Below are positions 1 to 64,000 of a stretch of 64,000 nucleotides of DNA, piece after piece (within the stretch, counting starts at the first letter, position 1; every line of letters starts with the position of its first letter). The DNA is from Clytia hemisphaerica (lineage: Eukaryota > Cnidaria > Hydrozoa > Leptothecata > Clytiidae). The notes beneath the pieces are model-generated. The model ran no database searches. It had not been told where the DNA came from and was given only the letters and a program-made list of their open reading frames with translations. The stretch spans positions 382,012-446,011 of the forward strand of contig CACVBU010001228.1 in the NCBI GenBank assembly GCA_902728285.1. Direction: 5' to 3'. A program made the translations under genes and the position numbers.

Positions 1-99
1 AATTTTACAGATCATTAGGTTCTATTGCATAAGAACTCGTAGTAAAAAAGTCACTTTCAGTATTTTTGAAAATTATTAATTTTATGACTCTCCTTTCAG

Positions 100-3000
100 C
101 ATCAATTGAACGAATATAAAGAAATCAATATGCGACTAACGAATGAAAAGGTACCCTGGTTTTCTCATAACATTTCCAGTTAGGTTATCAATCTCTTGAA
201 CTTGAAGATCTTTTCTTCGAATTTGTAAAGAGATGATTTGGAGGGAGTAAAGCCCTCCCATAAGCGGCGGGTGTATTGGTTTGTCAGGGTACCAATTTTT
301 TTCCTTTAGGGAATCTCAACTTGCAATAACAGGAAAATAGACCATCATCTCATATATTCGTATATTTCATAGTTTTGAAATAATTTCCTATCCATTCCCT
401 ATCCATCTGTTCATGAAGCTTTTGAAGTTCTTCTCGGTTATTACGTTCACTAACCTTGGTTCCTACTCTCTTTATATTTTCATAGCATGGTGTTGAACTC
501 CGTTTCTCACAACAAGAACAACTCATCTTATCGCTGAAATCGAAACTTTTAGAACACGAACAACCTAACGTAAAGAAACAAAGTGAACAACAGCTACAAG
601 CATTGCTAAGCGAGAAAAATAACGAAGTTCAATTGCTGTATGATGAGTTGAATAAGCGAGACACAATCATTGAAAAACATAAAAACGAATTGGACTCGAT
701 GAGTAATGATATTGTCAACAAAAAGCGCTCAGAGGTAGGAATTCTTTAGGAGTGACAACACGAAAACGTTAATAACAGATAACAGATCATCCATTCTACT
801 ATCTACCTCTAAAGCTAGAAGTCGATTATTTTGTGTAATCAGAACCTGCTCAGAGATTTATGATTCCCGTTTCATTTTAAGGAAAAATTAGGAGCAGAAG
901 AACTAAAGTTCGATTTATCAGAGAAAAATTGAAGAGAAATTTTTCTCGACATCAGAAAATTGTCGCCATATAAAATGAGTTTCAACCAGCGATTTGCGTG
1001 ATTGCGTGAACAAATAAGGTTTTCTGTCCAAGTTTATCTGGTATCCGATGGTGGATTGGCGGCCGTCCACGCTAAAGCTCCAAAGGAGCGGGCAAACTTT
1101 TTTTGAGCTTAAGCTTGAAAATCCTCAGGTCATTCGATGCAAAATCCGTGACGGTGTTGATAATTCCATAATTGGATGTTGAAAATTCTCCCGACCTTCA
1201 GAGCGTGTCGGATGAAAATTCTACATCAAGTGCCAGATACGTTCAAGCTCCAATCAACATGAGTTAACTCTATACATTTATTTTATTTCTTCACAGGCTA
1301 GCTTGTATGCCAAACTCGAATCTAGCGAGTCTATGGTCAGCTCTTTACAACTGCAGCTTCGTGAAGCCACGGAAAACCTTCATCTCCAAGGCAATAATAC
1401 CCAACAGCAACGTAGCAACGATTTTCGTGTCCCTCAACATGAAACTGACCCAAATACCACGAAATTACAAGATGCTAAAGTACATCGAATTAAACAAAAG
1501 GTCAGATCTGCTTCAAAATCTTTTCATATATACCATCTCCAATACTAACGGAAATTTAAAATTAATCATCCTTCTAACGGATGATGGGCGTAAGTGACAT
1601 TCCAATACACAGATTTCTGTAAAGCCCAAAGATCTAGATAGAGTGCTTCGGCTGAGAGTGCGCCGTGGTTATGTAGGAAATCCTACCTAGGTCACGTAAT
1701 ATTACAATAGAATTCCTGCGCTTGACCGATCAGAAGCTTCGTGGGTCCCCTAGAAGTCTTTTGCGATGCTTGGAAAGCTTATAGCACGACATCTAGCCTA
1801 CAGAAATCTCTGGATACACTCCTATACAGCAATTCTTTTCGACTGGGTGAAGTGTCAAGATCCGTACGGAGATTATAGGGGGGGGGGGTTTTCAGGGGTC
1901 TTAAATACCGTCATACCGACAAAATTTTGGGTCAAATACCGTAATACCGTCGGCGAAGGAAGCCTAATACCGATACCGATATTATATTTATGTTTCTTTC
2001 GAAAATAATGAATTTTCAGTTATCAAATCTATTGTGTAGTAACAAATTAGAAACTGTACAAACAAGTCTTGTACTTTATGAGGCCCCCCAGTGAACCCTC
2101 AATTCAGGTATTCACGCACAAATTTTTGCCAATTCACCTATTCACGCGCAAAAAAAAACCATTTTCACGTTCACGCACCAATTTTGCTTTTACATCTTTG
2201 GTTAAACGATTGTGACCTTATTGGGCTAAATTTAACCTTTTTATGCATTATGGTCTCTTTTAAACAGATTGACCTATTCTTATACCAAACATATATACCA
2301 ATATATAAAGTTTTTTGCTACTTTTGTGACCTTATTCTCGATATCGTCGACTTTTTAAGAGAGAAGGTGAATTCTAAAGTTTAACCCCCTATCGGGGGAA
2401 AGAAAATAAATGGAAATAAGAACGGGAGCGAAGCGAGCGCGAAAATTTTTCGACAATTTTCGCTCTCCTTTGTTATTGAAAAACGGCCCTAATACGCTAT
2501 TGTTAGCCAAGTATGCCTTGTTTGGTCACACAATTTTTGATTTTATTTAACACTGACCATTTGTTGGCAGAAATATGCATCATGATGTTAACTATTTTTT
2601 AATCGTTCGATGCTGCACAAGATATTTTTAGAACTCCCTACTTTTACTAATTATTGAAGGAGTAAATACCGCCTTTACTGTCTCTGCAGTATCAGTGTAT
2701 TGTATTGTAGTAGCAATATAAATAAGTGAATACAGATAGACGACCATATCATTTTAGTGCTGACGGAGAAAATTTTATCTAGACTCATTCGATTTGTTGG
2801 ATGCAGTATTTGCATTACAAATTTGTCATTAAAAAAATGCGCCCGCAGAAAAAAAACGAAAATATTTGTTTAGATATCGTAAAGTTTCACTTATTTTGAA
2901 TAACCTCACCATGACAATAAGTCAATAGGACATCCAAGATTGTGCGAGCGAAGCGAGCAAGAAAATTTTACTGATTAAAATAGTGGAATAGACTTTTCTG

Positions 3001-6000
3001 CATGAAACTCATGAAGAAACTAAAAGGTTAATACCGAAATACCGTTTTTTATTGATAAAAATATCGAAATACCGACAAAAAACAGGCAATTTACCGAAAC
3101 CGGTAGAAAATGAAATACCGTAATCCCGTCGTTTTTTTCTCGTAATACCGATTTACCGGGGGTAAAAAGGCTCAATACCGTCATACCGTAAAAGTGAAAA
3201 CCCCCCCCTTATAGATGACGAAAGTTTAGACTTTTTCATAGTGTGTCAAGTGGCCCAGCTCTAAGAATACTTTGTATCTTACATTTTTAAGAACTCTTAT
3301 TCCATATATTATACAGATTACAAGAGAGCATCACAATCTATCGACCACGTTGAAGAATATTAAAGGGAATTTCCCAAGTGACGATCCAGTTCAGCACGCA
3401 TTCCAGAGCATCGAACACGTGAGTTAACATTAACTTTATAAAAGTTAAAACTAAAACCAAATCTGCAGTACAAACCTATCTAACATATTCATGATATGCA
3501 CCACTGGAGAGTCTTCTGAGAACTTTTAAAATTTTCCACCCAATACGCCACTTAAAAAATAGAAAAAGTGACGTATTGGGTGAAATTCTCAGAATACTCT
3601 CCAGTGGTGCATATCATGAATACAACTAATTCTTGATATGCGTAAGTCAAGATTATGTCATTTTCCCTATCGGAAACACCCGAAAACACCGGAAGACTGT
3701 TACTAAAAGTAACAACACAGGGGTCAAATTCCGGTGTTTTTGGGTGTTTCCTATATATGAAAAATGACGCAATCTTGACTTAAGCATATCAAGAATACCA
3801 TTGAAGTCTTTGAAAACCTTTAAACAAAATTATAGGAAAAGCTGTTTGATAATATCTATTCCATTTTTCTGTTCAAAGGCATTTTAGATGGGTTTTTATT
3901 TAGCCAATTGGATATTAAATTTATTAAATTGCATACAAAGTTCTTCTTTTTCTTCATTTAGAGCTTATCGTCTTTGATGGATTCTGTCTCCATGTTAGAT
4001 GTCACCAAAACTCAACAAAAAACACAACAAGGACAATATCCCTCGAATAAACCTCAAACGATAAATTCAAGCTCTCATAAAAAGTCACACAAGGTAAAAA
4101 TCATTCTTCGATTTCTTTCACGCTTTTTATCGTTTTAATCGTCGACGCTCGAGAAGATACGAAGTAGTGGCGTGGTGGGAAAATTTTTCTGGGGTGGCTA
4201 AGCAGAATTTGATCAAAAACATGATACTTGGATACTCGTTCCCGGAAAAATAGATTTTTCTCTTTGTTTTACAGTTTTAGTTTAGGGTCAGATTATCGGA
4301 GGGATTGACCTTGACGGCCAATGGGGACTGCTCGAGTTTTAAACATTTGGCCCATATGAATGTTTGCTAAATGTTGGACCCTGTCAGAACGAAAATGACA
4401 AACAGTAGACAAAAACTTAACAGGTTTCAAAATTTCCACCCTGAAAATTGTCCAAAATAACCAAAAGACGGCTGTCAAATATCTTCAGAGCCTAACAAAG
4501 GGACCCTAAACAGCGGCACACCCCCTTACCCAATTTTCCTAAGTGACCCTAAGTGATGGCTTAGGAGTGCAATTTTTACTTTCAATTACCAACAATAGGG
4601 GAAACATCACAAGTTTTTTTTTCCATTTTCTTTATTTTGGCCTATTTTTTCAGTGAGACTGGTGATGGGTGTATCCATTAAGAAAATGAATCTATTCAGA
4701 AGTCTACTCAATAATTGTCTTGCTAGGCATAATAATATTTCTCTCTTTTACAGACTTCTGACCAGTATCAAAGGTTGTCCTTACCTAAGCATCACTTATC
4801 ACGATCGACTAGAACTAAAAGTAGCATCTCATCTGATTCAGGTAATCTACTTAAAGAAAATGTACTGGTGATCTGGTATTTGTTCACTAGTTCATTTGGA
4901 ATACAAATAAGAATTCAAAGGTGTATACTCATGACATTAAAGCCATCTGTTTGTTATCCACACTATTTCAACAATCGTAAAAAGTTTAATTAATTACTCT
5001 CAGGTGCCTAATGAACATGTGGTCGGAATAAACGGGGGGGGGGGCTGAAAAAGTCTTCAAATCTTGATAAACGGTGGGGACCTAGTAATTACCGGGGGAG
5101 TGGAAATTGTACCTCTAAATACGATATCACTCTTAATTTAAAAACAAAACCTTTAATGCATAAATTTCGGACTCTCTTTTGTATAAGGGAGTGTGTGGTG
5201 CACGTTTGATTCACTTTTACAGGGTAAAAATTCAGTCGTTTTAGAAAAAACTAGCCGGTACCCGGCGTCGCACGCCGGTTTAGCTGTTGCTGAACGCATT
5301 TTAAAGTCCTTTGGATGTTGGGAAGCTGGCTTAAAATACGATGAAGTCAAAATTAAAGGGAAAAATGATCTTCAAAGTTTGACTCTGTCCCTCCCAGGTC
5401 ACGTATCTTTTAACCATATTTTGAAAAAGATTTTTAAATTGTTGCAAAAATGATCAGAAAGGGCGTTATTCAAACTATACCATTTAGACCATTGCAATTA
5501 GATTTTTTTCTCGCTTCGCTCGCTTTACATTTGCCGTACTTGTTGATGATTAGGAAAACTTTGATGTCAAGATAAGAGGAGTGAAATTATAGACATGACA
5601 CGAGATTCGTCGAAAAAAGGAAGCCCGTGGGTACTTAGGCAAGAGAAGGATACGGGCATGAGCCGTTCTTAAGGATGCCTTTTTAAAAAAGGCAGTCCCT
5701 GTAAGGGTTGGAAAAATCAGAAAATCAAACTTCAGTCCCACTAAGAGTCGGTAAAAATAGGGAAAAAAATTCAACTTTTTACCCCCAGAAATATAGAAAT
5801 TTAATCAAATTAGTCCCAATAAGGGAAGTAAACTTCACAAAATTTCGCTTGTTTCTTCTTCTCTTTAGTCTCGCTAAGGGTCCAAGGGCCAAAAGTCAGG
5901 CAGCTAGGCGGCTAGGCACCTTCGTCATAACTTTTCGAATTCAACAATGAATGACTTAGATTTACAGCAATATAATTATCGACATAGATGTTTATAAGTC

Positions 6001-9000
6001 CCTTTTTACGAAGAAAGATCTCTTGTTTTACCGCCTTTCGAATGTATTGTTAATGTTGCTGTTTAGTTGTTCCAACAAACTTGTCTTGTGATTCTTATGT
6101 TTTAAATGTTTTAAATTTGTTCTTTTCTAAAACAGATTTTGTTTGAAAGATTTTCTTTTGTTTTGTTTTGAAACGAATTCGAATGTCTCAAATCAAATAA
6201 GGTCGTTAATTACATTCGAAAACATAAAACAAAAGAATAGAGAGAAAAAAAGAAAAAAACATAAGAGGCGGGCTCGGGCACGTCTGGGCAGATATTATAA
6301 TCTATCAATCAAAACAAACTTATCGAACAACTCAAAGTCTTTATAAAACGGCGCGAATCTGATTTAACACATTTGTGGAGCAAGAAGCAAAAGTCATCTT
6401 TTAAAAGACCATTGCTTGCGAAAACGAAAGTGACACACAAAAAACAAACAAACCAACAAAAAACAAACTGACATACAGACTACGGCTATTAATATATAGA
6501 AGATCTTTTGTTAAAATGACCCAACTTTTTCAACCATTTCTACATCAGGTTATGACCACACAAACAAAAACAACACACTGGATGCATCTGAGCAAGTCAA
6601 AATTGTTTATTTTCTCGGCAAATCCGTTACACCCATACTCAAATCAAGTGACATTGGGTAAGTGAAGCTTTCAGTATGAACTGATCACTCGGTCAGTAAA
6701 TTACAGTAGTGCACTAAAGGGTATCCTGGGGGGGGGGGGCAGTCAGGCAACTTGACCAACGGGTTTGTGCGGCGGTTAAGGGTATGTTTTTCAACCTAGT
6801 AGAAATTTAATGTAAGAGTGGACTTTTGATAAATGCACTTTAAGGGTGGAAATTTCAGCAAATTTTTGCCCGAAAATTATGATTTTTTGCTCTTAAAGAG
6901 TTGAAAATTTGAGAAAAATACAATTTGAGGGTATTAATTTCACCGATTTTTTGCTGCAGTGTAAGGGTGCGATTCTAAAAGCCAATTTTTCGCCGCCAAT
7001 TCCGTCAGTTGATAAACCCACTACCGCCGGACGGTTGTCTATCACTCTAAAGGCTATGGTTGGTGGTTGGTTATTATAGTGTTTTTAGAAATATGAAAAT
7101 TTTTGAATTTATCTTTTTGAAAGCTTGAAATTTTGGCAAGAGATATCCTTGGGATACTTTGGCAGAGATTAAATTTGGCGAATTTAGCGAATTTTGCCAA
7201 AATTCGCCAAATTAAATCCACGCTAAAATTTCCAAATTCGGCAATTCGCCAAATTAAATCCCCGCCAAAAATTGTTTTTTGGCCAATCGCCAAATTAAGT
7301 CCACGCCAAAATTTATCCACTTAAGGTACAAAATATCATAAAGTTTCACCCCAAATATTTCTTTCCTATCGTTAAATGATATCTTCTTTTTCATCACAGA
7401 CTTGGTTACTTAACGTTACGTGATTTCAAAGAGTTGGTTAACAGACCGGGAAAATATCGATATTTCTTCAAATCGAAAGATAAAGATTTTGGATTTGTCA
7501 GAGAAGAGGTAATATTATTTCACGTTTTGTATAAGATTCCACATCCTACACTAAGATTTCTCTGTCATTTTTCTTTCGAAAAAGTTAGTTGAAAAATGAG
7601 ATTTGGAAAGTTGGGCAGTTTCGTAAGATTTTCCGTAACTTTAGAAAAACACTTTTCCACTCTAATGTCGGTTATCCTGGGAAAAGTAGCACAAAATCCC
7701 GGACAAGTAAAATCATAAAAAAAGGAGAATCTTAGTCCAGGGAATGGCGGAGTCTTGTCTGCTTGATGGCTATTACTTTAAGCATAGTCATTATAAAAAC
7801 ACTGGTCTGGAAGGTTTTTGTCTCTTTTTATTGTTAAAAGATAGAGCTTACGTACCAAAATCGATTTATTTTGCAAACTTTTTAATCATGTGATTAGAAA
7901 ATAGACCAAACCCAAGAGGAGATTTTGGTAACGTGATCAAAAAGTATGCAAATCGCAACTTGTCTTTTGTTTGTAACAAAAGAAAATTGAAAAGAAGCTA
8001 AAACGATACATTGCCAGACCGGGGTTATTTATAATGACTATGCTTTAAGCCTAAGACTGAGTTCTGTGTGCTTTTAGGTGGAAATATAATTTTTTGGACC
8101 TACCCCGGTGGGCTGTAGGTCCTATAAATTAACCTCTGTTCGTTCGTCCGTTCGTTCGTCCGTTCGTTACTAGCTTTTCTCGGAATTGGCTCATTAGTTT
8201 TTCCTAATTTTTGGCACAAAGATGCAAAATGGTAATGCCCAAAATGTGACGGAGCCCGATTTTCGAAAAAAATTCATTTCCGGCCGAAAATGCCGGAAAT
8301 ATGCCGGAAAAACCGGTTTTTTGGCATTTTCTCGAGATTTCATCATTAGTTTTTTCTGATTTTTTGCACAAAGATGCGTACCGTAAATCACCGATTAAGC
8401 GCCCCGCTTGAATTAGCGCCCCGCTCGAATAAGCGCCCCCCATTTAGTTCAAATAATTTTATAAGCGCCCCGTTCGAATAAGCGCCCCCCTTTGAATAAG
8501 CGCCCCCTCCAGGGAGGGGCGCTTATTCGAATTGGTGGCCTAGGCTAATTTCCGGGATAAGAATTTCTCTTCAGATGATTAACAGTTGAAAAAAATTGGA
8601 ACAAAAATAAAAATCAAGGTCTTTTAGCTTTCTTTTTTTTTGTTTCTTATTAGATTTTTCTTTTATTCATCCTTTTTGGAAGTTAAGTTTAAGCAGATTC
8701 CGAATTTGTTGATATACGAATTTCTGAAATAAAAAAATAAGCGCCCCGCTTGAATAAGTGCCCCGCTTGAATAAGCGCCCCCCTCAGAGCCTGAAAAATT
8801 AAATAAGCGCCCGGGCGCTTAATCGGTGATTTACGGTATTAGCAATGCCTATAACATGGATTAGTCCGATTTTTGAGAAAAATTCTATTCCGGCTGAAAA
8901 TGCCGGAAATATCCCGGAAATCGCCGTTTTTGCAGATTTTCATTGGACTTATTCCTTATATTTCGTTGTTTTTTCACACAAAAACATTATTTGTAGCAAT

Positions 9001-10159
9001 GCCCACCATCAAGCATGGTTTAATTGTCAATAAAAGTGATTTTTGAAGCCGGAACTTTCTAAAAATCGCCGGAACAGCCTATTTTCGCCGGAAAAACGGT
9101 ATTTCTTGAATTTCTCGAGCTGTACTTTATATTTTTTCATGAAATTTTGCACACTGATGCAAAATGGCAATACCTAAAATATGACAGAGCCTGATTTTCA
9201 ATTAACGTACTTTTCCGGCCGAAAATGCCGGAAATATGCCGGAAAAACCGGTTTTTTGGCATTTTCTCGAGATTTCATCATTAGTTTTTTCTGATTTTTT
9301 GCACAAAGATGCGTATTAACAATGTCTAAAACATGGCCTAGTCCGATTTTTGAGAAAAAATTCTATTCCGGCTGAAAATGCCGGAAATATCCCGGAAATC
9401 GCCGTTTTTGCAGATTTTCATCGGACTTTTTCCTTATATTTCGTTGTTTTTTCACACAAAAACATTATTGATAGCAATGCCCACCATCAAGCATGGTTTA
9501 ATTGTCAATAAAAGTGATTTTTGAAGCCGGAACTTTCTAAAAATCGCCGGAACAGCCTATTTTCGCCGAAAAACGGTATTTCTTGAATTTCTCGAGCTGT
9601 ACTTTATATTTTTTCATGAAATTTTGCACACTGATGCAAAATGGCAATACCTAAAATATGACAGAGCCTGATTTTCAATTAACGTACTTTTCCGGCCGAA
9701 AATGCCAGAAATATGCTGGAAAAACCGGTTTTTTGGCATTTTCTCGAGATTTCATCATTAGTTTTTCCCTTCATCAAGCATCATTCAATTATCAATAAAA
9801 CTGATTTTTGCAACTGGAACTTTCTATTTCTTTTTTCCCTACTCTCCTTCCCTCTCCCCATCAACTATCAATGATAAAATTTAAGGCGTTTTGCAATCTC
9901 GCTATAAACGCTATATTTTCTGACGTGATTGTTTTCATTTTTCTCCTTATTGCTATCTAACTTTCATCATCAGGTAGGTCCATTCAGCATCTAGCTTGTT
10001 AGTTATTGATGCAGGATCGAAATTTTATAAATTGCCGCTAACAGCTTTAACTAACTTTTCTCCTTCACTCTCTAGTTGCTATACGATGAAGACTTGGTCC
10101 CTGGCTATGAAAACAAAATTGTCTCGTGGATTGAGAAGTTATCAGTAGAGGAGGTTTGA
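100..10159 (+). CDS. DIXDC1: Dixin (coiled-coil DIX domain protein), 3' nine exons
   Basis: Exons: 100-150, 486-734, 1297-1500, 3317-3418, 3962-4093, 4754-4841, 6549-6657, 7400-7508, 10076-10159 (TGA at 10157). Acceptors are AG, donors GT, and intron phases agree throughout (0,0,0,0,0,1,2,0), giving 375 visible residues; the gene starts left of the window. The first four exons are Glu/Lys/Gln-rich with heptad-like spacing, a coiled coil. A Ser/Thr/Lys-rich linker follows (3962-4841). The last three exons make a complete DIX domain: a [12 protein letters not shown] strand, [10 protein letters not shown], a [18 protein letters not shown] core, and a final strand with [13 protein letters not shown] domains polymerise head to tail and couple Dishevelled to Axin in Wnt signalling. 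The order coiled coil then C-terminal DIX, and the acidic stretch before PG.E.KIVSW, point to dixin rather than Dishevelled (N-terminal DIX) or Axin (RGS domain). The introns are loaded with transposons. The family call is strong; exact splice sites are read by eye. Confidence 0.87.
1874..3213. mobile_element. Inverted-repeat element in a dixin intron
   Basis: The left end is TATA followed by a G run and TTTTCA; the right end is TGAAAA, a C run, then TTATA, the reverse complement. Just inside each end are repeated ATACCGTAATACCG-type motifs on both arms. It lies within the 1501-3316 intron. No coding capacity is recognisable, so it is probably a non-autonomous DNA transposon. It contains two GAGCGAAGCGAGCG-like motifs, which recur elsewhere in the window. 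Confidence 0.55.
3486..3622. mobile_element. Foldback (hairpin) MITE, TATTCATGATATGCACCA family
   Basis: Near-perfect palindrome of about 137 bp: TATTCATGATATGCACCA at the left is the reverse complement of TGGTGCATATCATGAATA at the right, and pairing continues inward through the GAGAGTCTTCTGAGAA arm. The same 18-bp ends bound the hairpin at 61041-61196, whose interior differs. It lies in the 3419-3961 dixin intron. Confidence 0.75.
3631..3797. mobile_element. Second hairpin MITE (CGGAAACACC family)
   Basis: An inverted repeat beside the previous hairpin: TTGATATGCGTAAGTCAAGA pairs with TCTTGACTTAAGCATATCAA, and inner CGGAAACACCCGAAAACACC pairs with the reverse arm. A related hairpin with the same GGAAACACCGGAA and GTTACTAAAAAT inner motifs is at about 34015-34165. 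Confidence 0.6.
7110..7325. repeat. Degenerate short-motif repeat in a dixin intron
   Basis: Several imperfect copies of AATTCGCCAAATTAAATCC with CACGCCAAAATT variants on both strands occur between two DIX exons. The open frames across it are produced by the motif and are not a gene. Confidence 0.5.
8096..9981 (+). mobile_element. Composite GGACCTAC-ended element with internal tandem units
   Basis: Begins GGACCTACCCCGG and ends GTAGGTCC, which are inverted ends. Near the left end is a CGTTCGTCCGTTCGTTCGTC tract. Inside, a unit of about 474 bp rich in GCCGGAAAT is repeated (the same landmark occurs near 8843 and 9317). It fills most of the last dixin intron. A copy in the opposite orientation lies at 17392-18462, and end fragments occur near 22864 and 61370. 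It has no recognisable ORF; the class is unknown. Confidence 0.6.
8379..8838. mobile_element. TA-flanked inverted-repeat element nested in a larger element
   Basis: The ends are CCGTAAATCACCGATTAAGC and its reverse complement GCTTAATCGGTGATTTACGG, with TA on each side. The interior repeats AAGCGCCCCGCTTGAATAAG motifs. The neighbouring unit of the host element reads GATGCGTATTAACAATG without the insert, so the empty site is visible at about 9311. Confidence 0.75.
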
Positions 10160-11697
10160 GTCTTTCTCCTAAGCTATAATTACAATTATAAGTCCTCAAC
10201 AAATATAAGTTATAATTATTTATATTTTCTTACGAAGAATGCGTTTTTTTAAATTTTATTTTGGTCAATTTTAATTTTTAACGGATTTTACAACTAATGA
10301 CTGATATCTTATTTATTTTTCTTATTTTTGTAATGTATATACAATAATATTTTTAACAAATAACGCATACTGGTGGCCTTGTTTGCTTGGAGTTTGTTAT
10401 AATCGTACAATGTTAAAGCAATGAATTTTGGTGGATGCCTTTATTTTTTATTTGGGAATCTTTTACATGATCCTATCGTGAGTGTTATCATAATCATAAA
10501 AGAGTGAACTAAGGGACTGTGTTTGAGTTTGCTTCAATACATTTTTGATTCTACGTTTTGATGACGTCATCAACTGAAAAAGCCTGAAAATTCAGTTCCA
10601 TATGAACTGAATGATATCTTTACATAGAATAAAAAATGTATCGAAGCAAATTGAGCTGCCTTGGAGTTTTTACAAGATGCTTAACTGATTGGTTATTTTT
10701 AAACAATAGGGATGACGCGTTGTTTAGAAAAAGTAATAAAATCGTTTGTCTCAACATTTAACGACCAACAGAGTCATCAAAGAACTTGTAAAAACTCCAG
10801 CTTGACCCAGCAAATTCGAACCCAGACCCTTAGTTCAATCTTTGCGATGTCTCGAGTTTAAGAAGGGTTTAAGCAAGAATTGACCCTTCATTTGGTCGGG
10901 AACCATCGAAAGAATCTCCTGGAGCAATGGAAAATTGATTTCAGTTAAGTGAAAAGCAATTATATTTCGATGACATCATTATGGGTCAGAATGACGTCAC
11001 AAAACACTAAGTTTACGATATATATTAGTTTTAAACAATTTTAAGAGGTAATCTTACGTTTTAGGTCTTATAAATCCATATTTTTAGTGCGTGCTTAGAA
11101 TATTTTCTTAAAAGTGACATGTAACTACCTATATTATATTGGACCTGATGATATCCAAGAAGAAGTGATACAGCTTGTTTCAAAGTTGATTGATACGAAA
11201 TGATTTCAAATAATTTGCACCTTTCCCCTTTCCTATAGGCTGGTTGGAAAGATATCTAAGAGAATTTCGCCCATTAAATAGGTTGAATATAGTATAGGAT
11301 GTTATGTGTTTAGTTTTACCAATTTTACACCAATTCCTCTCGTAGATTTCCTTTCTGACTGTGCAACAACCTAAACCGTTAACAATTTCGAGATCAGAAC
11401 TTTAATAGGTAATAAAAGATGGTCAAAAGCCAAAAAGAAGTGGGAAGATACTTGTTGAAAATGTTTTTGTTATTAATAAAATTTTGGTTACAATGTTACG
11501 CTTTAATATCATTGCATCAACACGTGGCTCGTCATTGCAGGATTGAAATGGAAATGGAAAAATATTACGAAAATAACAGTTGAAATGTTCCAATCTTGGC
11601 TTTTATAATTAAAATCAAAGTTTTTCGATTCAATAATATATAATTCTAGATTTCAGTTGAAACTTTCGAACATATTGACATTATTTCGAGAAAAAAA
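10160..11697. other. Intergenic, convergent 3' ends of dixin and gene A
   Basis: No gene recognised. AT-rich 3' flank. A small inverted repeat (TTTGCTTCAATACATTTTT near 10528 against AAAAATGTATCGAAGCAAA near 10637) encloses a TGACGTCA palindrome. Otherwise I see nothing to call. Confidence 0.5.
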
Positions 11698-14600
11698 TTA
11701 CATATCACCCGAATGGTGATCAAAGGATGGCAATCGACATTGAAACGTACCGAATCGAATATAATTAATCTTAACGTATCGCTTCTTGAAACGATTTCGA
11801 TCAAAATGAACCATGAATTCCAATTTGAAAATCGAATTCTTCTTAATAAAGCCATTGTACTCTCGATTCTCAATGCTGAAAATTTTGACATTCCTGGCTG
11901 CTGGTGTTCTGATTCCTTGAGGAACATCAAGGATTAAGATTTCCTTGGTGAAACCAACTTCCATATTCCAACCCTTCATGGTGTAATTGACCGGGATGTT
12001 GAATTCCGCCCTAAAACCGTCCGGTGGAGTGTTGTCAATCATCCGAATGTACTGGTCACAATCGGGGTATTTGATTGCTTCAGATTTGGGTTCGGGGCAT
12101 TGAAATTTCCCGAATTGGATTCCAGTGATTCCAATTTTCCCTGTCAACACGAAAGAAAATTGTTTACTTAGATGAATATTTAAAAGAAATATCTTCTTTT
12201 ATTTAAACCCAATTTTAAAAAACATTTAGACTGAAATTTGGGCAAAAACAATAAGAACATGGTACGTTGTAATAACGTTGGCCCAAAAATTAAGAATTTG
12301 CTCACGATATCCATGATGAAAGGCAAAAAGACACCATTCTTATAAAAAAAAGCGTGTAGTATTAAGTCAAAACTCAACTGAATTTTTCTATAGGCTTGCT
12401 TTCGAGGAAAGAATCTCTTGATTGCTTGTGTTTTTTTAGTCTCTTAAAAAAGCTTTCTCGTTTTTTTATAAGAACAAACTACCACCATTATGGTATGTAA
12501 GAACAAAGGGCTTCACTAGAATATTATGAACAAACATTTTAAGGCTTTGAAAACTTTAAAACACTCAATTTATTAGTAAATTGCACTAAAATACTAACAT
12601 AAGAACATTTTTGTGCTTAAAACTAGGTTAAGTTAAGAACATCCGTAGGCTGAAAATAATTTTGGGTGTTCTAATAAAAAAATTGTATTTTTCCCTACCT
12701 TTCATCCAGCGTTCGTGATGAATGGTCATATCAAGGCTGAAGAAACTATTCAAACGAAGTCTTCTCAGTTGGTCGGTAAATTTGATGAAAATTCGATACT
12801 CGCGATTATCGTTTGATACTCTACGTAAACCGTGATCACCTAAACAAAAATGAGATCCGAAGTTTTAGGAAGGGTAAAAGATTCTCTACCAACATACGCA
12901 TCATTTCCTCTCTGACACAATCGTATTATAAGAGGGCTCATTTTATTTATTTTTTCACTTCCATGAGTCCCGGGTAGGCTCACAAAAAACACCAAAATAG
13001 AAAAATTAGTCCCTCGTAGGGGTCTTCTTAGAAAAATTGGGGTAAAAAGTAGAAAATTTTGTAATTTCAGTCCCATTCAGGGTCACTTTTTCCTCAAATT
13101 TTGGCAATTTTTTTCAAAAAACCAGTCCCACATAAGGGTCCATTTTTCGAACCTCAGCGGAGCACCGCCCTGTCGGTCGGCAAGGGTAGTACCCCCTCCC
13201 CCGGTTAATAGTTGCAAAAATACTATAAAGAAAATTTCTATGAGCTTTACAATTTCGAATTTTTAGCTTATAAAAACTATAGTTCAAAAATTATATTGAC
13301 AACCTCACAGTTCCGGTGAAAATTTCTATCGAAATCCCAAGAGAGATGTTTGGTTAGGTGCAGTTTTTTCCATTCTCAAATGGGAATAAACAAAGTCAAT
13401 TTTCCAATTGGGCTTAAATTGCAAAGTATTTTTACACCAGGGACAAAACTTTGGTCAAATTTTCCAGAGGGATTGGGGTTTCTGACACAATGTTGTATAT
13501 TAGACCCTCTTCCACAAAGCAGACAAATTGCTCGCTAATGAGACGTGATTTCTCTTATTGACATGCAGTTATTGTTGGGTTATCGTAGTCCGAATGATGT
13601 TGAAATACACGTTTTTTTATAAGAACAAACTTTATAAGAACATAAGGCTTCGAGGCCCAAAAATTTAAGAACATTCTAAGAACATACTAAGGCTTTGGAG
13701 ACTTAAAAACATGCAATTTCTTAAGAAATTACATCAAAATGCTCAAAAAATGCTGAAAATAAGAACATCTTAAGAACATTTTTAGGCTTCAAATCCAAAA
13801 AACTAAGAACATCCGAAAAGGCTTCTAAAATTTTTGACGTTCTTAGAAATAAAAAAACGTGTTCACTAAAAAGTCATTATACCTTCAGGGATATCCAATG
13901 CATTTAGAGATCTGTTGAATTTGAGAATAACATGACCATCTTTGAATAAATCTTGTGGATATGGTGTCATTTCTTGTAAAACTGGTAACTCTAACATTCC
14001 TAGAAAAAAAAAAGATTCAGTTCTAAACTAATGAAGTGGAAGCTTTTGTAATCCATGTCAATTATGACGTCATATCATAAATTACTTTTTCCATAATTTT
14101 ACAAAAAAGGCAAAAACATTATTCGATTATTAGGCAGAATAGTAACAGTGAAATTTACATCCTAATACACTTCTTTTGAAATATAAATGCACCAAACTTA
14201 TGTCCTTTTTTTGGACATACCATAAATTACACGAGGGCATTTGTAGACTTTTAGGTTTCTTTTTATAAAAGCGAGAAAATTTTTGATGAGGCTCGGCTGT
14301 TTTTATTTTTTCAAAACTTTTGGCCTCAAATTTTTTTATCCTGTTCTAATTCTTAGGAGAAATTTAGGTTGTTTCTGCCTTGATATTTTTATCGTTTCGA
14401 TACCCTCAATTTGCCCGAAAGTCCGCCATTTCAGGCAAAGGATTGTTCTTAAATTGTTCTTATTTTTTGGAATTTTTGTGCCTCATTGTTCTAAAAAATA
14501 AGAATGTAAGAAAGCACACCCATAGCTACTTTTAGCTAATTTACCAACTGACATTTAATAACTGACAGGGTCAGCTTTTCGAACTCCATCGATTCTAAAT

Positions 14601-15164
14601 TTTAGGTATATTATTCTGTAATTTATGGCCAAGTACGATGGAGTTCGAAAAGCTGACCCTGTCAGTTATTAAATGTCAGTTGGTAAATTTGGGACCCTGT
14701 CTGAACGAAAAGTTGAACGATTTTCTCATTTTCACCCTCAAACGTGGCAAAAATGACTAAAAGTACAGGAAAAGCTGAAAGATCTTTAAATATCCACCCT
14801 GAAAATTCTCCAAAATAACCCAAAGTCGACCCTATCAGATAAGATACACATCTTGAAAATCAGTTTGGGACCCTATCAGATATCATCAGAGCCTAAAAAA
14901 GGGACCCTGACCAGTGGCACATCCCCGTATCCAATTCTACCGAAGCCGTATCCCCCCCGGGATTGAGACAGAATATTGGACTGTTTTTTAGTCCGAAAAA
15001 CGGAATTTAGCAAAACGTTTACCTCTATAGCCATCGGGCCATTCGTTAATAATATCCAGAAAAGCATGACATGGAAATTTCCCAACATCCCTTGCGGGCC
15101 TCGAATAAACAATCCCAATCAGTGACGAAACCAGCAACAAAAAGGCCGTTGCAAAATGCCCCAT
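11698..15164 (-). CDS. Secreted two-domain CBM2-like protein, paralogue A
   Basis: Four exons on the minus strand: 15164-15023, 13999-13883, 12839-12699, 12140-11698 (TAA), 280 residues, all introns phase 1. Residues 1-21 are a signal peptide (MGHFATAFLLLVSSLIGIVYS). Domain 1 runs from Cys32 (FPCHA) to Cys148 (FGKFQC); domain 2 from Cys161 (DCDQ) to Cys268 (TFQC). Each shows W/P-DGF/Y-x-G/A, a hydrophobic strand, then W/H-xx-x-L/V-x-F and a xxL-x-I/V-P-x-G turn. The bracketing Cys pair, DGF motif and alternating strands resemble bacterial-type cellulose-binding CBM2 beta-sandwiches, but the aromatic surface Trp residues of true CBM2 are mostly missing, so sugar binding is unproven. No enzyme domain follows. 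The exons are clear; the family name is an inference. Confidence 0.78.
12466..12690. mobile_element. Degraded ACACGTTTTTTTATAAGAAC-family MITE
   Basis: Starts TCGTTTTTTTATAAGAACAAACT and ends GGTGTTCTAATAAAAAAATTG, with the usual internal TTAAGAACATnnnnAGGCTT motifs. It lies in intron 3 of gene A. It is decayed compared with the copy at 13607. Confidence 0.55.
13607..13862. mobile_element. MITE with ACACGTTTTTTTAT terminal inverted repeats
   Basis: 256 bp bounded by ACACGTTTTTTTATAAGAAC and GTTCTTAGAAATAAAAAAACGTGT (inverted). Internal TAAGAACATnnnAGGCTT motifs recur in inverted order. It is the best reference copy for a family with many members in this window (21843, 43366, 47991, 42333, 54206 and degraded ones). 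It lies in intron 2 of gene A. Confidence 0.8.
14538..14689. mobile_element. Hairpin element in gene A intron 1
   Basis: Long inverted repeat: AATTTACCAACTGACATTTA at the left and TAAATGTCAGTTGGTAAATT at the right. Pairing continues through TAACTGACAGGGTCAGCTTT and TCGAACTCCATCG, with a loop of about 45 bp. The right flank continues with GGGACCCTGTC motifs that also occur near 4375. Confidence 0.75.
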
Positions 15165-16120
15165 CTCGAGCTTATACTGATTGCTACGACTGCTTCGAGG
15201 GTGGCTTAAAAACGTATTATATATAGCAGTATTATGTAAAGTAATAAATTGGTGACAAATTTCAAGCTGTATAAATATTCAAACAGAGGCAGTGGTTTCC
15301 CTCTGTTATAAGAAGGGCTCTTCCAGAAAAAATGAATATGGGAGGGGTGGAGGATGTAAAATTCTTTGGAAATTTACCACCGGACATTGTAAATTTTGAC
15401 CCATCGGACATTGTAAATTTTGACCCCCCGGACATTAAAAACCACCCCTAATCAGAGCAAGTTTTCCTCTAATATTTTGTAGATTTTTCACTACCCCCGG
15501 ACAAAATATACAATATATCCTCAACCCCCCTCCCATGTACAAAGATTTTCTGGAAGAGCCCAGAGTAACATCTAATGTTTTAAGTATTAAGAAAGAAGAA
15601 AGAACTTACGATCCTTACACGATGAACCATAGCATTCCAGCAAAAATTCTCAAGAAATGCCAAAGTGTCTTCTTCCCTGCTCTTCTGTAGACCATATCTC
15701 AAATTTTAAACTGTATGACATATTCATGAATAAAATCATGAAATAATAAAGGTATACGGAGTCAAAAAAATTCGAAAAGCGAACAAATTAACACAAGAAT
15801 TTTAGCCCCATTTCACTTTCCAGTATGTAGAAACCCTTCCGTGATTGAAATTTCTTCATTTACACAGCTCTTCAAATAATCTAGTTGCAAATATGATAAA
15901 TTTTCAAACAATTTTCGAAGGGTTGATTAAATTAACACCTAACAAAGAACTTTACTATTGAAGGCAAGCTACAAAAAGGAGCTTGCACCCAGATAACATC
16001 TTCAAAAACCCAAAATAAAGTGTTGTTGATTTGGAGCTAGTATCTGTTAATTCAAAATGTACAATTAAATTTTACAAATTAAATCTGTATAACTGATAAT
16101 TGTACATCAAAGAGGAAACA

Positions 16121-16556
16121 TACTTTAGGCGTACAAACTTTCGCGAGCAAAAACTTTCGCGATTTTCGCGAATTTTGGCCCTTTTCGCGAAAGTGAATGT
16201 CTTTAAAAATTCTAGGAAGGGCCATTCGTGAAAGTTTATGCTCGCGAAAAATTCTTGACAAAATAGAAAATCTGTAAAACTTCAAAATTTGTATAAAATG
16301 TAACTTTTATGGCACTTTTTAGCCTGCTAAAAGACTAATAAGTCAAAGGACAAATATTTCAAGCCGATCCAAGAAGTATTTGTCCCTCTAAGCCATTATT
16401 TTATGTGAAAATTCTCAATTTGACGTCTTCATTCGCGAAAGTTTATGCTCGCGAAAAATATTTTTCCGTTAAATTCGCGAAAGTAAATGTCGTGAATTTC
16501 GCGATTTTTCGTCCTCTCGAAAGTTTCTGCACGCGAAAGTTTGTACGCCTAAAGTA
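16121..16556. mobile_element. 436-bp TACTTTAGGCGTA inverted-repeat element, copy 1
   Basis: Bounded by TACTTTAGGCGTACAAACTT and AAGTTTGTACGCCTAAAGTA (perfect inverted ends). The interior is full of TTCGCGAAAGT motifs. Copy 2 (28245-28680) is exactly the same length and nearly identical by eye. It lies between gene A and gene B. Confidence 0.82.
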
Positions 16557-16748
16557 GTCGAATAACATTTAAATTAGGAGGAAAACTTTGTCAATTTTGT
16601 AAAGATCTTTGTCAAAACTCTCCCTTGAAGTTAAACAGAAGATTTCTTCTCTATAGTAAGAGTAAAGTTTTGAACTTCGTTCCACAACCGTCCACCCGCA
16701 TCACTTCCCCGAGCCAGCAACCATCTGAAGGTTTAAGATAGATCTCAA

Positions 16749-19700
16749 TCAGCTTGTTGAATGTCCACATTTGAAACGACCTGATCGAATATAAGTAACT
16801 TCCATACCTTGATCCGCATCAATAAAACGAACTTTGAAAAATAAATTTAATTTACTTTCATTTGAATTTTCACTATCAATAGCAGAGCTTATTTCATGTT
16901 GGTTTTGTATAGCAAATTCTTTTGAATCTCTGGCGTTCTTCGGTGGCGTATAGAGTCCATGATAAATAATCAATGTTTTGACCGGACTGGCAAAATGTAC
17001 TGTCATTCTATAACGATCCTTTGTAAGATTGGAAGGGATATTAAATCTTCCTTCGTATCCATCACTGAGGTTAGACATTATTCTAATGACAAAATCATCG
17101 CACTTTGAATAATAATAGAAGCTACTGGAATTCTGATTTGCTTTGGTTACTGTACTGCTCTGGTCATTTGATTCTTGTTCACTCGGTTCATCTGGGCATT
17201 TGAATTTTCCAAACTGAATGTAGACGATACCCAACTTTCCTATAAATAAATCATATTGTTTTACAGGAGCTGGAATTAAAGGGACATAAAAGTACTGACG
17301 AAATTTGTAAACAAACCGTATGCAGCTGGATACAAAATCAAAACAAATGTCACATGTCAAAATAAACATGCTATGCTGAATGGACCTACCTGATGATGAA
17401 AGTTAGATAGCAATGCGAGGAGAAAAATGAAAAAAAATCAGTCAGTAAATATAGCGTTTAGCGAACATACATAAAGCAATAAATTCATCATTGATTGTTG
17501 ATGGGGGGAGAGGGAAGGGTTGCAGGGAAAAAATAAATAGAAAGTTCTGGTCGCAAAAATCAGTTTTATTGACAATTGAATCATGCTTGATGGTGAGCAT
17601 TGTTATCAATAATGTTTTTGTGCGAAAAACATACAATGTATAGCAATGTACCCTCCCGGTTATTACCATAATGGCTTTATGGCAACTCCTGAACTTGGGC
17701 ACAGGATGTACGGATGTGTGAAAAACATAGAAATATAAGGAAAAAATCCAATGAAAATCTGCAAAAACGGCGATTTCCGGCATTTTCAACCGTAAAAATT
17801 TTTCTTAAAAATCGAACTCGGCCATGTTTAAAAATCAGAAAAAACTAAATTTTCGGCCGGAAAATTTTTTTTTTGAAAATCGGGCTCCGTCACATTTTAG
17901 GTATTGCCATTTTGCATCAGTGTGCAAAATTTCCTAAAAGAATATAAATCACAGCTCTAGAAATTCAAGAAATACTGTCTTTCCGGCAATATAGGTTGTT
18001 CCGGCAATTTTTCCAGCTTCAAAAATCAATTTTATTGAAAATTGAAACATGCTTGATGGTGCATTGCTATTAATAATAATGCTTTTGAATGAAAAAACAA
18101 CCAATTATAAGGAAAAAGTCCAATGAAAACCCAGAAAAACGGCGATTTCCGATTTCGGTCACAAAAATCAAACTGGGCCATGTCTTGGACAATATTAATA
18201 CGCATCTTTGAGCAAAAAATAAGAAAAAACTAATGATAAAACCTCGAGAAAATGCCAAAAAAACATTTTTCCAGCATATTTTTTTTCGAAAATCGGGCTC
18301 AGTCACTTTTTAGGAATCATCATTTTGCATCATTGTGCCAAAAAAAACAGAAAAAAGTAATGAGCCAATCCCGAGAAAAGCTGGTAACAGACGGACTAAC
18401 GAACGGACAAAAGTGGGTTAATTATTTAAAGGACCTCCAAAGGGGTACCCGTAGGCATGTCCAAAAATCAAAGCAAATATGGCTGATTTTGATTGTATAC
18501 CGAGTTTATCGTTCTACATCTGCAATTTGAGCTTTACTAAGCTCATTTGACGTCGATCGATACTTAGATTATCAGCCGGATTGACATCAATCACTGTATC
18601 TCACCAACATTCTGCCGATTGGTAGTGTGAAGGTTTCGATCACAGACTTTCACCGCAATGGACTGTGTTCGAATCCCAAGCACTTCCAGGCAGGGGGTGT
18701 TAGGGAAATATGGCGATAGACTCTCTACCTTCAATCACTGATTTTGATTGTTTCAATTGTTTTACAAGTTTGTTTTGGACACGTGATTTTAATTGTTCGT
18801 TTTAATGACACGTGGTTCGCGCAATGTTTACATTTTACTACTTTTATGTCCCTTTATCAGGAAAATTGGTTCCCAAAAATTAGTTTCATCTATAATCAAG
18901 ATTACTCTTATCAAATTCACCATTGTTTTAAAACGTACATAAGGTATTTAGATTCCACGAAATTATCTGTGTTGAGATCATTGAAATATCAAATTCTGAA
19001 TTCCAGAAGCTTTCAAAAGAGTTTCGTAATATTTGATAAATTCCATGTACTATGTCACGAATAATGTTTGACATCTCAATCATTAAGTTTAAAACCCGAA
19101 AGGCTACTTAGAGTAGAATCTTTTACCTTTTTCAGGCAAGAAAAAGTGAAGCCACTTATTTCCCATCCAGAATGCGCCTAGAACGCAATCATGACGACGG
19201 ATTGTATCTATAGTGGTTCCTTTGTTTTTGAGGACTGCTTTTTTTTATCTAGCGATTGATCTTATTTTTAATCCGGCGTTTGTGTAAAAACCACGCGCGG
19301 GCGTTCTGGATGTGAAATTAAGTAGCTTCATTTCCCATCCAAAAGTTTCTAGTCTAGCCCCTTCGGGGCTTTAAACTTTAGATAATGAACGGTTTAGATA
19401 ATAATACGAAACACTTTTAAAATCCTAAACTCTGTCTTATCAAATTGGATTCCCAATGGATTGTATTTCAAATGGATCTGATTCTTGTGGAGCCCAATTC
19501 TTTAAAATACCGTGTATTGGTCTAATGTCGACACGCCTCATCTAATTTGACACCTTTCTTTAGAGATAGGAATAATAAGAAAGTCGGAATCGCTTTATTC
19601 ATTTGCTTAGCAGTCAGAGAGAAAAAAACCCTTCGTCAACCTTCTTATTATTCTTATCTCTGAAAAGAAGGATGTCGACGGTGCCATGACGGTACAGAGG

Positions 19701-21512
19701 AATAGAATATTGAACGTCACCTCCAATTCCAACTTTCGGCTGTGCAGTGAAATTCAAATAAAACGTTTCATTGATTTTCAAGTCTTCAGTTGATTTGAGG
19801 AGAATGTGATGTTGTTTGTCGTCGTCTGATTTCATTCGTTTCTTCGAGTTTTCTAGGTGAAAGAATACTTAATTTTATGTGAGCACCCCCTTCTAAAACA
19901 CCTACATGTTCTTTTTTATAAACATACAAAAATCCAAAAGCTGGCTCGGAAATGCTTAGATCGAGAGATTTACAAAGCTGAAAAATGCTTCGAGGGATGC
20001 TTATATCCTAAGCAAAATTTTAGAGAAATTTCAAAAATCCAGCCAAAAGCAAACAAATTCTGGTAATCGAAAAATAAGGAAAATTCTTTTTGATGACAGT
20101 ACTTTTATGAAAATGTATGAATCGATGAAGTAACGTTAGCCTGTACCAAACTCTTCTACCAAACGCCCGTGGGCGGGATGGTGCAAGTTAAAGTAAAGTC
20201 AACTTAGTCAATTTTCTTGATTTAGTTAAGATATTGGAATGATAAAAACACTTCGCCAATCTGGATTTTAGGATATTATAACAATCTTTGAGATCTAGTA
20301 AAAGGGGATGACCCCCTTCGAAAACATAGTCTTCTGTAGGTTTACCTTTAGGAATAGCCAGGTTTTCAAGCGGTTGGTTAAATTTAAGTATGATATGAGC
20401 GTCTTTGAAAAGATCTCCATTTATTGTTTTTGATGATGACATATCTTGAAGAACTGGCAATTTTAAGGTACCTGTGTATGGAAGAGAATAACTGTATTTA
20501 AAAAAAAGGAATTTTATAATTTGAAGTCTTCATTTGGACCTATAGCCAAAGTACATCATCAAAACAGTCAGCACTCGATCTGAAAACCAAATCATGTTGA
20601 CAAAAATTTTATGTGTTACTTATGGCCTCAAAATTCTTACCATATTAAGTTATAACGTTTCGAGGCCCATCTTTCGAACCTGGTCTGGAACTGTAAATCT
20701 CATTGAGCAGTACGTAGTTGATGATGTCGGAAGGAAATATGGTGGATTTTGGGTCATTTCGGAGCATTTTAGGGGGTCTAATTGATCTGATTTGAAAAAA
20801 TGACCCTATTTTCGTTATCTATTTTTAATAATCTTTCGAGTACATAGAACACGTTGAGATTTATTTTTAGTTAGTTAGTGTATGCAACAAACTATACAAG
20901 AAAATATATCTTGCTTCGATGGCCAAAATATTAAGAACATTGTTAAGAAGCTTTGTAGACCATAAAACACCGGATTTCTTAGGAAATCGCACAAAAATAC
21001 TCACAAAATGGTGAAATTAAAAACATTTTTAGGCTTAAAGGTTTTATTTTTACATAAATGTTCCCGTTTCATATCAGACACATATTTCATATAAGGACAG
21101 TGTCTCCCTAGTGTTATATTATGCTGAATAAACAAAAATTGTTTTCTTTTCCTCTTTCTGACCAATCTTGCTCTACATCCGTGTCAATTCAATGTGAAAA
21201 AGCTTGTAAATTAAAATTGACCTGAATTGACGAGTAAACTAACAATATCACACTTAAAAACAAAACAACAAAACCTTCAAAACTCAAATAGTTGAGAACA
21301 TTTAAAGGTTTCAAAGATTTTGGATGTTCTAATAAAAACCCGTGTAGCAGTCTAAGAAGTATTTACACACCCGTGAGATTGACATAGGATTCTTCATCCC
21401 CCTTGATATCCAAATATTCAGCATGGCAGGGAAATTTCGCCGGTGTGACCGAGACTGTACTTATCAAAGAACATGCTAAAAGCAAAAAGGTCAACTGAAA
21501 TCGTTCAACCAT
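16749..21512 (-). CDS. Secreted two-domain CBM2-like protein, paralogue B
   Basis: Four exons on the minus strand: 21512-21371, 20471-20346, 19852-19721, 17239-16749, 296 residues, all introns phase 1; exon 1 is 142 nt, as in A. Residues 1-22 are a signal peptide (FLLLACSLISTVSV core). Domain 1 spans Cys29 (KFPCH) to Cys148 (FGKFKC); a Ser/Asn/Gln-rich linker (149-179) with Tyr-Tyr-Tyr follows; domain 2 spans Cys180 to Cys291. Domain 2 has SDGYEGRFNIP, RMTVHFASPV and FFKVRFID strands that line up with A. The exon 3 donor is a non-canonical GAG|GTGACG, chosen because it restores the A-like join (KVGIG then GKLGIVYIQFGKF). Without that splice, exon 3 reads on to a stop at 19614. Function is unknown: probably an extracellular, possibly glycan-binding protein. 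Confidence 0.75.
17392..18462 (-). mobile_element. GGACCTAC-ended element, reverse-orientation copy
   Basis: Inside gene B intron 3. Starts GGACCTACCTGATGATGAAAG, matching the reverse complement of the 9950-9981 end, and ends with the ACGGACTAACGAACGG tract followed by GGACCTCCAAAGGGG and CATGTCC, matching the 8096 end. It is shorter than the 8096 copy, with fewer internal units and no nested insert. Confidence 0.6.
18610..18690 (+). repeat. tRNA-like (SINE head?) sequence
   Basis: A B-box-like TGTTCGAATCC (one mismatch to GGTTCGANNCC) lies 3' of an A-box-like TTGGTAGTGTG. I could not fold a full cloverleaf with an acceptor stem, so this is not called as a tRNA gene. It could be the head of a tRNA-derived SINE. 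Confidence 0.25.
19120..19375. repeat. Dispersed repeat, copy 1 (TCAGGCAAGAAAAAGTGAAG)
   Basis: Shares TTTCAGGCAAGAAAAAGTGAAG near its left and a TCTAGCCCCTTCGGGGCTT end with a second copy at 33648-33900 (TCTAGCCCTTCGGGCTT). The middles are related but diverged, including GTGTAAAAACCA. It lies in gene B intron 3. The class is unknown. Confidence 0.5.
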
Positions 21513-21842
21513 TTCAAAATTTCAACCCTTTAAAGGCAATTCTGGCAATAAAATGTTGTTCGTATCCAGTGGTTTGATATTTTTGCTATTTTTCAAATAT
21601 TAAAAAAAGAAGAATCACTTTGAGTATTTTATATAATAATTTTTCTTAATTCTTAACTGTTTTTTTTTTCACTCCATATTTTCAGCACAATGCATGCACC
21701 ATGGTTCTGGGGTATGGCACAGCGCCAGTGAAGAGAAAAGGGTTTTGGTTGAAATGGTTGATTGACTCTCTATAAACACAATGCATAACTGACTGTGTGA
21801 ACTGAGGAGGATTTTCTATGGCTGTTGTTATTTGGGAATACT

Positions 21843-22206
21843 ACACGTTTTTTTTTATTAGAACCTAGTTTATAAGAACATTGAGGCTGAAATTCGTCGA
21901 AAAATTAAGAACACCGTAAGAACATGCCCAGCCTCAGTTTGGAAAAAAATGACAAGAACTACAAATTTTTCCTCTTTTCAAGCAGTTTTAATTGAACTTA
22001 GGGATGGATTTTCTAAAATCGAGAGTCAAATATTGTCCAAATTTTACCAATTTTAAGTGCTCTTTATTTTGCATGATAATGTCGATTTAGAGGAGTCTGA
22101 AAAATTAAGAACGCATCTAAGAACATTTTGGGCTTAAAATTTCTAAAAAAATAAGCACATCCAGGCTCAGCCAAATTTTAGGTGTTCTAATAAAAAAAAA
22201 ACGTGT
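21843..22206. mobile_element. ACACGTTTTTTT-family MITE
   Basis: Ends ACACGTTTTTTTTTATTAGAAC and GGTGTTCTAATAAAAAAAAAACGTGT (inverted), 364 bp, just upstream of gene B. A further partial family member abuts it at about 22225-22440. Confidence 0.75.
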
Positions 22207-22909
22207 AGTCTACTTTATTGACCTCTTCACTTTTTTTATAAGAACAAGTAAAATCGTGCTGAGGTTCGGAAGTTCTTATTTTTTGGCACTTTGAGCCTCA
22301 AATTGTTCTTATCATATTCTTATTTACAGGGTGTTGAGCTATTTTAGGCGTTATACCCAATTTTTACTACTTTGGCCACTAAATTGCTTGAAATTGAGTA
22401 ATTTTAGGCTCAGCATTGTTCTTAAGGGCTCTGACCATAGTGAATTTTTCATAATTGTCGTGTATAAAATGTGTTTTTCTGACTGATGTAACCAACAAAA
22501 TTATAGTATAAATATAGTCTAGAAGTATAAAACCTTCAACTACTCAAAATGGAAACACTAAAGACAAAACCCACAAAACAAAAAGACAATACGAATTACA
22601 ACAAAAATCTAGACTGAACATTCACAGAAAATCAATCAGGTTGGAGTTGAAAAGGAAAATATGATGAAATAGAAATCCATCAATGCAAAACTAGTGATCT
22701 AAAATGACTATAAGGAAGAAAGCAACTCAATATGAGTTAAGATGGAAAGAAGTAACTCAATATGAGTCAAAAATATATATGATGTACATTTTCTGTTGGA
22801 CCAACTATTTCTGAATCTGAAAACTCAAAAATTGCATTGAAAAAGCCAGAACGCGGATTGGACCTACCTGATGATTAAAGTTATAGCAAGTAGAGCAGTT
22901 TAATATAGA

Positions 22910-23162
22910 ACACCCCTGTCTCAAGGCCCCGGTGAAACTTTTTCTTACTGGGATAAAAATTTTATTGTTCTAAAGGTTAAAAAATCCAGTGGGGATGGTT
23001 TGGAGTGCAATTTCTAAACAATGAATTTCGATTGGGGATGAAATCAAAATCGTTTTCTCAGTGGGGGCTGTAATTTTAGGGTATTTTTACCAACGAGAAC
23101 GAAAATGTTGCCAAATTTTCCAGTGGAGATGGGGCCCCAGCGGGTCTGTCACACAGGGGTGT
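22910..23162. mobile_element. ACACCCCTGTCTCA-ended element, copy 1
   Basis: Starts ACACCCCTGTCTCAAGGCCCCGG and ends CAGCGGGTCTGTCACACAGGGGTGT, so the ends are inverted repeats. It is closely similar to 29786-30064. Diverged relatives lie near 13300-13500, 42900-43196 and 49495-49730. Confidence 0.7.
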
Positions 23163-23311
23163 ATTTTATTGTAGTGACCAATAAAATCTGAAAATCGACT
23201 TTCTTAAAACAGGCAAAAATGAAGGAAATAAAAGTTTTAAAAATAGAACTTTGAGGGCCTTACGATTTCTTTGGGGTCTAGCCAGGAATTATTTTTCATA
23301 CCTACCATAAG

Positions 23312-24289
23312 CAGTGGCGGCCTGGCAGGGGATGCAGGGTGTGCAGTGCACCACCCAGAAAGATCTGAGAGGGGCACCAAAAGAGCTTTTCAAGGGGGCG
23401 CCAAAATTTTGTTGATGTTTAATTGGGCAATTTGGCGCCCTTCGGCACGTTTATAGCGCCTTTTATGAGTACAAGGTTTTTTCGCCTGCGGCGCCTCTTG
23501 CATCCTTTCTCTTGAATTTTTCCTAAACTTCTATCAATTATATTGAATCAGAAGTAAGAGAAGTGTTGTGTATCCACCAGGGGTTTAAGAGAATGTGTCG
23601 CCGCCCTTATGAATTGGGCGTACGAGAGTGCTCTTCCACGGCCCGCCAGAAATGTTTGTTTGACGGATACGAAAGTCAGTTTTGATGGAAATCCAAGATG
23701 GCGGCTGTTGTTTCATTCGACATCTAAGTTTTGTTGCAAGAAATTTGACATTATTTAGCAAACTCGATTCGACTCAAATTTATTCCTCACTTTCCCCTAG
23801 TTACAAATGCTCACCCCCAAAATGAGAGATTGCCAAAATGATCAAAACTTGTTGATTCTCCCTGTGGTTTTTGTGGTCTTATACTGACTAACTTTCTCCG
23901 TTTTAAAAGATCTTTTAAGCTGTTTGACCTTTCTTACACCAAAATTTTTTGCCTGCAGGGCCTAAATTAGAACGAATCCTTCCACCCAACTTCTGAATTT
24001 TTGGGGGCCTCTTTCAGCCAGTTATCTTTAATGGAGAGTAAAGTAAGACCAGCGGCGCAAAAATTTAAACATTTTCTGATAAGAGTTTTAGAAAGCAAAA
24101 ATATAGACTAAATCGACTTACCAGGTATAAAATTTCCATTTCAAAGATTAGGGGCGTTACTTTCAACCAGTCAGCTCTTACAGTTTAATATTTTCACTTA
24201 ATGATGGAGGGCGCAAATAAGGACAAAAATACCAGGGGCGCCAATTTCATAGTTTGCACCACCAAGAAAATTAAGCCAGGCCGCTACTG
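23312..24289. mobile_element. hAT-like non-autonomous element
   Basis: The ends are CAGTGGCGGCCTGGC and GCCAGGCCGCTACTG, inverted with one mismatch. CAGTGGCG termini are typical of the hAT superfamily. Near both ends is a TGCACCACC motif, also inverted. The element is about 980 bp and has no transposase motif that I can see. A clear 8-bp target duplication was not found, so the class rests on the termini. Confidence 0.6.
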
Positions 24290-24464
24290 TAAGTATACTA
24301 GTAGGTCCCTAAAAAGTATAGCTATATGACCTTGAATTTAACTGTGTGATTTCTAGGTCCAAAAAATTGATTTTTTGATGACCCTTCGCGATAATTGAAA
24401 CTCACGAAATTATGTATTTTATGAAAGTACATTTATAAAAGGTTGTAAAAATATGAAAAATTCA

Positions 24465-26262
24465 ATTAGCCTCCGTCTCAGAACGCGGTCAGAAAATTTT
24501 GCGGATAATTTCACAGCGAAAATGCATCCAGTGAAATGTAAGTAATGTATCATGATTCAAGTCGACTGACATAGTTATACACATAATACATGTTACAAGT
24601 TCTGCCTACGGATTCTCAAGCTGGGCTATAATAAAACTATTACATGTTAGTAGCAGACCCGACTGACCAATGTTATGTAGCAGGTTGAAACATGAGTTTC
24701 TGCAGTTTGTTTTCAAGTTAGATCTTCAAAATAAAGCAAACTGTGTGGGTTTCTTTACTTCCAAACAACCTACCAATAGTTTTGGAACACTCCATAATAA
24801 AGGAAGATGGCTCTTCTTGTGGATTGGCTTTCTGATACCCGTATAAACACGATGTGACATGAAAGTGAAGAGACATGATTTGTTGGTTTTTGTTTGATTT
24901 GTTGACTCATATATATATCATGGCAAATGGGATAGCAAATGACTGTTCATGTATTGCTTGGCTCTACATATGATACCTCTAACTTTGAACACCTCCAGAA
25001 TGTTGAAAAAAGCATTTTACGAGATAAGTTTCAATTATAATTTTCATGGAAATTTTTAATCGACAGATTTGGCTTGGCGTCAGTTTTGTTTGGTTGATAT
25101 TTGGTATCCTGATCATTAAAAGCAATGAAATGCCACACAGTCACTCTACACATGATGCCTCCAGCCATGATTGGTATCAGAATGTTGGAAAAAAAACATT
25201 TTACGAGAAATTGTTGATAGAAATTATATTGACTTATTTTTACAATTTTGGCGGTGTGGGTTTAGTTGGTTGATAATGTTTACACTGTGGGATGGTTTTC
25301 AAAAAACTGTTATATTGATTGTTGTTTGTTGGAATTGATTACCAAAAAAAAAGAGAACCTTTTTTTTGATAAATACTTTATTTTTTTCATGAATCGAAAA
25401 AAACGTGTGGATAGTATGTCTTGTAGTAAAACCAATGCAGTGTCTGTTTTCAAATTTTGAAAGCTCTATACCTACTAAATTGAAGCTCTGACTAGCTCTG
25501 TTTTTGAAACTTTGAGCCATGTTTTTTTCTTTGTTGCTATTAAAGATAGATTTTTAAATTGTCGTAATGTAAATTTATGGTAAAGTTTTAGTTTTTGAGT
25601 TTAGTTCATCAGTATACATACAGTAGTTTTTTTTCAGTAATCCTTTCTTGTAAATATAGTAACATTTAACCAGACTCATTGCCCTCGTTATATTCGAATT
25701 TGTATTTTTTTTAGGACTGATAAGTACCTACATATTTTTAAACACCAAAACAAAGCAAACAACATGCCAGTTCTTTCTGGGCAAATATATATGTATACTT
25801 TATTGTGTGCTTTGAGTTCTATTTTAATCAACCCTCTCAACTGCTGATCTTTCAACTATCATTTAGGAGTATAGAATGGGCTTCCATAGTACCATTTTCT
25901 CTAAGTATTTTCAACAAAGTAGACTTCTTGACTGTCCTTGTCCCTTATGTTAAAGTTGTTCTGATGGAGGACATTGCTATTTTTGGTAGCCTTCACATAT
26001 CAATAAGGAGCTTTGGTGTAAATGTTTTTTCTGATGAAATCATACTAATCTGAAACTATTAGGCCTTTATGAACTTTCTAGAACAATAATCTTGCTCCAA
26101 TCTTGAGAAACACTGGAAAAATAGGTTAGCATTCCCTGCCATAATTTCACAGATTTCCTCTGCTTTCTGCTTGAAAACGCTGTCGTATAGCCGAAAACGA
26201 AAGTGAAACTGTGAAAACATCCGCAAATTCGGGCCCAGTCCTCTTCCGAGACGGAGGCTAAT
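24465..26262. mobile_element. 1.8-kb element with ATTAGCCTCCGTCTC inverted ends
   Basis: ATTAGCCTCCGTCTCAGAA at the left is matched by TTCCGAGACGGAGGCTAAT at the right, and the subterminal TTTGCGGATAATTTCAC / GTGAAAACATCCGCAAA also pair. The interior is AT-rich with two related stretches near 24990 and 25185 (AGCATTTTACGAGA / ACATTTTACGAGA). No transposase was recognised in any frame. Confidence 0.5.
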
Positions 26263-27524
26263 ATCAAATTAAGTTTGGTGGCTTAGAGAGCCCAAAGTGC
26301 AACTTTGTAGGTTTGAGTTATTTGCACATTGAGAAAAAAGGGTAGGTTTCAAACTTCAACCTGGTTAAGGCCATCTTTGTGGAGTAAAAAGCTTTTTGAA
26401 TCAAAATATTTGGCATATGTGAAATTAAGATTATTGTTCATTAGCCATCAGATATTTTCAGGGTTCATTATTTGAACTTGATTTTAATTGCCAACAGACT
26501 TGTTTTAGCGTTATATTTTCGAAAAAAACGCTGATTTTTGCAAAAAACCTCCAAGAAGGAATGCAGAAAATATTTTTTTCGAAATTTTGGTTAAAAGGCC
26601 ATTCTATTGGCAGCAATTCTAAAAAAAATGGAATTATAAAACCCTTTATTTTGCTGACAATCAGCATTTTCTAAAAAAGTAAAATCGAAAATCACCACGG
26701 AGGAGTGCAGACTTCAGCCTCGTTTTCAGAATCTGGGTTTCCATAATCAGCATAAAATTACCGTTCCAACGGTTATAACAACCCCATTCTTCACTTGGTT
26801 CAAGTAGTTGGCCTAACAGAAAATGTATAACATGCTAAAGTTTGTTGGGCTACATCAGGCATTTATTCATGCAAAATACACGAAATTCCGCGAAATCAAG
26901 TCCTAATGGACATTAAGAAAGGCCTTATCCAGGAATATTTTTAATTAAAACCCAAATTAACTACTTTTTAAATGTTTACTGGCATCAAAGAAGCGCTAAC
27001 ATATAGAATTTGGCAGTAAAAGGAACAAAATTGTGAAAAATAGTGCCATCCGCGAAAATAAGTCCCCACAAAGTCTTAAAATTTTGCAGATGAGCTCAAC
27101 TGCGAAATTTAATCCCCACGTAAATGTATCCCATTAAAGTATGGCCAGAGCCCTTAAAAATTCTGTGTAAGCAAATTGTAGGAGAGATACGTCAAATGAT
27201 TCTTTTCTTTAACTCTCAATGTCATGATTTCATGATGGTTGGAAAATACTTTTCAATAAAGGAAAATAACAAAAGGTATGATAAAGAAATCAAAATAAAT
27301 ACTGAACTATATAAAATAAATTAAATTCCTCATTTTTTCAATGTTCAAAATTTTGAAAAAAAAAATGGCACTTTCGATACTTCCATTGGTTTTCAAATCT
27401 TCGGAAGACATTTTGATTTTCTTGATAGGAATGGAAAATATCAGCTCGTAATCCATCAGACTGAGTTCTGTCAGCGGGTTGAATATAACACCAATCAGTA
27501 GCAGTTTATTGATCGGCTTCAGCT
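26263..27524. other. Intergenic stretch between gene B and gene C
   Basis: AT-rich, with short repeats around 27040-27130 (TGCGAAATTTAATCCCCACG-type motifs). The part next to gene C (27307-27524) holds the decayed second domain of that gene, described separately. No other gene recognised. Confidence 0.4.
27307..27524 (-). pseudogene. Decayed second CBM2-like domain of paralogue C
   Basis: Directly after the stop at 27525 the sequence still resembles domain 2 of A and B, but in broken frames. One frame gives a CPEPIKAEA-like start, another SDGLRADI (compare PDGFRAEF in A), and another a FSIPIKK to FFFKI stretch (compare FNIPVN and FFKVRF). Several frame changes and stops separate them. This suggests the ancestor of C had two domains and lost the second. 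Confidence 0.5.
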
Positions 27525-30500
27525 TTAATGGGCTCCGGGACAAATATAATTTCCAAATTGAATTTCCGTTATCCCAACTTTTCCTAGAAATAAATTTTAA
27601 AGGGTAGGTGAGGTATATGTTTTTCTTTTCATAAGCATTGGACTTATAAGCATAGTCTATAGGCTCTGATATGGAGGTTCCAAATGAGCATAAGCCTATG
27701 AAAAATGTATTTTCCGGATTTTGGCTGTTTTTAGCTGAGATTTTACGGATTTTCGGAATCCCCCTAAAAAGTGGTTAGGAATAAAAACATCCTTATAAGC
27801 ATTTTTGTTAAGCCGTCAAACTATGCATCTCCGAGCCTCTTTTCGAATTTTCTTATGCTTATAAAAAACATGTAAATGACTTTTATTAAGGCCCCAAAGT
27901 TCAACAAAGTCCCTTAGTTTGCTAGTCCCCAAGAAGATGCTGAATTGATTGTTACCCTTCAAACGTCCTATTGTAACCTAAGAATACTTAGGCTTAAAAT
28001 CGTCAAAAAATAAGAACAATTTAAGAACAATGCTATGGAATTACTCAATTTTACAGACCTTTTGGAGGTCAAAGAAGTAAAAAATCTGGTACCAAGCACT
28101 GCCCTTAAAATAAGAACAGCCGAGCAAAAGTTTAATGGTTCTTATGACTGGGAAATACTGATATGGATCGTGGTGCTTGGAAATCAATGCTTGCATAATA
28201 TTCCTGCAGTATTTCTTCTATTTTTTATATTTTCTAATTTTGCGTACTTTAGGCGTAGAAACTTTCGCGAGCAGAAACTTTCGCGATTTTCGCGAATTTT
28301 GGCCCTTTTCGCGAAAGTAAATGTCTTTAAAATTTCTAGGAAGGGCCATTCGCGAAAGTTTATGCTCGCGAAAAATTCTTGACAAAATAGAAAATCTGTA
28401 AAACTTCAAACTATGAATAAAATGTAACTTTTATGGCCCTTTTTAGCCTGCTAAAATACTATTAAGTCAAAAGACAAATATTTCAAGCCAATTCAAGAAG
28501 TATTTGCCCCTCTAAGCCATTTTTTCATGTGAAAATTCTCAATTTTACTTCTTGATTCGCGAAAGTTTATGCTCGCGAAAAATATTTTTCCGTTAAATTC
28601 GCGAAAGTAAATGTCGTGAATTTCGCGATTTTTCGTCCTCGCGAAAGTTTCTGCTCGCGAAAGTTTGTACGCCTAAAGTAGTATTTGATTAACAAAAAGT
28701 TTTTCTTTTAATTTGCGCCGTGACATTTGAAGTATTGCTTATATAGACTTCTCTCGCTCATTAACACGGACTTGAGCTGTACAAATAAAAACCTTTTCCA
28801 CAGACCCAAAGCACTGGGAACCCTTCTCACTAGAAAAATTGGCCAAAATATCATCCCCAGTGATCTCAATATTGTGCTATTCTTTCCATCCCCACTGAAT
28901 ATTATAGTTCGAAAACAATGCAATTCAAATCCCCAGCCATGAAAAACATGGGAATATCAATGCCCATCTATTTTTGGTCCTTTTTTTACCCCCACTGGCT
29001 GAAAAAATCCTACCAGGTCTGCGAGAAGGGGCTGTACAAATAATACCTTTTAACTTTTCACTATTCTCTTCCTGATCATGATGAATGGTGAAGCCGAAAT
29101 CCCAAACATCCCCTACTTCCTTTTCTGCTAATTCTGGTTTGATGTCCAATTTGGTGAAAATACTAAACTTCTTATTGTCCTCCTCCTTTCGGGCGCCATG
29201 GTTTTCTGTGGAAAAGAGATAAGAATTATAAAATTGATTGCAAAATTATTATGAAACTAGGGGCTTTTATGTTCGCTAAGCCAAATACCAATCTGGAAAG
29301 TTACAAAAAAAATCTTTTTTTAGGGGGGGGGGTAATTGCCTGGGCTTGGAAAATACACCTATAGCCCAAAATAGGATATAAAATTAGGCCATTTATTTAA
29401 ATGACTTTTCTTTTGAGAGATGTAGAATGTAGAATGATTTTGTTCTGTTCTGTTCGTAGTGGCCGTTCGTGGAAACAATTCTTGAGCTGTCTAAAAGCTC
29501 AAGGATTTTTCGATGAAGATCTAAGGGGCCAGTCATATCGATGTCAACCACGGCTAAGGTCAAATTGACGCGAGGGGATGTGGAGGGGTTGTCAGAGACA
29601 GTGACGCTAGAAAATCAATCAAGATTTCCTTATATATATGTGCTTTGTTTTTATGGCAACGATTGAAGAGGAACTTTTACAGAATAAAGTGTGAAAGCAA
29701 TCACCTCGCAGTTGTTAACGCAAAAGTTTTTAATTGTGAATGAATGAATAAAAAAAATTGGTATTTTATCGTGACATTCTTAGAAACAACCCTGTCTCAC
29801 AGCCCTGGTGAAACTTTTCCCTAAAGCGGGGAAAAAAATTTCGATTGAAATCTCAATGGGGATAAACATTCTATTGTTTCAAGGTTAAAAAATCCAGTAA
29901 GGATAGTTTTGGTGCGTGATTTCTAAACAATGAATTCCGAATGGGAATAAAAGTCAATTTCTTAGTGGGGCTGAAACTCCAGGGTATTTTTCCCACCGGG
30001 GACGAAATTTTTGCTAAATTTTCAAGTGGGGATGGGGCTTCAGCGGGTCTGTGACACAGGGGTGTTTAGAAAAATCAAGTAAGAAGAAATGTTACGGCGA
30101 TTGAGTTCTTACCTTCTGTGATATTACTGACACTGACGTTCTTGTTAAACGTTAGGTTGACATGGCCATATTTGAACAATGGATCGTTTTCAAGGACATC
30201 TTTGGACATATCTTGAAGTACTGGCAATTTTAATGTACCTGTAAATAAAAAAATACGTTTGACACCCAGGGAAAAGACATAAATATACCTTAAGTGGATT
30301 AAATTTCACACTAATAATCACTAATTTTGGCCATTTCGCAAAAAATTTAAAATCCGAATTTCGGTCAAAAGCACTAGGAAAATGAAAGAAATTGGGTGAA
30401 AAAGGGGTCGATTCACAGATGTTTCTACAAAGCCTAATAGTTTAAATAAAGTCAAACTGAAAGGAAGGAAACTACAATTATTCCGCGAAGCAGTAGTCCT

Positions 30501-30695
30501 ACCTTTAAATCCATCATCCCAATCTTGGTTTGTCTCTATAGTCAAATTCTTATGACAAGGAAATTGCTTCAAATGTTCTTCACCGAAGACATCTTTTGCC
30601 GACCGGCTGCTGCTACATTCAATTCCATACGAAGATATGGCAGCTATCATTAAAAATGTTATTATAAAGTTGTGATTCATTTCGAAATTCTTCAC
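27525..30695 (-). CDS. Secreted one-domain CBM2-like protein, paralogue C
   Basis: Four exons on the minus strand: 30695-30503, 30238-30113, 29205-29047, 27583-27525 (TAA), 178 residues, all introns phase 1. The start is the first Met at 30695; Met6 at 30680 would also work and gives a tighter signal peptide (FIITFLMIAAISSYG core). A spacer (CSSSRSAKDVFGEE) precedes Cys47 (QFPCH). The domain carries DWDDGFKG, LKLPVLQDMS, YGHVNLTFN and closes at Cys174 (FGNYIC), one Cys pair as in each domain of A and B. Exon 2 starts with the same LKLPVLQDMS as B. A stop follows four codons after the closing Cys, so the second domain is absent; its remains are in the 3' flank. Likely an extracellular protein of unknown ligand. 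Confidence 0.72.
28245..28680. mobile_element. 436-bp TACTTTAGGCGTA element, copy 2
   Basis: Same length, ends and TTCGCGAAAGT-rich interior as 16121-16556, with only scattered substitutions. It lies in intron 3 of gene C. Confidence 0.82.
29786..30064. mobile_element. ACAACCCTGTCTCACAG-ended element, copy 2
   Basis: Matches 22910-23162 along most of its length (CCTGTCTCA start, CAGCGGGTCTGTGACACAGG end). It lies in intron 2 of gene C, about 50 bp from exon 2. Confidence 0.68.
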
Positions 30696-31699
30696 CTTTA
30701 CTCAATCTGTTTTAAAGCTTTTTAGAATCTAAATCTGTACAGCACCACCAAGCTTAGATTCTAATATGTTTTGAATGGTAGCTTTAAAGTGCGTTTAGCT
30801 ACTTTATATTTGTCATGGTATCATGGCTATCATGACTTGAAAAATATTGCAGCATAGAATGATATACTGTGTGTTCATGGCTTTGAGCATAGTCACACTA
30901 TGCATACAGAGCTGCACATTGTATCCGTTGTTCTTTCGAACTTGAACCCAGGCCCTTAGTTTGCTTTCTATAACTCTTATAGCACTCACGAAAGATTGTA
31001 TCCCGTTCATCAGTTATAGTAAAAAAGTGGTGCAAGTGTTTCAGCATTTTGTGAGAATTTCTTGTTTAAATTGTATGTATTAGAGTCTGCGACGCCTTAA
31101 AATTTTCTTACAGTATATGATTTGGTATTATAAAAAATTATGCAGGTTTGCTTGTCGAATAAAATGTGAAAAACAGCCTCAGCATGTAAGCAGCTTGAAA
31201 AGCAGTTGATAATGTGATGGTCCGTTGGGTATAACTATAGGGCTGAAAATCGAATATTTTTATTTTGTCATGGATGAATGGGCTCGTGAAAATGACCCCT
31301 GCTGTGAGCCAGTGCTTTTATAACACAAACAGGTTCATGGTTTTTAACAAAGATTCCAACCATGAATCAAAATCGGCATAAAAAGTAAAACATTGTTTAT
31401 TTCATTATTGCCGCCCGTAGCGAGCTTGCGAGCGTAGGGTGGCCTACATAGCTTCGCACAAGGATACATATTGGACAGGAATCTCGATTTTTGCGTTTGT
31501 GTTTTGTAATCGGTCTTCCGGTTAATTAGTGTTCCGTAATTATCCGGCAACGTTTATAGCTTACCAAACTAGCAAGTAGCTTTTGCTAAATGCGCGGCGG
31601 ACGTTTTTCGTTATTTTTCCCTTCGGGGTTTTTTGTTTTTTGCTGTTGTGCGTTAATTTGTGGATTAAGTTTTCAAACGCAGGTAATTCTATGCACATT
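30696..31699. other. 5' flank of gene C, no gene seen
   Basis: AT-rich upstream sequence. A TATA-like TACTTTATATTTG lies at about 30800, but I cannot tie it to a start site. No other recognisable feature. Confidence 0.35.
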
Positions 31700-32612
31700 T
31701 TCGATGAACAATTATAGGCATTTACTTTATAAGAATCAAATCAATAACTCTTGATTGAAGGCAATATGCCTTTCGGTAATTAGTTCTTACAAAGTAAACA
31801 AAGAATGGCAAAAAAGATTAGCATATTTATTTTTATTATAAATATCTACTTTATAAGAATCAAATCAATAACTCTTGATTGAAGGCAATATATCTTTCGG
31901 TAATTAGTTATTAGAAAGTAAACAAAGGATGGATAAAAAGATTAGCATATTTATTTTTATTATAAGCATCTACTTTATAAGAATCAAATCAATAACTCTT
32001 GATTGAAGGCAATATATCTTTCGGTAATTAGTTGTTAGAAAGTAAACAAAAGATGGCGAAAAAGATGAGCATATTTATCTTTATTATAAGCATTTTCTTT
32101 ATAAGAATCAAATCAATAACTCTTGATTGAAGGCAAAATATCTTTCGGTAATTAGTTATTAGAAAGTAAACAAAGGATGGCGAAAAAGATTAGCATATTT
32201 ATCTTTATTATAAGCATCTACTTTGTAAGAATCAAATCAATAACTCTTGATTAAAGGCAATATATCTTTCGGTAATTAGTTCTTACAAAGTAAACAAAGG
32301 ATGGCGAAAAAGATAAGCATATTTATTTTTATTATAAGCATCTACTTTATAAGAATCAAATCAATAACTCTCGATTAAGGGCAATATATCTTTCGGTAAT
32401 TAGTTCTTACAAAGTAAACAAAGGATGGCGAAAAAGATGAGCATATTTATTTTTATTATAAGCAACTACTTTATAAGAATCAAATCAATAACTCTTGATT
32501 GAAGGTAATATATCTTTCGGTAATTAGTTCTTACAAAGTAAACAAAGTATGGCGAAAAAGATGAGCATATTTATTTTTATCATAAGTGTCTACTTTATAA
32601 GAATCAAATCAA
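31700..32612 (-). repeat. ~123-bp satellite array, about 7.5 copies
   Basis: Tandem units beginning TTTATAAGAATCAAATCAAT recur near 31727, 31850, 31973, 32096, 32220, 32343, 32468 and a partial near 32591. Each contains CTTTCGGTAATTAGTT, AAAGTAAACAAAG and AGCATATTTATTTTTATTAT. It is the reverse complement of the array at 58200-60021. I assign minus so that the 58200 array is plus. Confidence 0.9.
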
Positions 32613-33647
32613 TTTCAGAATTTTTGGCGTTTTTACTGTGATAAAATGTGAGCGATAACTTCTCTTTTTGAGATGTGAGCGACCGTCTATCCCATGTCAT
32701 CTCAAAAGTAAAGTTGGAACAAGCTTTCTTCCTCCAACTTAAATTTTATCGATAAAACGAATTTAAAATCTACACATGCGTAATTTTGCTTACTTAGGGA
32801 TATTTCGATAGGAAGCTCTGCGGGGCATTCTTAGCGACAGCTACTTGCTAGTATATGTCAATAATGACCTTCATTTTTAAGGAAATATTTAGTCGCAATT
32901 TTGCGATTCTTGTTCCTAATAATTTTCCAAACTTTCACTATAAAGCATTAAAAAGCTTTAATCAGCATTTAGTCGTTATAAGCATTTGTAGCGGGTGGCA
33001 GTTAGTGAAAGCTATGGCTAGTTAGACCCTTTGGCTGGGGGGAGTAAAAATGGTACTGGTTATATTCGGACCATTTTTTCAAAGTTGCATGCATAAACTT
33101 TTGAGAATAAAACGAAAATTGGTTTAAAAGTGAAAAATATTCCTCGAATCCGATTGAAACGTTGAAATGGTTGTCCATGGGCAATCGTTCAATATGGCAG
33201 ATATTTTGGTACTTGAGGCACAAGATCAATAAAGAGTAGGCTAGGAAACACTGTGTGCATGAATGAATTTGAAGCTAACCAAAGATACATTGTGTTAATC
33301 TATATGGGGTTTAAGAGAGGTATATATGTAAATAAGATGAAAAATAAAATAAAATTCAAAACATCGACCTTTCATAATTAAAAACAAAAGAATTTGTTAT
33401 CGCATATCCAATAAATATTAATGATTCTTCCCTCCCCACAAAAATAAATTGTGGAAGAAAAATTGGAAAATTGAAAAATAGGACAGATATATGCGAAATA
33501 AAACCACAAACCATTAATACTTAACAAAGTCAAAAAAAAATTGAAGAGAAAGGTTTTTTTTGGAGAAATTAAGGGTAGTTGAAGGGAAAAAGATTGAAAC
33601 ATAACAGAACTTAGTATAAGGAATATAAGGATATAAGGCTAGAATCT

Positions 33648-33900
33648 AATCTTCAACCTTTCTCAGGCAAGAAAAAGTGAAGCCTTAAAAAATTCGCCGT
33701 AATTTTGACAAAGGATTGAATCTAGCGATTCCTTTGTTTTCGAGTGATATCTTTTTCGAAATTTAAGAGTAAATTTTAGTTTCAATCTGTCATTTGTGTA
33801 AAAACCAGGCGGACCGCGCTAGGCCACGCAACTTTGGTAGGATTTGGTAAGCTTCAAATCCTACCAAGGAGATTCGATTCTAGCCCTTCGGGCTTATACT
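33648..33900. repeat. Dispersed repeat, copy 2 (TCAGGCAAGAAAAAGTGAAG)
   Basis: Second copy of the repeat at 19120-19375, sharing the TCTCAGGCAAGAAAAAGTGA start and the TCTAGCCCTTCGGGCTT end. Confidence 0.5.
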
Positions 33901-33945
33901 TTATTGGATTATAGTTCAAGAAAACCAAAGTGAAAAGAGACAGTT

Positions 33946-36229
33946 ATGTATTGGGTAAGTCTTTAAGCAGACAAGAAGAAAGATTAAGTTTTTTAAGTTT
34001 TCCATGGTTTAATCTGACGATGACATACGTAGTTATTTTTCTAACGGAAACACCGGAAAAAAGCCGGGATTTGACCCTCCCCCATTGTTACTAAAAATGA
34101 AAACAAGGTGGTCAAACTCCGGCTATTTTTCGGATGCTTCCGATAGATAACTTACGCATGTCAAGGAAAAGAAATTCTTTAAATCACTATCATCTACCTA
34201 AAAACATGTCTCAGTCTTGTGGGATTCCAAGGTTGATTAGGTTCTTCGGCTTTGCCAAAGGGTGCAGATGTATTTTCTGCTTGTACCGGAAGAACAGAGA
34301 CTGATCTTTATAAACAGCCATTGCAATGTTAAAAATTAACGTCAAATGATACTACATCATTAAAAGTAACAAAAAGTTGATCTAGCGCTCTTTACACCCT
34401 CTAACGAGTATTGCTACCATTTGGGTATCACTTTCAAAAAAAACTCCTATCAAAGCTTTATATCGACCGATATTGAGAAACTGCGGTCTATATTAAAGTC
34501 AGTGTAAAGATTGATTATGTGATTGTGGTCAACAAAATAATTCCTAAAAAATTATTCATCTTTTTCTTCAGTCTCAACAGAAGTTAAATGAGAGACGTCA
34601 AGCAGGTTTAGCAGAGCAACAAAGATGCCACGCTAGAAGAAGAGACATGGTACGTATACTCTTTTTTTATAAGCATAACGTTTATTAGCATACTTAGGCT
34701 CAGATTCGGTAAAAAATAAGCGTACCTCTAAGCTGAAATACAAAAGAAATCGTGCAGCTTTTCTAGAACACTGACCTTTTTAGGGTTACTTTCAAAGCTG
34801 TCTGAGCTTTCTTAGACCAAAGATTTTCGCCTATGGCGCCCATTTACGAAGAAAACTTTCATTCTTTGAGCCGAATCAATCTTCCGACTTAAAAATTCGA
34901 AATTTTCATAAACACAAAGAAAATCAACAAATCTAAGTCTAAGCATATAAATAAGCATAAATTAAGGGCTCTGACCATAGTCCAAAAATTGATTTTGGTA
35001 TTTGAACATAAAAGTTATATTTCAGGTTCCTTAACACTTTTAACAAAGAATTGCCTTTATAAATAGCTTTTTAATCGAATCCCTTAAGAGTAATAAAGAT
35101 TGCAAAAATTGCAAAAATTACGTTATGAACTTTAAAAAGATGTTAATAATATGTTGCATCACCCTCTTTACAAAAAATGCTTAGTTTTAATGGGTAATTA
35201 ACTTTTTTGTTTCAAAATTTCTTTACACTGTCCGCAAATAATTGAACTATTTTAAATTTTGCGGAAAATTTGTCTAAAAAGATGTGTCAAAAGTTATGAC
35301 TGTTTTTTTAAGCAAAATCCAGATAAGAAATTGATGAAAAACCACTATTTTGAAGATTTCGAGACAAAGAAGCATTTGCAAAAATTTTCCGCAAAAATTT
35401 TTATTGTTCAGTAAAAGATACACCATCTACTGCGAAAAAATTTTCAAAATGTTTTTTCTTCGCCGAAACTAAGCTCTTCAAAGTTGAAATACTCTTCCTC
35501 ACTTGAAGTAGATACTAGAGTTTGAGACACTTGCCGCTTAGCATGGGGTATCTTAGTCAGGAATTTGTCGGTTCGAGACCAACCTAAGTCTCTCTGTACG
35601 TTGGGCACATCTCGGGTCGCTTAGATTCTTTTTTTGTAAGAGCAACGAGGTTCAAAAAATAAGAACAATTTAAATACAAGGTTCAGTTGACCCTCTCTAA
35701 TTCGATCTCCAAATGGCTAACTTTCTTCGAATTAGGGAAGGATTCGAATTAGGGAAGGATTCGAATTACGGAAAGTAATTTGAGCCAATTTTCAGCTAAG
35801 GGGAACAATATTTTGATTCGAATGACACAAATATTCGAATATATAGAGGTTCGAATTAGAGAGAGTTGTCGGTACGGTACATATCAAAGTCCACTACTTA
35901 TTATATTTTATAGATGGCAGAGCAGAATGCATACGAATGTCAAAAGGCATTCGAGGAACAGACATCAAATCCATCATACCGTTCAGCAAAGGTAAGGAAT
36001 AAATGTTTGGTATCTCAGAACCCCTAATCTCCAAGCAGATTCTGATAATCCACTCGTGGCACGTATTCACTCTAAAGATCATGGCTCCGTAAGAGAATCA
36101 GCTCATGACGGCACACCGGTTTGATCTTTTTCATCCAGACTTGGGATGAATAATAAATCTTCTTCTTAGCGCGCTGATTGGCTAAAGCAAAACAATTACA
36201 CCAAATTCAAAAGCCAAATGAAACCGTAA
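33946..36229 (+). CDS. Small charged protein E (hypothetical), four exons
   Basis: Exons: a tiny proposed first exon 33946-33954 (Met-Tyr-Trp, donor GTAAGT), then 34572-34649, 35914-35991, 36170-36229 (TAA). All junctions are phase 0, giving 74 residues. The three internal junctions have good AG/GT signals; the 9-nt first exon is the weakest part and another start is possible. The protein is rich in Gln, Arg, Lys and Glu (QQKLNERRQAGLAEQQ, then EQNAYECQKAFEEQ) and ends RADWLKQNNYTKFKSQMKP. No signal peptide, membrane segment or known domain. It resembles gene D at 45620-48793 in composition, with a shared EQNxxEC motif and an intron at the same place before it. Function unknown. Confidence 0.55.
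34015..34165. mobile_element. Hairpin MITE related to 3631-3797
   Basis: Inverted arms GACATACGTAGTTATTTTTC and ATAACTTACGCATGTC, with inner CGGAAACACCGGAAAAAAGC and its reverse-complement-like partner. It shares the GTTACTAAAAAT centre with the hairpin at 3631. It lies in an intron of gene E. Confidence 0.55.
35528..35590 (+). repeat. tRNA-like sequence (possible SINE head)
   Basis: GGTTCGAGACC (35570-35580) is a perfect match to the pol III B-box consensus GGTTCGANNCC, and TTAGCATGGGG about 31 bp upstream is a weak A-box. No convincing acceptor stem, so not called a tRNA. It lies in an intron of gene E. Confidence 0.3.
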
Positions 36230-38044
36230 TGACGGCTGCAAACTCCGGTAATTGTCATGTGTCAGCCTTTCTTAATATATCTAACACAAAATTTAAAAGA
36301 GTATACCCTAGTAAGTGCAAGTGCAAACGCAAACCAAATCGGGAAATCAAACCGGAAAGGTCGGGAAATCGAACCCGACTATCGCGATTAATCGGGTTTA
36401 TGCACAATTATAAATGAAAAACACTGATTTTAAGAACCTCCTTAACCGGAGTTTAATTATAACCATAAACATGAACCAAGCCGCTTTCGCTTTCAAACAA
36501 AAAACAACGCGGTTTTGATTGTTTTGACTGAACAGTCAAGTCAGATCGTCACATTCGCCATACCCCTTTAGAGCAGAGCTGGAATGCGCATACAGAATGT
36601 TCTGAGGTTCTAGGAAGGTTGAGAATAGACATTATTAATTCTTAAAAGGAGGCCCTAAAAGGTGTGTATACTATCTAAAAAACAGTCTGAACAGGATAAA
36701 GAGATTAATCAGGCTTTCAAGAGAGCGAAAGGAGGGGACAAAAAAATCCTGTCAACACAGAACTTCATGGACATTTTTGATGGGGCTTAAAGTAATCTCA
36801 TCAAGGAATATTTTATACTTTTACATTTGAAAGTGTAGTGGTTTCGTCTGGTTCTTTTCGTTCTTTTTTGAATGTCAATTTAAAGAATGATGATAGTATC
36901 TTTTGCTCTATGATAAAGTCTATTCTTCTAAAGAATCCTGCGTTATCACACGCATGTGTAATTTGTTGTTCTTTTAAACCACATGCAGTTAATTCCCGTG
37001 GTAAACAAAGAGGGATGAATCGATCCGTAGGAGTGGTACAGTCGGGGTTGTGAACGACGAAATATGTCGTTTTTTATGAAATTTGTCGTTCTTTTTGTCC
37101 CTTTTTAGTAATTCAGGATTCTTTACATAAACCACCTCATATGTGGATATTGGCTCCTGGAGTTATTGATTTTTAATCAAATTGAAAGGTTATTCAAGGC
37201 TTAAAGCTTGAAGTAGCGTCGATGTAATCCTCTCTAAGGGGTGGGACAGGGCGGGGTTAATTGGTTTGCAAACTCACAGGAATGTCTAAAGAGGGGTCGG
37301 TTAACGACTATGGGGGATTAAATTTGGCTATATTTTTACATTTCCAACGTTTTTGCGAAACTCTGAGTGTACAATTTTCAAAATTCAAGATTCATAATTG
37401 CAGATATCATCTCTATACGATTTCATACAATTCAACCGCAAAACTTTGAACGCCGGTTGTCGAAATAAACATCGTCGATCCTTCTTTTCATTGTACAAGT
37501 ACATGGTCTTTTGAGATTTTTGGAATTTTGTCCAAAATTTTTTCAGGATTACGCTAAGCGTCAAATTTTCAATAGGACCTAACTTTGTGGATTTTTGAAC
37601 GCAAGATTTAACCCAAGTGAAATTTTGTTTCATAAAAGTACATATTTGACATTTTTTTGCAATCTGGTTTCGAATAATTCTAGATGTTTATCAAAGATGG
37701 GAAAAGCATATATATGTGCTATCATGTAAATTGATCGCTCTTTTAGCAGACATTTCCAGTAAGATCCTTTCAGTAGATAATAATTTGATAATAATAAAAT
37801 GAAAACAAATTCTTGTGTCATGAAGTCTACTTTCAAGTTAATTTACTTCTTCTTTCTTCATCTATAAAAGTTTTAGACGTTTCTTGGCTAAAAAACATTT
37901 CAAATTTCGACACGTTTTGACCTACAGCTATTTGTTTGTTGTCATTTTATGTTTTGGTTTCGAATTGACAAACTCGGTTTACTAATGAAGCTATAAAACC
38001 ATAGGCGGTTTTAGACCCTGTCGAACTTATCAAAGGAAGAGATT
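36230..38044. other. Intergenic, no gene recognised
   Basis: AT-rich 3' flank of gene E with scattered short ORFs that lack splice or domain support. Confidence 0.4.
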
Positions 38045-38314
38045 TACCTTAAGGGAATAAATTAATGGGAGAATAAATTAATGCGGAATAAATTAATGCG
38101 AATGACACCTCAAAAATTTCATGTTTTGCGGAATTAATTAATACGAATGAGCCACATTTTAAACTTTATTCAGGATAAAATCACAGCAAAATTATTGAAA
38201 ATGCGGAATTTATTAATGCGAATTGACCAATGTTAGGAATTGCGGAATTAAATAATGCGAATTAGGGCCAAATTCGCTTTAATTAATACCGCATTAATTT
38301 ATTACCTTAAGGTA
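38045..38314. mobile_element. TACCTTAAGG-ended inverted-repeat element
   Basis: TACCTTAAGGGAATAAATTA at the left and TAATTTATTACCTTAAGGTA at the right form inverted ends. The interior repeats GCGGAATTAATTAATGCGAAT-type motifs. About 270 bp, non-coding. Confidence 0.7.
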
Positions 38315-38815
38315 TAATAGTAATTTCATTGTCTTTTAACTCCTTCGCATGTTTCGGACGTACTTGTTCTATTGTCTTGAATCCACCAGTGGAAACGTAC
38401 CAAAATAACAAGAATACGTGTAAAAGCTTTCTTTATAAGAATGCTGGTATTTTCTTTATTTCATCAAGGATGCTCTTAACATTTTAGGGAAAATCATCCC
38501 AAAATTGGCTTACATTGTTCCCCTTTGAGAGACTGAATTTCGATGTTTTTGGGACCCTTAGAGAGACTTTCCTCACAATATTTATCCATTTTCACTCGAT
38601 TTTTGTCCAAATTTTGGAAAATCACGACCCTTTGTGAGAGGAAATTTCGATTTTCGAGAATTTTGGACCCTTAAAGAGAGTCAATTTGCTTTATAATGAT
38701 TTTTGTACCCCTTTGAGAGACTTTCGAGGGTTTGAAAATGGGACCCTTATGGCTCGCACATACTTACCCGGCACCCATTTTGCCTAAGTACTCCCCCCGC
38801 CGTATTCTTAGGCTA

Positions 38816-40267
38816 CACAGGAAAAATTTTTCGATTTCCAAGGTTGGAAATTCAATATTTTTGGGTTGGAAATTTTGGTTTTATAATTGAAGGTTGGAAA
38901 TTTGAGCGATTACCTTAAGCTGATTTGGAAAACGTAAATTACCCATAGGTTTTGTAGAATAAACCAATGCCCTTGAAAAATCAAGTGAAAAAAACCCATG
39001 TAGAAATGACAATTTTCCAAGGTTGGTTGGAAAACATGACTTTTTGGGTGGGAAATTTTTATTTTACAAACAGTTTGGGAATTGAAAAAAAAGGTCAAAA
39101 ATCGATGTGAAAATACATATTTTAGTAAATTTGATACCTCAAGTTGAAAAACTAAACTTTTTGGGTTGGAAATTTGTGTTTCTCCAAACAGTTGGAAAAC
39201 GTTAAAAATCCATGTGGAGATTACATTTTTGTGAAATTGAAACTCTTTCGATTGGAAAACTAAGCTTTTTGGGTTGGAAATTTGTGTTTTTTTATTTCCA
39301 AACAGTTTGGAAAACGTTAAAAATCCATGTGGAAATTACGTTTTTCTAACCATTTTCTGCGCATGTCCTTGGGAAAACCACAAGCGATTTTTAGCTCAAA
39401 ACTTTTTTGATGTATAGCTAACCTAGATACTAATGTGAGCAGTCAAGCTGTAAGTTTCCGTCAGGTGAGGCGTCTCTTCGGAGCGGCCTCGGTCAATCGC
39501 AGTGAGTTCGCACAGTGAAGCACATAGGGTACTTGTGTCATAGTTTCAAATAGTGTCCTGCTGAGCTGTGTGAGTGATCTAAGATCAACCACGTATCTGT
39601 GCGAACAATAACGAGAGATTGACCGGGAGCCATCGAGCCTCGGCTAGCGAATGACTGTTCACAAAAACAAAATCCTTGTTTAAGATCTCTTTTCCACATC
39701 TCTGCCATCACTTTTTGGATTTTGCCTTTTTTCAACCTGAATTTTCGAAATTTGCAACCTTGTTTAGCTTGGATTTTGGCTTTTTTCCACCTGGATTTTC
39801 GAATTTTCCAACCACCTTGTATTTCGGCTTTTTTCAACCTAGATTTCCGAAAATTCCAACCTTGTTTGGTTTGGATTTTGGCTTTTTTCCACCTGGATTT
39901 ACGAAAATTCCAACCTTGTTAAATTTGGATTTTTGATTTTTTCAACTTGGATTTTTGAAAATTCCAAGCCATGGAAAATTTGGATTTTGGCTTTTTCCAA
40001 CCTCGATTTTCGAAAATTCCAACCTTGTTTAAGCTTGGATTTTAGCTTTTTTCCAACTAATTTTAAAAAATTCCAACCTTGTTAAATTTGGATTTTTGCT
40101 TTTTTCAACCTGGATTTACGAAAATTCCAAGCCATGGAAAATGCAAAATTTCCAACCTTAGAGAATGTCCCACATTTTCAGGTTGGATTTTCCATTGGAT
40201 TTTATCTTTTTTCCAAATAAGAAAACTTGAAATTTCCAACCTTGGAAATCGAAAATTTTTTCCTGTG
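38816..40267. mobile_element. 1.45-kb CACAGGAAAAA inverted-repeat element with internal repeats
   Basis: CACAGGAAAAATTTTTCGAT followed by TTCCAAGGTTGGAAATT at the left is the reverse complement of AATTTCCAACCTTGGAA and ATCGAAAATTTTTTCCTGTG at the right. The left arm repeats GGGTTGGAAATTTGTGTTT units and the right arm carries about 60-bp units (CAACCTTGTTTAGCTTGGAT then TTTGGCTTTTTTC). A non-repetitive core of about 300 bp lies near 39363-39660. The open frames there come from the repeats. Confidence 0.7.
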
Positions 40268-41395
40268 CTAGGACCCAAACTTAAGCCAAATCTGGCATGC
40301 AAAAATATTGGCAAAATATTGACAACTTTTAGCATTGCTAGGGGATAGTTTGCGATTTACAGGGAAATTGAATTCCCTGATGGTGATATTCTTAGCATAT
40401 TCTTAATATTTTCATTAATTTCTTTTTCATTATGAATATTATTATAAAGCATATTCTTACAAAGAAAGAAAAAAGCGTGTAAGGGCGTGGGCGTGGGCCT
40501 GCTGAAGGGTGCAAAATCTAACAGTCTAAACCATTGATAGACTTCTATCAAATCCCAAATACTGCAATTCATAATATTCATTATTATACGGAAACGCTCA
40601 AAATATTCTGGGCATTTGCCACTAGTTTTATTGTTTCGATTCAAGATTAGTTGCACCAGAGGAATGTAAAGAGATGGAAAAAAATTACTCAAAGTTCAAC
40701 GATCACTTCTATTGAAAATTCTATTGTAAAAACATTGATTAGGTCATTAAATGAAAGTCCAGAAAAGACGGCTCGCCATACAAATCGGACGGTTTCTACA
40801 TGATTTGATGATAAAAATGAAGATTTGTTTTTCCTTTTTTGCCGATTACTAGTTCAATTTTTAAGAATAAGGAGCAATATTTTTACCAATGTATTACAAA
40901 AGAAATACTTAACGCAATGATATTAAATTGGTTCTTGTAAAACTGTCAGAGCTCGAGTAAAATCAAGATGTAGTTATAATTTTCTCGAGCTCTAGCTTTC
41001 CATATTATGGTCATGATGCGGTTATATCAGTAGAATCGCTAGGAAATTCTGAGCAAAAAGATGTAGGTACCTTTTCGTATAGGAGAGGTGTACCCAAAAT
41101 ATAAGCCCTAACAGTTTGCGCATAATCAGGCTTGAAACAAAAGAATTTTGTCACAACACGCTAATTATGCAGATTTTTTATAGCGACAACAAAAGAAACC
41201 TATTTACTCGACATAAACTCCCTTAAGGGCAAGAGAACTGGTATATGACGAGCCATTTTTCCATTGTTTTCAAGAAGCTGTTTTCCATCTCTTTACAATC
41301 CTCTGGTTGCACACACCCTATCTTTTTTGCATGCTTCCGTACAAAACATTACGTCATGAAATATCAGAAATTCTTTAAAGAATGCCTAGTCATAC
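40268..41395. other. Intergenic, no gene recognised
   Basis: A degraded ACACG-family MITE appears near 40380-40480 (ATATTCTTAGCATATTCTTA and AAAAAGCGTGTAAG). The rest shows nothing I can call. Confidence 0.35.
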
Positions 41396-41964
41396 ATAGC
41401 CTGGGTATCCAGACTCAAAATTAAAAAAAAACACTCTTACCTCAACATACAAAATTTCTAAAATTTTAGATTCTGGTGCAACTAAAAAAGTTGGATACAG
41501 TTTGTTTGATACTGCCTGTGAGTGAACCCTTGTTGACAGACTATCAAAACTTTGTAAACCCAGGCAGACACACATAATTAACTTACTATAAAACCTCTTT
41601 TACAAACTCAAAAAACTTTCAAAACTACTTTAAGCTATATCAAAACATCAGCCACATTTATAAAGGCTCTTTTCCAGCGGCCATTTTGTTTAGAAATGAA
41701 CCTGCGTTTTCATTTTCATTTGTTTATCTTTTTTTGCAAGGTCAGCTTTTTCCATAAATTATGCGCGCGCATCGAAAAATATAAAAAAACCCGCGAAAAT
41801 TCTGCTCAATGACTGGTCGCGTACTGACCAATTAGAGACACTCGCATATGCAGGGACAGATATCCCTGCAGACGATACTTGGACCAGACCGTAAACCAGA
41901 GACAAAATATTAAAAAAAAACTAGCTAGACGGTGAAATAGTTTACGTTCTGGATATCCAGGCTA
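41396..41964. mobile_element. hAT-like MITE with 8-bp target duplication
   Basis: The ends TAGCCTGGGTATCCAGA and TCTGGATATCCAGGCTA are inverted with one mismatch. The octamer AGTCATAC occurs immediately before (41388-41395) and immediately after (41965-41972), an 8-bp target-site duplication as made by hAT transposases. 569 bp, no coding capacity. Related TATCCAG motifs are near 53810-53900. Confidence 0.8.
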
Positions 41965-42332
41965 AGTCATACAGTAACAGATTCTATATCAAAACGTGAA
42001 ATGACAATTCACTCACGAGGTGTAGTAAACTTCAATCACAACGGGATTAACAGCATCTTGACAAAGATACACAAATGGTTGGTTTAAAAGTTGTTTATAA
42101 TTTGAAAGGCAAATAAAATGAGATAGAAAGAAAAACATGACATCTAATTTATATCCTTTCTTTATAAAATGATGGAAAATATGTAAGTTGGAATAGAGGA
42201 GTGCTTAGTATTACGAGGAACATAACAGACAGATTTGGAAAATATTAAAATGGATGAGAAGAAAATGTTCAATTAGGAGTAGTCAGTGTTTTGAGTAATC
42301 TTTACAAGCTCACTTTTAAATCCTGCTTCCTA

Positions 42333-42582
42333 TACACCTTTTTTCTAAAGTACATCCAAAATTTTTCAAGCATTAGGATGTTCTTAACTTTTTGAGTTTT
42401 AAGCCTAAAAGTGTTCTTAACATATTCTTATCTTTACCATTTTGTGGGTATTTTTGCCCATTTTCCTTTGGTGTTGGTGTTTTAGGGTTAGCAAAGCCTT
42501 AAAATGTTTTTAACTTGTTCTTACCATTTTGGCCATAGAAGCCTTATGTTCTTATATAATTTGTTCTTATAAATAAACGTGT
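42333..42582. mobile_element. ACACG-family MITE (diverged)
   Basis: Starts ACACCTTTTTTCTAAAGTAC and ends TTGTTCTTATAAATAAACGTGT; internal AAGCCTAAAAGTGTTCTTAA motifs match the family. The left end is diverged. Confidence 0.6.
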
Positions 42583-43365
42583 ACTCTAACGTAGCGTAGG
42601 ACGGCATTGGATTTTGAAATTTCTTTAGATATCGAGTCTATGGTATCGTTTCCTATGTTTGAGCTGTGAAAGATCTGTGAAAGATTTTTGGGTTATCAAA
42701 ATAAGACAATGACCAGAGGAGGGTGGGGAGCAAAAGCGGAACAGTCGAAGTTACAGTTTTCCCTGTGCCCTTTTTTTGCTCCCCTCCTCGGTGTCTTGAG
42801 AACGGGCCGCTGGACAATAATCTTTTCTCAGCTTAACAAGTCCCAGGCATGGTCTCAAAACATAAAAATGGAAAAATCAGTCTCTTATATTTTACACCCC
42901 CTTCTCACACACCCGTTAGGATTCTTTGAACCAGTGGGGGTAAAAATAGCGGGCTGAAACTCGATGGGGATTGAAGTTCCCATACTTTTTAAGAATGGGG
43001 ATTTAAATTTTTTTGTTTTCAAGTCATAAAATTCAATGGGCACAGGAAAAATAGCATTACATTTTGCAGTGAGGATTGGATTATTTGATTATTTTCAGTG
43101 GGACAAAAATTGGAAAGTAATTTTCCACTGGGGATGATATTTTGGCCAATTTTTCCAGTGGGAAGGCGTCCCAGTGGGTCTGTGAGAAAGGGGTGTTATT
43201 TTTAAGAAATTTTTATTTGGCTTTTGAACAGTGTTGAAACCCCCCCCCCCTTGAAACGAGAAAACCTTATTTTCAAGGTTGGAGGGGTATGTATGCCAAG
43301 AAGGGTGAGGGAAGGGTGGTGTCAGCAATTCTGTCCAACTCGAAAGATACAGGTAGCAAACCAGT

Positions 43366-43570
43366 ACACGTTTTTTTATAACAGCAAACTATGTAAGAAC
43401 ATTTTAAGGCTTTGCGTATTCGGAAACAACCATTTTAGGAAAATGGGGAAAAATACTCAAAAAATGAAGAAAGTAAGAACATTTTAAGAACATTTTTAGG
43501 CTTAGAATCCAAAAAGTTAAGAACATCCAAAGGCTTCAAATATTTTGGATGTTCTTATAAAAAAACGTGT
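43366..43570. mobile_element. ACACGTTTTTTTATA MITE
   Basis: 205 bp with clean inverted ends ACACGTTTTTTTATAACAGC and GGATGTTCTTATAAAAAAACGTGT and the family's TTAAGAACATTTTTAGGCTT core. Confidence 0.8.
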
Positions 43571-43908
43571 AGACCTAAAAAAACTAAAGAAGATCATAAC
43601 AGATTATTTAAAAGAATCATTAACATCGTTTACAGCCTTACTTAATTTGTCATGGGAAAACATTTAAGGAACTTGCAATACATAAAGAAGCAGAAAAGCT
43701 GTCGTGTTTTTTTTGTAAGCATAAAATGGGGAAATATAAACTAAGCCTCACTATATAATCAATGTTCTAGTCTTTCCGATTTTTGAGCATGAAAATGCTT
43801 ATTTCATGCACTTTTACTTACTATGAAAGTTCTAGTGAGCCCTAAAAACTTTGAATATTTGGTGTCAGTATTGTGTCTTTCGACTACGACATAAGCCTCT
43901 TGGTGTTC

Positions 43909-44539
43909 TTAACCCTTTAAGTGCCGATGTCGTATATATACGACATGGGCTATATAGGAGGGCGAAGCCCTCCTGTAATGCCCAGTTTGAGTTAGAAATC
44001 GTTATTTTTGGTCGAACTCGTAGGAATTAGATTGTCCTTTATGGTCAAGCAAAAAGAATTTCAAAAATGAGTCTTTCCAGCGAGATTTTAAGCAAAAAAG
44101 TCAAAAAAATGCAAAAAATTGACAAAAATTCACTTTTTTGAGATTCTGACCGTTTTTTGACTATTTTTGGTCAACGAGTGATCCAAGAACCTCCAAATTT
44201 GGCCCTGTTTTACTTTATTCTGTCTTCTAGTGAATTGATTTGAACTGGGCCACTGGGCACCTTTCCATCAGTTCAGTCAGGTCCGCGCAGCGGGCCTGAC
44301 TGCTTTAATTCCCCTAACGTACCCCCCCCCCCTTGGCCGCCGCCCACACCACCACCCTTCCTCCTCAATCGGGCGGCGCCGAAGGCGCCCAAAAGAAAGA
44401 GGAGACTCTAAGCTATCCAACGAGCTATATACGAGCTTCTAATTCTTTTCTAGATCAGGAGATATAAGCCCTTAAGTTTTGAACTAGCGATTTTTAAAAA
44501 AAAACTTAGAAAAAAAGACCCTGGCACTCAAAGGGTTAA
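43909..44539. mobile_element. piggyBac-like MITE, copy 1 (TTAA target)
   Basis: TTAA, then CCCTTTAAGTGCCGATGTCG at the left; GGCACTCAAAGGG then TTAA at the right. The ends are inverted repeats and TTAA flanks both sides, as in piggyBac-type insertion. A perfect palindrome GTCGTATATATACGAC and a GAGGGCGAAGCCCTC palindrome lie next to the left end. About 630 bp, non-coding, nearly identical to copy 2. Confidence 0.82.
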
Positions 44540-44659
44540 AGAAAAATTACAAAAATTATTTTTTTTCTTAAATTTCTCAATTTTTGGCCTAAACTCACTC
44601 AAAAATGCTGAAAAAAACAAACCAAAAAATCACATTTTCAATTTTTTTTTTCACTTTGT

Positions 44660-45290
44660 TTAACCCTTTAAGTGCCGATGTCGTATATATACGACATGGG
44701 CTATATAGGAGGGCGAAGCCCTCCTGTAATGCCCAGTTTTGAGTTAGAAATCGTTATTTTTGTCGTCGAACTCGTAGGAATTAGATTGTCCTTTATGGTC
44801 AAGCAAAAAGAATTTCAAAAAATGAGTCTTTCCAGCGAGATTTTTAGCAAAAAAAAGTCAAAAAAATGCAAAAATTGACAAAAAATTCACTTTTTGAGAT
44901 TCTGACCGTTTTTTTGAGACTATTTTTGGTCAACGAGTGATCCAAGAACCTCCAAATTTGGCCCTGTTTTACTTTATTCTGTCTTCTAGTGAATTGATTT
45001 GAACTGGGCCACTGGGCACCTTTCCATCAGTTCAGTCAGGTCCGCGCAGCGGGCCTGACTGCTTTAATTCCCCTAACGTACCCCCCCCCCTTGGCCGCCG
45101 CCCACCACGCCCTTCCTCAATCGGGCGGCGCCGAAGGCGCCCAAAAGAAAGAGGAGACTCTAAGCTATCCAACGAGCTATATACGAGCTTCTAATTCTTT
45201 CTAGATCAGGAGATATAAGCCCTTAAAGTTTGAACTAGCGATTTTTAAAAAAAAACTTAGAAAAAAAGACCCTGGCACTCAAAGGGTTAA
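44660..45290. mobile_element. piggyBac-like MITE, copy 2 (TTAA target)
   Basis: Same ends, palindromes and interior as 43909-44539, separated by only 120 bp and in the same orientation. Differences are mainly short homopolymer indels (A, T, C runs). TTAA flanks both ends. The 120-bp spacer and outer flanks look like parts of an ACACG-family MITE that the insertions interrupted. Confidence 0.82.
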
Positions 45291-45619
45291 AGAAAAAACA
45301 TTTAAAAGATCAAGGTAATTAGCTGGTTTAACTGAGGTTAGAGAGCTATCTAATTTGATTGAGATTCAATTAAATTATAATGAAAATAATTTTTCTTGTT
45401 AGAAGTGTATATAAAAATTTGATGGAAAAAAAAAAAGATTTGAAACAAGGATAAGAGCAGATTCAGAAGGCTTACAGCGTCTCATCGTTTAGGACGAAAC
45501 TGACGTAAAAATCACAAATCAATCTTGTTGCTGTTGTGAGTGAGATCACTAGGTATTGAGGGAATATTGTTTGTGCGTTGGTTCGAAGAAAGAAAAAGGA
45601 ATATTTAAATCCTTTCATT

Positions 45620-48600
45620 ATGTCGTTCTTTCAGCAAGTTTTAAATTCGGTAAGTCATGGGTATTTATGATATTTAAGGAGGACACCATTTATAGATTAT
45701 GAACGTGTCTGTCAATTTTGAGACAATAAAGACAGGTCAGGTTGAAGTAGATGTCATCAATATATAAAATTATACATATGAAAGTTGTTTTTATGTCTTA
45801 AGGGTGGAATAAAGAAAGATGTGTGGCTAACTGGAGAAGCTACAACAATGGGTCATACTAACCCTTTCCGTGCCGACATGCGAGATTTCGACCTATTTGC
45901 CGGAAATTTATAATTTTTTACTAGATTTGAAATAAAAAAAAAAGAAAATTTGGAAACTTTTCGATATTGAAAAAAATAACTATTCTACAATTTTTAACTC
46001 AAAATCAAAGTCTTTGGCTAATACTTCTTATCTTACTCAGAAAATGAAGTGAAAATCGCTACGTTTTGCCAATTTCGGCATATGCCGACATCCGGCAAAT
46101 AGGTCGAGGGTGTAAAAAAGGCACGGCAGTTAAAGGGCTAAGGACTAGAATTCTTTCAAATATTTGTACAACGGGCTCTAAATCTTAAGATGTAAAAAAA
46201 TATCGAAGAAACACAAGAATATTCTAAAATCATTCATGTGTTATTAGGTTCTTATACTAACGTTAACAAATAAGTCTTAATTATCAAAATCCTAGCGACA
46301 TTCTAACAGTTCCCTGACAGCTTCCTTTTCGAAATGACTTTTCATGTCATAGTTCAAAATCTATATCTATATTAGACTTCCAGGGTTAAAATTTACAATA
46401 GAAATGCGTCAATCGAGCCAATATAGGTATTGAATTGATATATAACACCGAATCGATAATGAATTTTTAACACTTTTATATGAAAATCTATGAAAAGGGA
46501 TCTTCTTGTATTGCCGGAAAAAAACTTGAATAAGCAATTATTGAGATGTGATTGTAGATTCTATACGTACATTGCAGTTAAGGGTATCAAGAGCTTTTTT
46601 TAATTTTCGAAGAAGAAGAAAATATCAATAGTGGGAAATAAAGATGTCATTTCGAGTAAGCATTAAACTCTTGGAAAATTTCAAATATGCCTAATATTTA
46701 GATGAAGTTTAGAAAATTAATTGCTATACAGTTCAGTGTCTCAAGACAAAGTAAAATCCTTATGACACATGCCGGGGGGGGGTACTAGGGTTGGTGAATG
46801 AGGGGTATGCGCGGACGAGACCTCCGAAAACCGACCCTTAGAGAGACCAAATTTTAGTGAAAAAGTGACCCTTAGAGAGACTTTTTCGAAAAATTTTCTC
46901 TGATTTTCAAAAATTTCCTACCCTTAGTGAGACTTTTTTGTAATTTTTTCTCTCAAAATCAAATTTTTTTTCTAAAAATCGTAATTTTTCCCACCCTTAG
47001 AGAGACTACTTTGAAATTTTCTGATTTTTTTTTTGTAACCCTTAGAGAGATTGATTTTGAAAGTGAACCCCCCCGACCTTACCGTCCGCACATCCCAGCA
47101 CCTATTGCCTAAGTACCCCCCCCCCCCCCGGAAAACCAAACAATTTTATGACTTGTATACTTAATATTTCAATCTTCTTGGAAATTGAATATCTATTGAT
47201 TGAATAAAGAATTGTAATCATTTCTCACCCAAAATGCGTTGTAAGGATTTAACTTTATATAAAAATGTGTCTGCTTTTTTGGGACACACTGTAGTTCTGT
47301 AATTTTATAAGAAATTGGAGTGGCTTTTGGCGGTATCAGGGTTTAAATAAGAATACATTTAAATAAAAAACATTACTGTTAATTTTAGCAGAAACCTTTC
47401 ATAGAATAATGAAAACCTTAATTTTTAAATAATCAAGTTGCTCGCTCGTTCTGGTACTTTTGTGCTTTTTTATTGTTTAGGTACATATCTTAGATTTTTA
47501 TAGCCTTGTTTGACTAATTTGAGGCATGAGGATATATCCAAATTAAGTCTTCTCAGACCACGTTCACACGCTGCGGTTCAGTTTCGCTCCAAGACGAAAT
47601 GAAGCCATTCTATTTACTGGCTAGAATTGACGTAAAAATTGAATTTAACCAATAGCATGGCTTCATTTCGTTTCGGAGTGAAACGGAACCGTAACGTGTG
47701 AACATTTATCCTTAAATTGTTCTTATTTTTCAGCATGATTGTTCCAATAAAATAGCTCTAACTTTAAAACTTTTTATCTTTTAACAGGACAAATCAAAGC
47801 AAGAGGTCATCCAACGTGAGGAACAAAAACAAAAACAGAAGAAAGAGCGAGATAATTTGGTACGTTTTTTATAAGAACAAACGTTATAAGAACATAAGGG
47901 TTCGATGACCAAAATACTAGGAAAAAGAAAAATATTTTAAGACTTTACAGACTGTAGAACACCGGATTTCTTAAGAAGTTGCACACAAATACACGTTTTT
48001 TTTTAGAACAAACGTTATAAGAACATAAGGCTTCGATGACAAGTTAAGGACAAGTTAAGAACAAGTTAAGAACGGTTTTAGGCTTTGTCGAATCTAAAAC
48101 ACCCAATTTCTTCAGAAGTTGTACATAGATACTCATAAAAAGGTGAAAGTGAGAATATTTTAAAAACATTTTTAGACTTCAACTCAAAAAGTTAAGAACA
48201 TCCAAATACTTCTAACTTTGGACATTCTTATTCAAAAAATGTGTATAAGAACCAATGTGGATCAGCCTCAGTTGCTCTTAAGGCTTAAAAGGGGTCATAA
48301 AACCTTGATAGCCAATTTATTCTTAGGTTTTAGCCGAATTTCGACATCTAATGTGTCTGCTCTTGCGAATTGTTCTTATATAAAAGTGCAAAGACTTTTT
48401 TCAGAGAAATAACGATAGGGGTGCGTCCCCTTTTTGTTCTGAATTCTGGTTTTCCATGAGTAAATTTGTTTGGCTTCTCAAATAACTCAGTTTTTTATGA
48501 GAACGTCAAAGAAACCTTAAAACGCACGAGGAACACAAATTTGTTCGAGTTATGGAAATTTCGAGTTATGGAGTAAGGTTTATAAGGCATTGTTAACTGT

Positions 48601-48793
48601 AGGGAACATAAAAATTGTTCGAGTTAAAGAGACCCACTATATATTGTTGTTTTTTTTTCAGTACGAAGACCAGAACGAGGATGAATGTATGAGAGCCTAC
48701 CAACGAGAAATGGCCAAGTCACAAAACAAAAAACAAAACAACAAGCCGTCTAATAATGGCTCAACCACAAATACAAATTCAACGAATGGCTGA
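45620..48793 (+). CDS. Small charged protein D (hypothetical), three exons
   Basis: Exons 45620-45649 (MSFFQQVLNS), 47788-47859, 48662-48793 (TGA), all phase 0, 77 residues. Donors GTAAGT and GTACGT and T-rich acceptors support the model; the ATG follows a T/A-rich leader. The middle is a Lys/Glu/Gln helix (REEQKQKQKKERD), then EDQNEDECMRAYQREM, and the C-terminus is a low-complexity Asn/Ser/Thr tail (NNKPSNNGSTTNT). No signal peptide or membrane segment. It resembles gene E (33946-36229): a charged helix, an intron at the same point, then EQN/DQN-xx-EC-x-x-A. Function unknown; could be a short coiled-coil or disordered protein. Confidence 0.62.
45858..46141. mobile_element. Diverged palindromic CCCTTTCCGTGCC MITE (CTAA flanks)
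   Basis: CTAA then CCCTTTCCGTGCCGACATGC at the left; GGCACGGCAGTTAAAGGG then CTAA at the right. An inner CGACCTATTTGCCGG is perfectly matched by CCGGCAAATAGGTCG. The layout mirrors the two piggyBac-like copies but with CTAA at both sides. It lies in intron 1 of gene D. Confidence 0.65.
46769..47130. mobile_element. CCGGGGGGGTACT-ended element with CCCTTAGAGAGAC repeats
   Basis: A left CCGGGGGGGGGTACTAGGG and a right CCTAAGTACCCCC-run-CGG are inverted, with subterminal GCGGACGAGA / CGTCCGCACA. The interior repeats ACCCTTAGAGAGACT. A partial relative is at about 38510-38808. It lies in intron 1 of gene D. Confidence 0.55.
47563..47703. mobile_element. Hairpin repeat CGTTCACACG
   Basis: Inverted arms: CGTTCACACG, GTTTCGCTCC and CGAAATGAAGCCAT at the left are matched in reverse order by ATGGCTTCATTTCG, GGAGTGAAAC and CGTGTGAACA at the right. 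About 140 bp, non-coding, in gene D intron 1. Confidence 0.6.
47991..48244. mobile_element. ACACG-family MITE in gene D intron 2
   Basis: Starts ACACGTTTTTTTTTAGAACA and ends GGACATTCTTATTCAAAAAATGTGT. A truncated second member (about 47861-47990, starting TACGTTTTTTATAAGAAC) abuts its left side and overlaps the gene D donor site region. Confidence 0.65.
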
Positions 48794-50068
48794 TAAAATG
48801 ATATTTAAAACATACAGTTTCATTTATGAATTCTTATGAAAGTGCGACAGGTTATATAGAATCCCTCTAGACTCGTTACCTCATTCGAGCTTGAATTATT
48901 GAATTTATTTTTTATGGAAAGTTTAAAACATTGCATAAAATTGTGTTTAAGTGACTGCCAAACGAACTACTTTTTGAAATCTTTTTATTCGCCCTTCCAA
49001 TTCTTAATGCATAATAGGCTTACAAATTTTCATTTCAATAAGTTTGAAAAACAATTCAAAATTATTGCATTCGGAGCTCATAAGTGTTATTCGAGTTCAC
49101 AAATTTATAAAGGCCCCTTTTAAATCAAGGAGTTCTGACCTGACTCGGTTCTTTTAATCAAGCCTATTTATTCATAACCCCTCAAAATTTAAGGATGTTA
49201 TATTATTGTATAATTTTTGTTGTACTTTAAAATTATTTCAAAACCATTTACTGTAAATAACATACACTGCTCTTGAAATTAAATTTTACAAACTTGAAAA
49301 CACTTTCATCTGCCTTTGAAATATATTGTTCCCAATTCAACATGATGTAGAAGATTATAAAACATATGTACAGTAAACATTAAAATTTTACCAGCAAAAT
49401 ACACCAATAAAAAAACAGTAGAAATATAACCAAATAATTTGAGACCATTTATCATTTATGTAACTAAGGATTATCATTATATCAATAGTCCCTCCTCAGA
49501 AGACCGTGGAAGGTTTTTCAGCCCCGCTGCAAAATCAAAAAATCCAGTGGGATGGTTTTGGAGTGCAATTTGTTCCATTAAATTTCAAAAGGGGGTTAGT
49601 TCAAAGTCAATTTCCCAGTGGGGCTGAAATTCCGGGGTGTTTTCCAACCGGGGACAAAATTTTTGCTGAACTGTCCACTGCCGAACAGTGGGGCTTGGGC
49701 CTCAGCGAGGCTGTGGCACAGGGGTGTGAAGGTTGTGCAGATGAATATCTCGACTGTACCCTCGAACAAAATGTTCCTCGGAAGTTCGAAATAGAGTGAT
49801 TCAACTATCGACTTTTCCATTACGACATTCTATTATTCGAATTAATTCTAGGTGCCATTCAAGGTAAAATAATCAATAAATAAAATGCTTTCTTTAAAAT
49901 TGGCCTATCGCTGCATCTTTAACAAATAGCACATCCACGTGAATTCGAAAATTAGCGTAAGCCAACTGTAGAAGTGTTGCAGGCCCCTTTAGTTTTAAAA
50001 CACAAAAGTAAGAATGAAGAAAAACCTCTTACCAACAAGTTTGAACCAACCACAAACGATAAAAAAAA
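48794..50068. other. Convergent 3' ends of gene D and ZGRF1
   Basis: AT-rich 3' flanks. Candidate AATAAA signals on the plus strand occur near 49407 and 49875. A relative of the CCTGTCTCA-ended element (CAGTGGGGCTTGGGCCTCAG then CACAGGGGTGTG) lies at about 49495-49730. No gene recognised. Confidence 0.4.
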
Positions 50069-51060
50069 TCAATATTCGAAATCATCCGTAATAGAGTCCT
50101 TATTTTCAACGTATTTATCGGATGGTAATAAGGCGTCGGATCCACGCCCAAAACTTGCGCCCTCCTGTTCTGCCAGTTCTAAAACACCACCCCAGAGGCG
50201 GTCAGTCCTTAACAATCGATGACAACCAACAATAATTAAATGATGTTTAGCACGAGACAGCGCTACATTGGTGCGCCGCGGACAGTTTATAAATCCGATA
50301 AATTTGGTTCGTACGCACGACAAAATAATAACGTCTTTTTCTGCACCTTGAAAAGCATCAACTGTTGAAATTTGAACACCTTTTAACTCTATTGCCGATA
50401 GAACTCCTGATTCTTGTAATTGGTTGGAAATTCGGTTCACCTGAGCTTTATACTGGGTTATGATTCCAACTTGGGTCGGTTCAAGACCTTCTGCTAAGAT
50501 CGCGTTAACCAGTTTTACACAATACTGTACTTCCTTAACGTTGAATAAACTGCCATCGGAGGCTGTTGCTTCCTTTCCGTCCGAAATATCAGCAATTGAT
50601 ACTGGACCTAACCAATCAAGTAACGGGCCTCGATCATCGGTCGAAACTCCATCCGTAAGCATTCCTTTATAAAACATCTTACTGCATAGCAAACTGATCG
50701 CTGGGTGACATCGGTATTGACATCTCAAAATGATAGGATTCAGGCCAGCTTTCTGTAATCGCTCGAATAAAGTCACTTCCAAACCTTCTGGATGTGCACT
50801 TTCTGACCCTTGAATAGTTGGACTGAGCTGGTTAGGATCACCAACCAGCACTAGCCTTTGACAATGGAAACGAGCAATTGGCACCATGGATAGAGGCTCG
50901 ATCATTTGACTGCATTCATCCAGAAGATGTACTTGGAATGTCAGATTCTTCAGTAAAGGAAACGAGCATGCAGCACACGTCACACCAACGACTCGGACTC
51001 GATTCAATCGTGTTCGATTGGCACCCATTTTGTGAGCTTCGATTGCTTTCTTAACATAAT
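50069..51060 (-). CDS. ZGRF1: ZGRF1 last exon: helicase motifs II to VI
   Basis: Starts in phase 1 with DYVKKAIEAHKMGANRTRL. Visible superfamily 1 (UPF1-like) motifs in order: VVGVTCAACSF (motif Ic region), LLDECSQM (Walker B, DExxQ box), LVGDPNQLSPTI (motif III), LRCQYRCHPAIS (motif IV), STVDAFQGAEKDVIILS (motif V) and RRTNVALSRAKHHLIIVG (motif VI). All catalytic residues appear intact. The C-terminus is a short acidic tail ending DDFEY. Confidence 0.9.
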
Positions 51061-54000
51061 CTGTAAAAAGAAATGATCGATTATGAATGAACATGTTTTA
51101 AAACAGTCCTAGAGTAGAGGTTAGCGTTAGAAATTGAGGCTCTGAGACTAAAAAATATCCCTCGTCAGTTGATTTTATCAAATATTAACAAACAGTATAC
51201 TTCAGCTCTGACACGAGCACTAACTTTCGCGAAGATTTAAAAAATTAATCCACGCGAAATTTAATCGATTAAAGCAGATTGCACCTTATTTCACTGTGAC
51301 AAGCAATAAATGCTATACCTTTTTCAGTGTCAGTGAGAGGCGATTTCAAGATGGTGTTTAATTCTCTAAGTTCTTGGTCCTCATGATCTTCAGCATGTAA
51401 ACTGTTCGGTAAAATTCGTTTCGAGATCTTCCGTAAACTACCCACCCGAATGAAATCATCATAACCATGTTCCAAAAGGGCACATAGAACTCTGTCTACA
51501 GCAACATTCGTTGTTGAAGATATCATAAGTTTCAAAGTGTTCGATTCCCAACCTTGATGTCTCTCGATTAATTCGAAAACTTGTAGCAAGAATATCACAA
51601 CTACGGATAATAAGAAGCTTTTGCCAGCGCCAAAGACACCATGAATTAGCGTAATATCTTTGATTTGGTTAGGAGGAAGCTCTTCGAAAAAGGACGTTTG
51701 TCCTTGTGCAGAATGTGCGGAATTCAAGGCCTGTTTGAGGAACATAGCAGAAATATGTTGCAAGGCTTTAGCCTGGTCTTCGTTGAGGGAGAAATTCTGT
51801 ATAGTGTTTTCGATCAGCTCTCCTATGCTGTTTTCATCGAGACAAGATAAGTCTTTAGGTTCGTGAAAATCCTGATCTCGTGTAGAATCTTCATGAGGCA
51901 ATAGAACGTGTTTTAAGACAGGAACATCATGGATTCGCAGATTTTCTTCTAGATTTTCAATGCAGGATAGTTCAGTGGATGCATTATAGACTTGGATTGC
52001 ATAATAAGTCTCGTTTTCATGCCATTGTGACATACTGTACGAAGCTAAAGGACATATCTCTAACTCACATGAGGAATTTGGTCCGTAAAATACACTTTTT
52101 GCAACGAAAGTATCTCCTGGTGTAAAATCAATTGTTTTTGAGATTACCCATAAGTCAGCTTTGTTGTAAAAACTGGACGACCTTTTGAAAGGTAAAACAA
52201 GATATAGAGATTTCTTTGGACGGTCGAATCGAGCTTGCGGTTCTTTACGTTTTCGGTTAAAAAAGTTCATAGCCTTTCTCATAATCTTTGTTTGCCCATA
52301 GAATTGTATATTATGAGATTCAAGCATGGTAGATAAAGAACGATAGTCTGCGATAGTGACTTTCCTAAATTTTGTTGATTGGACTGCATAGGTCTGTGTT
52401 TTTGAGGAATTTTGTTTATTCTGCTCGTCGAACCATTGGAAGAGGTTACAACGTTTATCAGTTGATGCAGAGCACGTATAAAACATTCTTCCCTTATTCT
52501 TTCCTTCCTTCTTAACAGATCGTAAAACAGCTGGACCGTGTTTACAACTTGGTTTGTTAGGGTCTGTAGGCTCATCCACTGAATCGGTTCCTGAGAGTTG
52601 AGTTAGATCAACGTTATTGATAGCCTTGTGATAACGGTCACTTGTAGACCATAAAATGATATTAAGGTGCTCCAAAATAGCCTGTTTGAATGTCTGTTTG
52701 TATTGGCTGACTGATTCGTATTGTAGTGGAAGTTTCATTTCACGTTGCGGTGTTGGGTTGCTTTTGCATTGCTCTTTTGACGGGAATGCGTAATCAACAC
52801 CAGGGCGGTTTAGATTCGAATGGGCGGTCGTTGGCGGATTGAATTTTGGATAATGCAGGTTTGACGTGGGTTGGACGTTTGAATGGTGATAGGTAGAGGT
52901 TGGCGGGTTGAATCTCGAAAAATGTGATTGTTTGATAGGAAAGGTTGTCGATGCTGAGATAAAACATAGGAAAATTATCGTTTTGTGCTGTTAGCGTTGT
53001 AGCTACCTAAGTGAAATGTTGGAAGGTAAAAAAAAATGGACCTATAAAACATAACTTTTTTTAAGGGAACTAATAAAGACGAGTGACCGATTTTTTTAAT
53101 TCAGCAAGAACTAGATTTGGAGAATGATGGGTGTAAATTGGTTTCCTAAAATAAGCATTTGAAACAAACAAATTTGGACGAAGTAAATTTTTTTTCTCCA
53201 AAATTCGCTTTAAAAATTATCTCCCGTCAAAAAAAATACATCACGTTAAAGATTTCAAGACGGGTGCAGTTCGTCCGTCGTCTAGATATTCTCTGGCGTT
53301 CATCAGTAACGTAAATAAAGCCTGGAATACACTGGGACGAGGATGATCTCTTATTTTCAGCATCAAAAACAATGACAATAAAGTGCTTATAAAAGACCAC
53401 TATTCAGATCATAGTGGACGGGCTTAAGGTAGGTGAAAAATGAAAATAGAACCTCTGCTTGGAATTGGTTGATGACTTGTAGTAGCAAGACTCGATACCT
53501 ATAACAAAAAAATAAAGGGCTAACTTAACAATTAAAACATTTGGGTAAACTTAACTTAACACGATTCTTCGGTTTTACTAGGTTTTAAGAAGACAACACT
53601 GATCTTCTCAAAGAAAACACACATCCATGATAAATCTCACATATAACTAGCAATATCATTTTTAAAGTATTGAATAAGATGCTTATGATTAAGAAATAAT
53701 TTATTGTGAACTAAGAAAAAATGCATTGCACCGTATTACGTTGAGTCATAGAATATTCTTATTTTTAGAATAGGCTTTTCCAGAAAGATTCCATGCCCCA
53801 CTGTTGAGGATATCGGATATCCAGATGGTTTAATACTATCTGGGTATCCAGGGGGTACAGGGCAAAATTCATTAATATCCAGGATTTTATTCTTAAGCCA
53901 GACATCCAGGGGCTGTGCAACTTGAAAAATGGATATCCTCGACAAGGGATGGCGGCGGGAAAATTTTTTGGAAAACCTCAACAGCCTTGTTTTCTTATTT

Positions 54001-57000
54001 TGAAATAAAATAACGCGCAACAAACCTCCTGAGTTTTGTTTCCCTCAAATTTAAATTTCTGACCATCAGTATTTCTAGGTTGAGTAGTGAAGAAACCACT
54101 AGTCGATCGTTTGAGTTTGTTGCTTGGAAACGAATGGTTTGATGTCTCTTCATCTACCATGTTTTCCTGGAAAAATAAATTATTAATAACATCGTAGGTA
54201 GACATACACTTTTTTATGAGAATAGTATACTTTGAATGAGGGTCAAGTATTTTTAAGAAATTGTCAAAATTGATGGTGAAACATTCTTAACATATTCTTA
54301 CTTTTTTAGACTTGACTTTTATACAAACATGAGAAATGATCAATTTGAGGGTTTGAGACTTTTGAATGAGTGCACATTAGGAGCAGAAATTATACTTCTG
54401 CCTCAAAGTTTCAATTTAATTCTAACAAAAGAAGCAGTTTGACTGTATTCTGATTAAAATCTGTGAAACTCACTCTGGAGGGTATTCTCACGATTTGGTC
54501 AATTTTCACCCTGATACTCTTATAGAAGATATTCTTATAAAAAAGCGTGTTAGTTAATATCGAATTGAATAGCTATTAGTAGAAGGCATTAGCTATTAGA
54601 TTTAGAATTACTTCTCGAAAACATTGAGAGGGAGAAGAAAGAAAGTGTTTAAAAGGTCTTCACAAGAGAAGATATAGAAGCAGCCGGCGGAGAGACTTTT
54701 TGGAAATATGTGTTCTTATCTTCTAGGAGACCACATGCTACATCAATTTTCTCTTGATGATATACCCCTGGCTCTTTAAAATGTGTTCTGGGGTTGCCTA
54801 GACAACAAGAACACATCAGATGGCCTTGATTGTATCCCTGTCTCGTCAGAACACATTATTATTTCTAGCTCATTAGTTTAAGAAGCTCTGATCAGAACAG
54901 ATCAAAATTTCTAGCTGAGAAATACTCTCAGAACACATTGGAAAAAAAGGTCGCCTCGCCGACTGCTTTCGAAGATATGAAAATAATTAAAGTTAGATTT
55001 CTTACATTTAGCATATTCATAAAATTAATGAAAGTACCTTATCGGCCCTTTTTACACCGGCCCTTATTGGCGTTATTTTTGGGCTCGTGGCGTAATAAGG
55101 GCCCGCGTTAAAAGGGCCAGCGTAAAACAGGCCGAGATTTTACAATTTTAACCTAAAAGCAGCGTTAATTCTTTATCATTATTTCTCAATTTAAAGGATT
55201 TTATGTATGATTTGAAGACGAAAATTATCCATTGCTTTACTCCATATTTAAAAATCATTTATTATAGAAGGAATTTTCAACAGTTTACTACTTAAAAAGG
55301 ACATTTTATTATAAATTTTAGTACGCATTATTTACTAATTTGAAGCCTAAGTAGCCATTTTGATAAATTTTGGCGTTGTTAACGGCCCTAATAAGATAAC
55401 TAAAATCTGTTCCAAAAATAACAAAACCCGTTGAATTTTGTTTTTTAAGGGGAAAAGATGACACCAAAAGCACTACCTTGTTGGAAAGACGATTTTCAGT
55501 ACTTGACTAGATTTATGTTTCTGAACCTCCTGATTTTAAATATATATTTAACATTTTTCATAATATGCTTTTTTTAGATAAAAGATTTACGGAAAACTCT
55601 CGAAATTAAATCAATATACGAAACTAAACATAAAATTTATAAGTAAAATTATAATCAGTTACGATTGTCTATGATTACCTTTTCTCTGTCACCTGTCCAA
55701 CACCGTTCGTCCTCAATGTTGGCTTCATTCGAAACAAGCTCTGGCGAATGCGTGGTATAGAAGTCGTTGGTGGTTCGTTCACAGTTTGGTCCTTTAGATG
55801 AATAAATCATCCTTTCCGATATAGATGAAGGAGAAGGATTCCCTCTCAAGTCAGCAATTTTTGAGGATGAGAAACAGTCTTTGATTTCTTGGCTATCTTT
55901 GAAAAACTCATCATCGTCGGAATCACCAAATAGTGATAATAGATCATTTGTTGAACGTTTTTCTGTTCTCGGTTTTTTCAGATATTCTTTACAGTCTTGA
56001 AGAATGTCATTTTCGTTGTTATTAGCATTAGAATTTACAGGGAACTGTATTGGATTTCGGTTTCTTGAAGTAGTTTCGTAGCCAGTGTTAAGTTGTCTCT
56101 CAAAATTATTAACTCTAGCTGGGATATTATGACCAAAAGATGCCTGTCTATGTAAGTTTTTGTTTTGTTTTGATTGAAATTCATAGCTGTTCATTGATTG
56201 ATAATTTTGCTCATTGAATGCTGAATTTTGCTCAATATCAAATCTTCTTTTCTTAGATTGATCAGGGAAGGGTTCTATATTTCTAATTAGAGTTGTTTTA
56301 GTGTGTGCTGAAAATAATTGTGGGAGTTTTTCATCAGGTAAAGGAAGGCTTTGGTTTGTGTATTGGATGTCTGATGGCTGTTGCTTGCTACCAGATGAAT
56401 AAAATTGCTGGTTTGAAGGTCTTTCGTCTTTAGATACCTAATAAGATAAGAGAGTTTTGAAAGGTCAGTGTTTCTAAAAAATTTAATTCCACAAGATTTA
56501 TAAGGGGTTACCTTGACGAAATCAAAGATTTAGCATTTTAAAACTCAAATGAACATGTATTTAAGCTGGGTCTATGCAAGAATTTGTCCAACATAGTTTG
56601 GATCATAACATTTTAACACAAGCCTTGCATTATAGAAAATTCCCACAAAATTGAAAATTTATTGTTTTCTATTGGTGCAAACAATGTATCTATATGTACG
56701 AAAAAGTCTGAAATAGTTCGATATAAGATAAGAGAAACAAACATCTACATCCGTTTAAAAAATTAAATTTAAACCTCTACTTTTGATGGGGCATGAAACT
56801 TCTGGAATCTTGGTTGCTAAAAGAAGTAGAGAAATTTTGTCAACGGTAAGAAATCTTTCACTCATATAAGTAAGTACTATGGTTGTTTTGAAAATGAAGT
56901 CTACGAATCCCATAAATTGAAAAACTCCTCGTATAAGAAATAACGGTAAGAATCAAATATACCGCATAACTTCGAACAAAAGGTGCATGGCTGGAACCCC

Positions 57001-60000
57001 CCCTGGCCTGAGGGGGGGGGGGCTAAAAGGTCGAGCAGCAATTGGTACCTGATTTTAGCCTGTGGCTAGGGGGGGGACTAACCATGTTAGGGGTCACCTA
57101 AATTTTTTCAGATGGACCTGGGGGCAAGATTCTATGTTTGGTGATTGAATTATAAGCAGCCTACCAGACCATAGGTTGACACTTTTTCATCTTATATTTT
57201 AATCTAAGCAATGCTCAAAAACTGACAATTTGGTATCTAATATATTATCTGCAGTGCCGTAGCAACTGGGGGGGGGGGCAAGGGGGGCTATGCCCCCAAT
57301 TATTTTTTCAAAAATGGTTATTTTGCAAAATGCAAAGTTTTTCTTTTTTAATTTGTCATAACTGTCTTATAAGTGCATGTTTTGAGTGCATTTTCAAGCA
57401 ATCTAGAGCTCAAATTTTCAAAATTTTCTCCCTCAGGCCAAACCATGGTCGGCCCTCGCTGTGTCACTTAACTTCCGCACCCTAATATGAAAATGCTTCC
57501 TACAGCACTGATCTGTACAAATTCTTTAACCCTGTTGCATTTGCTTAGATAAAAAATTGGTCTGGCAAGGGATCTGCACCCTGACTTACAAAACCTTGAT
57601 AATCTAGCATGAACCTTCAGTACTTAGCTTATCTCTTATTTCTTAGGGTATTTATTCTATTTAGCAATAAGCTAAACTAACTGTTGTATTTGTTTGATTG
57701 TTTGAAAATGATTTTCGAATTTTTTTTACGTGTTATTGGCTTAGGGGTCACCTAAAATATTTGGCAACCAGAGGTTACCCAAATCTTAGGGGTCACCTGA
57801 ATTCTTAGGGGGCACCTAAAACCTGCTGCCAAGCCACGAGGTGGATCTTAGGAGGGGCGCTTATTCGAGGGGGGATTTATTTTCATAAGTCATTCGGTAA
57901 ATATAAATCCCATGAATTGAAAAATTCAGACTTAAAGCCAGTATTCAAACTGAAAATATTTTCCATATTAAGTCACTTTTCCAGTAGAAAAATTAAAATA
58001 AAAAAAACAAGACGACTTAAAGTCGAAAATTTCGCCTAGAACTTAAACTACATAGAAAAAACAAGAAGTAGAGATTGAAGCCAATTCGAAATCTACTTTA
58101 CATCGAGCCTTGATGAAACAATTTTACAAGAACAACAAGGCTTAAAATTGCTAACAAAGAGACCAATTTAAGAACAACTGTTGTTTAATTTTTAAGAACT
58201 AATAAACAAAGGTAATATCACCGTCTATCAAAAGTTATTTATTTGATTCTTATAAAGCAAATGCTTGTATAAGAAAGATGAATATGCTCATATTGTGCGC
58301 CATCTCTTGTTTATTTTGTAAGAGCTAATTACCAAAAGGTATATTACCGTCTATCAAGAGTTATTGATTTGATTCTTATAAAGTAAATGCTTATAAGAAA
58401 AATAAAAATGCTCATATTGTGTGCCATTGCTTGTTTACTTTGTGAGAGCTAATTACCGAAAGGTATATCACCGTCTATCAAAAGTTATTTATTTGATTCT
58501 TATAAAGCAAATGCTTGTATAAGAAAGATGAATATGCTCATATTGTGCGCCATCTCTTGTTTATTTTGTAAGAGCTAATTACCGAAAGGTATATCACCGT
58601 CTATCAAGAGTTATTGATTTTATTCTTATAAAGTAAATGCTTATAAGAAAAGTAAATAAGGTCATATTGTGCGCCATACCTTGTTTACTTTGTAAGAACT
58701 AATTACCAAAAGGTATATCACCGTCTATCAAGAGTTATGGATTTGATTCTTATAAAGAATATGCTTATAAGAAAAATAAATATGCTCATATTGTGCGCCA
58801 TACTTTGTTTACTTTGTAAGAACTAATTACCGAAAGGTATATCGTCTTATCAATAGTTATTGATTTGATTCTTATAAAGTAAATGCTTATAAGAAAAATA
58901 AATAAGGTCATATTGTGCGCCATCCCTTGTTTACTTTGTAAGAACTAATTACCGAAAGGTATATTACCGTCTATCAAGAGTTATTGATTTGATTCTTATA
59001 AAGTAAATGCTTATAAGAAAAATAAATAAGGTCATTTTGTGAGCCGTTCCTTGTTTACTTTGGAACAACTAATTACCGAAAGGTATATCACCGTCTATCA
59101 AGAGTTATTGATTTGATTCTTATAAAGTATATATGCTTATAAGAAAAATAAATATGCTCATATTGTGCGCCATACTTTGTTTACTTTGTAAGAAACTAAT
59201 TACCGAAAGGTATCACCGTCTATCAATAGTTATTGATTTGATTCTTATAAAGTATATGCTTGTAAGAAAAAAAATAAATATGCTCATATTGTGTGCCCCA
59301 TACTTTGTTTACTTTGTAAGAACTAATTACCGAAAGGTATATCACCGTCTATCAATAGTTATTGATTTGATTCTTATAAAGTAAATGCTTATAAGAAAAA
59401 TAAATAAGGTCATATTGTGCGCCATCCCTTGTTTACTTTGTAAGAACTAATTACCGAAAGGTATATCACCGTCTATCAAGAGTTATTGATTTGATTCTTA
59501 TAAAGTAAATGCTTATAAGAAAAATAAATAAGGTCATTTTGTGAGCCGTTCCTTGTTTACTTTGGAACAACTAATTACCGAAAGGTATATCACCGTCTAT
59601 CAAGAGTTATTGATTTGATTCTTATAAAGTATATGCTTATAAGAAAAATAAATATGCTCATATTGTGCGCCATACTTTGTTTACTTTGTAAGAACTAATT
59701 ACCGAAAGGTATATCACCGTCTATCAAGAGTTATTGATTGGATTCTTATAAAGTAAATGCTTATAAGAAAAATAAGTAAGCTCATAATGTGCGCCATCCC
59801 TTGTTTACTTTGTAAGAACTAATTACCGAAAGGTATATCACCGTCTATCAAGAGTTATGGATTTGATTCTTATAAAGTATATGCTTATAATAAAAATAAA
59901 TATGCTCATATTGTGCGCCATACTTTGTTTACTTTGTAAGAACTAATTACCGAAAGGTTTATCACCGTCTATCAAGAGTTATTGATTTGATTCTTATAAA

Positions 60001-61314
60001 GTATATGCTTATAAGAAAATAAAGAAAAAATCAAAACTGTGGAGCTAAAGACACAAAGATATATGACGTAATCCAAAGAAAACCCGCGAAAATCGTCCGT
60101 GGTTATACGAGCGTGTAATTTGTAAATTAAATTTAGTGAGTTCGTCCACCGTATCAAGCACTTTCGTTTTCTAATTTTTTTTCCGATGACACCGCCGCCG
60201 CCGCAGAAAGGCTATCGTAATACTTTCGCTAAGCGAAATTAACAAACCTTTTTATTCACAAAAGGAGCAAAACTTTTTGATTGTACATTTGTTGTAGTAG
60301 CCCTAACTGTTATAGCATTGTTTGGATTTTGTTCATCTTTTGATTGACATTCAACAGTGATTAAAAATTTGTCACTCTCAAGATCTGCATCATCTACAAG
60401 CTAAAAAAAATGAATGGCAATGTTAAAAAAACCTAGCCGTGAGCCATTTGATTCGTCAGAAACCTGCACCTAGGGTTAAAAGCTGTAAAACCGATGTCTG
60501 AAACCTTCCAACTCGAAACTTAAACTATAATGCTATTGGTACAAAATCAATGAAATGAAAAAAGAAAGGTAGTTGAAATCTTTGTTTTTCAAAGATTACA
60601 TTATACTTCATACTCTCTACTTTTTTGTACCTTTTTCGATCAATACGGATTGTCTTGAGGATCACACAACCATGTGATAACTAAAAATTAGCTAGATGCA
60701 TAAGAAATGCCAATTGCGAGGCTGACGAGGCTTAGCTATTTTTTTAACTTTTCATTCCATCTCTTCGGAGAACTAGGTGTAGTTGGAGCATCTTATAGCC
60801 TGGTTACGGCAATCGAAATAGGAAAAAGGAAAATTCTGATATAAAACTACCCATGCATAGGTTGGCGTCTTGCACAGGGCTCTTTTTTTGCCTCATGGGG
60901 TGTTTGACCTCTTTAGACTCTTACTATGATGTTCCCGGTGGCTCGGGCATTAGAAACAATAAGCTATCGAAAGAATTTCCGACCTAAGTCTTCAATAACC
61001 TAGATCGAAGTCGGATGATGATTTTTTCAGATACTACAATTATTCATGATATGCACCATTGCAATGTCTTCTGACATTACATCACCGACCCAACAGCTGA
61101 TTGGTTGTAAGTGACGTAAAATCAGTCATTACGTCAATTTCAACCAATCAGCTGTTGGGTCTGTTGAAGACATTGCAATGGTGCATATCATGAATAGAAG
61201 TGAGTCTTCTTTTTTGATTGTATCAAGAATACTTCAATCAACAGTTCTCTTTACCTCTTCTGGCTTTACAAATAGGCTATCCAGGGCAGTCCCACTCTCA
61301 GAATAAATTGTAGC
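50069..61314 (-). CDS. ZGRF1: ZGRF1-like GRF zinc-finger SF1 helicase, eight exons
   Basis: Exons on the minus strand: 61314-61255, 60400-60248, 56816-56775, 56437-55679, 54166-54026, 53498-53453, 52953-51319, 51060-50069 (stop). Phases agree at every junction (0,0,0,0,0,1,1), giving 1275 residues. The first two exons (ATIYSESGTALDSLF, then DLESDKFLITVE) match the N-terminal DUF2439 region of ZGRF1. A long, polar, probably disordered stretch follows, then a GRF zinc finger (CKHGPAV...GRMFYTC...CNLFQWFDE) and a superfamily 1 helicase core. ZGRF1 is a 5'-3' DNA helicase that promotes RAD51-dependent homologous recombination and branch migration. The first coding exon, which should complete DUF2439, was not found between 61315 and 62345. 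The gene is head-to-head with gene F. Confidence 0.87.
51319..52953 (-). CDS. ZGRF1: ZGRF1 large exon: GRF zinc finger and Walker A
   Basis: Starts in phase 1 with a Pro/Asn/His-rich segment (RFNPPTSTYHH and KFNPPTTAHS, an internal near-repeat). The GRF zinc finger has ligands Cys-x-His then Cys and Cys, with the GRMFYTC signature. Further on are a helicase N-terminal beta-barrel-like region, the Q-motif area NFSLNEDQAKAL, and Walker A as GVFGAGKS, followed by ISSTTNVAVDRVL (motif Ia). The donor at 51319 (AAAAAG|GTATAG) is used; reading on leads to a stop at 51269. Confidence 0.88.
54206..54550. mobile_element. ACACG-family MITE in a ZGRF1 intron
   Basis: Starts ACACTTTTTTATGAGAATAG and ends ATATTCTTATAAAAAAGCGTGT. 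It is longer than the reference copy and its interior is diverged. Confidence 0.55.
54681..54964. mobile_element. GCCGGCGGAGAGAC inverted-repeat element
   Basis: The left arm GGCGGAGAGACTTTTTGGAA then ATGTGTTCT pairs with AGAACACATTGG then AAAAAAAGGTCGCCTCGCC at the right. GAACACAT motifs recur inside. In a ZGRF1 intron. Confidence 0.45.
55679..56437 (-). CDS. ZGRF1: ZGRF1 disordered-region exon
   Basis: A 759-nt exon of 253 codons, phase 0 at both ends, flanked by a CTTATTAG acceptor and an AAAAG|GTAATC donor. The protein is polar, Asn/Ser/Gln-rich, with an acidic run (FGDSDDDEFFKDSQE) preceded by TNDLLSL. Human ZGRF1 has a comparable long unstructured middle. It is assigned to ZGRF1 by strand, phase and position, not by domain. 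Confidence 0.7.
57252..57480. mobile_element. CAGTGCCGTAGCAACTGGGG element end
   Basis: CAGTGCCGTAGCAACTGGGG followed by a G run and GGGGGGCTATGCCCCCAATT looks like the left end of a hAT- or MITE-type element of a kind common in marine invertebrates. I could not find its right end, so the extent is arbitrary. Confidence 0.35.
58200..60021 (+). repeat. ~124-bp satellite array, about 15 copies
   Basis: Units with the TCACCGTCTATCAAGAGTTA landmark occur near 58216, 58345, 58468, 58592, 58717, 58841 (damaged), 58965, 59088, 59212, 59344, 59466, 59589, 59713, 59837 and 59961. Each contains TTGATTTGATTCTTATAAAG, TATTGTGCGCCAT, TGTTTACTTTGTAAGAACTA and ATTACCGAAAGGTATAT. Adjacent multi-unit blocks look duplicated: 58889-59120 and 59391-59620 share an unusual TCATTTTGTGAGCCGTTCC. 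The array lies wholly inside the ZGRF1 intron between exons 60248 and 56816. Confidence 0.92.
61041..61196. mobile_element. Foldback MITE, TATTCATGATATGCACCA family, copy 2
   Basis: Near-perfect palindrome: TATTCATGATATGCACCATT to AATGGTGCATATCATGAATA, with inner CCCAACAGCTGATTGGTTG paired with CAACCAATCAGCTGTTGGG. It has the same 18-bp ends as 3486-3622 but a different stem and loop. In a ZGRF1 intron. Confidence 0.75.
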
Positions 61315-62345
61315 CTGAAAAATAGAAAATAATACAACTTAGAAATAACATAGTTACATGCTGAATGGACCTACCTGATGACCGATGTAATAAGAATATA
61401 GGGGGAAATGGCAACAATAGAAAGAAATGAGAAATACAGAAAAAGGTAAATCATGCTCATAGCACTTTCCAAGGTTAATTTCGAAACGATCAAGTTTTTT
61501 AATCTGCATTAACAATATCTATTTACTGGTCTAAAGTTCACAACTCAATCTCGAGATATATATATCATTTGAAAACAACTTGAGTGTGTCAGTGTCAGTT
61601 GGGATCCCTTCTAAAGATTTTGTACATTGCCAGAACCCTTGTGGAGAAAAATAAGATTGAAGGATAATCGAAAATATTATGAGCTTCTAGCTTTTCGTCC
61701 CTTGTGTTTTTGTTTACATCGTATGGATTATTTTCTTGTGAATAACAAAAGATCAAAGAAACTTGCGGTAATTTTTTTATGTCTGTAAAATACAAATATA
61801 GCACGCTACTGGGTCTGGGTCAAAACAATAAAGTTTTGATTTGAATTTATATAATTATCTATCTGGTCAAAATTTCAAATTAATAGCACTTTCAAATCAT
61901 GAGATACATATAAGGATATATCATCGGATATAGGGGTAAATATAGCATGATTTCCTAGGACCTTAGGATCTCAGGATCTAAAAGCTCAAAAATGTTCCAA
62001 TAAGGCTGAGAATAAATAGCCTGGAAGCCACTTAACCCCTCCCAAATCGAAAATAAAAGCCTAGGTAATTTTCGAGAACCATTCCTTTCGTGTTAATTTA
62101 TCGCACTCAGTTTTCCCGAGTTAAATAGTTACGATTAAGAGATCACGTGATCTATCTTAATTGAAAAAATTGACGTCACTCAACAGAAAAATTACATCAA
62201 ATAAAAAATATATTTGACGTCAATCAAAAAAAAAAAACATTAGAAAAACAATTTCAAAATTTTGTTCTCCATTCGAGAATCCAGATTTGAGTGAAGTGTT
62301 CGCAAAGAATTTTTACTCGAATCTTGCATCATTATATTGTTTATC
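61315..62345. promoter_or_regulatory. Putative bidirectional promoter, ZGRF1 / gene F
   Basis: ZGRF1 reads left and gene F reads right from this 1-kb gap, so their promoters and 5' UTRs, and the missing ZGRF1 first exon, probably lie here. A TTGACGTCA motif occurs at about 62170 and 62213. The left part (61360-61440) is an end fragment of the GGACCTAC element. No TATA box or start site can be fixed. Confidence 0.35.
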
Positions 62346-63718
62346 ATGAGTGATATAATGGCTAATATGGATATTCATACATTGACAGATGATCAGCAAA
62401 CAATCTTGCAATTGCAAGATACCATTTATTTTCTGGAAGGAAAACTTTCAGAAAAAGATAAAGAAATTATTCGTCTAAATGTCGACCTCCGTCGCACGAT
62501 GGACGTAAGTTAAATGAATTGTTATCTTGGCATTGTTTAAACATTTTTATAATATAATAACTTTGCTGCATTACAAACAAAAGCACAAACAGCGTTATTA
62601 GCTTGAAAACTTAAATTAAGCTTAAAATTTCATTGTTAAGCGAACTTTACTCTGCACTAAATCCTTAATAATATTATGTCTCACTCCACTACATCCACGT
62701 AAACTCAGTAATAACTTATTCAGTTTATTGTCATCGGGATACTTAATGTAAGCGTATTTACTTATTTCTTACCGCCTCTTATATTTAGGAGCGTCAACTT
62801 TGCCTCCAATTCGAAAATTCTGCTCTAAAGAGGAAGGCAGCTGAACATAACAAAACCGTCCTCCCTTTGAGGAAAGAAAATAATGAATTGCGAGCAGAAA
62901 ACGAGTCTCTCACAAGTACCATTATCGGACATATGGAGAGAGAAGCAAAACGAGGAAAAGGTAAAGACGCAGCATCGCAAACTATCGAGTTGCAACCTAA
63001 AACAACCTCCAGTGGTTGTCAAACGCTTGACATGCAACCTAAAATAACCTCCAGTGGTTGTCAAACACTTGACATGCAACCTAAAACAACCTCCAGTGGT
63101 TGTCAAACACTTGACATGCAACCTAAAACAACCTCCAGTGGTTGTCAAACACTTGACATGCAACCCACAACAACCTCCAGTGGTTGTCAAACACTTGACA
63201 TGCAACCCACAACAAGCTCCAGTGGTTGTCAAACACTTGACATGCAACCTAAAACAACCTCCAGCGGTTGTCAAACAATCGGTGCACAACTTAATACAAC
63301 CTCAACCGGTAGTCAAACGATCAACAAGCAACCCAAAGTTACCTCAACCGGTTGTCAAACAATCAACAAGCAACCCAAAGTTACCTCCAGTGGTTGTCAA
63401 ACGATCAACAAACAACCCAAAGTTACCTCCAGTGGTTGTCAAACGATCAACAAGCAACCCAAAGTTACCTCCAGTGGTTGTCAAACGATCAACAAGCAAC
63501 CCAAAGTTACCTCCAGTGGTTGTCAAACAATAAACATACAACCAAAAGTTACCTCCAGTGGTTGTCAAACTATCAACAAGCAACCCAAAGTTACATCCAG
63601 TGGTTGTCAAACGATTAACAAGCAACCCAAAGTTACCTCCGGTGGTTGTCAAACAAATGTTCATTGGTACGTCGAAGATAAGAACCCATTGAACGTTGGT
63701 GGCTTTGGTTTACCTAAG
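62346..63718 (+). CDS. Coiled-coil protein F with 14-residue CQT repeats, 5' two exons
   Basis: Exon 1 62346-62504 (53 codons; ATG then GAC|GTAAGT) and exon 2 62789-63718 (310 codons; CTAAG|GTATTT), both phase 0; the gene continues to the right. Residues 15-110 are a likely coiled coil (QLQDTIYFLEGKLSEKDKE; RKENNELRAENESL). After a basic patch (EREAKRGKGK) and ASQTIELQ, sixteen 14-residue units follow with consensus P-K-x-T-S-S-G-C-Q-T-[L/I]-[D/N]-x-Q, then NVHWYVEDKNPL. The first seven units use LDMQ, the later ones INKQ. Each unit holds x-Q-T flanked by polar residues, similar to the T-Q-T core of dynein light chain LC8 ligands, with Cys in place of the first Thr. No orthologue recognised; LC8 binding is an inference. 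Confidence 0.75.
62996..63667 (+). repeat. Coding minisatellite, 16 x 42 bp
   Basis: Sixteen uninterrupted units of exactly 42 bp, sharing ACCTCCAGTGGTTGTCAAAC. Because 42 is a multiple of 3, the frame is kept and several other frames on both strands are also open; these are not genes. Units 1-7 and 9-16 form two sub-families, with unit 8 (ACCGGTAGTCAAACG) as the junction. Confidence 0.95.
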
Positions 63719-64000
63719 GTATTTATAATTTCCACCTCTCACCGTATAGTTTTAGAACATAATCATCTCTGGCTGAACTACTTTTTGACCACTTTGTAAG
63801 GTGACTATTGGAAAAAGACTACCAACATTTTTGAGTTTTGAGTTGAAAAACATAATCAAGAATGGAAAATCAACAACAACAAGTTTGCAATACCCTATTT
63901 GAAATAAAATTCATTATCTTGAATCTGGCAGAATGCTCTACAATCCGATTAAGTAAAAATAAAACTTAGTGTCTGATGCATCCAGCGCTAATCGCGTTAT
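63719..64000. other. Intron of gene F (start)
   Basis: Follows the donor at 63719. No further exon with convincing splice sites was found before the window ends. Confidence 0.4.

Follow-up and report, generated by a model that had tools for sequence, protein, structure and literature searches.

A family of coiled-coil genes in Clytia hemisphaerica with a selected 14-residue S-x-G-C-Q-T ladder, a putative array of LC8 docking sites

Introduction

Near the end of a 64,000-nucleotide stretch of the Clytia hemisphaerica genome (C843:382012-446011, hereafter the window), an open reading frame joins coil-like sequence to a long run of evenly spaced Gln-Thr pairs. A sequence-only reading of the window proposed that the encoded protein could line up a row of dimers of LC8 (DYNLL). 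This raises the questions of whether the frame belongs to a gene, whether the repeat is kept by selection or is a tandem array in a tolerant stretch of protein, and which kind of partner the repeated motif might dock.

Results

Gene structure and the ladder

The ladder-bearing open reading frame is part of a real gene, with the following features in the window and just past its end.

62141..62345 (+): 5' flank or 5' UTR block, conserved between copies
62346..62504 (+): exon 1, 53 codons, with the ATG, heptads and the donor GTAAGT; first half of the coiled coil
62505..62788 (+): intron 1, GTAAGT...ATTTAG, phase 0
62789..63718 (+): exon 2, 310 codons of open frame, phase 0 at both ends; rest of the coil, ladder and tail
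62789..62956 (+): coiled-coil segment 2 (LxxxNxxLxxxNxxLxxxI zipper) and basic hinge, from heptad scan, AF2 helix and a dN/dS of 0.09
62957..62998 (+): anchor 0, KDAASQTIE, preceding the regular ladder; in register, 14 residues, 48-60% DNA identity to ladder units 1-15
62999..63670 (+): ladder, 16 units of 14 residues; core S-x-G-C-Q-T, linker mostly [I/L][N/D]xQPK
63671..63718 (+): conserved exon-2 tail VEDKNPLNVGGFGLPK, present in 14 of 14 copies, dN/dS 0.16
L070 2380-2523, just past the window end: exon 3, 48 codons, basic, DLKKRSPKTKDQKPNNNRVFGGPKKGRKAAFKPSQAATTNKGGFGLPT; based on a block aligned across 14 loci
L070 2897-2917, past the window end: exon 4, six codons DMRKRM and a stop; a pattern-based reading

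The exons recur in the related copies described below. Exon 1 and its donor are the same in all 14 copies, a GT donor follows GLPK or GLPE at the end of exon 2 in every one of them, and the exon 3 block can be aligned in all 14 loci, L064 having a GC donor at this exon. The exon 4 reading was recovered by a simple pattern in only four of the 14 loci. Together, exons 1-4 predict a full protein of about 417 residues. An end of the gene at 63799, with an AATAAA at 63903, was rejected, since the copies share both the donor that follows GLPK/GLPE and the block of exon 3. Upstream, among the blastn matches listed, L057-L064 and L066 align to the block 62141-62551 with about 87-91% identity, and L065 aligns from 62230 on with 84%. 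In L066, part of exon 3 is missing and a run of T stands in place of the donor; this copy may be decaying.

Exon 2 contains 17 [C/S]QT anchors, and all 16 steps from one anchor to the next measure exactly 14 residues; the DNA array under the ladder has a period of 42 bp, 15.9 copies and 0% indels. This bears out the sequence-only reading, which had described 16 perfectly spaced 14-residue units after a coiled coil and a seventeenth x-Q-T (ASQTIE) ahead of them, the latter lying at 62957-62998 in the same register. The ladder was likewise found where it had been placed (62996..63667), although in the phase used here it runs from 62999 to 63670. The pattern S-G-[C/S]-Q-T-[L/I]-[D/N], which had been assigned to each unit, is the majority pattern, but it does not hold in every one: unit 7 has QTIG and unit 16 has QTNV. 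Counting from the Gln of the anchor as position 0, residue -3 is Thr in units 8 and 9 and Gly in unit 16, and residue -1 is Cys in 15 of the 16 units and Ser in the other. The composition of the ladder is polar, being rich in Thr, Gln, Ser and Lys. The arrangement as a whole is not due to chance, since all 14 gene copies, that of the window among them, have it.

A family of 14 copies in the host genome

A search of the 417-Mb host genome with exon 1 gave 14 matches at E < 1e-25, the next one, at E 0.8, being seemingly unrelated. Five copies lie on C338 and one each on C308, C234, C883, C708, C554, C835, C410, C832, C843, the C843 copy being that of the window. Of the 86 rows of a further search of this genome, three of the weaker matches (L071-L073) are other repeats. 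A repeat that was absent from relatives sharing the coil would have spoken against the original proposal; within the host genome, where this was checked, coil, ladder and tail occur together in 14 of 14 coil-bearing copies. The number of QT sites per copy ranges from 12 to 28, the counts for L067 and L068 (18 and 14) ending where the first frame is lost. In 12 of the 14 copies the ladder stays in frame into the tail. The frames of L067 and L068 break within the ladder although the codons of coil and tail are conserved, which could reflect decay or an assembly error. Across the family, the 236 linkers between successive ladder units give a pitch of 14 residues in 225 cases, 13 in eight and 15 in three.

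Pairwise dN/dS among the copies, the frame-broken L067 and L068 included, is 0.11 for exon 1, 0.09 for the first 69 codons of exon 2 and 0.16 for the tail. Intron 1, on the other hand, is only 47-58% identical to that of the window copy in 10 of the 13 other copies, and 80-85% identical in the remaining three. Conserved exons around a diverged intron point to selected genes, and to neither a fresh array nor an element; judged by these substitution patterns, the 14 copies are genes under selection. A mobile element is disfavoured on the same grounds, although a 5' block is conserved as well.

Selection on the repeated motif

Pooling the ladder units of the 14 copies, with anchor 0 of each excluded, gives 250 units, in which Ser at -4 is kept in 248, Gly at -2 and Gln at 0 in 246 each, Cys at -1 in 240 and Thr at +1 in 228. 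The nearly uniform Cys at -1, pointed out earlier for the window copy, is thus found across the family; Phe, Tyr or Trp occupies this position in seven of the 250 units. An exact S-x-G-C-Q-T is present in 213 of the 250 units, and in 209 of 236 when the last unit of each copy is set aside; among the 22 misses at +1, 10 are an Ala in the last unit. In 10 of the 14 copies (L057-L070) this last unit carries Ala at +1, and four of the 10 lack the Gln as well.

Among the 225 units whose linker is six residues long, the core (-4..+1) has a dN/dS of 0.092, as against 0.66 for +2..+6 and 0.88 for +2..+4; because ladder units are not independent of one another, these ratios are descriptive and not exact tests. 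When one unit was drawn per gene, the core ratio was below that of the linker in 300 of 300 resamplings. A test on the window copy by itself, which has four nonsynonymous and seven synonymous changes in -5..+2, is weak (P 0.006-0.016 when compared with neutrality; Fisher p 0.13 for footprint versus linker), and the family data take its place.

The linkers differ by gene: ICVQPK is preferred in L062, IELQPK in L064 and L066, and INKQPK in L065, L068 and the window copy. Units are also closer within copies than between them (0.172 versus 0.234), and together these observations indicate that the arrays were turned over largely separately while the core was kept. Position +4 accepts Lys, and also Leu, Met, Ala, Val and Thr, and unit length in the family varies from 13 to 15. 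In the linkers of L057-L070, a Lys at +4 is accompanied in 25 of 30 cases by a Val at -6 in the unit that follows, other +4 residues going mostly with Thr at -6; this pairing could stem from shared descent or from a coupled contact.

The S-x-G-C-Q-T core bears, on this substitution evidence, the mark of a short linear motif under selection, and the sequence-only reading's proposal of a repeated motif beside a likely dimerising coil is well supported. It is most improbable that the ladder is a coding minisatellite that evolves neutrally within a disordered, tolerant linker, with a motif that has no function. The 42-bp tandem array and its differing length between copies are what a minisatellite would show, and a pattern scan for two GCQT at a 42-bp pitch found six viral and 42 prokaryotic stretches, suggesting that such arrays can arise without LC8. 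The contrast between core and linker (0.09 versus 0.66) and the frame held through to the tail in 12 copies argue against it. TSSGCQT was absent from all 47 of the 48 GCQT-pair loci that were inspected (all but L045) by translating about 400 bases around the first match per strand. Even if its partner should not be LC8, the family is a clean example of a short motif under selection whose surrounding repeats turn over separately in different genes.

Coiled coil and fold of the ladder

The sequence before the ladder had been read as a coiled coil, and two lines of evidence agree with this. Firstly, when residues 1-115 are scanned for heptads in stretches of 28 residues, their best score exceeds that of shuffled sequences (P 0.01; 0.064 for segment 2 alone), the best window being QQTILQLQDTIYFLEGKLSEKDKEIIRL. 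Secondly, an AF2 single-sequence model of exon 2 contains one helix at residues 2-55, with a pLDDT of about 50-57. Asn at two core positions of a coil, as in segment 2, is suggestive of a parallel dimer. Taken with the heptads, these residues suggest that the coil probably dimerises as a parallel two-stranded zipper.

A parallel coil would place equal Cys residues side by side. A thiol ladder, in which two chains in register, with a Cys at each 14-residue step, form inter-chain disulfides or bind metal to give a cross-linked structural protein, would account for Cys at -1 in 240 of 250 units. We nevertheless consider it very unlikely: Gln at 0, Gly at -2 and Ser at -4 are kept at least as well (246, 246 and 248 of 250) and disulfides need none of them, anchor 0 has no Cys, and the N-terminus shows no signal peptide by eye, so that the setting is probably reducing.

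In the AF2 single-sequence model of exon 2, the ladder is drawn as regular strands of a beta-solenoid (pLDDT about 70, pTM 0.54). The ladder could accordingly be pictured as a solenoid rod of 14 residues per turn, structural or self-assembling, with Ser, Gly, Cys and Thr as turn or core residues. A wrong-frame control from part of the same array scored lower overall (pLDDT 51, pTM 0.33), and the solenoid was retained as a rival because the real frame scores above this control. However, the control is stranded as well, though regular only over its first five repeats (pLDDT 52-68), and AF2 has been reported to draw confident, unrealistic solenoids for perfect repeats (PMC11795689). A Foldseek search against the PDB gave no match at E <= 0.001, to a solved solenoid or otherwise, the best being at E 0.019. 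The range of residues at +4, Lys among them, and the variation in unit length fit poorly with a regular rod. On balance, we regard the solenoid as unlikely.

Searches for relatives were otherwise negative. PDB sequence searches with exon 2, with three ladder units and with the coil returned nothing convincing, no convincing relative of the ladder protein was found in Pfam, and a protein search of IMG/VR yielded none. A Pfam match to DUF3739 (filamentous haemagglutinin family; 34 bits against a cut-off of 27) was dismissed as a repeat artefact, the reversed ladder passing the cut-off of the unrelated Stig1. A literature search found no paper with SSGCQT, GCQTIN, GCQTLD, TGCQTI, CQTINK or GCQTD.

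LC8 as a candidate partner

The host has LC8 at two loci, which encode identical and near-canonical proteins (80 of 89 residues identical to DYNLL2). Beside these two loci there is a third, divergent dynein-light-chain piece, L076.

Several features of the motif fit LC8. In LC8 structures, side-chain hydrogen bonds are frequent in the anchor and at -4, and positions -1 and +1 are buried (PMC6607443); four positions of S-x-G-C-Q-T (-4, -1, 0 and +1) coincide with these side-chain contacts. The family has the Gln-Thr anchor with a mid-sized residue at the buried -1 position, and purifying selection acts on the motif relative to its flanks, as would be expected of an LC8 client. Gly at -2 is frequent in phage-selected LC8 ligands and typical of the G-I-Q-V-D class (PMC3078936). 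There is also a precedent for the CQT anchor: in SAO-1 of C. elegans, a crystal structure shows DLC-1 bound to a CQT at 199-201, 12 residues past a VAT site, and the region with both sites has a Kd of 0.5 uM for DLC-1 (PMC9630320).

The flanks fit less well. The polar -4 is as LC8 prefers (Ser in 248 of 250), but the large or basic residue at -3 and the Pro, Asp or Glu at +2 are not found, these positions being mostly Ser and mostly Ile, Met or Leu, respectively; a small -3 and a hydrophobic +2 have been named as unfavourable. The Phe, Tyr or Trp at -1 in seven of the 250 units also speaks against LC8. These rules are preferences and not strict, BMF having Leu at +2 (PMC3078936) and CAPRIN2 being an exception with Ala at -3. 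The closest peptide tested by ITC, TASGTQTV of SH3RF2, is a non-binder, and SATGTQTS of MUC3A binds.

On a home-made PSSM, built from 26 LC8 binders and 29 non-binders (leave-one-out AUC 0.73 with the non-binders, 0.82 for binders only), the units score under most binders, anchor 0 excepted on one matrix. On the binder-only matrix, TSSGCQTI is outscored by every one of the 26 binders; on the discriminative matrix, it outscores 8% of the binders and 17% of the non-binders. TSSGCQTL scores above 12% of binders and 48% of non-binders on one of the two matrices, and above 19% and 66% on the other. KDAASQTI of anchor 0 is likewise outscored by every binder on the binder-only matrix, but on the discriminative matrix it ranks over 54% of the binders and 83% of the non-binders. 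None of the training peptides has Cys at -1, which is part of the penalty on the units. Position by position, ligand variability follows ladder dN (rho 0.65, with 236 of 5000 permutations as high); the LC8 profile does not single out the QT register, starts at +4 and +6 equalling that at -5 (rho 0.66, 0.64 and 0.65, respectively).

The proposal of LC8 as the ladder's partner therefore stands in part: the constrained positions fit and CQT has its precedent, but single units look weak or non-binding by the flank rules, the PSSM and the SH3RF2 peptide. Multivalency could make up for this. Fusion to a leucine zipper raised LC8 affinity by at least 8-, 11-, 80- and 547-fold in four peptide pairs, the limits being those of the instrument (PMC3078936), and several nearby motifs are thought to aid the binding of weak ones (PMC6607443). 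We consider the chances about even that this is a coiled-coil-dimerised docking ladder that relies on avidity and has LC8 as its likeliest partner.

The same architecture could instead dock another beta-groove or hub protein through its S-x-G-C-Q-T ladder. A motif that is clearly selected, yet breaks LC8 preferences at -3 and +2 and scores poorly, would be explained in this way, and the constraint on G-C-Q-T, with its almost invariant Cys, is unusual for LC8. The CQT precedent in SAO-1, by contrast, is an LC8 site. To our knowledge, no other hub recognises a [polar]-x-G-x-Q-T motif. We give this alternative a modest chance, well short of that of LC8.

Other features of the window

About 1.1 kb 5' of the ladder gene, positions 61041-61196 form a long imperfect, MITE-like palindrome (78% self-complementary over about 160 bp), a 34-bp piece of which is found again at 3486. 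On the minus strand, 50069-52990 contains two frames that encode a GRF zinc finger and helicase domains of the SF1 type (AAA_11/AAA_12; Pfam), which we take to be a ZGRF1-like gene. The same 124-bp satellite occurs at 31711-32613 and 58181-60023 in opposite orientations, about 82-88% alike. Positions 8836-9766 and 17849-18342 are accounted for by a direct tandem duplication of 477 bp and, about 8 kb from it, an inverted copy that has diverged (76-84%). Two look-alike minus-strand frames, 11698-12198 and 16749-17402, both have I-Q-F-G-K-F close to the beginning and R-x-G-x-F-[K/Q]-C towards the end and are possibly paralogous; neither has a Pfam match over the cut-off.

Discussion

If LC8 is the partner, the ladder protein would be a scaffold of about 417 residues, probably intracellular, whose N-terminal coil pairs two chains in register. 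Past the coil, each chain would be a disordered ladder of 17 docking motifs, or of 12 to 28 in the sister genes. An LC8 dimer would clamp two equivalent motifs as beta-strands, one dimer per rung, and the paired chains would in this way carry a row of up to 17 LC8 rungs, the weakness of single sites being offset by avidity. The short, basic, lysine-rich C-terminal tail might tether such a rod to an acidic partner such as nucleic acid or microtubules. An 8-residue LC8 footprint leaves linkers of six residues, which fall in the short-to-middle range; in constructs of ASCIZ, linkers in this range made for LC8 complexes that were more homogeneous (PMC10046861).

A bolder version adds that the Cys in the buried -1 pocket is a redox switch on each rung, reduced thiols docking LC8 and oxidised or cross-linked ones being unable to, and that in this LC8 ladder family of 12 to 28 rungs the rung number sets rod length. 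This version is speculative and, in our view, rather unlikely to hold as a whole.

Should LC8 bind, the family would constitute a natural set of scaffolds that are dimerised by a coil and carry 12 to 28 near-identical sites at one pitch, and the way in which weak identical sites add up to rods, through cooperativity, register and linker length, would become directly testable. Binding would also establish CQT as a main anchor, and confirm an unusually long LC8 scaffold.

Provided that the LC8 reading holds, the ladder protein would be a putative member, and a variant, of the multivalent LC8 clients. Among the titles and abstracts listed in searches for tandem or many-site LC8 clients, none concerns a tandem-repeat ladder of this kind. 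SAO-1 resembles it in its CQT anchor, both of its sites being bound by LC8 dimers in a 2:4 complex, and differs in being a GYF-domain protein with two sites, for which no ladder is mentioned (PMC9630320). EML3, SPAG5, OFD1 and other clients share an LC8 motif, that of EML3 lying in a fragment that also contains a coiled coil, but theirs are canonical TQT motifs, one listed per protein. The yeast nucleoporin Nup159 with Dyn2/LC8 has several LC8 sites beside a coiled coil and forms a stiff beads-on-a-string rod. Binding has been shown for its five sites, whereas the 17 of the Clytia ladder (12-28 in the family), with their CQT anchors and uniform 14-residue pitch, are putative LC8 sites read from sequence. 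ASCIZ/ATMIN also has a disordered region rich in LC8 motifs, of which 11 have been verified in the human protein, with seven in that of Drosophila, but it is a zinc-finger transcription factor, monomeric when unbound, with uneven linkers and mostly TQT anchors. With its 11 sites, human ASCIZ was termed the richest LC8 partner in 2018; if the LC8 reading is true, up to 28 rungs would be more than twice that number of verified sites.
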